A stretch of DNA of 64,000 nucleotides from positions 27,821,989-27,885,988 of the forward strand of contig NC_092572.1 in the NCBI RefSeq assembly GCF_037975245.1. The letters are read 5' to 3'. Positions 1-64,000 of this stretch are shown here, in pieces; positions within the stretch are counted from its first letter, which is position 1, and each line of letters starts with the position of its first letter. The notes beneath the pieces are model-generated. The model made no database searches, was not told the DNA's origin, and saw only the letters and a program-made list of their open reading frames with translations. The translations under genes were made by a program, and so were the position numbers. Source of the stretch: Apostichopus japonicus. Taxonomy: Eukaryota > Echinodermata > Holothuroidea > Aspidochirotida > Stichopodidae.

Positions 1-27
1 GGCCATGACAAATATATGGCCTACTTC

Positions 28-90
28 CTAACCCTAATTCCTAACCCCTAACCCTACTCGCTAGCCCTACTTCCTAACCCCTAATCTTAT
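28..90. repeat. Degenerate telomere-like CCCTAA tract
   Basis: Repeated CCTAACCCTAA / CCTAACCCCTAA words interrupted by CCTACTT variants cover about 60 bases at the extreme left of the window. The words match the metazoan telomere unit (TTAGGG)n read on the C-rich strand, but they are imperfect. An interstitial degenerate telomeric tract is the simplest reading; whether it continues to the left cannot be seen. Confidence 0.5.
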
Positions 91-1329
91 TTTGCCGATT
101 CGAAGTAAGCTTTGCCATTCATATGGTACGGATTCTAAAGTAAGGCCAAGGCGGGAATTACTCACAGAAACTCCTTTTGTGTTTCTATTTTGTTAAAAAT
201 ACAATAGGTCTAGCCTGGGGCAATATTATTCTATGCTAGTCCTACAGTGCTTTGTACAGTACTTAACCCAGGGCCCATGCTAGGCTATATGTTACAGACT
301 ACAGTACTTACACTAGGGGCTTGATGGCCTAGCCTGGTTTGGCCTAGCATAATAATTTAGTTAGGCCTAACACATTTGAAGCCTACTTCGGCCTAACACC
401 AGGTGTTAATATAATAAGAGAATAACATGTAGGCTAATAAAAAGGCAAGGTTTAAAAAAAACGTTTTAAGGGGAGAAAAGTGCTCCTCCCCTTTAAGAAA
501 TTTTGCCTTCAGAAGGGGGCTTAGATTCAAAATGGTTCTATCATTTTCATTTTCTCAAACTTGTACTGTATGTTTATGCACTAGAAATTACCATTTCTTG
601 TGAAGAACCCAGAAATCAACATGTTTTGAGAAATTAAGCAAACTATATTTGGAAATAAAGAAAATGTGAACAATTTTTCTTCTTATTATAAATGTTTTAA
701 CTGACCCCTTTGTTAATTTAAAATCAGTACATTTAAAGATGTACTGCATCTTCTGCCAACCATAAACCTAAAAAGTAGCGGATCCAGGGTTTGGAGGAAG
801 GGGAACCAGTCATGAAGGCAAATCCCTCACATGGGAGCATTGGAGAAAGGTGCGCCTATGACAGGGGGGGGGGGACTGGGGCAGAATATAAGCAGCTTTT
901 GTTTGCAATTTTGACGGCCTTAGAATCATAATCAATACAATTTATCAGCAAATGGCAGCAATAATTGCCAAAAATAATGACTTAAATATAATAATAAATA
1001 AATACCATATATTAAAGTGCTGTTATCATGAAATAAAACATGCTCAATAGCACTGTACAAAGAACCAAAACCTGGAATATAAAATTACCAAACATGGTGA
1101 ACATGCCTTCAAATTTTTGGAAAATACAGAGGCTGTGGCTGGTTGAACCCCCACATAAATCTGCACCCATTAAGAATGGGGGGTTGGTGCTGATGTTGGT
1201 TTTAAAGTCATATCCTAGACACTGTCGAAGCTGACAAACTTTGTCCTATCATTCATTGACTCCATTCATAGGGCAGTTTTTAGTAACACAAAAACATAAA
1301 GATTTTTTTCCCTTTTCTTTATAATTCAG
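91..1329. other. No gene recognised; intron or upstream sequence of the HECT-type gene
   Basis: AT-rich sequence with several copies of the word GGCCTAG/TAGGCC around 205-410 and a G-run near 866-875. No open frame with both coding character and splice sites was found. Because the first recognisable exon (from 1330) starts inside a codon, this stretch is most simply intron, with the gene start further left. Confidence 0.5.
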
Positions 1330-2389
1330 GGTCTTCAAAGAGGGGTAGACAATTTCGAGTGGAATGGAAGGGGACTCCTTTTCTTTTGAGAAGGTCCAAT
1401 CCAGACTACTTTCCATCACCTGCGGAATGTAGATTTTTGAAGGAGCAACACTTTGGTGAGAAGATCTTATTTTCTTATATGAACCAGGCTTTTGACTTTT
1501 ATTAAGTTAGAATCAAAAGATGGACATAGTTACTGAGTGAAATGAGTATTGTAATCGATGTATGGCACTGAATTACTAAACATCTTACAGTACATCGATC
1601 CATCTTTTGCCAGTCCTTATCGTGTTGAAATACTATCATACATAGAGTTATACTGTCCAAAAATGTATGATGGTGTGATGTACTTTGTCCGTGTATTACT
1701 AAAGAACTGGTCAAAATGCAAGTTCGGAAGCATGTTGATTATTTATTCATGGCACATGGCTCAAATTAGCCTCACTTAGCATTACTATATAATCTGCACT
1801 TCTCTTAATTACCCAATGTACGTAGCAGGCTAGTGCATTCTCAGTTACACCAGTTGTTTAAATCTTCAGTGTCCCTTTAATGTAACCACCATCCTGTGGT
1901 AGTCCTGCACGATACATACTTACCCAGATACTGTAGGGACCACGAGCAGTCATCATAGCATGAGTGCGTGTGTTTGAGACACTAGCTTGTATCAAACACT
2001 TAGCCGGCAAAATGGGAAATAATTATCTCAGCAAAATTTGCACTGTTTAATGACACAGTATCCCTTTCCCGCAGCTGTATATGAGAAATATATTAGCAAA
2101 CACGATAGACTGATACATTTACTGTATGTGCGTTGTGTCTTTTACTCTAGGCACCCCAGATACTCCATTTGAACCATTTAACCGCAACTGGAGTATCGAG
2201 ATGCTCAAGACAAAAATTTCAGAATTATACCCCGAGAAGTCTCTTGGGGTTATCGGCTTCAAATTTGGCAGGTGTGACAAAGGGAAGAAAATTCATCTAG
2301 TTGAGCCGGCAAATGTAAGGGAACTCGAGAAGGCAGTGGGGAGAGGGAAACTTGTAGTCATTCCTAACAATGACATTGGACTTACTTCG
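1330..2389 (+). CDS. Exons 1-2 visible of the HECT-type gene: N-terminal globular segment
   Basis: Exon 1330-1455 (acceptor ...TTCAG, donor GTGAGA) begins with two bases of a split codon and encodes SSKRGRQFRVEWKG..., ending in EQHFG. Exon 2151-2389 (acceptor CTCTAG, donor GTAAGT) joins in phase and encodes the segment containing NWSIEMLKTKISELYP, GFKFGRCDKGKKIHL and GRGKLVVIPNNDIGLTS. I know no Pfam name for it. The pattern (a K-I-x-x-LYP helix, an aromatic-x-RC strand, a final GRGKLVVIP strand) resembles a compact alpha/beta domain seen upstream of HECT in related invertebrate and fish proteins (family recollection, not checked). Confidence 0.75.
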
Positions 2390-5300
2390 GTAAGTGTAAG
2401 ACGTATTGGGCATTGAATGAACATATACATGTGCAAGTTTCAGTGTGATCAGTTGTTCTGTGTTTTCATTTTAGCTTAATCTTTCCTTAAATTTCTAGTA
2501 TGTCTATAATTAACTGGTAATATTAATATATGTCAATAGACTTAAAAGGGCCTTTGTTCGAATGCGTCCAGCAAGTGCAGAAATTTCAATTGGTAATACT
2601 TCAGTTGATGATATCATAACTTAATTTAAGGTACAGTATACATGAGTTTGTAGAAGATATCTTTGAGTTCTAGGTAAACAATACAATGAAATAATACAAT
2701 GACAGTATGCTACCGTAAGTGCACTCTTTCTAAGACTGTGTTATCATACTGTACTTTAAGTTTTAATTGAACATCCGGGAATTATCAACCACATTCTAGG
2801 ATTGATGGATACAATTCACTGTTAAAATTACTCAATGATTTATTTAGAAAATCATTCATTGCAATCACAATTTCCAAATTTTACTTTTTTCCTTTTTGTG
2901 TTAAAATGTTGCAATTCGTTCACCATAAGCCTTTGTGTTTACAGTACCTCATATTTTTTCATAATTTGTTTTTAGTAATTTTTATAAATGTTGTACAGTA
3001 CCTATTACATTGTTTCTTACAGATTGAAAGTAGCAATAGACTGGAAGAATCTGGAACTCCAACTGTCACCTTTACTACACAGGATGGACAAAGAAGATCA
3101 TCAGGTAAGCAAGTGATATCTTTTTTGGTTGCAACTATATGATTCACCTATCCATTGCAATTGACCTGAAGCTAGACTAGCAATACTGTCGCCAATATAA
3201 GTCATGTAACACTTCTATCGCCGTAGTTCACTAACCTAACCATGGCCTAAGAGTCAATGGTCATGATCTGCTTTAAAGAGTCACATAAGATCCAACCATA
3301 GACGTCAAGTGGTTCTCTGCCTTTGCAACATGATGCACAATATTGTTCCGGTTCTTTTAAGGATCAGGGATATTGCATTAGGCAGGGCATCATGAGGAGA
3401 CAAGAATATTGGACTCTGGATATAACGTTAAAGGGTACTGTAGATGCAGTCACCACAATTTACCTACAGTAGGTATATCCTTGTAACCTAATACATGTAC
3501 GCTATGTTTCTTTTCTATCATGTCACGTGACAATATTTTTGTTACTGGATCGCTAAATTCATGCAGGATAAATACCTTGGTTTACCTTAAAGATAAAAGT
3601 GACAATTCCACATTCAAGAAAAGATAAGATTTTCTTAGTAAATGCTTTTAATGGTTTTCTGTTTACACATCCGAAAGAATGGAGTCAATTTGATGTCCTG
3701 AAGTGTTGTAAAATACCGCTTAAACTTGTCATTTTCTTGTTAAAAAAATGAGCATTTTGCGAAAAGCAGTATGGTGATCATGTGGTCTAAATCAACCTGT
3801 GACGAGACAGAGGGTTTGATGGACAGCTTATGTCCGTTTATGACCAGGGTTGAAGGTTATGTGTTGCTGCCGTGCCACACCATGTGCGTGTATGTAGTCT
3901 AAAGGTGCCTGCAACTAAAATACAGGGCCCAAATGTTGATTTAGTCATGTGAAAAGAGGCAAGGCAAAAAGAGCTGGATAAAATTCAAGTAGGGTATTTT
4001 TAGAAACCGTAGCAATGATAGTTATTGTACATTGTACCGGGCCCTGAAGGGGGGGGGGGCAACCAAATGGTATCAATCATGAGAAAAGAGACAAGGATAA
4101 TTCTTTTTGCGGTACACCTACAGTATTAGACATTTGGTATCCCAAAATACTAATTGCAGCAACTTTATATTGTACCGAGCCTGTGTAGGCAGCAATCAAA
4201 GAAAGGCCCTTCGGCCCACACATAATTCATTTATGTGAAAATGAGCAGGATAAATCTTTTAGTTGCATTGGACTCCTTGGACATTGGGGTATCCAAAAAT
4301 ACCAATTACAACAACTTTATGATGTAACAGGACCCATGCAGACAGCAGCCAGAAAGGGCCTGTGGCCCACACATGATATTTAATCATGTGAAAAGAGAGC
4401 AGGATGATTTTTTATTGGTGCTGGACCCTATTTTTTTTGGGTATACCCAAAAACCTATGACTGCAAATTTATCCTCTACCATGGCCCAGACAACCCCCCC
4501 TTCCCCCAAAAAGGCCCATACATTATTTAACCATTTGCAAAGACCCAAGGATAATTCTTGTAGTTGCATTGGACCCTTTACCCATTGGAGAAAACCAAAA
4601 ATTGCCCATCTACAACTTTTATCTGTACCGTGACTCAGGCAACAGCCATAAAGGGCCCATGTCCCACATATGATTTGATTATGTTAACAGAGAGCAGGAT
4701 AAGTCTTTTAGGGGTGTTGGCCTCATTAGTCATTGCCGTATTCAAAAATACCAACGACATCATTTTTTCCTGTAACAGGGCCCATGCAGCAACCTTAAAG
4801 GCCCAATTGCCCACACAGGAATTAATCATGTTAAAATAGACAAAGGGCCCGAAATTCTTATTGTTAGAAAAATTATTCTGATTTACCAATAATTCAACAG
4901 AAAATTCACCTCATTTTCGATTTTAACACATTCATGAAGGATCAGTTTATTATCACTCCTGTTTTATGAGCAACATTTATCGTTGCTTATATGGTTAAGA
5001 TTTTTGCTTGCTTGCTGCAACTCCATGGAGTTGCCGCCAGTGAACAAAATGCAATCTCTTGCTGAGAGGAAATCTTTGTAGAAACCATTGCAAAATTCTT
5101 TACATTAATTATCTGTTTATGTCATTTATTCTAGTGCTATTCAATGTCATTGCATTGTTTGCAAATTCTTAAATTCATATAACTTATGGAGGCGCAAAAT
5201 CAGTATTTTAGTCTCAATTTGTTTATACCTTTCCTGATGTCCTATTTGAAAAATTCAAAAAGTATGTTATTTGGTAGCATGTAAACTACAGTGGATGTAA

Positions 5301-8300
5301 GAATTGGAATTTTTTTTTCTGTCTCTATTTTTCTACTTTAAATATAGAATGTTTAACGTTCTGAAAGTCATGAAAAGTACCGTACTTGAAAAGGAAATTC
5401 AAGGAGCTTTGTTAGATTTAGCTGGTGTTTCAGAATACTGTTGGGAGACTTGTATACCCTTTGAGCTTGTAAAATACTAGTTATGTCTTATCTTCATTCC
5501 CTTTCTACTTGACATCAAAAGCACTCATGACAGCCTCAACATCAACATCACCTGCTAGAGTAACAACACCAACAGTACCTGCCACAGCTTTAGAACCAAA
5601 TACCCCTACTTCAACAGCCACAGATACCGCTACCTCGCAGCCAGCTGGACCATCAACGATGGTGTTAGGTAGGTCTTAAATTTATTTAGAAGACACGGGG
5701 GGACTAAGGTACAAGTATGTAAACATTTTACTTGCTAAAGTATAGTTATCTTAAAATTGAACAAGGAAATGATGAATGTTTGTCATATATTATTTGAAAG
5801 TTTCCCTGGGTTAGACAGCAGTCAACCACACTATCCCACCCCACCCTCTCCCAAATGGTATTAATATACTGTACCTATGTGGGATTGTGGGCATCACCCA
5901 GCATCAAGTCTGAATATTTTCACAACTGCAAATTTGGGTGGTTGACATATACCCACTGATAGTGTTTTGGTTATATATTGTAATGTAACTGTCATTATGC
6001 CATGAGGGGAGAGCCACATCAGTTACTATTATTTGGTAAACAAGTAAGTTTAACAATCCTAATGAAAGTTTGTTTGGTGTGTTGATGTCTGGTGCAATTA
6101 GCAGAATCCTTTTGATTTTGTGGATATGATAAGTGGATAGGGCAGAATTAGTTATTATGTGATGTCAGTTACTCTGCAACAACATCTGATTTTAGTCACC
6201 TTCACTACAAAGTCATTGGAAGTAAGCGTTCAAGTAAATGAAGGATGTGGAATGTCCCAGTTATTTTAAAATTAAATGACAGATATATTGGTAAGACACA
6301 GTGCACAGTGAATTGCGGGTAACCCCAAAATTGAAATAACCGCATATTATAAATACAGCAGGTGTCATTGAGAACTGTCTCTATAAACAATAGGAATCAT
6401 CTGTTCTTTCGGATACTGTTAGTCATTTTCTGTATTTAACAAAGAATTGAAGTGCTAATTGAGCAAAGACCTACTGCATTAACTAAGTTGGTATAATCTA
6501 TAAAAAAAATATTGACAGTTTAAGCTGTTTATAAAAAATACCTTGTAATGACTTTTTTGTGTCGGTTCACCCTAAATTATTGTATGTAAAGTCTGTATAG
6601 TATATATTTGAACAGTGTTGGACAAAGTATGTGGTCTAGCACCGTGTTGTTTGTTTGAGTTCTTGATTTAAGTATGCCTTTTTTTCTCTTGAAAAATTAT
6701 GTAACAGACAAAGTTGCAGTACATGTAGACTCAATCAATACTGGACTTAGTAATCCAACTTTCGTAAATCACTTCATTTCTTAGTAACATACTGCTTGGT
6801 GAATGCATTATATAGAAATAGTTTCCAGTTCATCAAATTGTCTCTACTTATTTCTTAGATGCCGCTGCTGACGATGAGTTACCAGATTTTGACTTGCAGT
6901 TTAATGTCATGTATGGTAAATATATTCATCCCTCATTTTCAAAATCTGCATCATTATCACATAATCAACTTCTACCTCATTATTTGTACACATATAAATG
7001 GTAACAAAGAACAGATGTGTATGCACAAATATATTGAGAAGGATACTATTACAGTTCTCATACTTGGTATGTAGATACCGCATTTTCATAAGAAAAACTC
7101 CCTTGACTTTGATGGCAGTTTAAGGTTATCTAAGGTCACCAGTGGTCAAACTTTCAAAACCTTGTGAACACATTATCTCAAGATACAGTAAGAAGCATGG
7201 ATACTTTTCATATGTAGCATGTGGTTGTGTTGCATTAAGTAGGAGAACCCCATCATTTCTTTGTGAAGGCCAAAGGTCATCTCAGGTCATCAGAGGTCAG
7301 ACTGTTAAAAAATCTGCCAAAAATATTTTGCCCTACAATTACCTTACTGAAATGTAACCCAATGCCTCTCTTGCATTCTGGTTGTTCCTCAAAGAAGGTT
7401 TAACTTTAAAATTAGTATTTATATTGCCCTTTCTAGGTGAGTAGATGACTCATGATGTTTTTCATGGAGGTAGGGATGCACTGGATATCTGGTCCGGCTG
7501 GACTATGTGACCAGACAGTAAACAATATCCATGTCTGTGTCCGGCTAGATCTTTCATGAAATACGATCGAATCTTTCACAGATTCTGGGCAGAATTAATT
7601 CTTAGAAGGTGGTGGTACTGTAGTTTCATAAATACATGTATCATCTTTCCCCATTGTTTTTTTTTTTAAATGTGTATTACATAATAAGAGATTGTCCAAG
7701 GTATGGTAGGTTAGGTGTTCATTTCACTTTTAATGTAAGTTGATTGTGGTTTCTTAAAATTTAGACAAGTTAAAAATTATTCACATCTAAAATTACCAGA
7801 ACTGACAGTGAAGGCAATTTCAAAGTTAGTCTATCCCCAGTTATCACACACAGAAAAGTATTAAAATGTTGTTGTTGATTAATCATTTGAATGGATGAAC
7901 AGCCACATTGATGTCACTGGAAACAACCATTCAGAACATGTTTCCATTAAAATACTCAAGCAAAGTAATTTATTTTGCTGTTGTTCAAAAGCCTCAAATA
8001 TGTGATTTTGAAGATTTTTACATCTTTTCACCATGAAATTTGACATTTTGCTTTGGAACCAAGTAATGTTCTGGATTTTTCCAGACCCTACATACAGTTA
8101 TCACACCAAAAAGCTTCATCAATTTTCCAGTGCCTCATTTTGTGTGATTCTTTTTGGAGATAAAGCTGAGGTACAACAAATTTTATAATATGAATATCCA
8201 CCAAAGTAAGCTGGGAGCAAAATGCATGCACTGACAGGGTGTCCACACAGTAGGGAAAAAAGGTAAAGTCTGGAATTTTTGTACGATCTTGAAAGTCCAT

Positions 8301-11097
8301 GAATTGTGTAATATAGGTCTGGAAAAAATGCCATATGGTCTTGAAAATTAAAAACTTACACTTAAGGTACTTGAGATCATGTTGGTATGTGTGTCCAGTG
8401 TCCACAGTGTCTAAATGCATTAAATCAAGTTTGCAGTTTTATTTCTTCCCAACATAAAGCTTTCTTATTCAGTCTTAAAAATGGCCATTCTGGTCTTGAT
8501 AAAGTCTTGAATTTCAGTATCTCGAAAGTGTGGTATCCCTGTAAAGAACTTTACTGCTAGGATTTTACCATACATAATGAGCATTTTTTAAATTTTATTT
8601 TAAGATCCATTTGATACAGATCCTCCTCCTAAAAGTGGAACAAATGAGATGGAACAGGACGTAAAGCAAGGTACAGACAGATTAAAAGTTTTTCACTGAG
8701 TTTGGCTTTTGATTACAGTGGCAAGATTTGGTATCATAACAATCTGTATCTGAGTACAGGCCGAAGTATGTAGGTATTTGAGAAGATTATGGAGAGGTTT
8801 TTCTATGTGTTGTGTACAAATAGACTGCTGTTCTTGTGTCAAAGGTCATGATAGGTCAAGGCAGGTTAGAATGCAATTCACAATAAATTGTCTCAGTCTA
8901 TTGAAAAAGAAGCTATAATCAAGTATGTATTTTATAAACATACTTGAGCCATTTGATCTGGGTGTATCATATATGTACTTTTACAACAAGATTAGTTAAA
9001 GTATGCAATTCCAAAGATATTTTTCTGATGGATCTGCTACTGAGGCCAGCTACTACTAGAATCTTCGGTGTACCCCAGTATATTGACCTTACATATGAAC
9101 TGTATGGAACAGAGAACTACTGCTGTTCACAAAATAGATGCAGTACCAAGTGATGAACTGTGGATGGCCTAAAAATAACATGAAAAGAGGATTTAACATC
9201 TGACTTCATAGCTCCGTTGGCAAAGCAAGCATAGAAAGTGGGAGGTCCCGAGTTTGAAATATATTAGAGTCATTTTACTTTCACCACTTCCATACTTTTG
9301 GTGTTATGTACAGTATATATAGCATTACATATACTAACAATAATCACAGTGTAGCAGTGTAACTCCTAAAGTCTGTTGCACACCTCATTGACATTGACAT
9401 CATTTATTTCCATCATCAATTAAATACAATAATGTTGAGCGTAACATTTTTAAGCTCACAGAAAGCACAATACAATATAGAGACAACATTCAAGATTAAA
9501 TGGAAATGGAGAAAAAAGAAGCAAAATGCTTATAAATACTTTCCCCAAACCTAAAGTAACACATCTCAATTCAACAGTCACATGCATGATAGCAGTGTGC
9601 ATGTCTTCACTATGGAGACCACCTCAGTGAAGCCTGTATTAAGTGACATTATAAATGCCATAAAATATGTTGATTCTGCTCGTCTGACAGATTGCCATTT
9701 TACTGTGGTTTTAGCAATGAGCAGTGTTTTGTATATTATCCAGTCAGGATACTTGAATGTACTGTATGTATGTTACTTTTCAAATGAGGAAAAACTATGG
9801 AAGAAAAGCATGTAAGTAGCTCAGAAAGTCAACTACATGCATAGAAGTCAGTTACAGGTTTGGCAGCAGCCAGTCACATTCGTATGATCATTGGATTTGA
9901 CAGAAAACTAGGTCAGGATAAGAAAATCATGAATCTGAAGGTTATATTGAGTTTACATCTTGTCGAATATGGGCTGGCTCATTTTTCAGTGAGTTACATT
10001 GACTGATTTGCATTGTAATTTATCTATGGTTTTTTGTAATCTTTGCAGCTTTCTTAGAGTTGAACATGAGTCTGTCTGGAGAAGTGGAGGTCACAATTAA
10101 GCGTGAAGAGGTGGTTGACTGTCTCTTTAACATTCACACTAATCCTGAGATTTGTAAACAAAAGATGAAAGTTTGCTTCGAAGGGGAGTCTGGAGATGAT
10201 TTTGGTGGCCTTACAAAGGAGGCTCTCACCCTTTTCTGGAACAACGTAACAAAGGAATTCTTCACTGGTGAACATATCACTGTACCTGGCCTGCCACTTC
10301 ACCGCCTTCGCAAAGAGGAGTGGAAGTTCCGATCGCTTGGCAGGATTTTGACTCATACTGTTGCATTAACAGGTGCATTACCCTGTCGACTTTCCCAGTC
10401 AGGAATTATTGCTATGGTGTTTGACAGTGGTGTAAATCCAGAGTATCTCTGGAAGGACTGCCTCATGTTTGTTTCACCTGCAGAAAATGTTTTAATTTAC
10501 AAGGCTTTAAATGACTTTGCCTCACTGACACCTACCTTGTTGGATCGCCTTACTACATTTTTCAGTGTAAATGGCTTACTTGAAGTGCCAAAAAGAGATG
10601 AAATAAGAGACCAACTTTTGGCAATTGCAACAGAGAAGCTGGTGAAGTCTCCAAGCCGTTTCTACGCTCTGATGAGGGAAGGCATTCCAGAAGCACACCT
10701 CGGTCTGTTCTGGCGTCATCTTTCTCTGGAACACGTGTCGTACATAATGGACTCACAGAGACCTACTCCATCAAGAGTTGTAGAAGCTCTTCGTACCGCT
10801 GATGACTTGAGACCTCAAGAAGAGTGTGTATTATATTTCTTAACGGAGTATATACGATCACATGACACTGATGATCTTCTTAACTTTTTACTGTTTGCAA
10901 CTGCATCAATCCACCTGCCAGAAGGAGGAATAACAGTGTCTTTTGTTGCCACCTCAGGACTGCTGCGCAGGCCAGTGGCACATACTTGCTCCAACACACT
11001 GGAAATCAGCACAGCATACAACAGCAGCCAAGAATTTAAACGGGAAATGAATTTGTATTTAAGAGATAAGTATTCCTACCAATTCACACTTCCATAA
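1330..11097 (+). CDS. HECT-domain E3 ubiquitin ligase-like protein (5' partial, 7 exons)
   Basis: Coding exons are 1330-1455, 2151-2389, 3023-3104, 5522-5668, 6859-6915, 8605-8670 and 10049-11097. All have AG/GT borders, phases agree throughout, and together they give 587 codons plus a stop at 11095-11097. The first two exons encode a charged globular segment (...FGTPDTPFEPFNRNW..., ...ELYPEKSLG..., ...GRGKLVVIPNNDIG...). Exons 3-6 encode a Ser/Thr/Pro-rich and acidic linker, and the last exon encodes a whole HECT domain. HECT proteins accept ubiquitin from an E2 on a C-terminal cysteine and pass it to substrate; here the Cys is in AHTCSNTLEIS. Layout resembles the G2E3-like HECT proteins expanded in fish and marine invertebrates, but without a visible PHD/RING part. 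Substrate is unknown. The gene converges on the integrase-type gene at 14.2-18.9 kb. The start codon lies left of 1330. Confidence 0.85.
3023..8670 (+). CDS. Exons 3-6 of the HECT-type gene: low-complexity linker
   Basis: Four short exons: 3023-3104 (IESSNRLEESGTPTVTF...), 5522-5668 (Thr/Ser/Pro/Ala-rich, e.g. TSTSPARVTTPTVPATA), 6859-6915 (DAAADDELPDFDLQFNVMYG) and 8605-8670 (DPFDTDPPPKSGTNEMEQ). Junctions after 3104 are all phase 1, so exons 4, 5 and 6 are symmetric and could be skipped without shifting frame. Such phase-1 cassette exons suggest alternative splicing that changes linker length. The segment looks disordered and acidic; no catalytic role is expected. Confidence 0.65.
3925..4860 (+). 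repeat. Tandem array, ~130-155-bp diverged units, about 7 copies
   Basis: A recurring word close to AATCATGTGAAAAGAGAGCA appears near 3945, 4075, 4230, 4382, 4529, 4677 and 4826. It is followed each time by GGATAA-TCTTTTTGTTGCAT..., a TTGGACCC-like segment, CAACTTTAT..TGTACC and GGCCCACACAT. The array lies in intron 3 of the HECT-type gene. Small open frames inside it (e.g. 4373-4633) follow the repeats and are not genes. Confidence 0.7.
7090..7350 (-). repeat. Dispersed TGACCT-family repeat (reverse orientation)
   Basis: Contains AAGGTCACCAGTGGTCA, CCAAAGGTCATC and CAGGTCATCAGAGGTCAG, the reverse complement of the TGACCT-rich dispersed repeat found repeatedly in this window (for example 13.6, 33.5, 47.5 and 61-62.6 kb). 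It lies in an intron of the HECT-type gene. Confidence 0.5.
7466..7570 (+). mobile_element. Possible hAT-type transposon terminus (fragment)
   Basis: The sequence TAGGGATGCACTGGATATCT at the left edge resembles hAT-superfamily terminal inverted repeats (CAGGGATGCACCGGATATCC-like), followed by TCCGGCTGGACT and a GACCAGACAG word. A related end in opposite orientation is at 16681-16731. No matching second end was found nearby, so this is at best a solo end or a decayed non-autonomous copy. Confidence 0.3.
9205..9320 (+). mobile_element. tRNA-derived SINE-like copy
   Basis: TAGCTCCGTTGGCAAAGCA matches a pol III A box with D-arm spacing, and GGTCCCGAGTTTGAAAT about 33 bases on is B-box-like (expected GGTTCGANTCC). 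A TTTACTTTCACCACTTCC segment follows. It is too diverged for a functional tRNA; a SINE head in the intron before the HECT exon is the best reading. Confidence 0.4.
10049..11097 (+). CDS. Terminal exon: complete HECT catalytic domain
   Basis: One 1049-base exon (acceptor ...CTTTGCAG) encodes ~348 residues. The N-lobe signature is EGESGDDFGGLTKEALTLFW, matching the HECT E-x-G-x-D-x-GG-x-T/S-x-E pattern. The C-lobe ends LLRRPVAHTCSNTLEIS..., with the thioester Cys after T in the usual H-T-C-x-N setting. The tail after the Cys is about 30 residues, as in active HECTs, though it ends ...YSYQFTLP rather than in the common LLxAI-x-x-x-x-G-F. The domain looks intact. Codon use and lack of stops argue against a pseudogene. 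Confidence 0.9.
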
Positions 11098-14000
11098 ACA
11101 GTCTCCCTTTCCGTATTTCTTTGTTCATGTACGTGTTGAATTTTTTATTACATTTAATTCAGGGTTGCCATGCACTAGCCATCACCTTAAGTTTTTAATG
11201 TTTCCTACATTCCATCCATTTCTGGCAACTATTTTTGCATACACTATTTTGATACTTTGACATTTTGTAGTAGCCATTTGTTTAAATTTTAGATTCACTT
11301 GTAGACGTCAATTCTTGCCCTGTTGTTTATTGATACATGTTTATTATAAAGTAAATGCTTAAAGGGTGCCAAATAAGTCAAGTCTAAATGCTTTATTTTC
11401 ACAAAGATGCAGAGGGGTTCCAAGTGACATTTCAAGATTAACTTTTCTTAAATCAATTTCACATTAATATATCAGTGTTTTATTCTTCCCAATTATTGAT
11501 AAGTATCTGGTCTTTCCTTATCGTTTTTCTGTTTAGATCTAAGGACAATTTAACATAGCTTCCGTTTAAGAATAATGTGCTTACAACTCAAATAGACAGG
11601 AGCAACTCACAAATGTGCTGAATTTATAAAAAAAAAAAAAGGTCTCAACAAAAGACAAGTTGCAAACTTGGTGACCTGATGTAGATGAGCTATGTAATGA
11701 CCCAAGAAGTCATTAACATCTACCTGGTAGTAAAGCCTCTCCTTTTCAGCTTCAGTTTATGTTTGTAATGTCACTTTAGGTATTAGCACGTATGTTATGA
11801 GAAATCTTATACATCTTCTTTACTTTCTTATCAATTACCATTGCTCTTTTATTTTAGTGCTGTTCCATTTAACTGCAAGGATCACTCTCATAGTCAAGGT
11901 AATCTCTATAACAAAGATTCTTGTATAAGCATTAATTATATTTCAGTAAGAACATTGTTTTCATAAAGACGAGATGGACACAGACAGCTGTTATCACAGA
12001 GCAATATATTCCACCAACACAGTGATAGTGTTGTTTTGTTCATACCGCAGACTCTCATTTCATTCAACGTGAATTGATCTGTATTAGTTTGAACTTAATA
12101 ATCTTTTTGTACTTTGACTTTAAATATGATACTTGACATTTTCTATCAAAGTTGCATTGGCTGACCCAAATGGATATTACCAATGAAATACCTCTAACTG
12201 ACATACATGATCCTTTAATATTTTACAAAATGTGTGGGTTGTGGTTATACTTTTGAATAGTCCACATACCTTTAAGTACCATTGCATACTGATTAACTAT
12301 GAACGTTACCTGTACCTCTTAATCTCTTTTGGACGTGTCTCCAGCTGCTTTTTACAATCAGTTGCATGTAAAGACATACTTCATATTTCATTTAGGACAA
12401 ACCTTGTCATGATACCATTACAGAAATATCTTGTTTTCAGGCCCTTACCAAAAGTTTATATTCCAACTTGCCAAAATATTGAAGTATGATCGGTGCATAT
12501 CAGGCTCACATTAGCCTTATGAAAGTCACTATTAAGTACCTTAATCCATCAAAAATAAGAACAAGCAAAACTACGCACATAATTTCAGCAAATGTATTCT
12601 GCCTTACTCATGATTTTTAGCTTTGCCTTTCTAATATATGAATTTCACATATTATGTAAAGTATCAGCAGTGATGTAATATCCTTTTTTGGTAACTTTGT
12701 GTGCTATCGGTGTTTTCTTGCCTTTATAATAAATTTTGTTTTTAATAGAGACAAACTTTTTTATCTTTCTCATCATATGTCGTGCAGGTTTGCAAATCAT
12801 TTTAGTGACAACTTTTTGATTTGATTGAAGAGAGCAAACCAATAAGTCAGAATTTGAGAAACACTACTTAAACTGGCTGTGGGCTGAACAAGTTACATTC
12901 AGTTCACCTTTCCATTGGTGTTGTAAAACATCACAAAGGATGTTTAGGAAGGGTAAAACAAGAAATTTGACAGGATCAGCTGATGTTTCACACTTGAGTA
13001 AGGGCGACTGCTTATGCCATTTTAAAGAGTTTCAACAAGATCATCCCTGAATTTAACACCATTACATTTCCATCATCAAAGGCATTGACTACGCCTTATG
13101 TTTCTGGCATGTGCATAATAGATTATTCCCATCTTTTAGCCTGCCTCTCCTTAAAATACTCAAATAGTAGTTATGAATATGGTAAGTGCCAACTAAATGA
13201 GTTGTATGTATTTGCACTAGTCCTCATTTTATTTGTTCAACATGAATGTAGTTCATAGTTCATACTGCCGTAGATTTCCACGACCCTTAAAAAAATTAAA
13301 AAAAGTCAAATGATTTTGCAACATCCCATATTATTGCTGACCAGAAGTGCACAGGTATTGGAATATTCATTAATGCATGCTTCTACATACAGTATAAGGT
13401 TGAAGTTCAAACCATATTTCACTTCCTAAGTGATGATATTTATTTATATTTATATCTAATTGATTCAAGGAAACTTAACCTCTATGAAAAACAATAGCGA
13501 TCAGCTACTTACCAAGGACTACATATATACAAATTTTCACTTCTTGAGATCTGGTGTTTACAAGGTTTGAGAGTTTTCACTCTTGACCTTGAATGACCTT
13601 TGACCTGCATGAAAAACAATAGGGATCATCTACTCACCAAGGGCTATCTACAATGCAAGTTTGAAGTTCAAGCAACTTTCCCTTCTTGAGATGGAGTGTT
13701 TATAAGCCAAGGCGTCACACACGCACACACAAAGTAAAGTGAATTACAGCAGTACCAACATCTGTTAGGCAAAATAAGCTTTACATTTGGAAAAATATGA
13801 GAAATAGCCTTTGATGAAAACAATGATTTTAGAAAAAGGATTAATTTTCCAGAAGACCTTGAACAGCTCAGGAAAACTAGATATTTCCATTAAGTTAACA
13901 TTGTTTTTATATGTGTAACATAAGTCAGGGATATTCAGTGACTTTGTGTTACATGCCTAGCTTTCTCTGAAGATGATGTTGAATGCAGTTAACCTAAATA

Positions 14001-14199
14001 CCTGTGAAAAATATTTAAGGTTTTAAAACTGATGAAGATAAAACATTAGTTAGCTAATCATGCAAAATTCATAGACGTTAAGGAATTTTCCTCAAGTTGC
14101 AAATTTTGCCATCAGTGTCTTATAGTCGGCTCTACAACGCCATCACCATCTCATAGATTCCTTCGGCAAGGATTTAAAAATACAAAACACATTTTCAGC
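11098..14199. other. Intergenic region between convergent HECT-type and integrase-type genes
   Basis: This stretch should hold the 3' UTRs of both convergent genes. A candidate plus-strand AATAAA is near 12727, and TTTATT words near 13440 could serve the minus-strand gene, but neither is certain. A TGACCT-family repeat occupies 13440-13730, ending in a CACACACGCACACACA tract. No other gene-like frame was found. Confidence 0.5.
13440..13735 (+). repeat. Dispersed TGACCT-family repeat with a DR1 site
   Basis: Two partly repeated sub-units carry the words TGAAAAACAATAG, GATC-CTACTCACCAAGG and ACTTTCCCTTCTTGAGAT. The sequence TGACCTTTGACCT at 13594-13606 is a direct repeat of TGACCT spaced by one base (a DR1 element on the opposite strand). 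It ends in a CA-rich microsatellite. Confidence 0.65.
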
Positions 14200-14974
14200 T
14201 CATCGCAACATTTCATTTAGGATGGTGACACATCTTCTGTATTTCAATTTGCTACCTCCATTGGTGTTGTCCACTGCATTTCTCAGTTGCTGCATCTGAT
14301 CGTTGTCAAGACCTTCTATTGAGTGACTGTCAACACCATCCATGGATACAGTTCTTCCCACTGTTTGCTCACTGCCTTCTTCATCATTAGCCTCCAAGAG
14401 AGAACACAATTTTGCTTCTAGGTTGTCATCTTCCTCTTGAAACATCTCCCTTACTACTGTTGCTGTTGAGTTTGTGTTCTGTAGAAAACCATCTAGCCAA
14501 ATTTGATGAGGTGTTCTACTTTGCTCTGTTCTAATTTTATGGCTGTTCCACCCATTTCTGAACTGTTCCATGAGCTGATTGATTTCATCCAGATAGACAA
14601 ATTTAAGTGCAAACATTTCTGTGGGGCTGTCAATGTGTAAGAGGTCATTGTCTTCTAATTTATAAAATTCTTTATACAAAGTTGAAGTGACATCCTTGTG
14701 AACATCTCGCCACAGACGCTCGATTCTTTCATTATGTACTGATTGTCCAGTGATGTGGCTTCCCCGTCCACTTCCTCTTAACAAATTCATGAGAAGGGCA
14801 ACATCAATGTTTTCACTGCCATAGTCTGACCTGACACGGGAGGGAAGACCATACCTTTTTGCAGCTTGCACAAACGATCTCTGAACAACATCAGCCTGGT
14901 TAGTTGTAGAACAATTTAAGTACACAACCATGCGTGAATAACCGTCGATGCCACCATGTGTCACAAATCCCCAT
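14200..14974 (-). CDS. Exon 4: DDE core (second Asp, Glu) and acidic tail
   Basis: The acceptor ...TTTCACACAG joins to give LIRWGFVTHGGIDGYSRMVV. The exon carries VRSDYGSENID (second catalytic Asp), the glycine loop GSGRGSHITG, HNERIERLWRDV (Glu) and a C-terminal part with WNSHKIRTEQSRTPHQIW, typical of this integrase family. The last ~100 residues are acidic and Gln/Ser-rich. It ends NEML R-stop at 14200-14202. Confidence 0.85.
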
Positions 14975-17900
14975 CTGTGTGAAACAAAACAAATCTTCAT
15001 ATCATTTACAGTACTAAAACTTATGTTTCGATCATGCCATGAGTTTCAGGTTTATTAGACATTTGGTTCTGTAATAATGGTGTTACAGGCAAAGCATCAC
15101 AAAACAGTACAATAAAACAGAAGGAACAAGAATGCAAAAATTGATTGAGGTTTGATGACTTCATTACACTAGACATCTGCTCGTTCACCAGAAATAGTTC
15201 TTAAAATATAAATGTCCTGAATAGCTTTTGGATCTACCAGTACACTATGGCATGTACAAAACACATCATTCTTCTGTGGAAAATCACCCACAATAAACAA
15301 TAGGGGTCATGTAGTCAATGTGAGCAACCTCACACCAACTATGAGAAGTATCCATTATTACTCCCTTCAAATATTGTGTTTAGGTTTTCAGAGTTGACCT
15401 CTGGTGACCTCAAAATGTTCTGAATTGTTGTTCTCAGTAAGATGAATGTGACTCACGGTATTCATAGCCCAGCCAACATGCCCAGCTGGGCTTAGAGGTA
15501 GTCTGTATTGGCCCCAAATTATAGCATGCTATAATTTCTAGACGTTTTTAAAAAGTACTTTCCTGGAGGTCTTTACTATCCAAATTGTTCTCAGACATTC
15601 TAAATGAACACAAGATGACTAAATTTCCCAGTGAGGTAAATTTCTTGAAAAAAATATATCAAGAGTAAAGTAACCCATGTTTTGGCTAATGTCGGGCTTT
15701 CCGTTACTCTGGAGCCCAGCTGGCTCCCAAGCGCGGCCCAACTGGGCAGACACTCTTATTTGATTGATGCTTATTTCTTAGAAAATTCATGTTGTTGGCA
15801 TTTTGTGTGTTATTGGGAGTTTTAAGTTAAAGGATAGGCTATGTGATTACAGCTTAATGTCAATCTAAAATTTAGTTCAATTTTTGCTGGGCTGCAGCTG
15901 GGCTATTGCTGGAGTTTCCCACTATTTGGAACCCAGCTAGGGCCCTACTGGGCACTTCTTTGGACAAACACTCTTCAGTTCATAAACCCAATTTTGTCAA
16001 CCTTGAAAAAAATAAAAGAAAAAAATTAACATGTTTGTATCTGGCTTAACCCTTACAAAAACTTCACACATGTTTTCCTGCCTACCGTTTTGGGATGTAC
16101 TTATTTATCAAGCAAGGCCATATATACTGTAGCTAGGCCTGTAGCGGTTAATTACCCCACGGACAAGTTTGAATTTTGAGATATAAATGTGTGTCATATA
16201 TGGTATTCTACAGTGTGTAGACTAAATCCGTGCAGCATTTCAAATTGAAGTTTTCTCATAGCTTTGAGTCCAAACAGTATCTATTGGTGTGTTTAAGCAT
16301 CAGTCATCACCTACTGCCTTAATGGAGGATCTGAACAGAAACCGCCCAAATGAAAGAAAGAAAAGGCACCTAACTATATGCATATTACTTGCTTTCATGC
16401 CCATATGGTTTACCCAAAAAGCAGCTGGAGCCCACCTATAACCCAACCATAGCCCAGATGGAGCCCGGCTGGGCCTAGGTCGTGCTAGCTCAGTTGGGGC
16501 CCACCTAGGACCCACGTGGGCCCCGGTTGGGACAAACACGGCTTGGCCCCAGCTGGGAATGTTGGCTGGGAGGTTCGAGGACTAACTGACAGCAACTTTA
16601 AAGAAATTAATAGATTGTGAAAAAATTGATATATTGGGATTACTGTGGATATGCCAACCTTGGAATTGTCTTCTTGTTTTTCACTATGTGGCCAGACAGC
16701 CAGGCCGCACTGGATATCCGGTGCATCCCAAGGCTTTACAGCGAACAAGCCAATTGAATACATCGAGGCAGTCACCCGAGGACATTTTGACAGTGTGTAG
16801 TATGAAGTCTAGCTTTTTATATACCAAACAGTGTGTTAGTCTGTTGATTACTTAAAACCATCACAGGGAATAATTTAGTGTTCAAATTTTGCCTAGCATT
16901 TCTGAGGTTTTTTCAGTTCTTAAGCATAAATACATTAAAAACCCTGGGGTTATGCATGCGAAAAAAATGCTACAGATGTTCCATTTGTGTAGCATTTTGA
17001 CCAGTTTGTATAGCCAAATGAGATGTGATACTGGATAAATTATTCCCTGCACGTCCATAGAGCAAAATTGAGACAAACCTAATGAGTTTCATATGGCCAT
17101 CTATATGCCAAAGACTGTTGGGTGTTGGAACAAAGTAAGTTCCTCTGGCCACGGTCCTTCCCCATCTACTGGCAGTTCCCACCGGATCAGCTGTACGCAA
17201 CATGGAGCGATTTTTTTGCCGTGGGACCAGAATTCCTTGGCTCCTAAGGTATCCATTTATCATCTGAAAATAAAAAAGCATACAATATACAGCATCAGAA
17301 AACCACGGGGGGCAGCATGCAATTCCACCCTGGAAAAGACAGAAAAAGGTCCCATAATTGCATTGACTGGGCCGAAAAAATATAGGAAAAGTGAAGAAAA
17401 TGGCCCCATAAATTCTTATCACAGAATATGAGATGAAGCTATTCTTATTTTTTTTCTGGTAATGAAGTTTCTTTGGCCAATCTCAGCCTAGTTTTGATAG
17501 AAACTGCTACCAGCCAAGATCAGTCTGTGCTGATAGACCATACAGTACACCATTGTTAGTAGCGACCATGCTAGAAAGTTTGTGTAACCTTTGGGATCAG
17601 TATGTACGTAGATATTGTTGATATTTTTCCCACACAGGCAAACATATGCCGTGTACCACTATTAACACGAAAACACACGTGTTTTCGAAGATACCAACTA
17701 GCATTTGCACTGCTAAATTTGACAGTGAAATATCAGCCATTTACCCTACAAAACCACCATCTTATATACAAACAGTTACCCACCAACTGTTATGATTGAC
17801 CTACTTATTTGAGAATCTTTTGCAACTTCAATTCTTCAGAATGGAAAGAATGTATTATTGTAACATGAACAAACCTCTGTGCCACTATTTGGGTGCTGCT

Positions 17901-18884
17901 TACTCAAGTTAGTAATAATGGCTGTTAGGTCTTCTTCACTCATGTTTGTGTAACGTTGTCTCATTTTCATCCCATGTTGGTAAAGGAGCTTGTACACAGC
18001 AGCAACTGAACACTTAAACTGTTGCGCCATTCTCTTTGCAGAATAACCCTTTTCATACAGGTAACGCAACTGCTCAAATGGTATTTCCAATCTCGGCCTT
18101 CCTCTTCGACCTGTTGAACAGCAAAAGTAAACATACACTGTCACTAAGAAAACAAAAACAGATTCACAATCAAACAGTGACGTAGCCAGAAATAGGATGT
18201 TTAACTTCCGCAGTCACATGCAACGTTGCATTTTGACTTATGAAAGATAATCTAGAGTGCCAAACTTGTGTGCGAGTGTAATGACATACCGTACATTATA
18301 CAACGGGAGGGGAAAGGGGACTAAGTTACACAGTACTACTACTGCCACTGGGAGTGGTACGGTAACTACTCATGCACTTGTTACAGGGAGGACAAACGTT
18401 GGGCAAGCACCGAAGGGCCAGGCCTATAAACCTATAGATGAGAGGCTATGACAAATAATACCGGGGTGGTTAAGTAGTTCAATATGAAAGACCAAAATGT
18501 TAAAAGTATACCATGGTCGGCGACAGGAACAGGCTGGTAAATGTGCCCATTAGACTGGCTCCCCGATGGTGGCTGCAACGTTCCGTCTGGCTGTGCCTGT
18601 GCGTCTGCGATAGAAAGGAGCTGATCTAGCACAGCTGCTATAGAATTGAACCTGTGCTCATCGATGCTCGCGTTAATCCGTTCTAAATTTCTCTTTGCTT
18701 GGAGAAGACGTTCTTTCGCTTCAGAAGCATTGTCATTGTCAGTTAAGAGCCGCTCTACTTCGCCCAAAATCCGAGAAATTCTGTCAAGAACGATCTGTGC
18801 TTCGTCATTTACAGCCATCGCCATGGTGAAAGTACCGCTATCGGTACCCTGTTGTCTCGCCACTGTCATTTGCATGTACTGCAC
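14200..18884 (-). CDS. Spliced integrase-domain protein with HTH (4 exons, ~522 aa)
   Basis: Exons in order: 18884-18512, 18110-17875, 17263-17079 and 14974-14200. Junction phases are 1, 0 and 2, all matching, with total coding 1569 bases including TGA. Residues ~1-125: helical, charged N-terminus. ~125-203: GRRGRPRLEIPFEQLRYL followed by a helix-turn-helix (SAKRMAQQFKCSVAAVYKLL). ~204-360: integrase-type DDE core with Asp in LWHIDGHMK, Asp in VRSDYG and Glu in ERIERLWRDV; the last two are 35 positions apart, as in retroviral and Ginger-like integrases. The tail is acidic. The family is known as integrase core-containing proteins in invertebrate and fish genomes; these enzymes cut and join DNA ends. 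No N-terminal zinc-binding HHCC is seen. Intact frame plus introns fit either a domesticated gene or an intron-bearing transposon gene. The start is the first Met (18884); internal Mets at 6, 21 and 23 are alternatives. Confidence 0.85.
15280..15450 (+). repeat. TGACCT-family repeat fragment
   Basis: Carries AATAAACAATAGGGGTCATGT, TTGTGTTTAGGTTTTCAGAG and TTGACCTCTGGTGACCTCAAA, the recurring words of the dispersed family. It abuts the left end of the CCCAGCTGGG element. Confidence 0.5.
15468..16570. mobile_element. 1.1-kb terminal-inverted-repeat element built of CCCAGCTGGG words
   Basis: The ends are inverted repeats of 23 bases (15468-15490 and 16548-16570) matching at 22 positions; both begin CCCAGCCAACAT. 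The interior is studded with CCAGCTGGG, CCCAACTGGGC, GCTGGGCTGCAGCTGGGC and similar self-complementary words, densest at both ends, with an AT-rich middle. It carries no coding capacity and lies in the last intron of the integrase-type gene. No clear target-site duplication was seen. I do not recognise the superfamily. Confidence 0.65.
16681..16735 (-). mobile_element. Possible hAT-type terminus (reverse orientation)
   Basis: GCCAGACAG...GCCGCACTGGATATCCGGTGCATCCC reads, on the minus strand, as GGGATGCACCGGATATCC..., resembling a hAT-type terminal inverted repeat and the fragment at 7466-7570. No partner end was found. It lies in the last intron of the integrase-type gene. Confidence 0.3.
17079..17263 (-). 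CDS. Exon 3: start of DDE core (first Asp)
   Basis: 185 bases with acceptor TTTTATTTTCAG and donor GTTTGT. Encodes MINGYLRSQGILVPRQ..., a basic strand pair, WGRTVARGTYFVPTPNSLWH, then IDGHMKLI with the first catalytic Asp. The splice after ...LI (phase 2) restores Arg-Trp with exon 4, exactly the family motif KLIRW. Confidence 0.85.
17875..18110 (-). CDS. Exon 2: helix-turn-helix DNA-binding segment
   Basis: 236 bases with acceptor TGTTCAACAG and donor GTTTGT. Encodes RRGRPRLEIPFEQLRYLYEK, then a resolvase/transposase-like helix-turn-helix (YSAKRMAQQFKCSVAAVYKL), a basic helix (GMKMRQRYTNMS) and an acidic helix ending HPNSGTE. GRPR resembles an AT-hook core. This part most likely reads the target or terminal DNA. 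Confidence 0.85.
18512..18884 (-). CDS. Exon 1: helical N-terminus
   Basis: Encodes ~124 residues beginning MQYMQMTVARQQGTDSGTF, then heptad-like helices (IVLDRISRILGEVERLL, AKERLLQAKRNLERINASI) and a Pro/Gln/Ser-rich linker (QPDGTLQPPSGSQSNG). It ends ...PVADH before donor GTATAC. Similar coiled-coil N-termini occur in other members of this integrase family. The start is only 40 bases from the TGATATCA array. Confidence 0.75.
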
Positions 18885-18924
18885 ATCGTGTGCGCATGCT
18901 TGTAAGGCGGGCTGTCACGGTTGA

Positions 18925-19567
18925 TTTACTGATATCATCGTCACGGTTGAATTACTGATATCAGCAAATGATTTGTTGATATCATCAAATGAATTGGTGA
19001 TATCAACAAAAGCCTGCATTAGTGATATGTACGGTTCATTTGCTGATATCATTAAATCAATTACTGATATCACCAATTGATTTGTTGATATCAGCAAATG
19101 AATTAGTGATATGTTGGAATTGTTGATATCAGCAAATGAATTAGTGATATGTTGAAATTGTTGATATCAGCAAATGAATTGGTGATATCAACAATTATTT
19201 GTTGATATCAGCAAATAATTGTTGATATCATCAAATGATTTGCTGATATCATCAAATGATTTGCTGATATCACCAAGTCATTTGGGGATATCACCAAATA
19301 ATTGCTGATATCTGCAAATATTTGTTGATATCAGCAATTATTTGTTGATATCAGCAATTATTTGGTGATATCAACAAATGAATTGGTGATATCAGCAAAT
19401 GAATTGGTGATATCAGCAAATGAATTGCTGATATCAACAATTATTTGGTGATATCAGCAAATAATTGTTGATATCAGCAATTATTTGATGATATCATCAA
19501 ATGATTTGATGATATCAACAATTATTTGCTGATATCACCAAATATTTGATGATATCATCAAATATCG
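18925..19567. repeat. 21-bp array of palindromic TGATATCA units (~30 copies)
   Basis: About thirty GATATC cores recur at a dominant 21-base spacing. Each unit approximates ATTTG-N-TGATATCA-N-CAAAT, so every unit is itself an inverted repeat, and the junctions between units (CAAATGAATTTG-like) are also symmetric. The variable bases fall at mirrored positions. The array starts 40 bases upstream of the first Met codon of the integrase-type gene. Short open frames (e.g. 18915-19097, minus) arise because 21 is a multiple of three and are not considered genes. Confidence 0.85.
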
Positions 19568-19630
19568 AATAAAAAGTAAAACGGCTTGCCATAAGTACGT
19601 CCCAATAAGATGTATTGTATGCCTCCACGA

Positions 19631-19788
19631 GTTAGTGTAACTGCGTAAGTGCGTAACTGCGTTAGTGCGTAACTGCGTAAGTGCGCAACTGCGTAAGTGC
19701 GTAAATGCGTAAGTGCGTAGTTGCGTAACTGTGTAACTACCTAATTGCGTAACTTGATAAGTGCGTAACTGTGTTACTGCTTAAGTGT
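19631..19788 (+). repeat. GTGCGTAA minisatellite (8-bp unit)
   Basis: About twenty tandem 8-base units of GTGCGTAA / CTGCGTAA alternate as GTGCGTAACTGCGTAA, giving a 16-base higher-order period. They decay to GTGTAACTACCTAATT at the right. The array starts 64 bases after the TGATATCA array. Confidence 0.8.
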
Positions 19789-20119
19789 ACAGACAATTCC
19801 TGTACCATTTATTTTAACTGCTTATCAAAGTCTGTCAATGCCGTAATCTGTGGTGAATTCATATGCCAGTGGATCAAAGATCAACGTAATAAATCAATAA
19901 ATAAGAGATCAACCAGTCATCAACCTCTTCTCCGATTTTTGTCTTAATGTGTTAAAGATTTTTATTAGTTCAAGCAGCTGGACTTCAGGAGAAACTGGTC
20001 AACGTTACAATATAAACCATAACTATTATTTTGGTACAGTGGAGCAGGAACGTGTGCACATTGAGATGTGTGTCAGGAGATGGACACTTGGAACCAGCCC
20101 ACCATCACACCGTAAGTAA

Positions 20120-20372
20120 AGATTTCTTCTGTAGCTTGGTGGTTAACACCGGTGCCTTTCAATCATAAGGTCCCGTGTTCGAGTCACTCCAAGATTAATG
20201 TATGTTGTCCAGTTACAGAGTTGTTGAAAATTGAAAATTCATAATCATGGGCGTTAAATATGAATCTACGAGACTGACTTCGATCAGCTTGCGGCATTGA
20301 TAAGCCAATCGAGTTTCTTCGCGAGTTCCTGCTTGCAGGAGGATCTAAAATACATACATACATATATAAATG
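20120..20372 (+). mobile_element. tRNA-derived SINE with ATAC tail
   Basis: A box TAGCTTGGTGG at 20132, then GTGTTCGAGTCACTCC (B box) at about 20175-20190, as in a tRNA-Glu/Gln-like head. The body ends CTTGCAGGAGGATCTAAAATACATACATACATA. The same 3' end plus ATAC tail recurs at 47645-47692, so this is one SINE family with an (ATAC)n tail. Confidence 0.65.
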
Positions 20373-22636
20373 TAACAGGTGTTAACTCTTTGGTATATAA
20401 CACCCACACTTTCATATAGCAGATGTTTGTAAGCTACTCTTTTTCGCATAGAAGAATTGGGCCGAAGTTATGTTCAATCCTTGGGGGGGGGGGGGTTGAA
20501 TCCTGTACTGATTAGTATAGGGGCATAATCTTAGGGCCAGACGGGTCCAGGTTCCTTTCAATTATTAATAAGGGGGATGTGAGACCCTGGGATATTTTAA
20601 GCCGAACCTCTTGTAGGGGGCGGGGTGGTTCCCTCGATAAAGTAACAAATATACGTTACGTGGTGCATTCTGTGGCATATTGAAACTTTACATTAGGTCT
20701 TTTATTAGGTAATAACGCAGTTATGTTTAAATAAACACTTGGTTTGAGTTCTGTGTGAGGTTGAAGCTCGATCTTCTTCTCCCCCTGGGCGAAGAGTTGT
20801 CTCATTCTTCTTCGACTGAACGCAATAAAACATTTAAAAAAATGACTGACGACGGGAGACAATGCTTCCCATCCCATCTTGTGCACGCACGCCACTGTTT
20901 GTAATGAACCCAACCAACCGAAGTGCATAACATATTCAAGCTTCTTGTAGAAAACGATTTGTACACACCCATGTGCAGTCATGTTACATTTGAAGATATG
21001 TTATATTGAAGTTTGCTTGAAAATAAACCTATGCCTATACAGACAATCAGTCAGAAAAATCCATCGTAATCATCACAAACAATACTAAACTGCATTATTA
21101 CACACGTAAGAAAGATACGCAAGTCCGTGTTTGTAATCACCAATGACCAGTTTGCTAGTACTGATATGGGTACAAGGTTCCTACTAAAAATATGAGTATG
21201 AGTACAAGGTCCCGGATAGATGACCGAATACAAATCCATACTTACGAGTACACGTGTATATGATTGTCACATATTAAGAGCTAAAACACATGAGTAAGGT
21301 CAGATAAATCTACATGAGTGCCTGGACAGGCTGGGTACTAGAAGGATGATTTATTCCGTGAGTACCTTAAACTCCGCACTTTTTGGCTTATAAAATTCCA
21401 GCATAGAAGTATTATCATGCAATTACATGATGCACGTAACTAGGTAAGGCTAAAAGAAATAGAAAATAAATATTTGGTTTAAAACCCTTTACGGGTGTAA
21501 TGTTAGTAGTGTGTTCCTCTTTTAGCGCCTCATGTTCAGAAACGTTTGAATGGACCTGGGAATGTAAAGACCCACGTCTAACTTGTGTATGACGACTATT
21601 CAAGCATAACTAACAATCAATTTCTTAGGCACGATTGTTTCATTTCGTGTTCAGATGAGATAACGAAGTAACTTTTATATTTCACTGGCAGTATTAGTAA
21701 AAAAGGCAGATCCTATAACTTCCGTTCAATAATCACAAATTTAGAGACAAAGCTGTTGTCAGCCGAAGAAGCTAAAACTAATTACAATCCTTGATTTGAA
21801 AATTCAATGAAATGCTTTTAGAATATTAATGTATGGAGACCAGTATACGGGACTTTCGATAGGTTACTATTTGATAGAAGAAAATTCACGATAATTTGTA
21901 AAAAAGACGAAAGAAATGTGGTCCCTCGAAGACACGGATGTTTCATAATTAGTTATTGCACAGCGCCATCTATTCAGGGATTTCGAAAGATCCCCAGAGT
22001 TAAATGGGAGGGGGGTGGGAAGGCAGTGTCCAACCACGATTGTATGAAACGGACTGACTTTCATTACGTCAAATAAATTCACGTAGAAAGGATTACTTTT
22101 TCAGGGTTTCGAAAATTAAGAACTATGGGTTTATCACACATGAATGTAGCAATCGTGGTGCAGAAAAAAAGAACGAAAGAACGGAAGACGAAGAACGACA
22201 GTTAAAAAAGAATTACACTTGCATTACCTGGTGCTCCCGTGTGGTAAGAGAGAGAGAGGGGGTAGTTATAAGGGTTGTTTCCTGAACTAGTACCTTCCCC
22301 ACGATGCATTTGGCAAGCGCCATGAATCCTTAAAGTTTCTTGACTATGCTAGGAGACGTATTAGTCACTCGATATGAAAACTAGGCTGCTGTCTTGTTCG
22401 TATGTCTCGCGTCTCACATTCCGGTAAAGGTAGTAGCTTTTAGCTAATACATAAACCAGTGCGAGTTTTATTAGACGTGTGGAAGATGCTGCAGTCTGGA
22501 CCATTGTTATTGGTTGATGTTGGTACCGTAGCCTAACACAATAAAGTCAGTGATTGTACATCCGCTAATAGGCTAACCACTCTTGGGCAAAGTGTCAGGC
22601 TATGAGAGCGCCTGCAGTACTGACTTGAATTTTCAG
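20373..22636. other. No gene recognised
   Basis: Contains a G12-13 run near 20485, a 108-codon minus-strand open frame at 20656-20982 without a recognisable domain or splice context, and a GA-rich tract near 22245. I see no supported gene. A short open stretch at 20040-20110 with acceptor GTACAG and donor GTAAGT (WSRNVCTLRCVSGDGH...) is exon-like but isolated. Confidence 0.4.
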
Positions 22637-23265
22637 GATAGTTGCAGTCGTTATCGCTTTTTATGCTTGGAAGGTTAAAGCGTGTAAGGGAAGCTACACA
22701 TTTTGTGAACATTAAGGAAGAACGACGAAGCTCAACATCACAGTTTAGCAATTCGCTGGTGAATTGCAGCGATTCCGAGACAGAGAGTAGATTGGGAAGG
22801 CTGCAAAAATACAATAATTCTAAACTTTCTCTTCTGGCTCAAAATCGAAACTGTCCTGGTATTGAAAATGGCGAGTACCATGCTTAGACCAAACATTCAT
22901 CTACCGTAAGGCAACTAGGACGAGCTTACTTGTGGGACATACCTTCGACCTCGTTTTTAACTAAAATAAGGAGATTTTAAACAATCCCCACCCAAAGCAA
23001 ATCGGGAAATCAGGGGGAATAAAGCAACATCTAACTTAAGAAATCTCTGGTGAAAAGTACTGTGCTGTAGAAATATTTTGGGGTCTTACACGTCACCCAG
23101 CGCAATGGAATGTAGGCTATATAATACTATGGTACTCGCGCTAACGTTAGCGATGCAGAACACGATGGCAGAAGCTTTTTATACAATTGCCAGCAAAACG
23201 AAGTGGATTAGGTAATAAAAATCGCAGACCGTGAGATTATCTTAATCTTAATCCGGAAGACTCAC

Positions 23266-23465
23266 GATGTAAAACCAGGGAGTTGAAATATAATCAGATG
23301 AGTTGAAAGGTCTCCGGTCGGAAGGCCCTGCTCTATCGAAATTCTGACAAATTTATCAGGTGACTCGTAACTTGTTACCGTAAAAAACGGATGATCGACC
23401 GACAGAATATGCAGTATGCTACCTGACGACATTAACAGCAGGCAAATAAACACAAAACGAAACAT
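23266..23465 (-). CDS. Candidate first exon with signal peptide
   Basis: ATG at 23465 opens MFRFVFICLLLMSSGSILHI, a typical signal peptide: basic residue, hydrophobic core, small residues at SSGS. About 45 further residues (HPFFTVTSYESPDKFVRISI...) run to a good donor, TC|GTGAGT, leaving phase 2. Following exons on the minus strand (below 23266) were not found, so the product is unknown. It could equally be a chance frame of 66 codons; the donor and signal peptide together make it worth listing. Confidence 0.3.
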
Positions 23466-26225
23466 TTAATTGTAGGTTTTAATTAAATCACGATCGCACA
23501 AAGTATAATAAATTACATTAGATATACTCAATTCATGTGTAGGCCTATATACTGTACATGCATTGTCAATGTCGAAAACTTGACATGAAATATTTGGGAA
23601 AGAATCTTATAGTTTTGTTTGAACAACAATAACCACAAAATGAAATAAAATAAATAAATATTAACTTAACTTCAATGTGGACATCGAGACATGGTGATTT
23701 AGAAATGGCATGTTGAGGGGTTTTTTTGGGATAAAACTAAAGACTTAATGAGTCATTTTCTGCTTTTTCATAGGCTGACAAAACTTTGACGTTTAGGAAT
23801 TGAAACTCTAATTAAAGGATGAAGAATAGCTAGTAAGTCAACTCTCGACGAATGACAATAGTCATAAGTTTTTTAGAGCAAAACTTTCTAGTATACATAT
23901 CAACAGACAGTCACATACTCTCCTTTGATTGAGAGATGTTTCTTGGACATCTTAGGAGAGTGACTTCTAACTCTTTGTTATGAAGAGTAGGAATGTTTGA
24001 TCCAGGCCGATTTTATGACATATTTCTCGGAGGTACATACCATGCAATGTTCTGCATTCATCAGCTCATACCACGCAAAGGTGTGTATTTCATCAGCACA
24101 GCTTCTACATCACATTATTGGTTCTGTAACATGATTGCACATCATCATACAAAGGTGAATGTTGTGACTTTATGTAACAATTGATAAACAATGAAAAGTG
24201 TTCTGCTGGTAATGACTCCAACAACCACTATTCCTTTATATTACTCCACCTTTGTTAACAATACCGTATAGACTATATGCTACTCTATTAACCACTCTAC
24301 TGTGAAAACACAAAATGCTGGCAAAAGTGCACAGCACGTCGCATTATCTGTGGTGACAAACAACTTAATTGAGAAATATTTTAAATTTAAGGCGAACACT
24401 TATAAAACAATCATCCATGGCGGAAAATCAAGGAGAAGTAATCTTGCTGTTCTAATTCTGAAATTTGCCTTCATGACTTTTAATCTCCACTTTGAATTGC
24501 CAGGTGAAAAATATTCACCAGTAATCGAATGGCAACCCACGACAAGAAAATTAATCAAAATCCTCACTCTTTGTATTGTATTTCACGGGATGATATATAG
24601 ACTGTTTCAGCTTCGATTGTTAGACAAATTGAACGTTCGTCGTAACTGCTCACATGAATATCTGAAAAGGACTAGGAATATATGAAAATCACTATGGCAA
24701 CTCTCTTGATGTCAGATATGATGAACATACAAAAAGAAGGGAAAACGAAAAGAAAGAAAGAAATAAACAAACAAGAAGGAGAAAGAAAGGAAATTGTATG
24801 ATAGAGAGTAGCCTGTAGTGATAAGGACATATATAATGTGTACGATGTTATATCGAAAACATTTAAGAGTAGTAAATCAAAAAAATAGAAACATTAACGG
24901 AAGAAAAGAATTTAAACTGGACAACCACTAGTGATATATGTTATTGTCTTATTTAATGGAGGAATATTATTAAAAAGACAATTAATATACATTAATTAAA
25001 TAATAATGCATAGAGATGAGACTTGTTAAACAATTAACCCGCCTTTTAGGAGAGTATAGGAGCTTCAAGTATGGATATTTGAGCACTGTGTGTATTACAG
25101 TTATAAATATGCACGAAGCAAAGATTTGTAGGTGTTCAGTGACACTAATATCCTCAAGTACTGGGTTTCAAAATCGAAATTTTTAGTTCTTAGGAAATCT
25201 TATATTCACAAACACATATGAAATTCTGTAGGCTAATAAACAATATACTTAAAACTATTTTGGATTGCTGTAAAAGTCTGATCTAAGACGAAAAAGTTTT
25301 GGACGATGGGATGGCAAAGGTATTAGAACATTCGATATAGGTACCTCACATCAGAAGTGTCTGGTTGGTATGAATGTGGCTGTATTAATGATCTTATATT
25401 ACACCACCATGCAAGTATATTATATATATATTGAACATACTTAATTTAGGATGGTTAAACAATACGATATAGTTGCTAATATGGCTTTTAGAGGTATATT
25501 CCGGCTTTCCTAAAATCATGCGGCTAAATATAGGTGTTAACTTGAGTATAACTAGGTTAGGCCCCTATAAGCTAGGCAACTATAACGTTATGATATGTCT
25601 AACGTTAGTAAATGTACCATGAAGTATACCTAGTAGGGAACCGGTTTGTTAGGCCTAGCCTATACTATAGTCCTAGGCCACTATATATACAGTTTCTGTT
25701 CAATTCAAATATTAATGATAAAGAGCACGTTTACAATCAATTATAACGTTACAAGTATGTGTCAATAATATAAAGATACTGCAAGATCACAAGGGAGGGA
25801 ACTTAGCCGCGGTAATAATTTGAAACTGTTGACAAAATCGGTTACAAATGCGATTCTGCGAAGCTTCTGTTGGCGTTAGTGGTTTGCGGATTCGGAATTT
25901 ATAAATTTAGCGCTAACACAAGACAAATGTCAAAGTTCAAATTTAGTCGGATCATACTATTTTGCACTAGGAAGGCATTTTGCCTACCAATTGTTCAAAT
26001 CGCCGAACAAAGTATAACATATTTTTTTCAAATTGATTATATAGTAAATATTTCATATTTTTAATCATTGCGATGCAAAAGTTTAATCGTTTAATCATAA
26101 TTGTGTTAAATATGACAAAGATTTATTTTACACCCCTCATAAGTTGGCTAATTTAGCATTTTCAATATATTACGATACGGTTACTGCTTACGAACTTACA
26201 TTATAATATTCTCGATAATTACGCC
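23466..26225. other. No gene recognised
   Basis: AT-rich sequence. A purine-rich tract (AAAGAAAGAAAGAAAT..., GAAGGAGAAAGAAAGG) lies near 24725-24795. The 127-codon plus frame at 24302-24685 has no recognisable domain and no supporting splice context. TAGGCC/GGCCTA words cluster near 25555-25680, as at 205-410. Confidence 0.4.
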
Positions 26226-26229
26226 TAAA

Positions 26230-26605
26230 ATAAAAGCAGTCAACATAGTCCAAACCCAGTTGGGCCAGTGTGAAACCTAGTTCAACCCCAACAGGGCAAG
26301 TGCACCAGTCAACATAGTTCAAACCCAGTTGGGCTAGTGCAAAAACCACTGAAACCTAGTTGAAGCCAAACTGGATCAGTCCAAACATAGTTCAAATTCA
26401 GTTGGGCCTGAACAAACCCAGTTGAACATTGTGTAAACCCAGTTGAACCTAGCTCGTGTACAGCATAGCCCAGTTGGAACCCAGTAAGACCCAGTTAAAC
26501 ACAGTTAAACACAGTTAAACACAGTTAAAAACCAGTTAAACATAGTAGGCCCTAGAAGAACCTAGTTGATTTTTTAACTGGGTTCTACTGGAATTTCTAC
26601 CAGGG
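26230..26605. repeat. Degenerate AACCCAGTTGGG array
   Basis: Roughly two dozen imperfect copies of ACCCAGTTGGGCC / AACCTAGTT / AACACAGTTA follow one another, starting CAGTCAACATAGTCC and ending TTTTAACTGGGTTCTACTGG, where the word is inverted. It resembles the CCCAGCTGGG element at 15.5 kb in word type and in the CAACAT near its edge, but terminal inverted repeats are not clear. Confidence 0.55.
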
Positions 26606-28191
26606 ATAGGAGCTATTATCTAAAACGTCAGCTGCTTACCATACGTCATTATACAAGTGTCCTAAGATAGTAATATTACTTCACGCGTCATTGTAAACTT
26701 GACCTAGTGTGACATGAATGGAACCCTGTAAAATGCAGAGAGCAAAAACGATATAAAAAATAGAAATTGGCGTGAGAAAACACTAGTCCTTCCAGAGGGT
26801 TGAGAAGTGAACAGGTAGTTCAAAGAAGCCGTCGACGCGCACTCCGAGGGACCTGGAGAATAAAGGAGCTGGCCAGACGTACTATTACATGACACACTGT
26901 ACAAAAGACATGACCTGGAAATCCTTCCAGGTCCCTATATACAACTTTAATTGTTAAATTATTTCTTCTCTTTTATCAGTAGTGTACATTTGGATGTACA
27001 AGGAAATCCATGTATTAAATAATATCAGTAATGTATGACATCACACGAGCGCTCCAAAGTTCATGTCTGTACAATTTTCCATGGAACGGGATTTGTGTGT
27101 TCGGGGGAAGCGCACACTGTTGTACGTGAAATGCGACAAAACAAATTGATATGCATAGGTTTCTAACACACATAATGTAGTGAATAGCAATCTAAAAGCA
27201 ATATAAGAATCTGATTTATGAAGAACATATTCCTAATTCCATATACCCTTCGAACCAACTTGCAATGTGTACGACCCTAAAAGCTACGAACGATCAGTAT
27301 CAGTTATTCAATTGTTTCAAAAGGCGGGATCTTTGGAATTGAACATGGTAACGTAACCTTTCGCAATTTAACAATTCCCGAAAGTTGGTGGTTCACTTAG
27401 TTACATAATGAATGTGGCAGCCATGCTTTTATGACATAACTTGTTAACATAATACACATAATATGGAGTTACACAACAATGAAGTGACGCCGCGGTATGA
27501 CGTCACGTCTCATGACCTAACATGGCTGGTACGTACGTCACCGTAAGAAACGTATCGTCCTAGCCTTTGTCGTCACATGTTTATTGTAAACCTACTTAAA
27601 CTATTTAGTCTTTCGTGTAACGTATACATTAGTCATACGCTGTGGGGGGGGGGGGGGGTATGCAGCAATAATTCGATATTCATAATAGTTGAATTCACAT
27701 AACTGTCGAATAATAATGGAACAAGTTGTGACAGCTGCCTAATGATAATACCTCTCTAAACTGTCCTTTCGTATCAGAGCACTCGTTTTGACTGTACAAT
27801 AGTTCATAGCCTTTATCTGGTAGAAACATGATATTCATACTGCTCATACTGTTAGTACGAGAGCTCTGAAGCGGGACATGACAGTACAGTGTAGATCAAA
27901 AATGTCCCATCTGGTGAAATGATGACACAGTTGAAGTCTACACTAAAATGATTATGCAAAATCCATTGTATGAAGATCTTAGACAATGTCTTTAATTGGA
28001 ATTAGGGCGCATTCCAGTGAAATTCGAAGCACTTCGTTTAAGTTGTTACGCTGTACAAAATCTGGTATTCGCGGCCGTAACCTGAAAATGCAGATGAATG
28101 CGGTCTTGATCTAAAACATATTAATTCGAAGCGTATATCGAACAGGGAATACCTATCTGCTACCCTACTGATACCATTTTGTTTCCAACAG
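26606..28191. other. No confirmed gene; CpG/CRE-rich patch and a G15 run
   Basis: A patch at 27490-27545 contains TGACGTCA (a perfect CRE palindrome, 27498-27505) and then ATGGCTGGTACGTACGTCACC directly followed by GTAAGA, which could be a tiny first exon (MAGTYVT). A G-run of about 15 lies at 27643-27658. None of this is proven transcribed. Confidence 0.35.
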
Positions 28192-28391
28192 CTAAGTTCC
28201 GCCGAGAGTTTCAGGCCGCCCTCTGTCCTTTCCTACAAGCCAAACAACGCACAAGAGGCTATTCCAGAGCAACACTTAACAGCCGGACTAGGCGGACGAT
28301 AAGCCGGGAATCACGCCCGTCTAGTAACACTGCCGCTCTATCCACGGAGAGTATGCGCATGTCCAATTTATCCAGATTTCCAGAATCCTAG
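28192..28391 (+). CDS. Candidate last exon of a class A GPCR (helix 8 and tail)
   Basis: The acceptor TTTCCAACAG is followed in phase 1 by KFRREFQAALCPFLQAKQRT... and ~50 Ser/Thr/Arg-rich residues to a TAG at 28389-28391. K-F-R-R-E-F-x-x-A-L-C is the classic amphipathic helix 8 that follows NPxxY in rhodopsin-family peptide receptors. The Cys would be palmitoylated, and the Ser/Thr tail fits arrestin and kinase sites. No TM exon could be found upstream within the window, so the rest of the gene is either split by a very long intron or missing. Confidence 0.45.
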
Positions 28392-28814
28392 GAGGCGGAT
28401 GAAAATGGTCATGTGATACAATTGAATGTTCTTATCACAAGGAAGGTAACACAAAAAGTGCAGTTCTAAATTCTACGACAAGACTAGAGTATATGGTCCG
28501 GTGAATCTTAAATCTCGTTTGCTGTAATATCTTTCATGGCAACATCGTAATGTCCATGTGATCTGACAAATCAGTCGAAGATGATTCTGTACAGTAGTTC
28601 AAATATCCGAGCAAGATGTCCAAACAAAATGTCCAAACAAAATCAAAACTATAGGATTAAATGTGTCCTCCGAAAGGAAATAAGGGCGGCATTGCGGAAC
28701 TTAGCATTCGTGGAATCCGGATGTGTGACCTGATAATTTCGTAACGTAAAATAATACAAAACTATTATCAAACTGCTTATCAACTAAAGAACCTGTGTAA
28801 GAAAATGCGTACAA
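28392..28814. other. No gene recognised; possible 3' UTR of the GPCR-like exon
   Basis: Mixed sequence with a short direct repeat (AAAATGTCCAAACAAAATC) near 28615-28645. No open frame or motif of note. Confidence 0.35.
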
Positions 28815-29190
28815 GTAAGTGGGCCTGACGTTTCGATCCTAGCAAGATCTTCTTCAGAGGCTGAATGACAAGTAACGGTAACAGAATGGGCAAATACATG
28901 CACATAATACAGGCAGGTTAATGAGCAGGGTGAACACAAAACGACAGATGTAAGAGGATTAGTAGACTAGGGATGGAGAGAAGAAAGAAACCAACAGGCC
29001 GGGGGAAGAGGAGAGGTATACATAGGAGATAAACTGTAGAGGGACAAAGTATCTCTTAAAAAGAGAAGGAAAAAGACAGACAAATGTAGAGGAAATATTG
29101 GAAGAGAGCTACGAGAAGACGGGTGACAGGGAGGGAGGGGGGGGGGGGTGGAGCAGATCCTTCTAGGATCGAAACGTCAGGCCCACTTAC
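28815..29190. mobile_element. Element bounded by a perfect 28-bp inverted repeat
   Basis: 28815-28842 and 29163-29190 are exact reverse complements over 28 bases, starting GTAAGTGGGCCTGACGTTTC. The ~320-base interior is purine-rich on the plus strand (GGGGGAAGAGGAGAGG, GGGAGGGAGGGG, a G10 run). The word GACGTTTCGATCCTAGCAAGATCTTC with its complement is recurrent in marine invertebrate repeats, some linked to Penelope-like retroelements (recollection only). No coding capacity. Confidence 0.6.
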
Positions 29191-29739
29191 ATTTACAATA
29201 ATCGTCACGCGTAATATTTGCAATAGGGGTTCTACTCGTAATGCGTTAGGTTGGCATATAATATTTCTTTTAATAGTCTAATAAGAACTTCATGTCAGAA
29301 AACATGAACAAATGCGTGTGTTTCTAGTACGTTTTCTGCTTGCAAGCAGTCGTTTTGTTACAGATCTTTTTTCCGTTTTTGTTTTGAAAAAATCAACTTA
29401 CGTGACTCCTATCAAATGATGGTACTAACCAAATATTTAGTACATGGACTATTGTACAGTTGGTAAACAATTTCAATATAAAAAAAATATATAGTGTTGT
29501 ACTACTCCTAGTGTATATGAAGCGTTGAATGCGGTCAAGCCAAGTGTTTAAATTAGGTTTGAAAATTCGTATCTTAAAATTTGTTTTTCAGTAAATATTT
29601 ACTGACACGCTATGTAAGCAACTTACTCGTTGCCAGATAGGGATGAAATGCATTAAATCATATAGCAGAAACCGTGGAACCTGGACATTGTTGATACTTG
29701 GTTTTCAACGAAATATTGCGAAAGGTTCAACATAAATTT

Positions 29740-30285
29740 GTGTACATTAAGATCAATGGAAATTCGCGTCTCTATATGATTAACAAAGAATAGCGTAATA
29801 TTGGATCAACGAATAACGATAGGATCAACAAAGCTTCGCGTTTACTGTACGAACAATAGAGATTCACCTGGTGCAATAGGATCGGTACAGATTAGTGTTA
29901 CGATGTGTTACGATATGCTCGGGCTTCATATTAACAGCGATTAGTGCTCAGTAGCATCATATGTTCTTGTAAGATACAATGGAGGTTAACGTTTGATAGC
30001 ATCAACAGAGGTTTACGTTTGATAGCATCAACAGAGATCCGCGTATAGATAGCACGAACAAGGACTCGCATTAGATAGAAAAAGAAATTCACGAACAATA
30101 ACATCAATATATATTGGAGTTTGATTACATCAACATAGATGAGGATTTGAAAGCATCAACATAGAATCGAGTTTGATATCATCAACATATAATCGAGTTG
30201 TTTGTTATCATCAACATCGACTCGCGTTTTGATGGCAGGAAAACAGATTCGCGATTGATAGCATCAAGAGAGATTTCCATATAAT
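29740..30285 (+). repeat. Degenerate ~28-bp tandem array (GATAGCATCAACAGAG)
   Basis: Units such as TTCGCGTTTGATAGCATCAA recur at about 28-30 bases with drift (GATTACATCAACATAGA, GATATCATCAACATATAATC, GTTATCATCAACATCGACTC). Around 18 copies are visible. No coding sense is evident. Confidence 0.6.
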
Positions 30286-33200
30286 GAAAGAAGTATATTT
30301 ATTAGAACTGTTATTTGTATATAGATTATTGTATATTGTGTACATAGCTGCTGTTAAGAAAACCAAATACCTTAAGAAGTATTAATAGAGTTATTTTAAT
30401 GTTACAAATTCAAAATGTGTAAACTTGTATAAAGGGAATTATTTATTTTTAAATGTTATCTCATTGGGGAAAACTTCAATCCATAAGTGTATAAAGTTAC
30501 GCTGTGCGATAGTTATATTCGGGTCGGTAATGTGGAAATCCATATCAAATTAAGGGGGTTGGGGGGGGGGGGTCTAATCACATCCCTTGTAGGTCGCCTG
30601 CGAAAATAGTGTTCTTCGTGGTAAGGATCGTCAAAATTTTAGTCCACATTATTGGGTTTTAAAGATTTCCTGTGTCACTTTTTAGCTAAAAGGTCTTAGA
30701 AACTGTATCATATAAACTACGTGACATTATTACAAAATGCGGCAATATTTTCAAGATGCGTCATGTTAGTTTAAAACGTCGAAGTTTATACCTCCTGTGT
30801 CATTCATTGGCCGTGTATGGTATACTGCCAGATTGTAGACGTGTGCAGTTTGTTCTACGTAAATTTTATGACAATCTGAATGCGACATTTGACAGTTTAA
30901 ATTGACATCCACTTAATAGATATATAGATGTGACAAGATGTAACCGTATCAAATCTTAAACAGAAATTAAAGAGTATGATTTTCAAATTTGGGCTAGAAT
31001 GAGTTACAAACCAGTGACCTCGTGGTTACCACATTACGGTCATACACTGGTTCCTCCCTAAAGTATGTAGTTCTCATAAACATGAACAAATCCCTTTCAT
31101 TCCTTTATCCCCCTGATCATAAACGTTAATAAACTGTTTAAGATTATTGCGTTTATGATATGCAAAATTATTGAAAACTTCAGTGGGTTTACATGGATAC
31201 GTGTAGGCCCTTGTAATTCCAATAGGTAACAAAATACAAATAAGAGGAATCGGAATGGATCCATTCATATTCCCAATTTGTTTGTATTAAAATGAATAAT
31301 TCAAATCTGTAGTACATTATCCCGATTAAACATTGACCACACCCCTATCTTTTCCACCTTGGTTTCTTCTATAATTGGTTGATACAGTCACCCCCTTCCC
31401 ATCCCCCACCCACCCCTTCCCTGCTCCAAACGAGACTAAGTATATTGTTATGTGTCTATTGCATATTGTTCGTTAAGAGGGGGGCAAATATTGTATTATA
31501 CAATAAATCTTTAGTACGCAACAAAAAAGTAAACCGAGTTTGTATTTCTATAAGTCATATTTTATTCAAACACGATCTGCAGGAGGTTGGATTTTCCACA
31601 TAAGGCTCTTGTGAAATTACATCTCAAGCATTGACGTTCATCCAGCTTTTACCTTTGGAGCTATCCTAAAGTTTGTGAGAATGCCATATCCATTCTCAGA
31701 TCAAATGTCTCACCAACAAACCAACAAAAAGCAAAAACGACAACCGTTCTTGTACTAAGCCATTACGGTTGTAATGCATACGAGGTTTATACAATTAGGA
31801 ATAAACATCGAAAATATCTTGTAGAGTTGATGATGGATTTAAAGACAACATATCACCTTCACTTCGGGATTTATTGTATTTACAATTGGCGCTACATAAA
31901 GTGTATGGTAGACATGGATACCTCACGATTCCAGTTATTGATTAAAAGACTTTCACTTGTTGAGCTCTGCTGACTGAAATGACCCTTGACATGCAATTTA
32001 CAACACAACTCGAGACGGTGGATCTACAACGTACCGTCATACATAAGGTCATTCAAGTTATAGTTTTTGTTGTCCTTTTATTTATTAAGGTGGATGTAAC
32101 GGTCGTGGCAAAACGAAAATGAAGACGGTTTCGTACAGAAGTCACCGCAATTTATTATACTCCGCAGTCGCACATATAGACTCCATGACTCCGTAAAACT
32201 ATCGAAATACAAAAATAGAAAACTTACAGTACTAAATACAACATTTTTATAGTTTGTTTCTTGGTACAAATAAAACTACACAAATTTCACTATTGCACAA
32301 ACATGAACCAGCAAACACACACGAAGAAAGCTTTTAACTTATAATATATGAACACCAAAATACCTCTTTAGCCCTTTAACATCGAGAACATCAAGAAACC
32401 ATTACGAACTATTACGACTGCATTACATTACTGTACGTGGCAATACTCTCCAACCATTTCGCAAGTAATCTCAGATTTCTGGTAAGTTAAGTATCCTGGC
32501 TAGACGCAACCAACGCCAGTAGTCCTTTTCCCGTGTGCGCCCAATATATGTATATATATATATATCAAAGGACATTGAAAAGGACTTATTACGTAACACA
32601 AATCACAAGGGTTCAACAAGCCAATCACGAAAGGACCTCGTTCAAACATGTGCGAATAATTATGCAGCTGAATCTAAACAATTTGAGGTATGGACAAACA
32701 AAGTTACACCAAATGTTATGTAACAGACAACAATACGAAAACACGCAAAATACATTTCACTACAGTGGATCTACATACTAAATATGTAAGAATGTTCACG
32801 ATATTTCAGACAACATACAATGTATGAAGTTCATTCACGCTTTACTATTATATAGTGGACTCAAACCTTGAGTTACATTGACCTTGAAGGACCCTTAACC
32901 TCCATAAAAAGGCATAGGGTGGGTTTACTTACAAGTAGTTCTCAACTACTGCACATGATTTTACAGGCCTATCTCTCCATTCCATTTGTTCATTTTGTTC
33001 ACCTGATTACATGAGCAAATAAAAGTTATAACGTTACATAACTTACAACCAAGACTTTTACCAGAAAGTAGCATTTGCTATACTAGATTAAATTCTCGGC
33101 AAATCTTGACAGAAGCTTAGCAAACCTCATTAAACAGATATGCACAAAATGCAGTTAAGTGGTTTTGACGGTGTAATTAGCGTCATCTTTTATCTTCTGA

Positions 33201-33479
33201 TATCTAAAGGTTCCTGACAAGAGATAGCATGCCTACAAGACAACGCGAGATTGTGCTTTGTTTCATTGGAATCATTGATTTCTACTATAACATCTGCGAT
33301 GTTGCAATGCAGTTAATTTGACTTTGCAAAGTGACTTTCACCTCCTACTACACCATGAAATACAACATTCAATGTTGCTGAGTGTGTAGGAATAAGCCAA
33401 GTTTACATATCGCTGCTTGTCCTAATTATGTCCTCTTCCAAATTATTGAAGCTTGCGAGTAACTCCCATATTTCATACC

Positions 33480-33640
33480 ATTGGAAGAAAAACACAACTC
33501 TGCCTTGAACTGAAATGACCTTTGACCCCCTTTCCCACTCATTACTGAAACAAGGCAAAGTTCCATCAAACAAACCTATTGTTACTGGAAGACTATATCT
33601 AAAGTATTGCTTTTGTTGTAAACTTCAAGCAGTTATCAAT
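33480..33640 (+). repeat. TGACCT-family repeat with DR1 site
   Basis: GAACTGAAATGACCTTTGAC followed by CCCC gives TGACCTTTGACCC at 33516-33528, a direct repeat spaced by one base. Flanking words match other family copies. Confidence 0.5.
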
Positions 33641-34759
33641 TGAGTAACACATCGAAATTGACTTCAACCATATTAATACACAATATTACCAAACACTGTA
33701 ATAACCCTTAACCTTATCATACAGCAGTAAAAACATTTCCAACCATTGTGATTGACAGAGTAAATCATTATGATATAACACTGTGATATTCCTTGACCGT
33801 ATTGAGTACTGTTAATGGGAGTTCGAGTACAAAGATCTGGTTGAGCTTTGAACCAATGGCATGTATTATCTTAATCAACTTTGTTTTACATATCATCAAA
33901 CTCAAGGTAACTTGCGACCAATTTGATGTACTTTGTTTGGTGCCCTCTACTAACTGAAATATTTAATACACCTGGTTTGCCCCTCACTGTGAACAAGCCT
34001 CCAGAGAAATGGTACATTGATGCCCCATTCCAATCAGCCATTGCCAGAAATATCCACCTGGAAGAGATTAAGACCCATGGACAAGATGTTGTAAAGTAGT
34101 TCATATTTGGACCTGCCTCGACCACAAATGACCCTCGATTTATTTTTGACAGATTAATAAGGCCACTAACATAGGCAACAACTTGGAAAACCTTCTTCAG
34201 GATTGCAATATGATTGCTAGCAAATGACATTAGAACCGATGTTCACAGAAATATATAAAGACACGATTGTTACGGCATAAGCTTCATTGACAATGCTAAT
34301 TAAGCTACAGACAATAATACTAGTACATATGATGAGGGTTTCTTATATGGGTTATGTGATTAATCTTTTGTTTGCAAAAGCAGATATATTTTTTACAGTG
34401 TTTTCATTAACCTAGCCGTTTGATAAAACCAAGTGACATTTCATCTCGTTTATTTCTATCATTAAATCACAATAACATACATCAATTTATTAATACCAAT
34501 TAGGCAGTAGGACCAAAAGTAAGATAACTAAAAAGGAAAATGATTGGGTTCATTTATGTAAAATAGAGCCTCCACAAACCAAATAAGAAATATGTCCGAG
34601 ATTCATCGCTCGTGACATCATTTTTACAATCTTTTCAGTTTCATGAAATCAAATTTCCTTCGTCCACCAATAAGTACAACATTGTTCACTTTCTCATAAT
34701 GGAGCAGCTTAGTATTAAAATATGTAATTCTTCTAAAGTTCAATTCTTGATATAACCTC

Positions 34760-35200
34760 TTTACAAGTTCTTCATATTTTTGCCTCTGCGGACCTGAAAT
34801 GACTTTTGAAAATAAGCTTCTTGAATAAAGAGTATCAACATTCTAAATATGAGATTCATTCAATATTGCCTTCTTGAGATATCGTGTTTTTAAGATCTTT
34901 AGCTTCTGATCTCTGCTGACCTCAAGTGAAAGTTGACATCCAATGATAACAATAGAAGTTCATCTAATTAATTATAGAGCAAATAAACACTAAATATGAC
35001 ATTCATCCAAGGCTGTATTCTTATTGTATGGTATGTACAATTTACAAAGTTTTCACATTTCGCCTCTGCTGAGTCCAAATGACCTTTTACCTCCACTTTT
35101 AACAAAATGCTTGACATCAACAACGATTATCCACAAGGAAAGTTTGGGGCCATGCAGTCTCATCGTGTTTACAAGCATGATATCGCACACAGTTGCCCGT
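34760..35200 (+). repeat. TGACCT-family repeats (two to three sub-units)
   Basis: Repeated phrases are CTGACCTCAAGTGAAAGTTGAC, CTCTGCTGAGTCCAAATGACC, GCCTTCTTGAGATATCGTGTTT and CAATAGAAGTTCATCTA, the same order of words as in the 13.5-kb and 62-kb copies. Confidence 0.5.
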
Positions 35201-37489
35201 CACTATACTTGATTACATATTACGACAAAACGAAGAATATGAAACCCACAAAGGTGTAAAATATCTTCCACTTGCATGTTGATTACTGTGTGACACAAAG
35301 TGTGTGTTTAAACAAATACAGGTATATTATTGTAGACTTGTTATACTGAATATTACAACATGAACATAATTAGGCTATCATTATTAATGTAAACCTAAGA
35401 TGTATGAACAAAGAACTTGCTTCTTAACACCATAACGTTCCCACTAGCTAAAGATAGGATGATTGGAATGTAACTGGAAGCTATTGACTAATAGTAGGTC
35501 TACTGGGTATAATGTGCTTGCAAATAAAAACAGTGTAAGGACAATCCATGTTATACACCATATGTATTAATATATGCTTCACAGTGATAATAAACACATC
35601 CTGTAACCATCAATGGTCTTTGCAATGTTCTTTGAAATGCATTCTGTAAAGTGTTAGATAATTCATAGTTCTACGGAATTTTCCTTTACAACATGTTATC
35701 AACCATAACATTTATATAGTACACAACAGAAACATGAACTCTGAATGTTCTTTTCTCCCATCAGACTTACTATGTAAAGGAGGACAGCACATTACCAACT
35801 TGCTATTACCACTTGCACATACTTGTTTATATGATACTGACAACCGTGGGCTACGTACAACACTACATACAATGGAATCGGAAAATTCTCTGATAGTATT
35901 TAAGAGGCACACTGGCAAATTGACACATTGAATAAAAAATATATGTAAACAAAATATTAACCGAGCAATTCTATCATGGAAAAATGATGTGTTAAAAAAC
36001 TCCTAGTTGATCGCATTGTGTATATGACAACAACCAAATTCCCAGTCTTCTTGTCGTTATAACCAACATGCCTTCATTATCTCCTTTGCTGAACTGATTG
36101 CTATTGTGGTAATTATACTGTATTAAAGTCCTCCTCCTCCTCCTTCTTCTCCCATATTTAGTCATTGTAACTGTAACATATACTTTGTTGTACATTCAGT
36201 AGTACTGCAGTATATATTTGCTACAAATGCTGGTGATTTTCCGGTGATGTTAATGAAGTCAGTGGTTGCTACCAGTTTCTACAACAAACATTGCATTCGT
36301 CATACTTGCAGGTAGAGTAGGTCTTTAGACCGGTCTGATGTCAAACTTCCTGATAACTCCTTCAGATGAGAGCCTGGGGAGTTGCCCTGGGTTCATACCA
36401 ACATCCCTGTATCCCATATTCAGATAGCAGCTTTATGTAGATGGGTTTTCCTGACAATAACTTTCGGTCAAAATATCAGAAGCTGGTTCTTCAAAATAGC
36501 AGTACTCTATTGCCACAGAGGTTGTACATTGTGTCCCTTGGATTAAATCTCAGGCATAAATTAATTGGTGACAAGATTGCCACATGAAGTCCTTTCCTTT
36601 AGATTCAAAGTCTGTATCTTTACTACAATATTTTGATCCCCTTCAAATCTTGTATAGAGATAGCTTTAAGTCAATTGTTCACACACACACTTTATCTATT
36701 GACCTCAAAGTTACAACAGATTTGGGTATTATGTTAATTTTCAGTACTGTGATAGATCACAGAGTTCATGACTAACAATTCTGATGTGTAACATTCTTAA
36801 TCCCTTAACGAGCATCCTTGGAGCAAAACTTTAGATATTATAGGTCTGTTGGATGGACTGGACTCCAAGTTGACATGTTGCTCTCCTGATTGTATCGAAT
36901 TAAAAGCTGTATATGGAAAAAAAAAAACAGTTTATAACAAAAATCATTCATTTCAAATCGATTAATTTCACAGTCTTTTGTCAGTTTGGTTCAAGTTTCC
37001 ATTTAGTGATTATTCACTTCTATGTCGAATTATACATCTAGTACATTGTACAACATTTATTAAGATACGCTAAGATAACACATTCAATTTGTAAAATTAA
37101 ACTACACATTTATAATAAGGATGATCACAGTTGGTCCATCATCAGAGCTTCACTGCAGAGAAAACGATCCTTTTTATCTGAAGTTGGTTATTGAGTACAG
37201 TTATTGCAGCCAATTTCAATTATATTAAACCATTTCCACTATTTTTATTAATAATGAAACAAAGAAAAGAAAGTATGAAACCATCATTCCAATGATGGAT
37301 TTCCAACTTATTTATCGAACTGCCCTGGAAAAAGAATGTTATTTCAGCAAATGACCTAAATGTCAGGTAGATTACCAATTCTGTTTCTATATCCTGATTC
37401 TTAACTTTGTAATGATATACTGATTTTGTCATTGTAGACTGTCTGATATAGAGAAGATGCTCAATACCCATCTATAGAGACGACAGTCA

Positions 37490-37555
37490 CTAGGTGGGCT
37501 CTAGTTTAGATGGCTGTTCCCTGTGGAGGGTGGTGCCAGGTCTGGGATAGCCAAT
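37490..37555 (-). CDS. Candidate small terminal exon (weak)
   Basis: After acceptor AAGCTTATGCAG the minus strand reads IGYPRPGTTLHREQPSKLEP, one more residue (Thr), then TAG. The patch is more GC-rich than its surroundings. No partner exon was joined, and it could be chance. Confidence 0.15.
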   Translation of the reverse strand: MGYPRPGTTLHREQPSKLEPT

Positions 37556-40146
37556 CTGCATAAGCTTTTAACGCCATAGTCTCCTGTTTACTTTTCCAGA
37601 TTGTGCTTATTTATCTGTCAAACAAAAGTTACTATCTGTTTTGCCTACCCTTATTCCAGTTTATCTATATTTCCATAATGATATCACTTTTCCACAAACG
37701 TTTAACCTACCAGAAGGTCAACCTGGATCACATTCCTACACACCCAATCAATCAATTTTTACTGTTTACTTGCTATTTCTGACTATCTGACTTGAGATTG
37801 ATTTCAGATATACTAACTGGTATCAAAACACCAATCAAATCCAGACTGCTAACTTAATACAGAGTAAATAAAAAAAGGTTGCAAAATAAGTCCAAGAGAA
37901 ACAAAATTATAAACTTATTCCCACATTTTAAATGGATATTGAGGTCACGAACAATGTAAAACCTATATGAAAATTAAAAAAATGCTCCACTGTTTCATAA
38001 TTGGTTAATTGCGAAAAATCATTTCTATTTCTTGTCTCTCAATCAAGATATGGCTGATTAATTCACTTGACTGATTGTAACCTACTTTGACTGGCTGAAC
38101 CCTTGATTCTTCCCTGGAGTGGCGGTACCACTGCGATGTAAAATATTCTTCAAAAGCTCTCCTTGTTAAAATCTTCTTAGAGATTTATCTTTTGAAATGT
38201 GATATATTTTCTGAATGTCTCCATTTTTAGATAGAAACGATATTTTTCCTCTGTAGAAAAAGGGAGTTAAATATTGTATAACAAGAAAAAGAGGAAGATT
38301 CTAGCTAAATTTCAATTTCATCGTCATAAACTCAGCTGTAAGCAGCCTGTATTTACACAAAAATACCTTCCAAATGTCAAATTCTGGCTATACAAAGAGC
38401 TACAAGAATGTTGTATAAATCTAAAGATGCAGAAAATTCGTATATCAACTAGAGTATATTAACTTGAAATATTGCTTTCATAGTTCCTTTTAGTTCTATG
38501 TATTGCATTTCTGTCATGTTGTCTTATTTTCTTAGTACAGAAATTGATTGGTACCAGTTCAGTGTCTTAATGAGCTACTGTATCATTCTCAGTAACGAGT
38601 CACTAGGTGTGGGGGGGGGTGTCAATATACATGTTGGGAATTAGAGAAATATAAATAAAAACACAGCAGGCTTCATTTACTTGGTTGAGTGCATATATAG
38701 AACCAGAATGAAAACATTCCATGGTTCCTTGCTGCTGCTCATTGATTAACAGGGAACACTCCAAGTATGTAATAATGAAGCATCTCCTGAAGTTATGTGT
38801 ACAAATTGTTGTTACCAAAATAATGCTAGCCAGGGCTCTTTATAAATATGAATGAACCATGCATTGTATTAGCACACATCAGCATGTGTCTGCCATCTAC
38901 AAATATCACTGAACCAATTTTGAAGATCAAACATATGATTTCTACATAAGGAACTGCAATTTGATAAATAATCCCTCATCCGATACTCATCATTAGTCAT
39001 GTCATGAGCACAAAAAACAATTAGGTTCACCTATTCACTAAAAATTGTAATGGTCAATAATTGCCTTGTGAAGTTATTAATCATACACACTTGTAACCGT
39101 AATATTGTAAAGCCACACTTCCTCAAAAATACAGTTATCATATTGGAACCCACATTGCCATTTGTAGGCAACCTACCAATAACATACTCATGTTTGAAGA
39201 AACTGTGACTAATGATTGTCAAGTTATTACAATTTGAATATTTTGCCATTTCATCCTATGACCTCATTAATATTCATGATATGAGCACTGTGGACCACTC
39301 ACCCATCAAGTAAGGCATTCATCAATCATTCCCTAGTGAAGTTATCATGCATACAAACTTAAGTGTCACACACATACACACTCACGCATGTAAACACACA
39401 CAGGCCGACCTGACTACAAAGGTTCTTGATTTCAGCAAGGAGCCAAAAACAGTATCTGTAAAACATACATAAAACATACATTTCATATGATACTTCTTTT
39501 TTAGATTTTTGGTCTCGGATATTACTAGTGACTCAATTACTGCACAATGTTTCATGAAGTGCAATAAATAGTACTACAGATATTATGACAGCTGTTTACA
39601 TATGTAACCAAAGTTACATTACCACATTCATTATATCATGCAAGGAATTCACTCAAGTAAATTAGGGAAATATAATAGTTCTGGATATCTGACAAGTCTA
39701 TGAATAGATAACATACCATACGAGATGCTGATGTACAGTATTACTGACATCTGTTCTCCATCACGGTATCGTTCTTTGGATCTCTGATTCGGTCATACTG
39801 TCAACTATGAAATGATATCTGTTAATATTAGAACTGGTAAGCAGCACTCATAGCGTTGGCTAAGATGGTAGTTGATTATAAATGCAAGTCTCATATTCTA
39901 AATTGATGTATGTTATTAATATTAGTTTAAAAGCTGAAATTAACAAAAATCCAAGTAGGAATAAAAAAAATCTGCAACTATAAACTGATTTAATTGCTTT
40001 AAGACAATTCTGAGTTTTGCTTGTTTCTTAATATAGTTCATTCAAATATAATTTTTATGTTCATATCAATTGAATGGAGCAATGATCAGCTCACATACAG
40101 CTTCAGATTTCAGTTATTACAGTTACAATGTTTAAAATATACTTAC
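37556..40146. other. No confirmed gene; AT-rich with repeat tails
   Basis: Contains a G9 run near 38611 and a CACACA tract near 39365-39400 followed by GCCGACCTGACTACAAAGGTTC...CAAGGAGCCAAAAACAG, the 3' tail of the TGACCT family. Any further exons of the saposin-type gene would lie here on the minus strand, but I could not identify them. Confidence 0.35.
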
Positions 40147-40338
40147 TTCTACATAACATATTTCCATTCCACAAGAATCTGTCAATGTGTTGTCAAGAAC
40201 ACTACAAGTTGCCTCACTGAAAGTCACTTTCACATTCGTTCCTCCAAGAAAAGAGGAAAACTGGAGAACCTTCTGACAAACAGAACAGTTTGGCTGGAGA
40301 TGTATACCTCTGTCAGTTGGCAAAGCACTTGCCTGGAT
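40147..40338 (-). CDS. Candidate exon with half a saposin B-type domain
   Basis: A 192-base minus-strand exon (acceptor TTGTTCAG, donor GTAAGT, phase 0 at both ends) encodes 64 residues. These include NCSVCQKVLQFSSFLGGTN, then CSVLDNTLTDSC. Cysteine spacing C-x2-C-x23-C-x10-C is that of the first half of a saposin B fold. Saposins are small lysosomal or secreted helical proteins that bind lipids or membranes. The second half (two more Cys) and the signal-peptide exon were not found. The exon lies about 0.5 kb downstream of the NLR-type gene on the same strand, so it could also be a neighbour gene's internal exon. Confidence 0.45.
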
Positions 40339-40873
40339 CTGAACAATCATCAGTTATCATTTTGGATAGTGGCTAAAAAGGAAGAAAAAGAGTTTAGTAA
40401 AATGAAATTTGATGTTCAAATAGGTTCTATATGCAAATGGCCCAAAAACTTCTTAACACCCATAAACACCAATAAAGAAAGCTTTTCGGCACTGAAATTT
40501 AAACAAAAAAAAAGTATATCCTACATAGAGATGAAAAATACAAGATAGTCACAACAATGAGTCTTATTTTTGTTGTTCAGGATGATAATAGGTGTCTTAC
40601 ATAGGCGGCAGCTTTGTAAGTTTACAGTGAACAGATGTATGATAAGATTACCTGGAACACTGAAATTTGATTCCATCTGTCCACTTCATTTAATGGAAAG
40701 TTGTGAAGTTGAGTTTCTCAACAGTTTATTTGCTGTTTAATTTTGCAGAAGGAAATCAAATTTACTGTATATGTTGTATCTGTAACAGAAAGTTATAATG
40801 TATGAAACAGTTATGTAAGTAATTTCTAAGTTCCTTTGAGGTATTTATATTATTAATTGAAATACTTACCTTG

Positions 40874-41107
40874 CTAATACAGCTTCTCTTGCAGGTCTGT
40901 GCGGCCAGCTGCTTTTAAAGCCTCTCCCAGTACTCTGTATGTGGCTTGACTTCCAATTCTCTTTTTCCAAGTCAATAAAATCTGATAAACAGTTTCCTTG
41001 TGTCCCTGGTTGGTATAATCTCTCTCAAGGTTATAAAGCTTTGAGTCATCTAGTCCAAGCTTTCTACCTACAGCTTTCCACTCATTTTGAATTTCCTCCG
41101 AGAGATC
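40874..41107 (-). CDS. NLR last coding exon: Death domain
   Basis: From acceptor CATATTACAG it encodes DLSEEIQNEWKAVGRKLGLD, DSKLYNLERDYTNQGHKETV, YQILLTWKKRIGSQATYRVL and GEALKAAGRTDLQEKLY-stop. The W-K-x-V-G-R-K-L-G, Y-x-x-L-x-W-x-x-R-x-G-x-x-A-T and A-x-x-x-x-G-R-x-D-L motifs are those of UNC5/ankyrin/PIDD-type Death domains. The TAG (40876-40874) is followed by CAAG and a strong donor GTAAGT, so an intron starts 4 bases after the stop. Confidence 0.9.
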   Translation of the reverse strand, partial: DLSEEIQNEWKAVGRKLGLDDSKLYNLERDYTNQGHKETVYQILLTWKKRIGSQATYRVLGEALKAAGRTDLQEKLY

Positions 41108-41313
41108 CTGTAATATGATCAGAGTTTATGTATATTGAGTGTTATCTGAGTTTAACATACATAAAGCATATCAGTTTTCTATCAGGTCCACTGTCTAAAG
41201 TATTTAATAATTTTTGATGCATTGATTACAGAGTGAAGTAAAAGTTACCGCCAACGTGTTCCAATTATTTTTCACTTACAAATTATATGATAACTGACAC
41301 CGTCTGTATATTG

Positions 41314-41344
<31 letters not shown>

Positions 41345-44300
41345 GTATATTCATTTGCCTTTGTCGTTTACCTCCATTTCATTAACATAAAGTCTGTTCA
41401 AAGTATCTCTTTCGAGATCCGGCTTTAGGATTCACAAATGATTTTTGAGTTGCTTAGCATCATGTTTGATCTCTAGAGTAAGGCAAAATATGTCACCAAA
41501 AACAGAACTAGTATTGTTCGATACAGGTGACAAATGCCTACAGTGGATTTACGACCTTCCTTACCGGTTTCGAACCTCTGGACATACAAGCAGCGTCCAT
41601 GGCCTAGTTGGTTAGTGTGTTCTCGATTTTCAACTGTTGAAGTACATTTAGATCACGTGTATTTGGAACGGACCATAAGGATTACAATTTGCAATTTTAA
41701 AATTTTGTTCCCTCACAAAGAAAGTGGGCTTGATAAAATGTTGTGCCTAATTGGTCCCAAAACATTCAAGAGCATACGACCAAGCCCTTAAGAAACTGTG
41801 CCATGTTTTATGAGCGAGCTTTAACAAATTAGTATCCGCCAATTAAAGGCTGACCGTGCGCCTCTTGCCAACAATTTGCAATGTTTACAGCTGGCACACA
41901 TTGTTTGCAACTTTTGCACAAGCAAGTTGATTGAGTCCATGTTTAACATATTTATTGATGTTTTTCTTGTTTTCTGATGTTAGGATGAAGGGAAAGATTC
42001 TGCAGCTAGCGGTTCTGATAAATTAGTTGATGCAGGACTATCTCAGTCACAGAAGAGGACTGGTGATGAAAGTCTAACTGTCAAACAACCCCTAGAAAAC
42101 ATTGATCTAGAAGTCAGAACAGAAATTCTCAGGGTAATAATTTACATATTCAAGATTCTGTTGTCCGAAAAAAGTCTTCTTTAGAACATATAACACAAAT
42201 TGGTGCTTTGTCCATACTGGCCCTTAAGGCATACCTACTTTGACATTCAAGTTCCATGGTTTGCTTGTATATATTACATCATGATTTATTTCTACTAAAA
42301 TGCTTGCCATCTGGTACTGATGCTGTTTTATGATAACTGATTTTAATGAGGTATGTTCTTGCTGCAGTTAGATTAATGAGACTGAAATGTTACAATAGTG
42401 AGTGCAGTAACCTATAAAGATATTTGACAGCATACGAACAAGCCCTCATGAATCCATGCCATGATTTATGAAAGAGCTTAACAAATTAGAGTGCGTCAAT
42501 TAAATGCTGGCTGTGCACCTTGAAAATTGCCAACAATTTGAAATGTTCACAGCTGACACACATGTTAGCAACTTGTACACAAGAAGGATACAGCCGGCAC
42601 AATGTTGGTTCATAAGTCAACTTTTGGAGATTACATACAATAAATTAAGTACTAAGCACAACTTTTCACAGCTTCAACCATTGTCTTGACACAGGATTCT
42701 GTTGTCTTGGCAAACAGTCGTTTAAGAGCATATAGCACAAATTAGTGATTTACAGTTCGTCCATACTTGCCCTTACAGCATACCTACTTTGACGTTCAAA
42801 TTCCATGGTTTCCTTGTATATGTTACATCATGATTTATTTCTACTAAACTGCTCGCCATCTTCTATAGTATACTGATGCTGTTCTATAACTGATTTAATA
42901 GTTACAGTTAGTTCCATTTACTAGACCAAATGATTTCAATAGTGAATGCAGTTTATTATGAGTTTTAACAGAGCATAGCACCAAGCCATCATGAAACCGT
43001 GCAGCATGGTTGCATGTGACAGTCCTGTTCTAGCATGGTTATGTGTACTCATATTCAGCCCTGTTCTAGCATAGTTATGTGTTCTCATACTCAGCCCTGT
43101 TCTAGCATAGTTATGTGTACTCATACTCAGCCCTGTTCTAGCATAGTTACGTGTTCTCATACTCAGCCCTGTTCTAGCATAGTTATGTGTTCTCATACTC
43201 AGCCCTGTTCTAGCATAGTTATGTGTTCTCATACTCAGCCCTGTTCTAGCATAGTTATGTGTACTCATACTCAGCCCTGTTCTAGCATAGTTATGTGTTC
43301 TCATACTCAGCCCTGTTCTAGCATAGTTATGTGTACTCATACTCAGCCCTGTTCTAGCATAGTTACGTGTTCTCATACTCAGCCCTGTTCTAGTATAGTT
43401 ACGTGTTCTCATACTCAGCCCTGTTCTAGCATAGTTATTTGTACTCATACTCAGCCCTGTTCTAGCAGAGTTATGTGTACTCATACTCAGTCCTGTTCTA
43501 GCATAGTTATGTGTTCTCATAATCAGCACGGTTCTAGCAGAGTTATGTGTTCTCATACTCAGTCCTGTTCTAGCATAGTAATGTGTTCTCATACTCAGCC
43601 CTGTTCTAGCATAGTTATGTGTTCTCATACTCAGCCCTGTTCTAGCATAGTTATGTGATCATAGTCAGCCTTGTTCTAGCATAGTTTTGTGTACCCATAC
43701 AAGTTCTCTATTAGGCCCCATGTTTAAAGATTGTATGACAAAGCACTTAATGTATTGATTACAAAATGACAAATTTCACATCATGTATTTCTATTGTTTA
43801 TTTATATCCATTGAAGCTTGACGAAGTTCGTTTATATCCAGACTCCTTCTGAGTATCTTGTGTACTACAACATGATACTAAATGATGGATCTGCAAAGCT
43901 TTTCTCAAAAAGAAAAAATAATTTATTAACTGTTAACACTTTACCCACAAAGTGGCATCTTCAACTGGTGAAGATGCATCAACTCTTGTCTGTTGGGAAA
44001 GTCTCACATCTCTTGGCTGTAATGCTTGAGAACTCCCCGAGAGAGATGTAGCCAGTACTTTCTGCGATCAGAATTAATAATACAAGTTATACAAAACTTC
44101 AAAAACAACAATTTTTAACTTTTGATCCACCTCCACACATCAATAGTCGTTTTACAAACAATAAACAATGGACATAATAGTATGAACTAAAGGAAGGGAA
44201 TGACAAAACATATTTATTTGTATAACCAGTGTGTTATACTAGATTACCATTTGTTCTTAAACCTCTTAATACATTTAAGAATTTTGAACTTTTGTCTACA

Positions 44301-47300
44301 TCCTAACATCAATGATGATTGTGTACAAACAATGGACAAAACACGAACATGATCTAGTTAAGAGTTACAAACAATCATACGACTCATTACTATTAGCTAT
44401 GAACAGTAGTAAACCATGCTCAGAAGTCTTTCAACAATTTTTAACTTTTGATCTACACACATCAAAATTTGTTCTTAAACCTCTTAACACCAAACAATTT
44501 TGAACTTTTCTCTACATCCTAACATCAATGATAGTTGTGTACAAACAATGGACACAACACGAACATGATCTAGTTAAGAGTTACAAACAATCATACGACT
44601 CATTACTATTAGCTATGAACAGTAGTAAACCAAGCTCAGAAGTCTTTCAAGTTAATATGTTAGTGTAATATGTAAAAGTTATTACCTTGCTTCCACATGT
44701 TGCCTCTATTTCCATAGGAAGTGTGTGGATTGGCATGCTTTGAGCTATTTGCTCTGTAAGCCAAGTTGGTGCAGCTACAAGTTGATTGTCACTTCTAGTT
44801 TCTCCTACTGTAAATGTAAGCAATTAGATATACTGCATATTTAGCCATGTTTGTTCTTTCTCCACAGATATCTCCTGGCCTGAGGTTGGAAACTACCTGG
44901 TTGTGGAAACACTGGTAGCTAAACTTGTACGAACTCTTATTAAAGAATATGCTTCAGACAATTGGTTGTCACATGGTAGTTTCTAATAGCCGAACTGTCT
45001 TTGAGTGTAAGTGTTGGTCAAGTGGATATGATCAATTGCACATTGAAATTCCTCCATTTCTTATATTTTACATAGTTTCTTATACTCTTAACGCATTCCA
45101 CAGCTACTCACAGTAACCACATTTTTTAAAATTATTTGCACAATGACAAAAGTATAATCAAATGTGATATGTAGAGTATCGTTGTGCACAAAGAATGTTC
45201 AATCTCAATGTCACACATCAATTTGACAATGCAGCTCTTCTCTTAATGTACAAATGTACTGTATCTGTCTTCTAAATGATCAACAGTTAATATTCATTGG
45301 CTAAAGATGGCGATTTTAATGTAGTAACCATTCTAATCAACATATTAGTGCTACTGTACATACTGTGAATATTTCAATTATTTATGAATGTCATTTTCTA
45401 TTTTTCACTAAAATAAAGTAATTTTTTCAATTGTAAGGTGATACACTCTGTATACATTCCACATTTACCTTGTGGCACCGTTGAAGGGTTACGATGATAT
45501 TCTGGTATCATGGTATTCTGACACTGTACATTGGAAACAGTTGGGACTTCTTGAGAAAAGCTTGGCATTGAATCAGTACTCTGAAATACAAAGATACAAT
45601 CAGACTTCTTCAATGTCTTCAAATAAGTTTTTATCACTCACGCTTTGACATGACTTAATTGTATATTTTTTATCTCTTAAAAAAGTTATTTATGAATCAT
45701 TCAGTATAGACAAGAGCTTAATATGAGTGTGTAACTTAAAGCAATAATTACAAACTGAATTACATTGGTAAAGATGGTACAATTTGGTATTACATTTGGC
45801 TAGAAAGCAACAATATGGAACGTGTGTCTTTACTTTCTTCATTCTATGAGCCAAATTGGCAATTTGGTAGGTTGTTAAGTCATCGTGCAGAGTATGCAAT
45901 GTTGTCAATTCCTCAAGCTCCAACATAAGATATATGTTCTGAAATGATCTAAACTCCAACATCCAACATTGTCACTGTCACTTGTAATCTGTCCTTTACA
46001 GGTTTGCTTTTCTGTTTGCTATTAACATAGTTTTACAGTCAAAATAACATTACTTTGGAAGATATGCTGAGATGACAAATATACTGAAATTTACCGTCAC
46101 TGCAGCTGTAGATTCATTAAAGCGTCTCTTCTTTGGGTGTGGGACATCTGCGGACAGTGATGGCGCAGGATTGCCTGAGAGGGATGCTGCTGATATGTCC
46201 TGCAGCTAAATATGTTGAAATGAGGTAAGACACAAAGTATTATAATATTGAATAGTAAACAAGTAGCCATAATTGGGCTTATAAGTGATCATTACTTGAC
46301 ACAATTGAGAATATTTAATGTAACACTGCAGACAAGATTACAAGTTTGACCACTGGTGAATTCACAAATTTTCATACCTTGACACCTGTTGACCTCAAAA
46401 TACCTTTCACCCTTTGATTGTTGTACTTGAGTAAATTCAACCAAGCTTTCAACCAAATTTAACCAAACTGAAAGGATACATAAGGTCAAGCAAACTTTAT
46501 TACTGAAGTTTCCCATAATTTGAATCCTATCAATCTGTATAGAGGTCAACACTCCTTTGAGTTCACCAGAGGTCAACATCATAAAACAGTAATTATCACT
46601 GTAAACTCTAAAGAAAATGTGCTAACAAGAATTAAAGATGCCAGAATGAATCCACATGAAATTATGAAACTTATACAAGTTTTCAGATTTACCATTCTTA
46701 AATATTTGTATACTTTGACAAATGGTGACCTCACTTGACCTTTAAATCTATAACAACACACAGAGTTCCTTAAAAATATAACCAGAGGGAAACCCCTCCC
46801 AGTGGTTACTTGCTTTTACTTTGCTTCCAGCAAGGAACCAAAATGGTTGATTGGGTTCAATATCTCATTCCCATAACACTATGGGTTGGGATGGGATAAC
46901 AATATGTGTACTTAAAGCACCTAACTTCAAGCGTGCATAGATCATAGCATAATTGTTAGAACAATACATAATAGCCATAATGGCTAACTAAATGCAAATA
47001 TCTGCTGTTCTTCACTGATGTGCATGCATGCACTGAGGCAGAACATATTCAATAGTTTTATAAGTAAGTAAATGTGCATCTTTACCAAAAAAAGTCAAAG
47101 AATTCACATAAGCAGCTGATAAATGATGTCAAGTGATAATTTAACAGCAAGATGAATGTATAAATGTTTACAAACCTTCAACTGGACAATCAAAGGTACT
47201 GGAACTTTCTGAGTAGCTTCAAAGACTAAAATGCAATCTTCTTCTCCAACCTTCTCAAAGACAAATGAACACCGACAGTCTACGTTGACTGCTACGTTTA

Positions 47301-50300
47301 TATAAGGAATTGTCTGCAGCTGAAAATAATTGTTATTCATCTGATAAGGGAAGGTTGCCTTAATCTGAGTATGTAAAATATGAAGCGATGTAGCTAGTCT
47401 GGGGAAAATGACTTATTAAGTCAAGGTTGCTGAAAGTATGAACAAGCATCTAGGAGATATGCAGGTTTGAAGAATGCTTCCTTTGGTTGCTAATAGCTTC
47501 TCATGACCTTTGACCTTACATTATTGATTAATGCAGCTTGGCGTCATGATATCCATGCCAAACAAAAAAGATTCATTTGAAAAATATTTCACTTTTCTGT
47601 AATTACTTCCTGAAATATCCATTGACCTCTTATCCTCTTATCCTTGCAGGAGGATCTAATATACATACATTCATACATACATACATACATCCTTGTAACA
47701 ATTTTGTGCCCATTCATCAACCCACCACTCCATAGACTTCAAACTTAAACGATCAGAATACCACCCTAGGAGGGGAGCATTTTAAAGGTTTTTATCTTCG
47801 GACCTGCCGTAACCCAAAATGACCTTAGACCTACTATTATTTAGGTGTTAGGTTTTGGAGCCCCTGAAATGGGCAAAAACTTGGACATATTCATCAGGTT
47901 TGTGCAAATGGCCTGAAAGCAACAACCTTTCAAAGTTTTGACAGACAGATAGATGCACCTTACTATGGCATTAGCTCCATTGTATGGCCTTGCCAAATGA
48001 GCTTAAAACAATGCAACTCATGAACCCCAACATCATATTTCTCTTTGGATATTAAAACATGTTACAGAATTCCAAATCCAGAGTTAAGAATGGCATAGCA
48101 TGATAAATGTAGCATGATACATGATTTAAGTAACTCAGACTGGTTGGTTAAGAATGCAGTCATTCCAATGCACACATGAATTATAACATTTGTTAATTGG
48201 TCAACATAAAAGAAATCAAAGATCATTACCTTTACTTCTTCCCCTCCTGTATATTTCCAGGACATTGGCTTTACCTCCTTAAATAGTATCTTCAAAGGCA
48301 AGTTTCCCTCTTTACAGAATAGGAACGGAATTTCTTCCAAAATTCGCAAATTATTCTTGATGGAAAACAAACGGAATTCATAAAACAAACAGATATAATA
48401 TATGTATGCATGTGTGTGAAATCAACATGCTTAGACCTAGTACTTGTGATTCAATCTCTATTAAATGTCATCTCTACTTGATATTATTATGACATTGATG
48501 CTGTTTAACAAGTTTTTCTATGTTATGAGATGAAAGCAGATTAGCCCATATACCCTCAGGCCTATCTGTATAGGTAAGCAAATAGAGCAGAGGCATTTCG
48601 TATGAATGTATGTTTGACAACAAGCCAGATGTTTAACATTAGCATTATGTAACAGACCTGTATTCCCGGAATTTGTGTTCGTATATTAGTACATTTAGCC
48701 AAACTCCTAATCCTCAATGTACTCACTTCTCGAACTAATGACTGGTACGCATACTTTTGTAGTCAAACACACATGTCTATTTCCATATTGATTATCACTG
48801 CAATTATTACCCAGATCCTGTATGGATACATTTGCTTTATATATATTTTACTTTCAAACAACTTCACAAGATTATGCATACAGTTAGTAAGCACTTGATC
48901 ATGGAACTTCATTATCATTATTATGATCATTATGAAGTGAAATCCAAAATCTTGTAAGAAATGTGAAATCTTGTTCTCTACCTGGAGGAAATTCCCTAAT
49001 ATTGTGATGTTTGTGCCTGCACATACTGTGGCTGATTTCACCATTAAAGATGTTTCTCTTCAGGTGATCAAAAGAGCTCAACCCCCCCCCCCCCCCTCCA
49101 CATCAATAACATCGCAAATAACTAGAACCATGTGTTAGAAGCTTATTGTATCACTGCTTAATTACAATAATAAACACTTAATACATTACAAACAGATGTA
49201 GCTAATAATTTATTGCAATAATGATAATCATTTACTTTGACTCACCGGTCTTTCACCTGGCAGTTTAGGGTAGAAGCCAACATGTATGGGTATTATTTTA
49301 GAAAGTGGGTTCTGGTTATGAGCAGCATAGACTTGGATCTGTTTAAATTCAACAATTTTGCCATCAATCTCATATGTCTCCCAGGAAAAGCTTTTAATCC
49401 AGATTACACAGTTTGTGTCATTCAGCTGATACAAAACATTAGGTTTTGGCCTCCACATTGGCTTAGAACCTGTATCAAAACAAAATATAGCAGTGGCCTA
49501 AAAAGTTGATACTGTCATTCCTTAATTTTCCTTTCTTTTCAAGTAAAAACTTTACAGATAATGCAGAAGTTCATAAAGTACTTCCAAGAATTATTTTGCT
49601 TGCAACCCAGTGGTACTTGTAGTGAGTTAAAATTGCACAAAAGAATCTGCTGAGGGCAGAAATTCATGCTATGCAAGACATGGATAGGTTTCATTAGGAT
49701 GGTTACATTAACATCTTTACCTAATAAGTATTATTGTGATAAAATGTTATAATCCTATTATTTCTGAAAGTCAACTTTATAACATGTATCGAATGATGAC
49801 AACTGTATTAGCTATCAACATTAAAATATGTACTGCATATCTTTGATGTAAGAAAGGAATTTGTACAATCATTAACAAGCAAATATTTCTTCATGTGAAG
49901 ACTGCTGCATGCATCAAGAGTATGAAACCTAAACACACTGTCGATTATCTATTGTGTGTTGACAACACTAAAGGCAACATAGACACCAATATAGTCTTGG
50001 TAGGTGTGACAGATGCTGCTTACCAGGAATGAACAATACATCCAGTATACATATACTGTGGGTGTGGTGTCTCTTCCATGTCTGCTTAGTCACGAGTTCC
50101 TACACTACATATATACAGTACCTTTAGCATGGTGACTGCTGTACACCATGGCTTTACGTTCACCAGTTTTCTTCAACTGCAGACAGTGAGGCAGGGTGAG
50201 TTTTGCTAACTGATGTAACTTCAGATTATCAGGAAGAAGTTCCACTACTACTGTTGAGTTACTGGTAAATGATGATTTAGACTCTTCTTGAAAACTGATT

Positions 50301-53300
50301 GGTATGATTCTCATCTGGATCAAGCATTCCTGTTCAATAGCACCACAAGGAATCTCTAGTCTAACGCCAGTCCCTGGTATCTCTAGAATCCCTCCTTCCT
50401 TGTTAACCAAAGATTGTATGCTAAGAGATGTGTCCAAGTCTATATCTATTGATGAGTGTAAAGAGAATATCATGAATAGCACCACAAATTAGTTACAAAA
50501 CAAACATGCCAGTAATCGACAATTATATAGTTTTAACATCAATCGGTGTAGTCTAGCATCACTGTTGCCTCAATAAATTATGTTTATTTGTTCTCTAAAG
50601 TGTGTCATTATAGCTCCATGGTTCAACTCCTTATTGAGCCATTGACCTTATTATTTATTTAATGCATAAGCTTTCATATAAATTATGCAAATTCAAGTCC
50701 ATAAACTTGCTGAGTATTACAGTTAGACATAGCTTTACCATCTGTGCACCTTATGTATGGTTCTGTATGAGACTCACAGATATTGTATGTTCAGGCATCA
50801 TCAAAGATTTCATTAAACAATGTTGAACAAATGGTGAAAAGGGTATCACATCTGTCGGTATACAGTGCTACATGTGTTAATAGCCAGCTTATGCAATATA
50901 AACAATCTTAACTGATCATGTTAGGTAACTCAGAGTGTGATAGAAGTGTGAAATATAACAGAGAAAGGTCACACAATGTCACTTTCCCTTTCCACTTCGA
51001 TCCAACTAGATTGGCATGTGCCATTGCACGTTTGCTTGAATCTAATGAAGCACACTGTTTATGGTGTTACCACACATAGGCTATCACTGTTCTGATTTAC
51101 TTTACCAGCTCAAGCGTGTTCTCTACATGTGGCTATGTGGGTGTCAAAATGCTACCTAAGACCTAATTCATTTTTCATCCTGGATAGTTCCACACTAAGG
51201 TCAGGAACTATGTTTATATCCCTAAAGATTGCAGGCTTTGAAGATTGCCATATCTCAGCCTATCTACTAAACTACAAACTATGTCAAAGGCTAGTGCTGC
51301 CATTGTTATTCACATTATTCAATTATTCATTATTGCTACAGTATTACATCTTCAATTATATTTTATAAAATGTTTACTTTGTAAAACTCTTCTTAACTCA
51401 ATTTCAATAAGTCAATCATGATCCCTTTTCTAAAAAAGAGTTATTCCACCATCTCCTTGGTACTGTGAATCAAAAAGTTTAAAATAAATAAGTTTAAGCT
51501 AGACACACCTGTAACTGCTTTTGTTGCTGATGGTTCATTAGAGCTCCTACTGTGTAGTCTAAACTCCATCTGGAGGAAGAAATAATTCCAGATAAATACA
51601 ATAGAAACAATTATCAATTTAGATTTGCTGGTAACTGACAGAACTTCTCCAAATCAACAATCAAAACAAATATACGATGGAAAATGCTTACAAATTTGCA
51701 TTTTAACAAATAACACTTTATCATTTGACAAAAACAAGAAAAGATTATGTTTATCTCACCGGCCATTTTCCAGTGTGCACATCTAAAGTGTGAATTACAT
51801 TGGCTCCAATGGTCCATTCAACTGCAAAGAGCATATTTGATCACATATAACTGTTGTGGTTATTGCAAATAGAACTGCAATTCTCTTAAATTAATGATTT
51901 TACTATTCGCTAAATGGTGACATTTTGTTGCCAAGAAATTGCAGTAACATCTTGTTGTAGACTAGATCTGCAAATAACTATGTGTTTGGTAAACAACTGA
52001 TTGAAAAGTAACAACTGATTGTTTACCAATTTGTGAGAAATACTGTTATGCTTGCAGAAATTAAGTGTAAGTGATAAATGAAAATCAGAGAATAGCCTCA
52101 GTCTGATCTCTCTCATGATCTTCTTTATATCAAGTACATTAAACAACCAGAAAACCAACTTACTACTGGATCTACATAGAAGTGCAAAAATTCGGCCACC
52201 CTTTACACTTGGAGTTTTTGTTGTGACAAGGTTTCTAGACTTTTGACCTCCACAAAGAAAACAAAAGGGTTCTTGCACTCATCAATGTAAAGTGAATCCA
52301 CATGCCATATATGCTTAAGTTCATTGATGCTGTAGTTTTGGAGAAGTTTGTTATTTCTACAAAGTATTCAGACTTTACAGTAACTCAAGTTATCTCAAAT
52401 GAGAACTGCTTCTCACAAACTCAGTATAGCTCTAAATTCACCCATATTTACACCATCAATATGATGCAGATTTGTGTTGCCTTTGACAAGGAGTAAAAAC
52501 TCAATTGATCCAAGTTATTTCTCTATACTTTGAGTACATTACAAAGTGCTTCAAACAAAGATGTTAGAAAACCAATGTAGATTTTACTTGTTTTAAATGT
52601 CAAGTCGACTACACATTACTTCCTTTGACTGTGTGGTAAGTATTTACCTACAACATGCTACCATGGGACTTAATTTACATAACCAAACAAAAGTGGTATT
52701 CATTAATTACTAAGTGACCCCTTACCTAACACGAATATATTCGATAAGTATTCAATAAGTATTCAAAGATTTCCTTAGTATTCAGAAAATCTACCATATA
52801 ACACACAGTACAAAATAAGTATTCGAATACTAATACGAATAACTATAAGCCTTCGTCAGAGCCGAATTATGTAAATGAGTTAAGTATTCGAATACCTGTT
52901 AGGTATTCGAATAGGTATTCGAATAGCTCTTCGAATAGCTATTCGATTAGGTATTCGAGTAGCTTTTGGAATAGCTATTTGAATACTTAGCTCATTTACA
53001 TATAAGTATTCGCTCATTTAAATAATTCGGCTCTGACGAATACTTATAGTTATTCGAATACTTATTCGCTAGTATTCGAATACTTATTCGCTAGTATTCG
53101 AATACTTGTATGCTAATTAGTTATGTTATGAAGGCTTAACAGGTTTCTGAATACTTACTTGAATACTTATTGAATACTTGTATGCTAATTAGTTCCAAGT
53201 AAGGAGAGTTAGGAATTTGGCCAGCTTGTTGTCCTAGCTTCTTGATTAAATCTGCTATTAAAAGTTGAATAACATTCACAAGGAATAAATATCTATTTGA

Positions 53301-56300
53301 AATGGAGTATTAAGCACAGAATACTAAAACAGTAGGTCTTATGAATATGATCGATGAAATTTTGGAAACACTTCAGCTATTAAATCCTCCGCGGTATATT
53401 TCAAATATTTTTGCGCTGTTCAAAGTGTAAGGGTGTTAGCAACTGAAAAAAAATGTTTGTTCTTGATCAGAGAACTCTGGGTTTGGTTGGAAGACCAAAC
53501 ACAGAGCAGATACATCAAAACTGGAAAACTCAACCGGATTGGATCAAAAGAAATTATAATTATGAATAACAAACAATATTCAGCTGATCTGGGCCCAGTC
53601 AAAGAATTAAATAAAATAACTTACAGTCGTGAGGTCACACCCAAATGTTAAAGTAAATACACTTAATTTAAAAGTCTGTTCTGGTGAGTTGGCCTGCTGG
53701 TGACATCAAGTATTCTACGACATCATATCTTCCACGACATCAGATATTCCACAACATTAGAAATAGTTAAACACAAAAAATGGTATTATGAATGTCCGAT
53801 CCCAACAAAGTATTATCCTTCAATTTATAAGCAATGGTGTCGCAGGGTATCCTTCAGTAAAATAATGTCAATATCCTCTGTAGTAAAATAATGTCCTTTA
53901 TAAGAAATAGTGTCCCGGAATATACTTTATTGTAAAATAATATCCTTTATAATAAAATAGTGTCCCAGACTGTCAGTTGAATATCACAACTTCCATAAAA
54001 TGATAAGGACTACAGTAACTTGAACTATGTAAATTAAGGTTTAAAACAAACTATCCAGCCATTAAAACTATCTTTCTCTTCTTTTGCAACTGCCTTGCTC
54101 AGATACTTATAGCCAACTGCCTAACTCGTTATACCCCTCACAAAACTCCCTTTGTTACTAAAATATACACACACAGACCCCATTTCCTGTGAGAGCTAAT
54201 TTCCAGGAAGAACAAGATAGTTGCCTAGCAACCTAGAAGAGGTAGAAGTGTAGAGGTTTTAATCCACAAGACAACATACAAATATACTGTACAAATGTAT
54301 AGCCCCTCTGTTCAGTGCACAATGCACCTAATAAACAAGTAAAACTATGGTACAAAACAAAACTTTATGTAAGAGCTGACCATCTTACAAAAGGAAATAA
54401 GTATTCGAATAGGCATTCAATGAAATAGGTGTTCGAATACTTATTGGAATAGCTATATTTAGCATTCTCTAAGCATTCGAAGGAAAGAAGTATTCGAATA
54501 CCTATTGGAATAGTTATTTTAAGTATTCAATTAGTTATTCTAAAGTCTGAATGCTTAAATTTTTGAAATACCAACTATATAGCTATTCGAATACTTAGCG
54601 AATACTTAGCGAATACTTAATAGTTATTCGAGTTGGGTAAGGGACATTGTACCTGAAATATTTCGGGATTGTAAGGCTTTCAGAATCTTGTCATCTGTCA
54701 CATCCTTCGGTGGACTTGGAAAGAGTAAACTAGGGTTAAAGAAAGTGAAGAAACAATATACACTGTTATTATATACAGAAGTTCTTAGCAGCAAAGGTTA
54801 AAATATTGAACCATGTGTTTTACTTGTTCATTTCACTGTTGAGGTTTTAATGAGTGTTTACAATGCATAGTGTCCTTTTTTCTCCATGCATTGTATATAT
54901 TTCATAAAAGTAATATTGAATGTGCATATATTTTCTATATCTTGATGAAATAGGAATGCATACATTGGTCCGTTATGTAAACAACAAAACAGTTACAAAT
55001 GAACTCTGTGTGACCTACAGAAAGATACCAACAGTTACTATTTCTTTCCTGTTGGCTTTACTTATATTCATCTTCAACTATTTTTGTCTCTATGTCCATG
55101 TAGGTATGTATTCTCAGTTTTGTTTTCATTGTTTCAATAAACGAAAGATATTAAATTTCTACTTACCATGCTGCATTAACATGTTTACAATTTAAAATGA
55201 ATTTTAGAAGGTCTTCATAATCTTTGTCGATTAGTTTCTGGTCCCATCGATCCATTTCAATAGCCTCAAGAGTTTCTAATATACCAAGCCATACATCGTC
55301 CTGTAAGACAAGGGCCTTGTCTGTAACTTTTTCAACCACATCTGAAAACTTCAGACGCTTTATTGGAACCTAAAAATGAACAGAGTGTTTCACACATTAA
55401 AACCTGACATCAGTATTCACAGATAACAGAGGGTCTATTTGAGAAATTTAAATGCCCCGTGGAATAAGGGAAGGTACAATGGCAATAGAGGACTGGGGTA
55501 AAAAATGTACTCACTAAGAGAACCAATTCAACACTGACTTGATCATAAAACATAATAAAGTATATATTACTGGGAAGTCACTCAAGCATAATTTTCGACG
55601 GGCTAAAATGTTTATCAAGCATCTTCATGCTACCAATATGTTAAGGAATATGGAGTTACTTTTAGAAATGGAAAGTGTTAAAAAAAAGTGACTGTACCTT
55701 TGATTTTGAAGCAAAGGTCACCATAGAAACTTTTGACCTCAGCAGCAGTCGACTATCTCCAGAGCTGAAGTTGATGGATTCTCTTCTACAGATCTCGGTG
55801 ACAATGTCCTTGAACTTGTGTCCTTTGTACTCATCATGCTCAGCAAAACAAAGACAGATGCAGTTCATGATGTAATCAGGAATCTCCCCATCTCCTATTT
55901 TAAAGTCTCTCATTAGAAAACTGGCAATGAAATGAAAGCTGGGAGGACAGATGTGACAAGTGAAGCGCAAGACATAATGGAGATCAGCTGGGTCTATGTT
56001 AGCCAGGTGTTCTCTGAACAATTGATACTTGTAATGGTGTTCAGTTGATTTGTGACCCCAGAAGAGGTGGGCTAAATACTTTGCTGCAAACCACTCTTGG
56101 ATTAACTTATGAAGGAATTTAACCTGTAAAGAGACATATTTTGCAGCTTTTCCTTTCTGCAAAGGTTTTGATTTCTTCTCTTGCGATTCCAATATTAGTT
56201 TTCTCTCTGATTGACTGACAGATGCTGAGAGATCAGGATCAGGGGATACCCCTCTCTTTACCTCTGAAGTAACATTAGATGTGTTCAGTGACTCATCACT

Positions 56301-59300
56301 GATGGAATCAGTCTGGGGAGTTCCACTGCCTGAGTCAGTCTGAAGATTTCTATCAGGGGAATTAAATGGAGTTCCTTCCTCAACAACAAGTATCCCAGAA
56401 TCTATCCATGCTTTGCTATTAGTGACACTTCTATCCACAAAGTCTTTCTGCCAAAACAATTGTTGGTTTCCTTTACAGAGGCCATTAAATGCAAGTTCCT
56501 CCAACGTAATGTGGGGTTCTATTGATACTTCACTCTCTAATCTGCTCTCATCCTCTTCACGAACTGATTCCTGCTGCTGGTATGACAGATGTCCCGAGGT
56601 GTCTTCCTCATCCTGCACAGAACACAGAATATCTACAATGGCCTTCACGAACGGAGTAACCCTGTCGAGCTGACCAACTTGTAACTTTCCTAATCTATCA
56701 ATGTTATGTACTAACAGCACAAAGAGTAGTGGAACATTACAAAGATCAAGAATAAATGGAACATTATCAATCAATTCCTTTACTTCTTCTTGCTTTTTGA
56801 CATCATCAGAGTAGACTTTTTCAATGTATTCATCCCTCTCATCCTCACCGAAGCTTCCTATCTTCAACATTGGACCTGGAGGTAGATGCTTGGCATAATC
56901 TGTCCTAGCTGTGATTATTACAATGCAGTTGGACAGTTTCTCCTTTGTCATTACTCTCATGACTTCTGAGGGACTTCCATCTTTGGTTCCACCATTGTAT
57001 TCTTCTAACCCATCCAATATGAGGTAGACTTTCTTCTGACCACTGTTAAGCATAGACTCAATATCCTCTTCTGTAATGGGAATGCCTTTACGGATGTAGA
57101 ACATCTTGATAGCTTGAATAATTGTCATGTCATCAACAATTTTTAAGGGCAGATAGATGACCATGGGGATATCCATAAGCTTTCCACAACACCAGTCATA
57201 GGCCAACTGAGAGGAGAGCATTGTCTTGCCGGAGCCTGGCTGTCCTTCCAGAATGATTCGAGTCTCTGCTTTTAGTCTTTCATCAGTAAAGATATCTAGG
57301 TAGTGCAGCTTACATTTTCGGTCAACTTCTCTGCTAGTTATTTTTGAACCAGAATTTGTTAAGACTAAGCGGCTGGCAATAAAGAGATCATTAGATTTCC
57401 ATTGACAAGACTTCATCCAGGGGACAGGAGTCATTGTTTCAAACCAACTCTTCATCTTCTGTTGTAAACATTTCAGGAATAAGCTCTCGTTGTCTTTAAA
57501 ACAAGGAAACAGAAAGCACAGTTCAATTTATATTGAAACAAGTTAAAATCTTTCACAATTTATGACAATATAAAGAACATCTACCATACTGAAAAACAAG
57601 TGTGCTTTGATATCAATAGTTTGGGCAATCTCGTAACACTGTATCTTTCGTAACATCTACAGTAGTATAATCTTCAAATGTAAAGGTAACTCACACCTAA
57701 CACAAACTAAGACATGTGTCATTGCTCAAACATGCTAGTCAGTTTAAAAATTACTCAGTAATACAAACAGCAATAACAAATAGTTTCATACATCCAGACT
57801 TGAAACAATTGGAAACGCAGATGTTTTTATATTTCATTCATACCATCAGATACTGTTCTCTATCTGCAATTTATTTTCAAAGACTACATGTACCACTATT
57901 GAAAAATCCAAATTTAAAGATTTTATTTTATTTTAGAGACAAACATTGCACAATGATTGCTGTCATAAATGGAAAGAATTGATACTGTCCTTATTTATTT
58001 GTCACTGATCAAGTAGGACTCCTCCATAATTAGGAGCAGTGTTTAATTGTGAAGTCATTTGAGTACACTGCAAACTGCAGCTTCCTGGGACACTACTAAA
58101 ACATTTTCAAAGGATTAATATCATAACTTTAATTTTACAGGAGAAAGAGCTGTTGGTATAGTCACTGTATGACATCACAGATTACACAGTAGAACAATGC
58201 ACTCATCACACTAAAGTGAAAACCTACATTATTATATTTCTCAACAACAGACAATGCTATGAAGCTGTGAGTTGCATCAATGTGCTTCAGTTCAAAACAT
58301 ATTTTGACATCTCATTCTTCATTATCCCTAAAATATCCTGTAATCCACACATATGATTTTTAGATAATGAGTGCATTTTGTGTGTTTAACTGCTTTCGAG
58401 CTATGAAGTCTTACGTCAGGAATGTTCCTTAAAACTGGCACAACACTTGTACCAGTGGGGTGTAAGGTTTGTAACATACACATGAATTTACAATACCTTC
58501 ATCTTGTGCCTTTGTTTTGTCAGAAAGTGCCAAGGACTGGTATTCGTGTATCTTAGCTACTGCCTGGAGAAGACGATATTCCTCTAAAGGAGTCTCTAAT
58601 TTGCTGACATCAGAAGGATTAATGATACCCATCTTATCAATTGTCAGGAGGAAGGAGAGTCCTGGATTCTGACTGGAGATAACTGTCTTCTTGTTCTTAT
58701 CAGTAACTTCAAAGTTATCACACAGTTTCACTGTTATGGAAAATGTCAAATGAGCAGAGAGGCCGGCGAGGAATCTATCGTATTCAGTTTCTTGATCTGA
58801 AATGTTTAAGGTAAAACATTAAATTAAGTTTCCAGTTTTTGTTAAATATCCACAGATACGTACAGGCACACTGATAAATGCATAATCCACATCATGGCAC
58901 AGGGTGACTTTTGCTCACTTGTACATATGTACATATGTAAGTACTATGTTTTGGTGTGCACATTTTGGTTGCCAGCATCTAGAATAAATCACCACCTGTG
59001 TTATGTATCAATACTTAAAGTGGGATCTTTCTGGGGGTAGGGGTGGGGAAGGGGATAGGGCAAGTTGGGGGCAGGGGTATGGCTTTTTAAGTAAGTGCAT
59101 TTTGGAAGTACCAAAGGTGAAGCAAAAGACATAATTACAAGAGAGCTTGTGATTATTGGCCTACCTCTCAGCTTCATGTACGTCTCTGTTAGTAAGTGAG
59201 TATGGTTGATCTTCAGCTCAGTGAGTGCATCAGTTAATCGATTCACATTTGAAGGGTGTATGTATCCTCTCTCTTCAAGGGCAAGCAGAAAGTTCTTGGA

Positions 59301-59435
59301 GTACAAGGGACTTGTAATAATGGTCTTCACTTGATCGGGTGGTAGTGAAAAGTAGCGGCCTAAATTCCCACAGTCAGTTTGGGTAAGCTTTGAAGAAAGT
59401 TCTTCTTTGAGATGGCTGAAGGTGAAGATGGATGC
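40874..59435 (-). CDS. NLR-type protein: DED-DED-NACHT-ZU5-UPA-Death (5' partial, 16 exons)
   Basis: Exons 5'->3': 59435-59165, 58796-58497, 57493-55698, 55369-55167, 54729-54653, 52247-52164, 51821-51760, 51569-51509, 50445-50122, 49469-49246, 48355-48230, 47319-47176, 46205-46095, 45580-45469, 44807-44686, 41107-40874. All borders are AG/GT and every phase fits, giving 4251 bases, 1416 residues and a TAG. Order: two death-effector-like domains (~1-90, 91-190), NACHT ATPase (Walker A GQPGSGKT ~274-281, Walker B LILDGLEE ~348-355), helical region with the NLR motif FLHKLIQEWFAAKYL, linker, ZU5 (~952-1090), UPA-like (~1091-1224), basic Ser/Pro-rich linker, Death domain (1340-1416). No LRRs. 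NLRs oligomerise on sensing danger; DEDs recruit caspase-8-type proteases and Death domains recruit adaptors. ZU5-UPA-Death is the tail of PIDD and UNC5. Likely cytosolic innate-immune or cell-death sensor. The start codon lies upstream of 59435. Confidence 0.85.
41318..41350. repeat. (TA)n microsatellite
   Basis: An uninterrupted TA run of about 13-14 dinucleotides inside the last intron of the NLR-type gene. Confidence 0.85.
41768..42912 (+). repeat. Tandem duplication of a ~540-660-bp unit
   Basis: 41768-42350 and 42428-42912 share ordered blocks: GCATACGACCAAGCCC.../GCATACGAACAAGCCC..., GCCAACAATTTG...GTTTACAGCTG.CACACA, GATTCTGTTGTC and CATACCTACTTTGACATTCAAG...TTACATCATGATTTATTTCTACTAAA. 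A third start (AGCATAGCACCAAGCC) at 42971 runs into the 36-bp minisatellite. Only the first copy contains the exon candidate at 41984-42133. Confidence 0.7.
41984..42133 (+). CDS. Candidate plus-strand exon within an NLR intron
   Basis: After a pyrimidine-rich acceptor (TTTTCTTGTTTTCTGATGTTAG) an open 50-codon block reads DEGKDSAASGSDKLVDAGLS..., QKRTGDESLTVKQPLENIDL, EVRTEILR. It ends at AGG|GTAATA. Both ends are phase 0. Composition is protein-like (charged, polar), but no domain is recognised and no partner exons were found. It is antisense to the NLR-type gene. Confidence 0.3.
43020..43700. repeat. 36-bp minisatellite, ~18-19 copies, open in both strands
   Basis: Unit: CAGCCCTGTTCTAGCATAGT followed by TATGTGTTCTCATACT. 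Copies differ by a few bases (TTATGTGTA/TTACGTGTT, AGTCCTG). Because 36 bases equal 12 codons and the unit has no stops in at least one frame on each strand, long frames appear: 42936-43628 minus (repeat MRTHNYARTGLS) and 43035-43658 plus (repeat VMCTHTQPCSSI). There are no splice or start signals, so it is annotated as repeat, not as gene. Confidence 0.9.
44280..44665 (+). repeat. Near-identical direct duplication (~150 bp, offset ~218 bp)
   Basis: 44283-44440 and 44500-44650 share CTACATCCTAACATCAATGA, TGTACAAACAATGGACA.AAC, ACGAACATGATCTAGTTAAG and the following ~80 bases almost exactly. A shorter, more diverged copy precedes it (44125-44200). The second copy ends about 35 bases from the splice donor of NLR exon 44807-44686. 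Confidence 0.75.
44686..46205 (-). CDS. NLR exons: disordered linker with basic cluster
   Basis: 46205-46095 (LQDISAASLSGNPAPSLS, then PHPKKRRFNESTAAVT), 45580-45469 (STDSMPSFSQEVPTVSNVQC...) and 44807-44686 (VGETRSDNQLVAAPTWLTEQ...). Ser/Pro/Thr-rich. The PKKRR cluster is a textbook monopartite nuclear-localisation pattern. The first exon is phase 0 at both ends and could be skipped. Confidence 0.7.
46330..46860 (+). repeat. TGACCT-family repeat
   Basis: Recurrent words CACCTGTTGACCTCAAAATACC, CAGAGGTCAACATCATAAAAC and GGTGACCTCACTTGACCTTT, followed by the family tail CAGCAAGGAACCAAAATGG. Lies in the intron between NLR exons 47319-47176 and 46205-46095. Confidence 0.5.
47176..48355 (-). CDS. 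NLR exons: UPA-like domain
   Basis: 48355-48230 (NNLRILEEIPFLFCKEGNLP..., SWKYTGGEEVK) and 47319-47176 (LQTIPYINVAVNVDCRCSFV..., CILVFEATQKVPVPLIVQLK) are symmetric phase-0 exons of 42 and 48 codons. Alternating hydrophobic strands with G-x-x-P-L-x-I-x-x-K-E and a final V-x-L-x fit the UPA domain that follows ZU5 in UNC5/PIDD/ankyrin. UPA helps oligomerise released C-terminal fragments in NLRP1/CARD8. Confidence 0.7.
47430..47692 (+). repeat. TGACCT-family repeat joined to a SINE tail
   Basis: TGACCTTTGACCT at 47504-47516 (DR1) and CCATTGACCTCTTATCC are followed at 47645 by CTTGCAGGAGGATCTAATATACATAC... and an (ATAC)n run. This is the same 3' end as the SINE at 20120-20372, so a 5'-truncated SINE copy abuts the repeat. 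Confidence 0.6.
49080..49097. repeat. C-run microsatellite
   Basis: An uninterrupted run of about 16 C in an NLR intron. Similar G/C runs are at 20485, 27645, 29138, 30559, 38611 and 63601. Confidence 0.8.
49246..49469 (-). CDS. NLR exon: end of ZU5 and start of UPA, with F-S site
   Basis: Encodes MWRPKPNVLYQLNDTNCVIW, then IKSFSWETYEIDGK and IQVYAAHNQNPLSKIIPIHV. The last ZU5 strand reads ...W-I-K-S-F-S-W, where PIDD has H-F-S-W and NLRP1 has S-F-S. The F-S is at about residues 1087-1088 of the visible chain. The following I-x-V-Y-A-A strand starts the UPA-like domain. Confidence 0.85.
50122..50445 (-). CDS. NLR exon: ZU5 domain (N-terminal part)
   Basis: Encodes VNKEGGILEIPGTGVRLEIP, CGAIEQECLIQMRIIPISF... 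and VVVELLPDNLKLHQLAKLTL..., the ZU5 hallmarks: G-G-x-L-x-x-x-x-x-G-V-x-L-x-I-P-x-G-A-I, then the strand with P-x-x-x-x-F-x-x-P-x-x-L-x-L-P-H. ZU5 domains occur in ZO-1, UNC5, ankyrins, PIDD and the FIIND of NLRP1/CARD8. Confidence 0.9.
51509..55369 (-). CDS. NLR exons 4-8: linker between NACHT and ZU5
   Basis: Five small exons: 55369-55167 (VPIKRLKFSDVVEKVTDK..., helical, KDYEDLLKFILNCKH), 54729-54653 (PSPPKDVTDDKILKALQSRN), 52247-52164 (KSRNLVTTKTPSVKGGRIFA), 51821-51760 (IEWTIGANVIHTLDVHTGKW) and 51569-51509 (MEFRLHSRSSNEPSATKAVT). The first looks like an extra helical bundle; the rest is beta or disordered. I recognise no named domain. The intron between 54653 and 52247 hosts the 1.9-kb TATTCGAATA element. 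Confidence 0.7.
52719..54643. mobile_element. 1.9-kb terminal-inverted-repeat element built of TATTCGAATA words
   Basis: Left end CCCTTACCTAACACGAATA (52719-52737) and right end CCCTTACCCAACTCGAATA (complement of 54625-54643) match at 17 of 19 positions. Both sub-terminal parts (52719-53190 and 54390-54643) are packed with AAGTATTCGAATACTTA-type self-complementary words. The middle holds ordinary AT-rich sequence and a small direct repeat (AAAATAATGTCCTTTATAA) near 53855-53955. It has no coding capacity. No target-site duplication was evident. It sits in the NLR intron between exons 54729-54653 and 52247-52164, its right end only 9 bases from the donor side of exon 54653. Confidence 0.7.
55698..57493 (-). 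CDS. NLR exon: NACHT ATPase and helical extension
   Basis: A 1796-base exon, long as usual for NACHT. After a helix (LFLKCLQQKMKSWFETM) come RIILEGQPGSGKTMLSSQLA (Walker A), MVIYLPLK, KVYLILDGLEEYNG (Walker B with the extended acidic pair), IVIITARTDYAKHLPPG (sensor-1-like), an insert rich in Ser/Asp/Glu (~residues 490-625 of the chain, likely disordered), then VKFLHKLIQEWFAAKYLAHL, the NACHT-associated helical motif. It carries no LRRs. The large acidic Ser-rich insert within the helical part is atypical. Confidence 0.9.
58497..58796 (-). CDS. NLR exon: second death-effector-like domain
   Basis: 100 codons from acceptor AACATTTCAG. Encodes DQETEYDRFLAGLSAHLTFS..., LSFLLTIDKMGIINPSDVSK and LETPLEEYRLLQAVAKIHEY. 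It has the same helix order as the preceding exon, with INPSDVSKLETPLEE aligning to IHPSNVNRLTDALTE. Tandem DEDs are the layout of caspase-8/10 and cFLIP and are unusual in an NLR. A 3' linker (LSDKTKAQDEG) leads to the NACHT exon. Confidence 0.7.
59165..59435 (-). CDS. NLR exon: first death-effector-like domain
   Basis: Encodes FTFSHLKEELSSKLTQTDCG, NLGRYFSLPPDQVKTI and NFLLALEERGYIHPSNVNRL..., LLTETYMKLRG. The six-helix pattern and the L-x-x-R-G-Y-I-x-P-x-N-x-x-x-L segment match DEDs (compare caspase-8 L-Q-E-K-x-x-L-x-x-x-N-L-x-F-L). It begins at an acceptor (TTCCATAG) with an in-frame stop just upstream, so a 5' exon with the start must exist to the right. It ends in phase 1 before GTAGGC. 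Confidence 0.75.
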
Positions 59436-62400
59436 CTATGGAAGAGAGAAACAACAATCAATCCAATGAGTTAGTTATTCTTTGTCAACTAATCACATCA
59501 ATAACTTTCATTTTAGACTAGCCTTGGTCAGAAGATTTCTGAGATGTGACAATGTTTGAGATGTACTGTAACCAACAGCTCATCTGAGACTTGAACTTCT
59601 CTTGAGCTCCACATAAGAGAGTAAGATTCTGGTTTCTCGCACAGAAGATCAACATACTAAATGAAGTCAAAGCAGCTACTGACCTCTGACCTCTGAACGG
59701 CTTAATGGGATATACTGTACATCACATATATTGTAAGGAAGGAAAGAAAATCTACAGAACCACATCTAAAGTTAACTGTGTGTTCTCCCATTTGTTTCTA
59801 AAACTTATTGATATTTAGGTGAACTGACCTATGACCTCTATCTAATAAGAAAGTAAGAAAGTACATTATTTAGGGTATAGTTGTTAACAGACATTTCACT
59901 GCACAGAGTGTAATGTGCAAAAGTAATTACTGATCTATTCTACTTTACAGAATGATTTAAGGACAAACAATATGTATATCCTTCATTATGTACAGTGCTT
60001 TAAAGCCAATTCCAACAAACAAAATATCGTTAAAAGAGCACTAGCTATCTGCTCACTGAAAGAAGACCTTTCAAACTTGATATGATTTCACAATTGTATA
60101 ATATATAGTACTTTCAAAGCAAACAATATCTTTGCAACAGTTCAATCTAAGCTGTTTGACTTTTCTAACTCCATTGTCAAATCAAGGCTTTACTGCCAGG
60201 TAAGAAGGAAACTGTAAGACACTTCCGGCTACTGGTGGTATTACTGGTCACGTTTGCACAGAGCTCTCTAAACTTCAGATGCCTAACATCCTTTGTTTAT
60301 TACTTTACTGCTTGCAAGCATTTCTGGAACCAGTAGGTCAGGTGGTTACAGCAAAACTGTGGTTGACACCTAGATGTAACCTTCTATCAGATGAGATGTA
60401 AACACAGATGATTAATGCACCAGATTAAGCCATAATTGCCTCATAATTTGAAGCTGAAATGCTTTGAGGCTACAAAACATTACATTCTGTAAACGATTCC
60501 CTGTAGTACCAAGAGAAAATATGTCAAGAGCATTGCTCAAGCAATGTGGCAGAAGAAGCAAAACACCATGATGCTGTCAAGTATTACAATATATTTTAAT
60601 ACATAGAGGTATTGAGATGTTTAGGGCTTTATTGTTATTAAGTGTACATAGTCTACACTGCACATTTGTGACGTTTTACAAATTTATGAAGGTTTTGGTC
60701 CTGTTGGATGTCATCTACAGTTAACATGCTTTAATGTGTGTACAGAGGACCGTACTGTAGCCATTGTCTGTCATTTTCTAACAAAACTAATCTAGAACGT
60801 CCTCCAAGTTGCTTTGGTGTATGTGCAGGGCTGTAGCCACAGTCTGTTCAAAAACATGAAATCTTATACTGCACAATGCAGTTAGAATGCTGGAATTGAT
60901 AGACACATTTTGCATCTAACCCCTAACCCAAAGAAATTATCCAAGGGGTGGACAATACTGTGTCTGAGACCCCTCTTTCATGGGGACATCAGACTCCCTC
61001 TCCCACTTCAAACTCTGTCTAGATGGCATTGTCAACTGCATGTGTAAAGTTTAAGAAACTGGCTGGAGTATTTTTACAAGAATTTCCCATTTTTGACCTT
61101 CATTAAAGCAGGATTCATCTTATTACTTAACAAGAGCCCAAGGGCACTATGGTTCCTTGCTTATAAGGACTTTAGAAGCACTATCCTAAAATTGTTATTT
61201 CAGGGTTTAATGTACACACACAATATCATTGCCATAAATATCACAAATCAATGATTGGTCCTTTTGAGAATCAGTTGACTTTTGTTAGATTTGTTTATAT
61301 AAACTTGCAGAATCATCCTAACTTTACTTAATAACTTTGGTTGCACAGGAGTCAACCCATGGACATTTAAAATATGGCCACACAAATTCAAAAGTTCAAC
61401 AACAAAAAACTAATACAGGTCACTGGAGGCACTATTCCAAGGTCATGTGAGGTCAACAGAGGTCCACCTCTCAAAACCAAACAAAACCGCATGAAGGTCA
61501 CACAGGGGTCAGCCATAGACAATTTTGATCAGTTTGGAGATTGAGTTTTTGACCCTTGTTGACCTTGGATGACATGACCGTTATGTTTGGAAACGATCGC
61601 TTACCCTTTACACAACTAGTCCAAAAAAAAAACATATTTAACCCATAATTGACCTTTGGTGACCTTGGATTACATAACAGTTATTTTGGAAAATGTGCCC
61701 CTACCTCATTCACAACTGGTCCCAATATATCAGCTATTTTATATTTCGTAATTGGAAGTTGTTGCAAAAATTGAGCAAGTGGGGCAGATTTTTTGCCCAT
61801 AAGCGACCTTGGATGACATGACTGTTTTTATTAAAAAGTTCCCCTCATTGATGTGCACATTCTCGCATAATTGTTATGCACTCCAATGTACACACACAAT
61901 GTTATTGCTAAAAAGGTATCAAATCCAACCTTTGGGGCCTAATAACTTAATAACCGTTTCGTCTATAGAACACAGAGCTCTATAAAATATTGACAAACTG
62001 TTTTTCTTTGCCCTGTATCTCCTATTAAAAATTAGCATATTTTATATAAAAACCTTAACCTCTGATTAACTTTACACCCGAAGATCACACACGGGTCAAC
62101 CCATGGACAATTTTGATCGGAAGACCATTTGAGATCTGAATATGGCCACAAGAATTCAAATAACCAAAGAAACTAACACAGGTCACCAGAGGTCAACAGA
62201 AGGTTGAAGCTGTCACAAAGATGACTAATGGATTACAATAGCGTAACTCAGACATTTTGTTCTCAAGCTTTTGCAGAAATACTAGTTTTTGACCCCTAAT
62301 TGACCTTTGATGACCTTGGATCACACGACTGTTATGGTTGAAACGATCCCCTGCCCCATTTACAACTAGTTCTAAAACAAACATGTCACACCCTGTCAAT

Positions 62401-64000
62401 GGGAGTTATTGCTTTGTTTATTATTTTGGCTTTTTGGTCCTAACTGACCTTTGGTGACCTTTACAAGCAGCGAAAACAATAGGGCCCCCCTTCTCACTAT
62501 GGCGAATCTAAATACCAAGTTTGATATCAGTTCAACTTTACCTTGTTGAGTTACAGTGCACCCAAGCAAGTGTTACAGACACACACATATGCCAAGCTGA
62601 CTACATAGGTTCCTTTTGCTAAAGCAAGGAACCAAAAACACTGTGATTCATATCTTCATGACATCCACCTGCTAAGTTTGACATCCATTCAATTTTCCTT
62701 GTTGGGCTACTATATTTTAATTGGCTTGACATTGTGACTTCTGCTGACCTCAAATGACCCTCCACTATATATATGAGAAATCATCTACTCAATATTAGTT
62801 ATCCACATACTAGTAGTAAACAATCCATCCATCCATTATTCCATCCATCCATGTTTCATATTTTGAGATATCATGTACTGTATACCGTAGGGCTACTAAG
62901 GAATATGCTGCAGCCTTGGTCACATTGCATGTAAACTGTACAGTTAAATGTGAGTAGATCATTGCAGCAGCTGATCAAACTCAAATGGTAAATATAAGTG
63001 ATGGTGCTGATCATACTGATTTTGTTTTAACAAAATTTAGGCAGGCAATAAAGCAGACATTCATTGCTTGTGATCATTAGCCCCATTGTTTGCTTTAAAG
63101 AGGAGCACACTGTTCCCTTTGTGGTCTCTGGCAGGCTTTACCACAAGCTCTGTTATGACTTGTTTGTTAGAGGAATTTTCTAGTAAAAAATGGGGGCCAG
63201 TCCTTCCTGTCATATGATCTTTTGTCTTTGTATTTCACTATTAAGCCTTGCCATATGATGAATTGCAGTTTCTGTGATAGAGTGCTTGAAACGTTGGCCC
63301 TTCCTGCCAGAAAATTTGAATCTAAGGACCGACCTACATCAAGACATGACGTCCGTGCATCACATTGGTCACACTCGATCAGATCTCACTCTAGGCTTGG
63401 CCTTGATATGCTACACAGGAGTGTGTATAGACTTCGCATATGCCTGTGAATAAAAAAGATCTCACTCTACGCTTGGCCTTGATTCACTACACAGGAATGT
63501 GTACATCACAGGGAAATTTCCATCTACACCCTATTTTGCTTCAGCAATTTTAACTTTCCTGGCTACAGTGTAGCTTGCTAATGATAGCGTCCCTGCAGCC
63601 TCCCCCCCCCCCACCCCAACGAAGTGAAGCAATGACGTCACCGTCGATCTCCAATGTTCAAATCATATTATATTAAGTTGGCGCAAGGTTAAAAAATTCA
63701 CTTCTCCTGAATCATAGGATGAAAACATCCCAAACATCCCTAGGACTGTGGCGATGATAATTCCAAATCCAGTACTCATAGGTCAGGCTTTGTTTCGTTC
63801 TTGATTAAGTCTTTATAGTTATTTCATGTTCTGTGTAATCTCTGGAGGAATAAGTTAAAGGTATGGGAAGACAGTCTGCCTACTTCCTGGAGAATTTGTG
63901 ACCAAGGCTTAAGTAAAATCTTGTCTCTAGGGTGGGGAAAATGATTTCTCTCAAAGCTTCTTTGTTTTTCTTTAAATTTCTATAAAACACTCAAGTTTGA
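59436..64000. other. Upstream part of the NLR-type gene; repeats, no exon identified
   Basis: The first exon(s) of the NLR-type gene must be here or beyond, but no ATG-to-donor exon in phase 0 could be supported. TGACCT-family copies fill 59660-59860 and 61080-62900, including TGACCTCTGACCT at 59680-59692 and TGACCTTTGGTGACCT-type DR4 spacing near 62445. Near the right end are a C11 run (63602-63612), a TGACGTCA palindrome (63632-63639) and two partial copies of CTCACTCTAGGCTTGGCCTTG at 63387 and 63461. Confidence 0.45.
61080..62640 (+). repeat. Cluster of TGACCT-family repeats with shared 3' tail
   Basis: At least two long tandem-like copies: (1) CACACAATATCATTGCCATAAA...ATTTTTGATCAGTTTGG...TTGACCTTGGATGACATGAC and (2) CACACAATGTTATTGCTAAAAAG...ATTTTGATCGGAAGACC...TGACCTTTGATGACCTTGGAT. 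They end CAAGCTGACTACATAGGTTCC followed by AAGCAAGGAACCAAAAACA. The long units suggest a dispersed element over 700 bases. Confidence 0.65.

Follow-up and report, generated by a model that had tools for sequence, protein, structure and literature searches.

The best-known self-cutting NLR is vertebrate NLRP1, whose domains follow the order PYD-NACHT-LRR-FIIND-CARD, and CARD8 is its relative. UNC5 acts as a receptor in the membrane and ankyrins serve as scaffolds, and neither is known to carry a NACHT. Tandem-DED proteins are marked by a charge-triad motif, RxDL. CARD8 and NLRP1 share the autocleavage motif SF/S, according to PMC3210808, and PMC9700037 places the catalytic His of hNLRP1 at H1186 and a helper Glu at E1195, nine residues on. 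CARD8 without the helper Glu is cleaved significantly less. Among invertebrates, 24 of the 53 NLRs of Chiridota heheva have an N-terminal death/DED domain and only one has LRRs (PMC8913654), and Hydra combines NACHT with DED (PMC13133943).

The window (the whole stretch of 64,000 nucleotides analyzed) carries on its minus strand one gene encoding an NLR-like chain, DED-DED-NACHT-ZU5-UPA-Death, with the following parts.

59165..59435, minus: exon 1 of the model (internal in the full gene), coding for DED 1; 96% to P0001 276-366; Pfam DED 0.001
58497..58796, minus: exon 2, DED 2; corrected model
55698..57493, minus: exon 3, NACHT and subsequent helical parts, with an insert; Pfam NACHT 3.6e-17
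57222..57245, minus: Walker A, GQPGSGKT; read from sequence
55167..55369, minus: exon 4, linker; 100% to P0001
54653..54729, minus: exon 5, linker; 100% to P0001
53159..53254, minus: rejected sixth exon of the earlier model; P0001 counterpart absent
51760..51821, minus: exon 6, linker; 91% to P0001
51509..51569, minus: exon 7, linker; 86% to P0001
50122..50445, minus: exon 8, ZU5; Pfam ZU5 8e-11
50129..50137, minus: SHH, the two His that precede the putative cut; read from sequence
49246..49469, minus: exon 9, last part of ZU5, the SFS motif and first part of UPA; corrected model
49384..49392, minus: SFS motif, then W; presumed cut between F (49387-49389) and S (49384-49386); read from sequence
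48230..48355, minus: exon 10, UPA; corrected model, UNC5B profile match
47176..47319, minus: exon 11, UPA; corrected model, UNC5B profile match
46095..46205, minus: exon 12, tail linking UPA to Death; tblastn and corrected model
45469..45580, minus: exon 13, tail; tblastn and corrected model
44686..44807, minus: exon 14, tail; tblastn and corrected model
43945..44061, minus: exon 15, tail, new relative to the earlier model; 97.6% to P0001 1578-1618
40874..41107, minus: exon 16, Death and stop codon (40876-40874); Pfam Death 6.9e-16, RIPK1 best PDB match at 2.1e-8

When the window was searched by tblastn with 52 proteins from the protein search, the pieces of P0001, an Apostichopus japonicus protein and the closest relative, fell collinearly along the minus strand from 59435 to 40877. 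The corrected model has 16 exons and 1427 residues, with 0 internal stops and no start codon; position 59435 marks a 3' splice site inside the gene, and the model is incomplete at its 5' end. The exon borders are AG acceptors and GT donors in consistent phase. The original prediction, too, had 16 exons of agreeing phase, and 15 of these are borne out by relatives; the one dropped, 53254-53159 (-), has no counterpart in P0001, which reads uninterrupted there (...RNISVEWTIG...), and its donor lies within repeat-like sequence. Exon 44061-43945, absent from the earlier model, is 97.6% identical to P0001 1578-1618 by tblastn. The product had been put at 1416 residues, a figure that must be revised: rebuilding the earlier model gives 1420 (90% identical to P0001 over 100% of the query) and correcting it gives the present length. 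A pseudogene was considered and rejected, because all 16 exons are open and their borders proper. Exon 3 shares 98.7% identity with P0001 463-1063, while exon 11 is nearer to P0002 (88% vs 65% for P0001) and exon 16 to P0003 (95% vs 88% for P0001). These differing best paralogs may reflect recombination between paralogs, allelic difference or a difference between species. Rfam (at the gathering threshold) and tRNA scans across the 64,000-nt window found nothing.

An HMM-profile check of the spliced chain, suggested at the outset, succeeds for three domains: NACHT (E 1.2e-16), ZU5 (4.7e-9) and a C-terminal Death (3.4e-14) pass their Pfam cut-offs. DED (0.001) and UPA (0.14-0.15 on the window sequence alone) fall below theirs, which under the refuting condition set at the outset would speak against the prediction; evidence from the family supports both. 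The NACHT retains an intact Walker A, GQPGSGKT, and an intact LILDGLEE, comprising Walker B and DG-EE. At E <= 1 the spliced chain has 11 Pfam matches, none of them to an LRR family, as the original prediction had it; PYD and CARD are likewise absent from the matches of this chain, whose 5' end is missing. Judged by sequence, this is an NLR-like chain with a NACHT NTPase and not a bona fide NLR, which would have C-terminal LRRs. NACHT values near 50% among relatives (P0002, P0008, P0010, P0012, P0014, P0019) go together with a NACHT match split in two, and I do not read them as divergence.

The gene belongs to a large family of sea cucumber genes and is no one-off. The family plan is NHL-DED-DED-NACHT-ZU5-UPA-Death, and 28 of 66 relatives, all deposited predictions, have every part in order. 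In 33 of the 66, from two species, DED-NACHT-ZU5/UPA-Death lies within one chain, which, together with the fit of the exon phases, supports the single-chain order first proposed for the window. With full-length relatives known in two species, the architecture is, as far as protein comparison goes, beyond chance. Every named relative (65/65) comes from a sea cucumber, a result limited to the candidates scored in three protein searches (7987, 7996 and 4017, preselected by shared words). Searches of an open-access library found no description of such proteins.

Relatives begin with about 275 residues that are predicted to form a six-bladed NHL-like propeller. Of the 66 relatives, 45 have such a region, and in 45/45 of those a DED follows within 20 residues; the DEDs, which head the chain as originally predicted, are mostly not N-terminal in relatives. 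The NHL assignment is one of fold alone, as no Pfam NHL family matches P0021 at E <= 0.1. P0001 has 275 residues N-terminal of the part that matches at 59435, and these have no match in the 64,000-nt window (tblastn, E 1e-3). The propeller part of the window gene may lie beyond the window edge, in an upstream exon past 64000, or may be lost.

The profiles point to two adjacent six-helix DEDs. Of 14 family DED pairs, 13 hit Pfam DED with E <= 1, the strongest at 5.3e-9, as do 8 of 28 whole family proteins with E <= 0.1, and the DED1 and DED2 halves of the family align to each other at a hhalign E of 8.2e-18. The best PDB profile match of the pair is cFLIP (E 0.0028), with viral FLIP lower; this DED fold comes from profiles, the fold-search lists for the N-terminal half being dominated by propellers and NLRs. 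Calling the DEDs caspase-8-type was right as to fold class. It does not extend to the motif: R.DL is absent from residues 1-190 of the window chain, so that direct recruitment of a DED caspase by the window DEDs is no more than a conjecture.

In the window chain UPA follows ZU5 directly. A family ZU5-UPA profile matches UNC5B across both domains (E 9.9e-15). The predicted model of a relative, P0050, also matches UNC5B over ZU5 and UPA; this model alone served for the tail fold search, its first ~460 residues are of low confidence, and the match covers its second ZU5-UPA unit only. At the ZU5/UPA border of the window gene stands KSFSW, which contains the SF/S autocleavage motif of CARD8 and NLRP1 and went unmentioned in the original prediction. 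A reading in which the family is incapable of self-cutting, since it lacks the His of PIDD's HF/S, was dropped because CARD8 and NLRP1 use the same SF/S as the window.

Among 77 family ZU5-UPA copies, which are related and not independent, 63 have SHH...F-[Ser/Cys]-W. The other 14 were classified by eye: in 6 the motif is altered or partial but Ser/Cys remains, 5 are truncated and 3 lack the motif. P0030, P0064 and P0065 have no recognizable cleavage site; the second copies of P0028 and P0038 read LCC and lack SHH; P0025 has FCR and P0039 LCW at the motif position, where UNC5B has LGT. From spacing and conservation, I take the second His of SHH as the presumed catalytic His. It lies 31 residues from the Ser, vs 27 in CARD8, hNLRP1 and rNLRP1. 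The helper acid position, His+9, is Arg in the window, and among the 63 family copies it is Arg in 35, Glu in 24 and Lys in 4.

I propose, with modest confidence, that the family plan joined to NLRP1/PIDD-like self-cutting, with a releasable UPA-Death piece, is the best explanation of these proteins. The gene, its domain order, its family, the conserved residues and the folds (by profile and by predicted models of relatives) are observed. Cleavage, location and outcome are inferred, as are sensing and partners; the propeller's role as a sensor and every partner named are guesses. The NHL propeller would sense or dock, and the NACHT would act as a nucleotide-dependent switch. Once folded, the ZU5/UPA border would cut itself after the Phe and before the Ser, which is Cys in some relatives, in the manner of CARD8, NLRP1 and PIDD; the halves would remain associated, keeping Death silent. 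Opening of the N-terminal half by the NACHT switch, or its destruction, would release the UPA-Death piece, which would cluster and recruit a Death-domain partner. Tandem DEDs clustered by NACHT might provide a second output of the FADD/caspase-8/FLIP type. More tentatively, sea cucumbers could possess a large set of self-cutting NLRs with near-constant DED-NACHT halves, strongly differing UPA-Death halves and a cutting residue switched between Ser and Cys. Those are the two residues best suited to such cleavage chemistry.

Alternatively, the tail may resemble UNC5 and ankyrins, a closed, uncut ZU5-UPA-Death opened by NACHT oligomerization, with F-Ser/Cys-W merely structural. I consider this less likely, though the tail is closest to UNC5B in both sequence and fold, the window's helper acid position is Arg and a few copies have lost the motif. 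Against self-cutting stand that same Arg, the His-to-Ser distance of 31, a best match that lacks the site, and copies without the site or part of it. UNC5B itself, however, has neither Phe nor Ser, and wherever SHH and F-x-W are kept, x is Ser or Cys (63/63), which counts against a structural role alone, since drift to Ala, Thr and Gly would otherwise be expected. Less probable still is a protein that serves chiefly to inhibit or to scaffold, its FLIP-like tandem DEDs without caspase a decoy for caspase-8/FADD and its Death tail titrating adaptors. The closeness to cFLIP and the missing RxDL fit that idea, but the intact Walker A and DG-EE suggest an active switch, and expansion with C-terminal divergence would resemble receptor evolution. 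That two genes, DED-NACHT and ZU5-UPA-Death, were fused by gene prediction is hardly credible: some family proteins, P0021, P0022, P0046 and P0058 among them, do end after NACHT and P0050 has ZU5-UPA and Death only, but the one-chain predicted proteins and the window's exon phases oppose it.

If self-cutting takes place, the family would be an invertebrate counterpart of the NLRP1/CARD8 inflammasome sensors, autoproteolytic release of a death fold by an NLR would be no vertebrate NLRP1 specialty, and outputs, rather than sensors, would be diversifying. A single receptor would feed both a DED and a Death output in an animal that lacks adaptive immunity. The kept site makes it testable whether autoproteolytic release is older than vertebrates or evolved repeatedly, and the Ser/Cys exchange among relatives amounts to a natural experiment on the chemistry of the presumed cut.

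Some invertebrate NLRs (sea urchin, C. heheva, amphioxus, Hydra) likewise place a death-fold domain before NACHT; the passages covered here describe neither a ZU5-UPA-Death tail nor an NHL propeller for them. With cFLIP and caspase-8 the window chain shares two DEDs in tandem, but it lacks the caspase part and continues into NACHT. UNC5B and the ankyrins are its best ZU5-UPA matches, the UNC5B profile match extending into Death, though the F-S site is absent from UNC5B. PIDD1 likewise ends in ZU5-UPA-Death and carries an F/S motif of the autocleavage type; the window has NACHT and DEDs where PIDD1 has LRRs, contains a single ZU5-UPA unit, and reads S-F-S rather than H-F-S. Compared with NLRP1 and CARD8, the window has Death for CARD, tandem DEDs for PYD, no LRR match and Arg for the helper Glu, and among relatives most have an NHL-like propeller and some a Cys nucleophile. 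It shares with them ZU5-UPA followed by a death-fold domain and SF/S at the border, and with NLRP1 the upstream NACHT; the NLRP1-like plan originally seen in this invertebrate sequence is supported.

On its minus strand, from 59435 to 40874, the window carries a gene whose corrected model splices 16 exons, bounded by AG acceptors and GT donors and agreeing in phase, into 1427 residues without an internal stop. The original prediction, a 16-exon gene for DED-DED-NACHT-linker-ZU5-UPA-Death without LRRs, survived rebuilding in 15 of its 16 exons. Exon 53254-53159 was discarded because P0001, the closest full-length relative (also from Apostichopus japonicus), joins its two neighbours directly, and exon 44061-43945, absent from the predicted model, was added on a tblastn match. 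The corrected chain has no start codon inside the window, its exon starting at 59435 aligns to P0001 from residue 276 onward, and P0001 residues 1-275 have no counterpart anywhere in the window (tblastn, E 1e-3). Therefore the 5' part of the gene either lies beyond the window's high end or has been lost. The window also holds:

10003-11094, plus strand: 364-residue ORF with a C-terminal HECT match (2.6e-7)
14203-15045, 16973-17482 and 17839-18213, minus strand: ORFs with integrase core (rva_4, best 6.3e-73) and helix-turn-helix matches, a transposon-like element
41993-42133, plus strand: fragment sharing 87% identity across 47 residues with 1662-1708, in the tail of family member P0011, located in the intron ahead of the Death exon and opposite in strand to the gene; probably an inverted relic
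42936-43658, open both ways (ORFs of 240 and 212 codons): minisatellite-like repeat, likewise in the intron that precedes the Death exon
About 52600-54700: AT-rich palindrome-like repeats, 'tattcgaata' type (by eye), in the linker intron that holds the rejected exon

Of 7987 candidates scored against the predicted spliced chain (1420 residues), 52 proteins match at E <= 0.001, 50 of them bearing the names Apostichopus japonicus or Holothuria leucospilota. One weak match (P0052) was excluded from the family set, and two more searches added 15 proteins, every one from these two species. The family comprises 66 deposited predictions, some labelled NLRC5, NLRP10, UNC5D or ZO-1, and this is not a gene count, because the 90% clusters take in isoforms. 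Of the 66, local BLAST (E 1e-4) detects 45 with the NHL-like propeller, 60 with DED, 62 with NACHT, 55 with ZU5-UPA and 40 with Death. NACHT lies upstream of ZU5-UPA in 50, the order DED-NACHT-ZU5/UPA-Death is found in 33, and the complete series, NHL first, in 28. Units are repeated within some members; P0059 (3183 residues) has four NHL-...-ZU5UPA-Death units in tandem, with NACHT not detected. In P0006 a long N-terminal extension (about 1-830; coiled-coil and TRIM-like by eye) replaces the usual propeller start.

Measured against the window protein, the Apostichopus japonicus relatives P0001-P0019 are 85-98% identical in DED (median 93), 57-98% in ZU5 (69) and 41-94% in Death (68); the first and second UPA parts, matched in 18 of the 19, stand at 39-93% (55) and 26-90% (43). 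P0013, P0015, P0016 and P0017 reach 97-98% in DED and 87-89% in NACHT, and only 28-47% in the UPA parts. By these identities, the UPA-Death output half thus diverges more than the DED-NACHT half. Different exons of the window gene have different paralogs as their best fit, for which gene conversion, allelic difference or origin in another species could each be the cause.

Self-cutting occurs at SF/S in CARD8 and NLRP1 and at HF/S in PIDD (PMC3210808). In CARD8, the Ser preceding the Phe is almost dispensable, His-270 matters, and so, less strictly, does Glu-279 (PMC3210808). The window protein reads WIKSFSW at the putative site. Each SHH in the family was scanned for F-x-W, x free, with Phe 28 to 32 residues past the second His; 63 fit (x is Ser in 44, Cys in 19; 49 unique stretches, 30 Ser and 19 Cys) and 8 failed. 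These are 63 of the 77 ZU5-UPA copies found by BLAST in the family. The other 14 were classified by eye: two keep SFCW or NFSW in a segment without a full SHH (P0026, P0061), four keep Cys with Phe or Trp altered (FCR in P0025, LCW in P0039, LCC in the second copies of P0028 and P0038), five end before the site or begin past it (P0019, P0041, P0056, one P0061 copy, P0063), and in three no site is recognisable (P0030, P0064, P0065). Among the 63, Phe is preceded by S in 29, N in 17, R in 7, T in 5, G in 3 and H in 2, and the putative catalytic His, assigned from spacing and conservation rather than coordinates, is followed at +9 by Arg in 35, Glu in 24 and Lys in 4. Thus the Phe-Ser/Cys site is widely kept and a minority of copies have lost it, but the window protein lacks the supporting acid, carrying Arg at His+9 where hNLRP1 has Glu.

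Starting from the observed domain parts and their conservation, I propose that ZU5 would hold the receptor silent against UPA, that the chain would cut itself at the ZU5/UPA border, and that NACHT action or loss of the N-terminal half would set UPA-Death free. The freed pieces would cluster through UPA, which drives clustering in NLRP1 and CARD8 (PMC7794386), and the DEDs would provide a second output. Towards this scheme as a whole I lean slightly. It is possible, though rather unlikely, that the same receptor is an uncut variant like UNC5; UNC5B has LGT at this position by profile alignment, in contrast to F-Ser/Cys-W in most family copies. The recount over 77 copies added siteless ones, but it left the standing of both readings unchanged because such copies are few and the window's own Phe-Ser is intact.

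Among the open-access matches listed (NACHT, ZU5 and Death in echinoderms; sea cucumber NLRs; invertebrate FIIND; ZU5 in sea cucumber), no title or abstract opening describes a sea cucumber NACHT-ZU5-UPA-Death family. A 2026 preprint cites a sea cucumber ('japonicus') genome with expanded 'NLR family CARD domain-containing proteins' (PMC13228809), and AjNLRC4 and AjNLR-new, NLRs reported from Apostichopus japonicus, carry Ig and NACHT domains. An eLife 2021 study describes TRADD-N fused to FIIND and to UPA-ZU5 (PMC8195603), so the use of ZU5/FIIND in animal immunity, taken by itself, already has a precedent beyond NLRP1 and CARD8.
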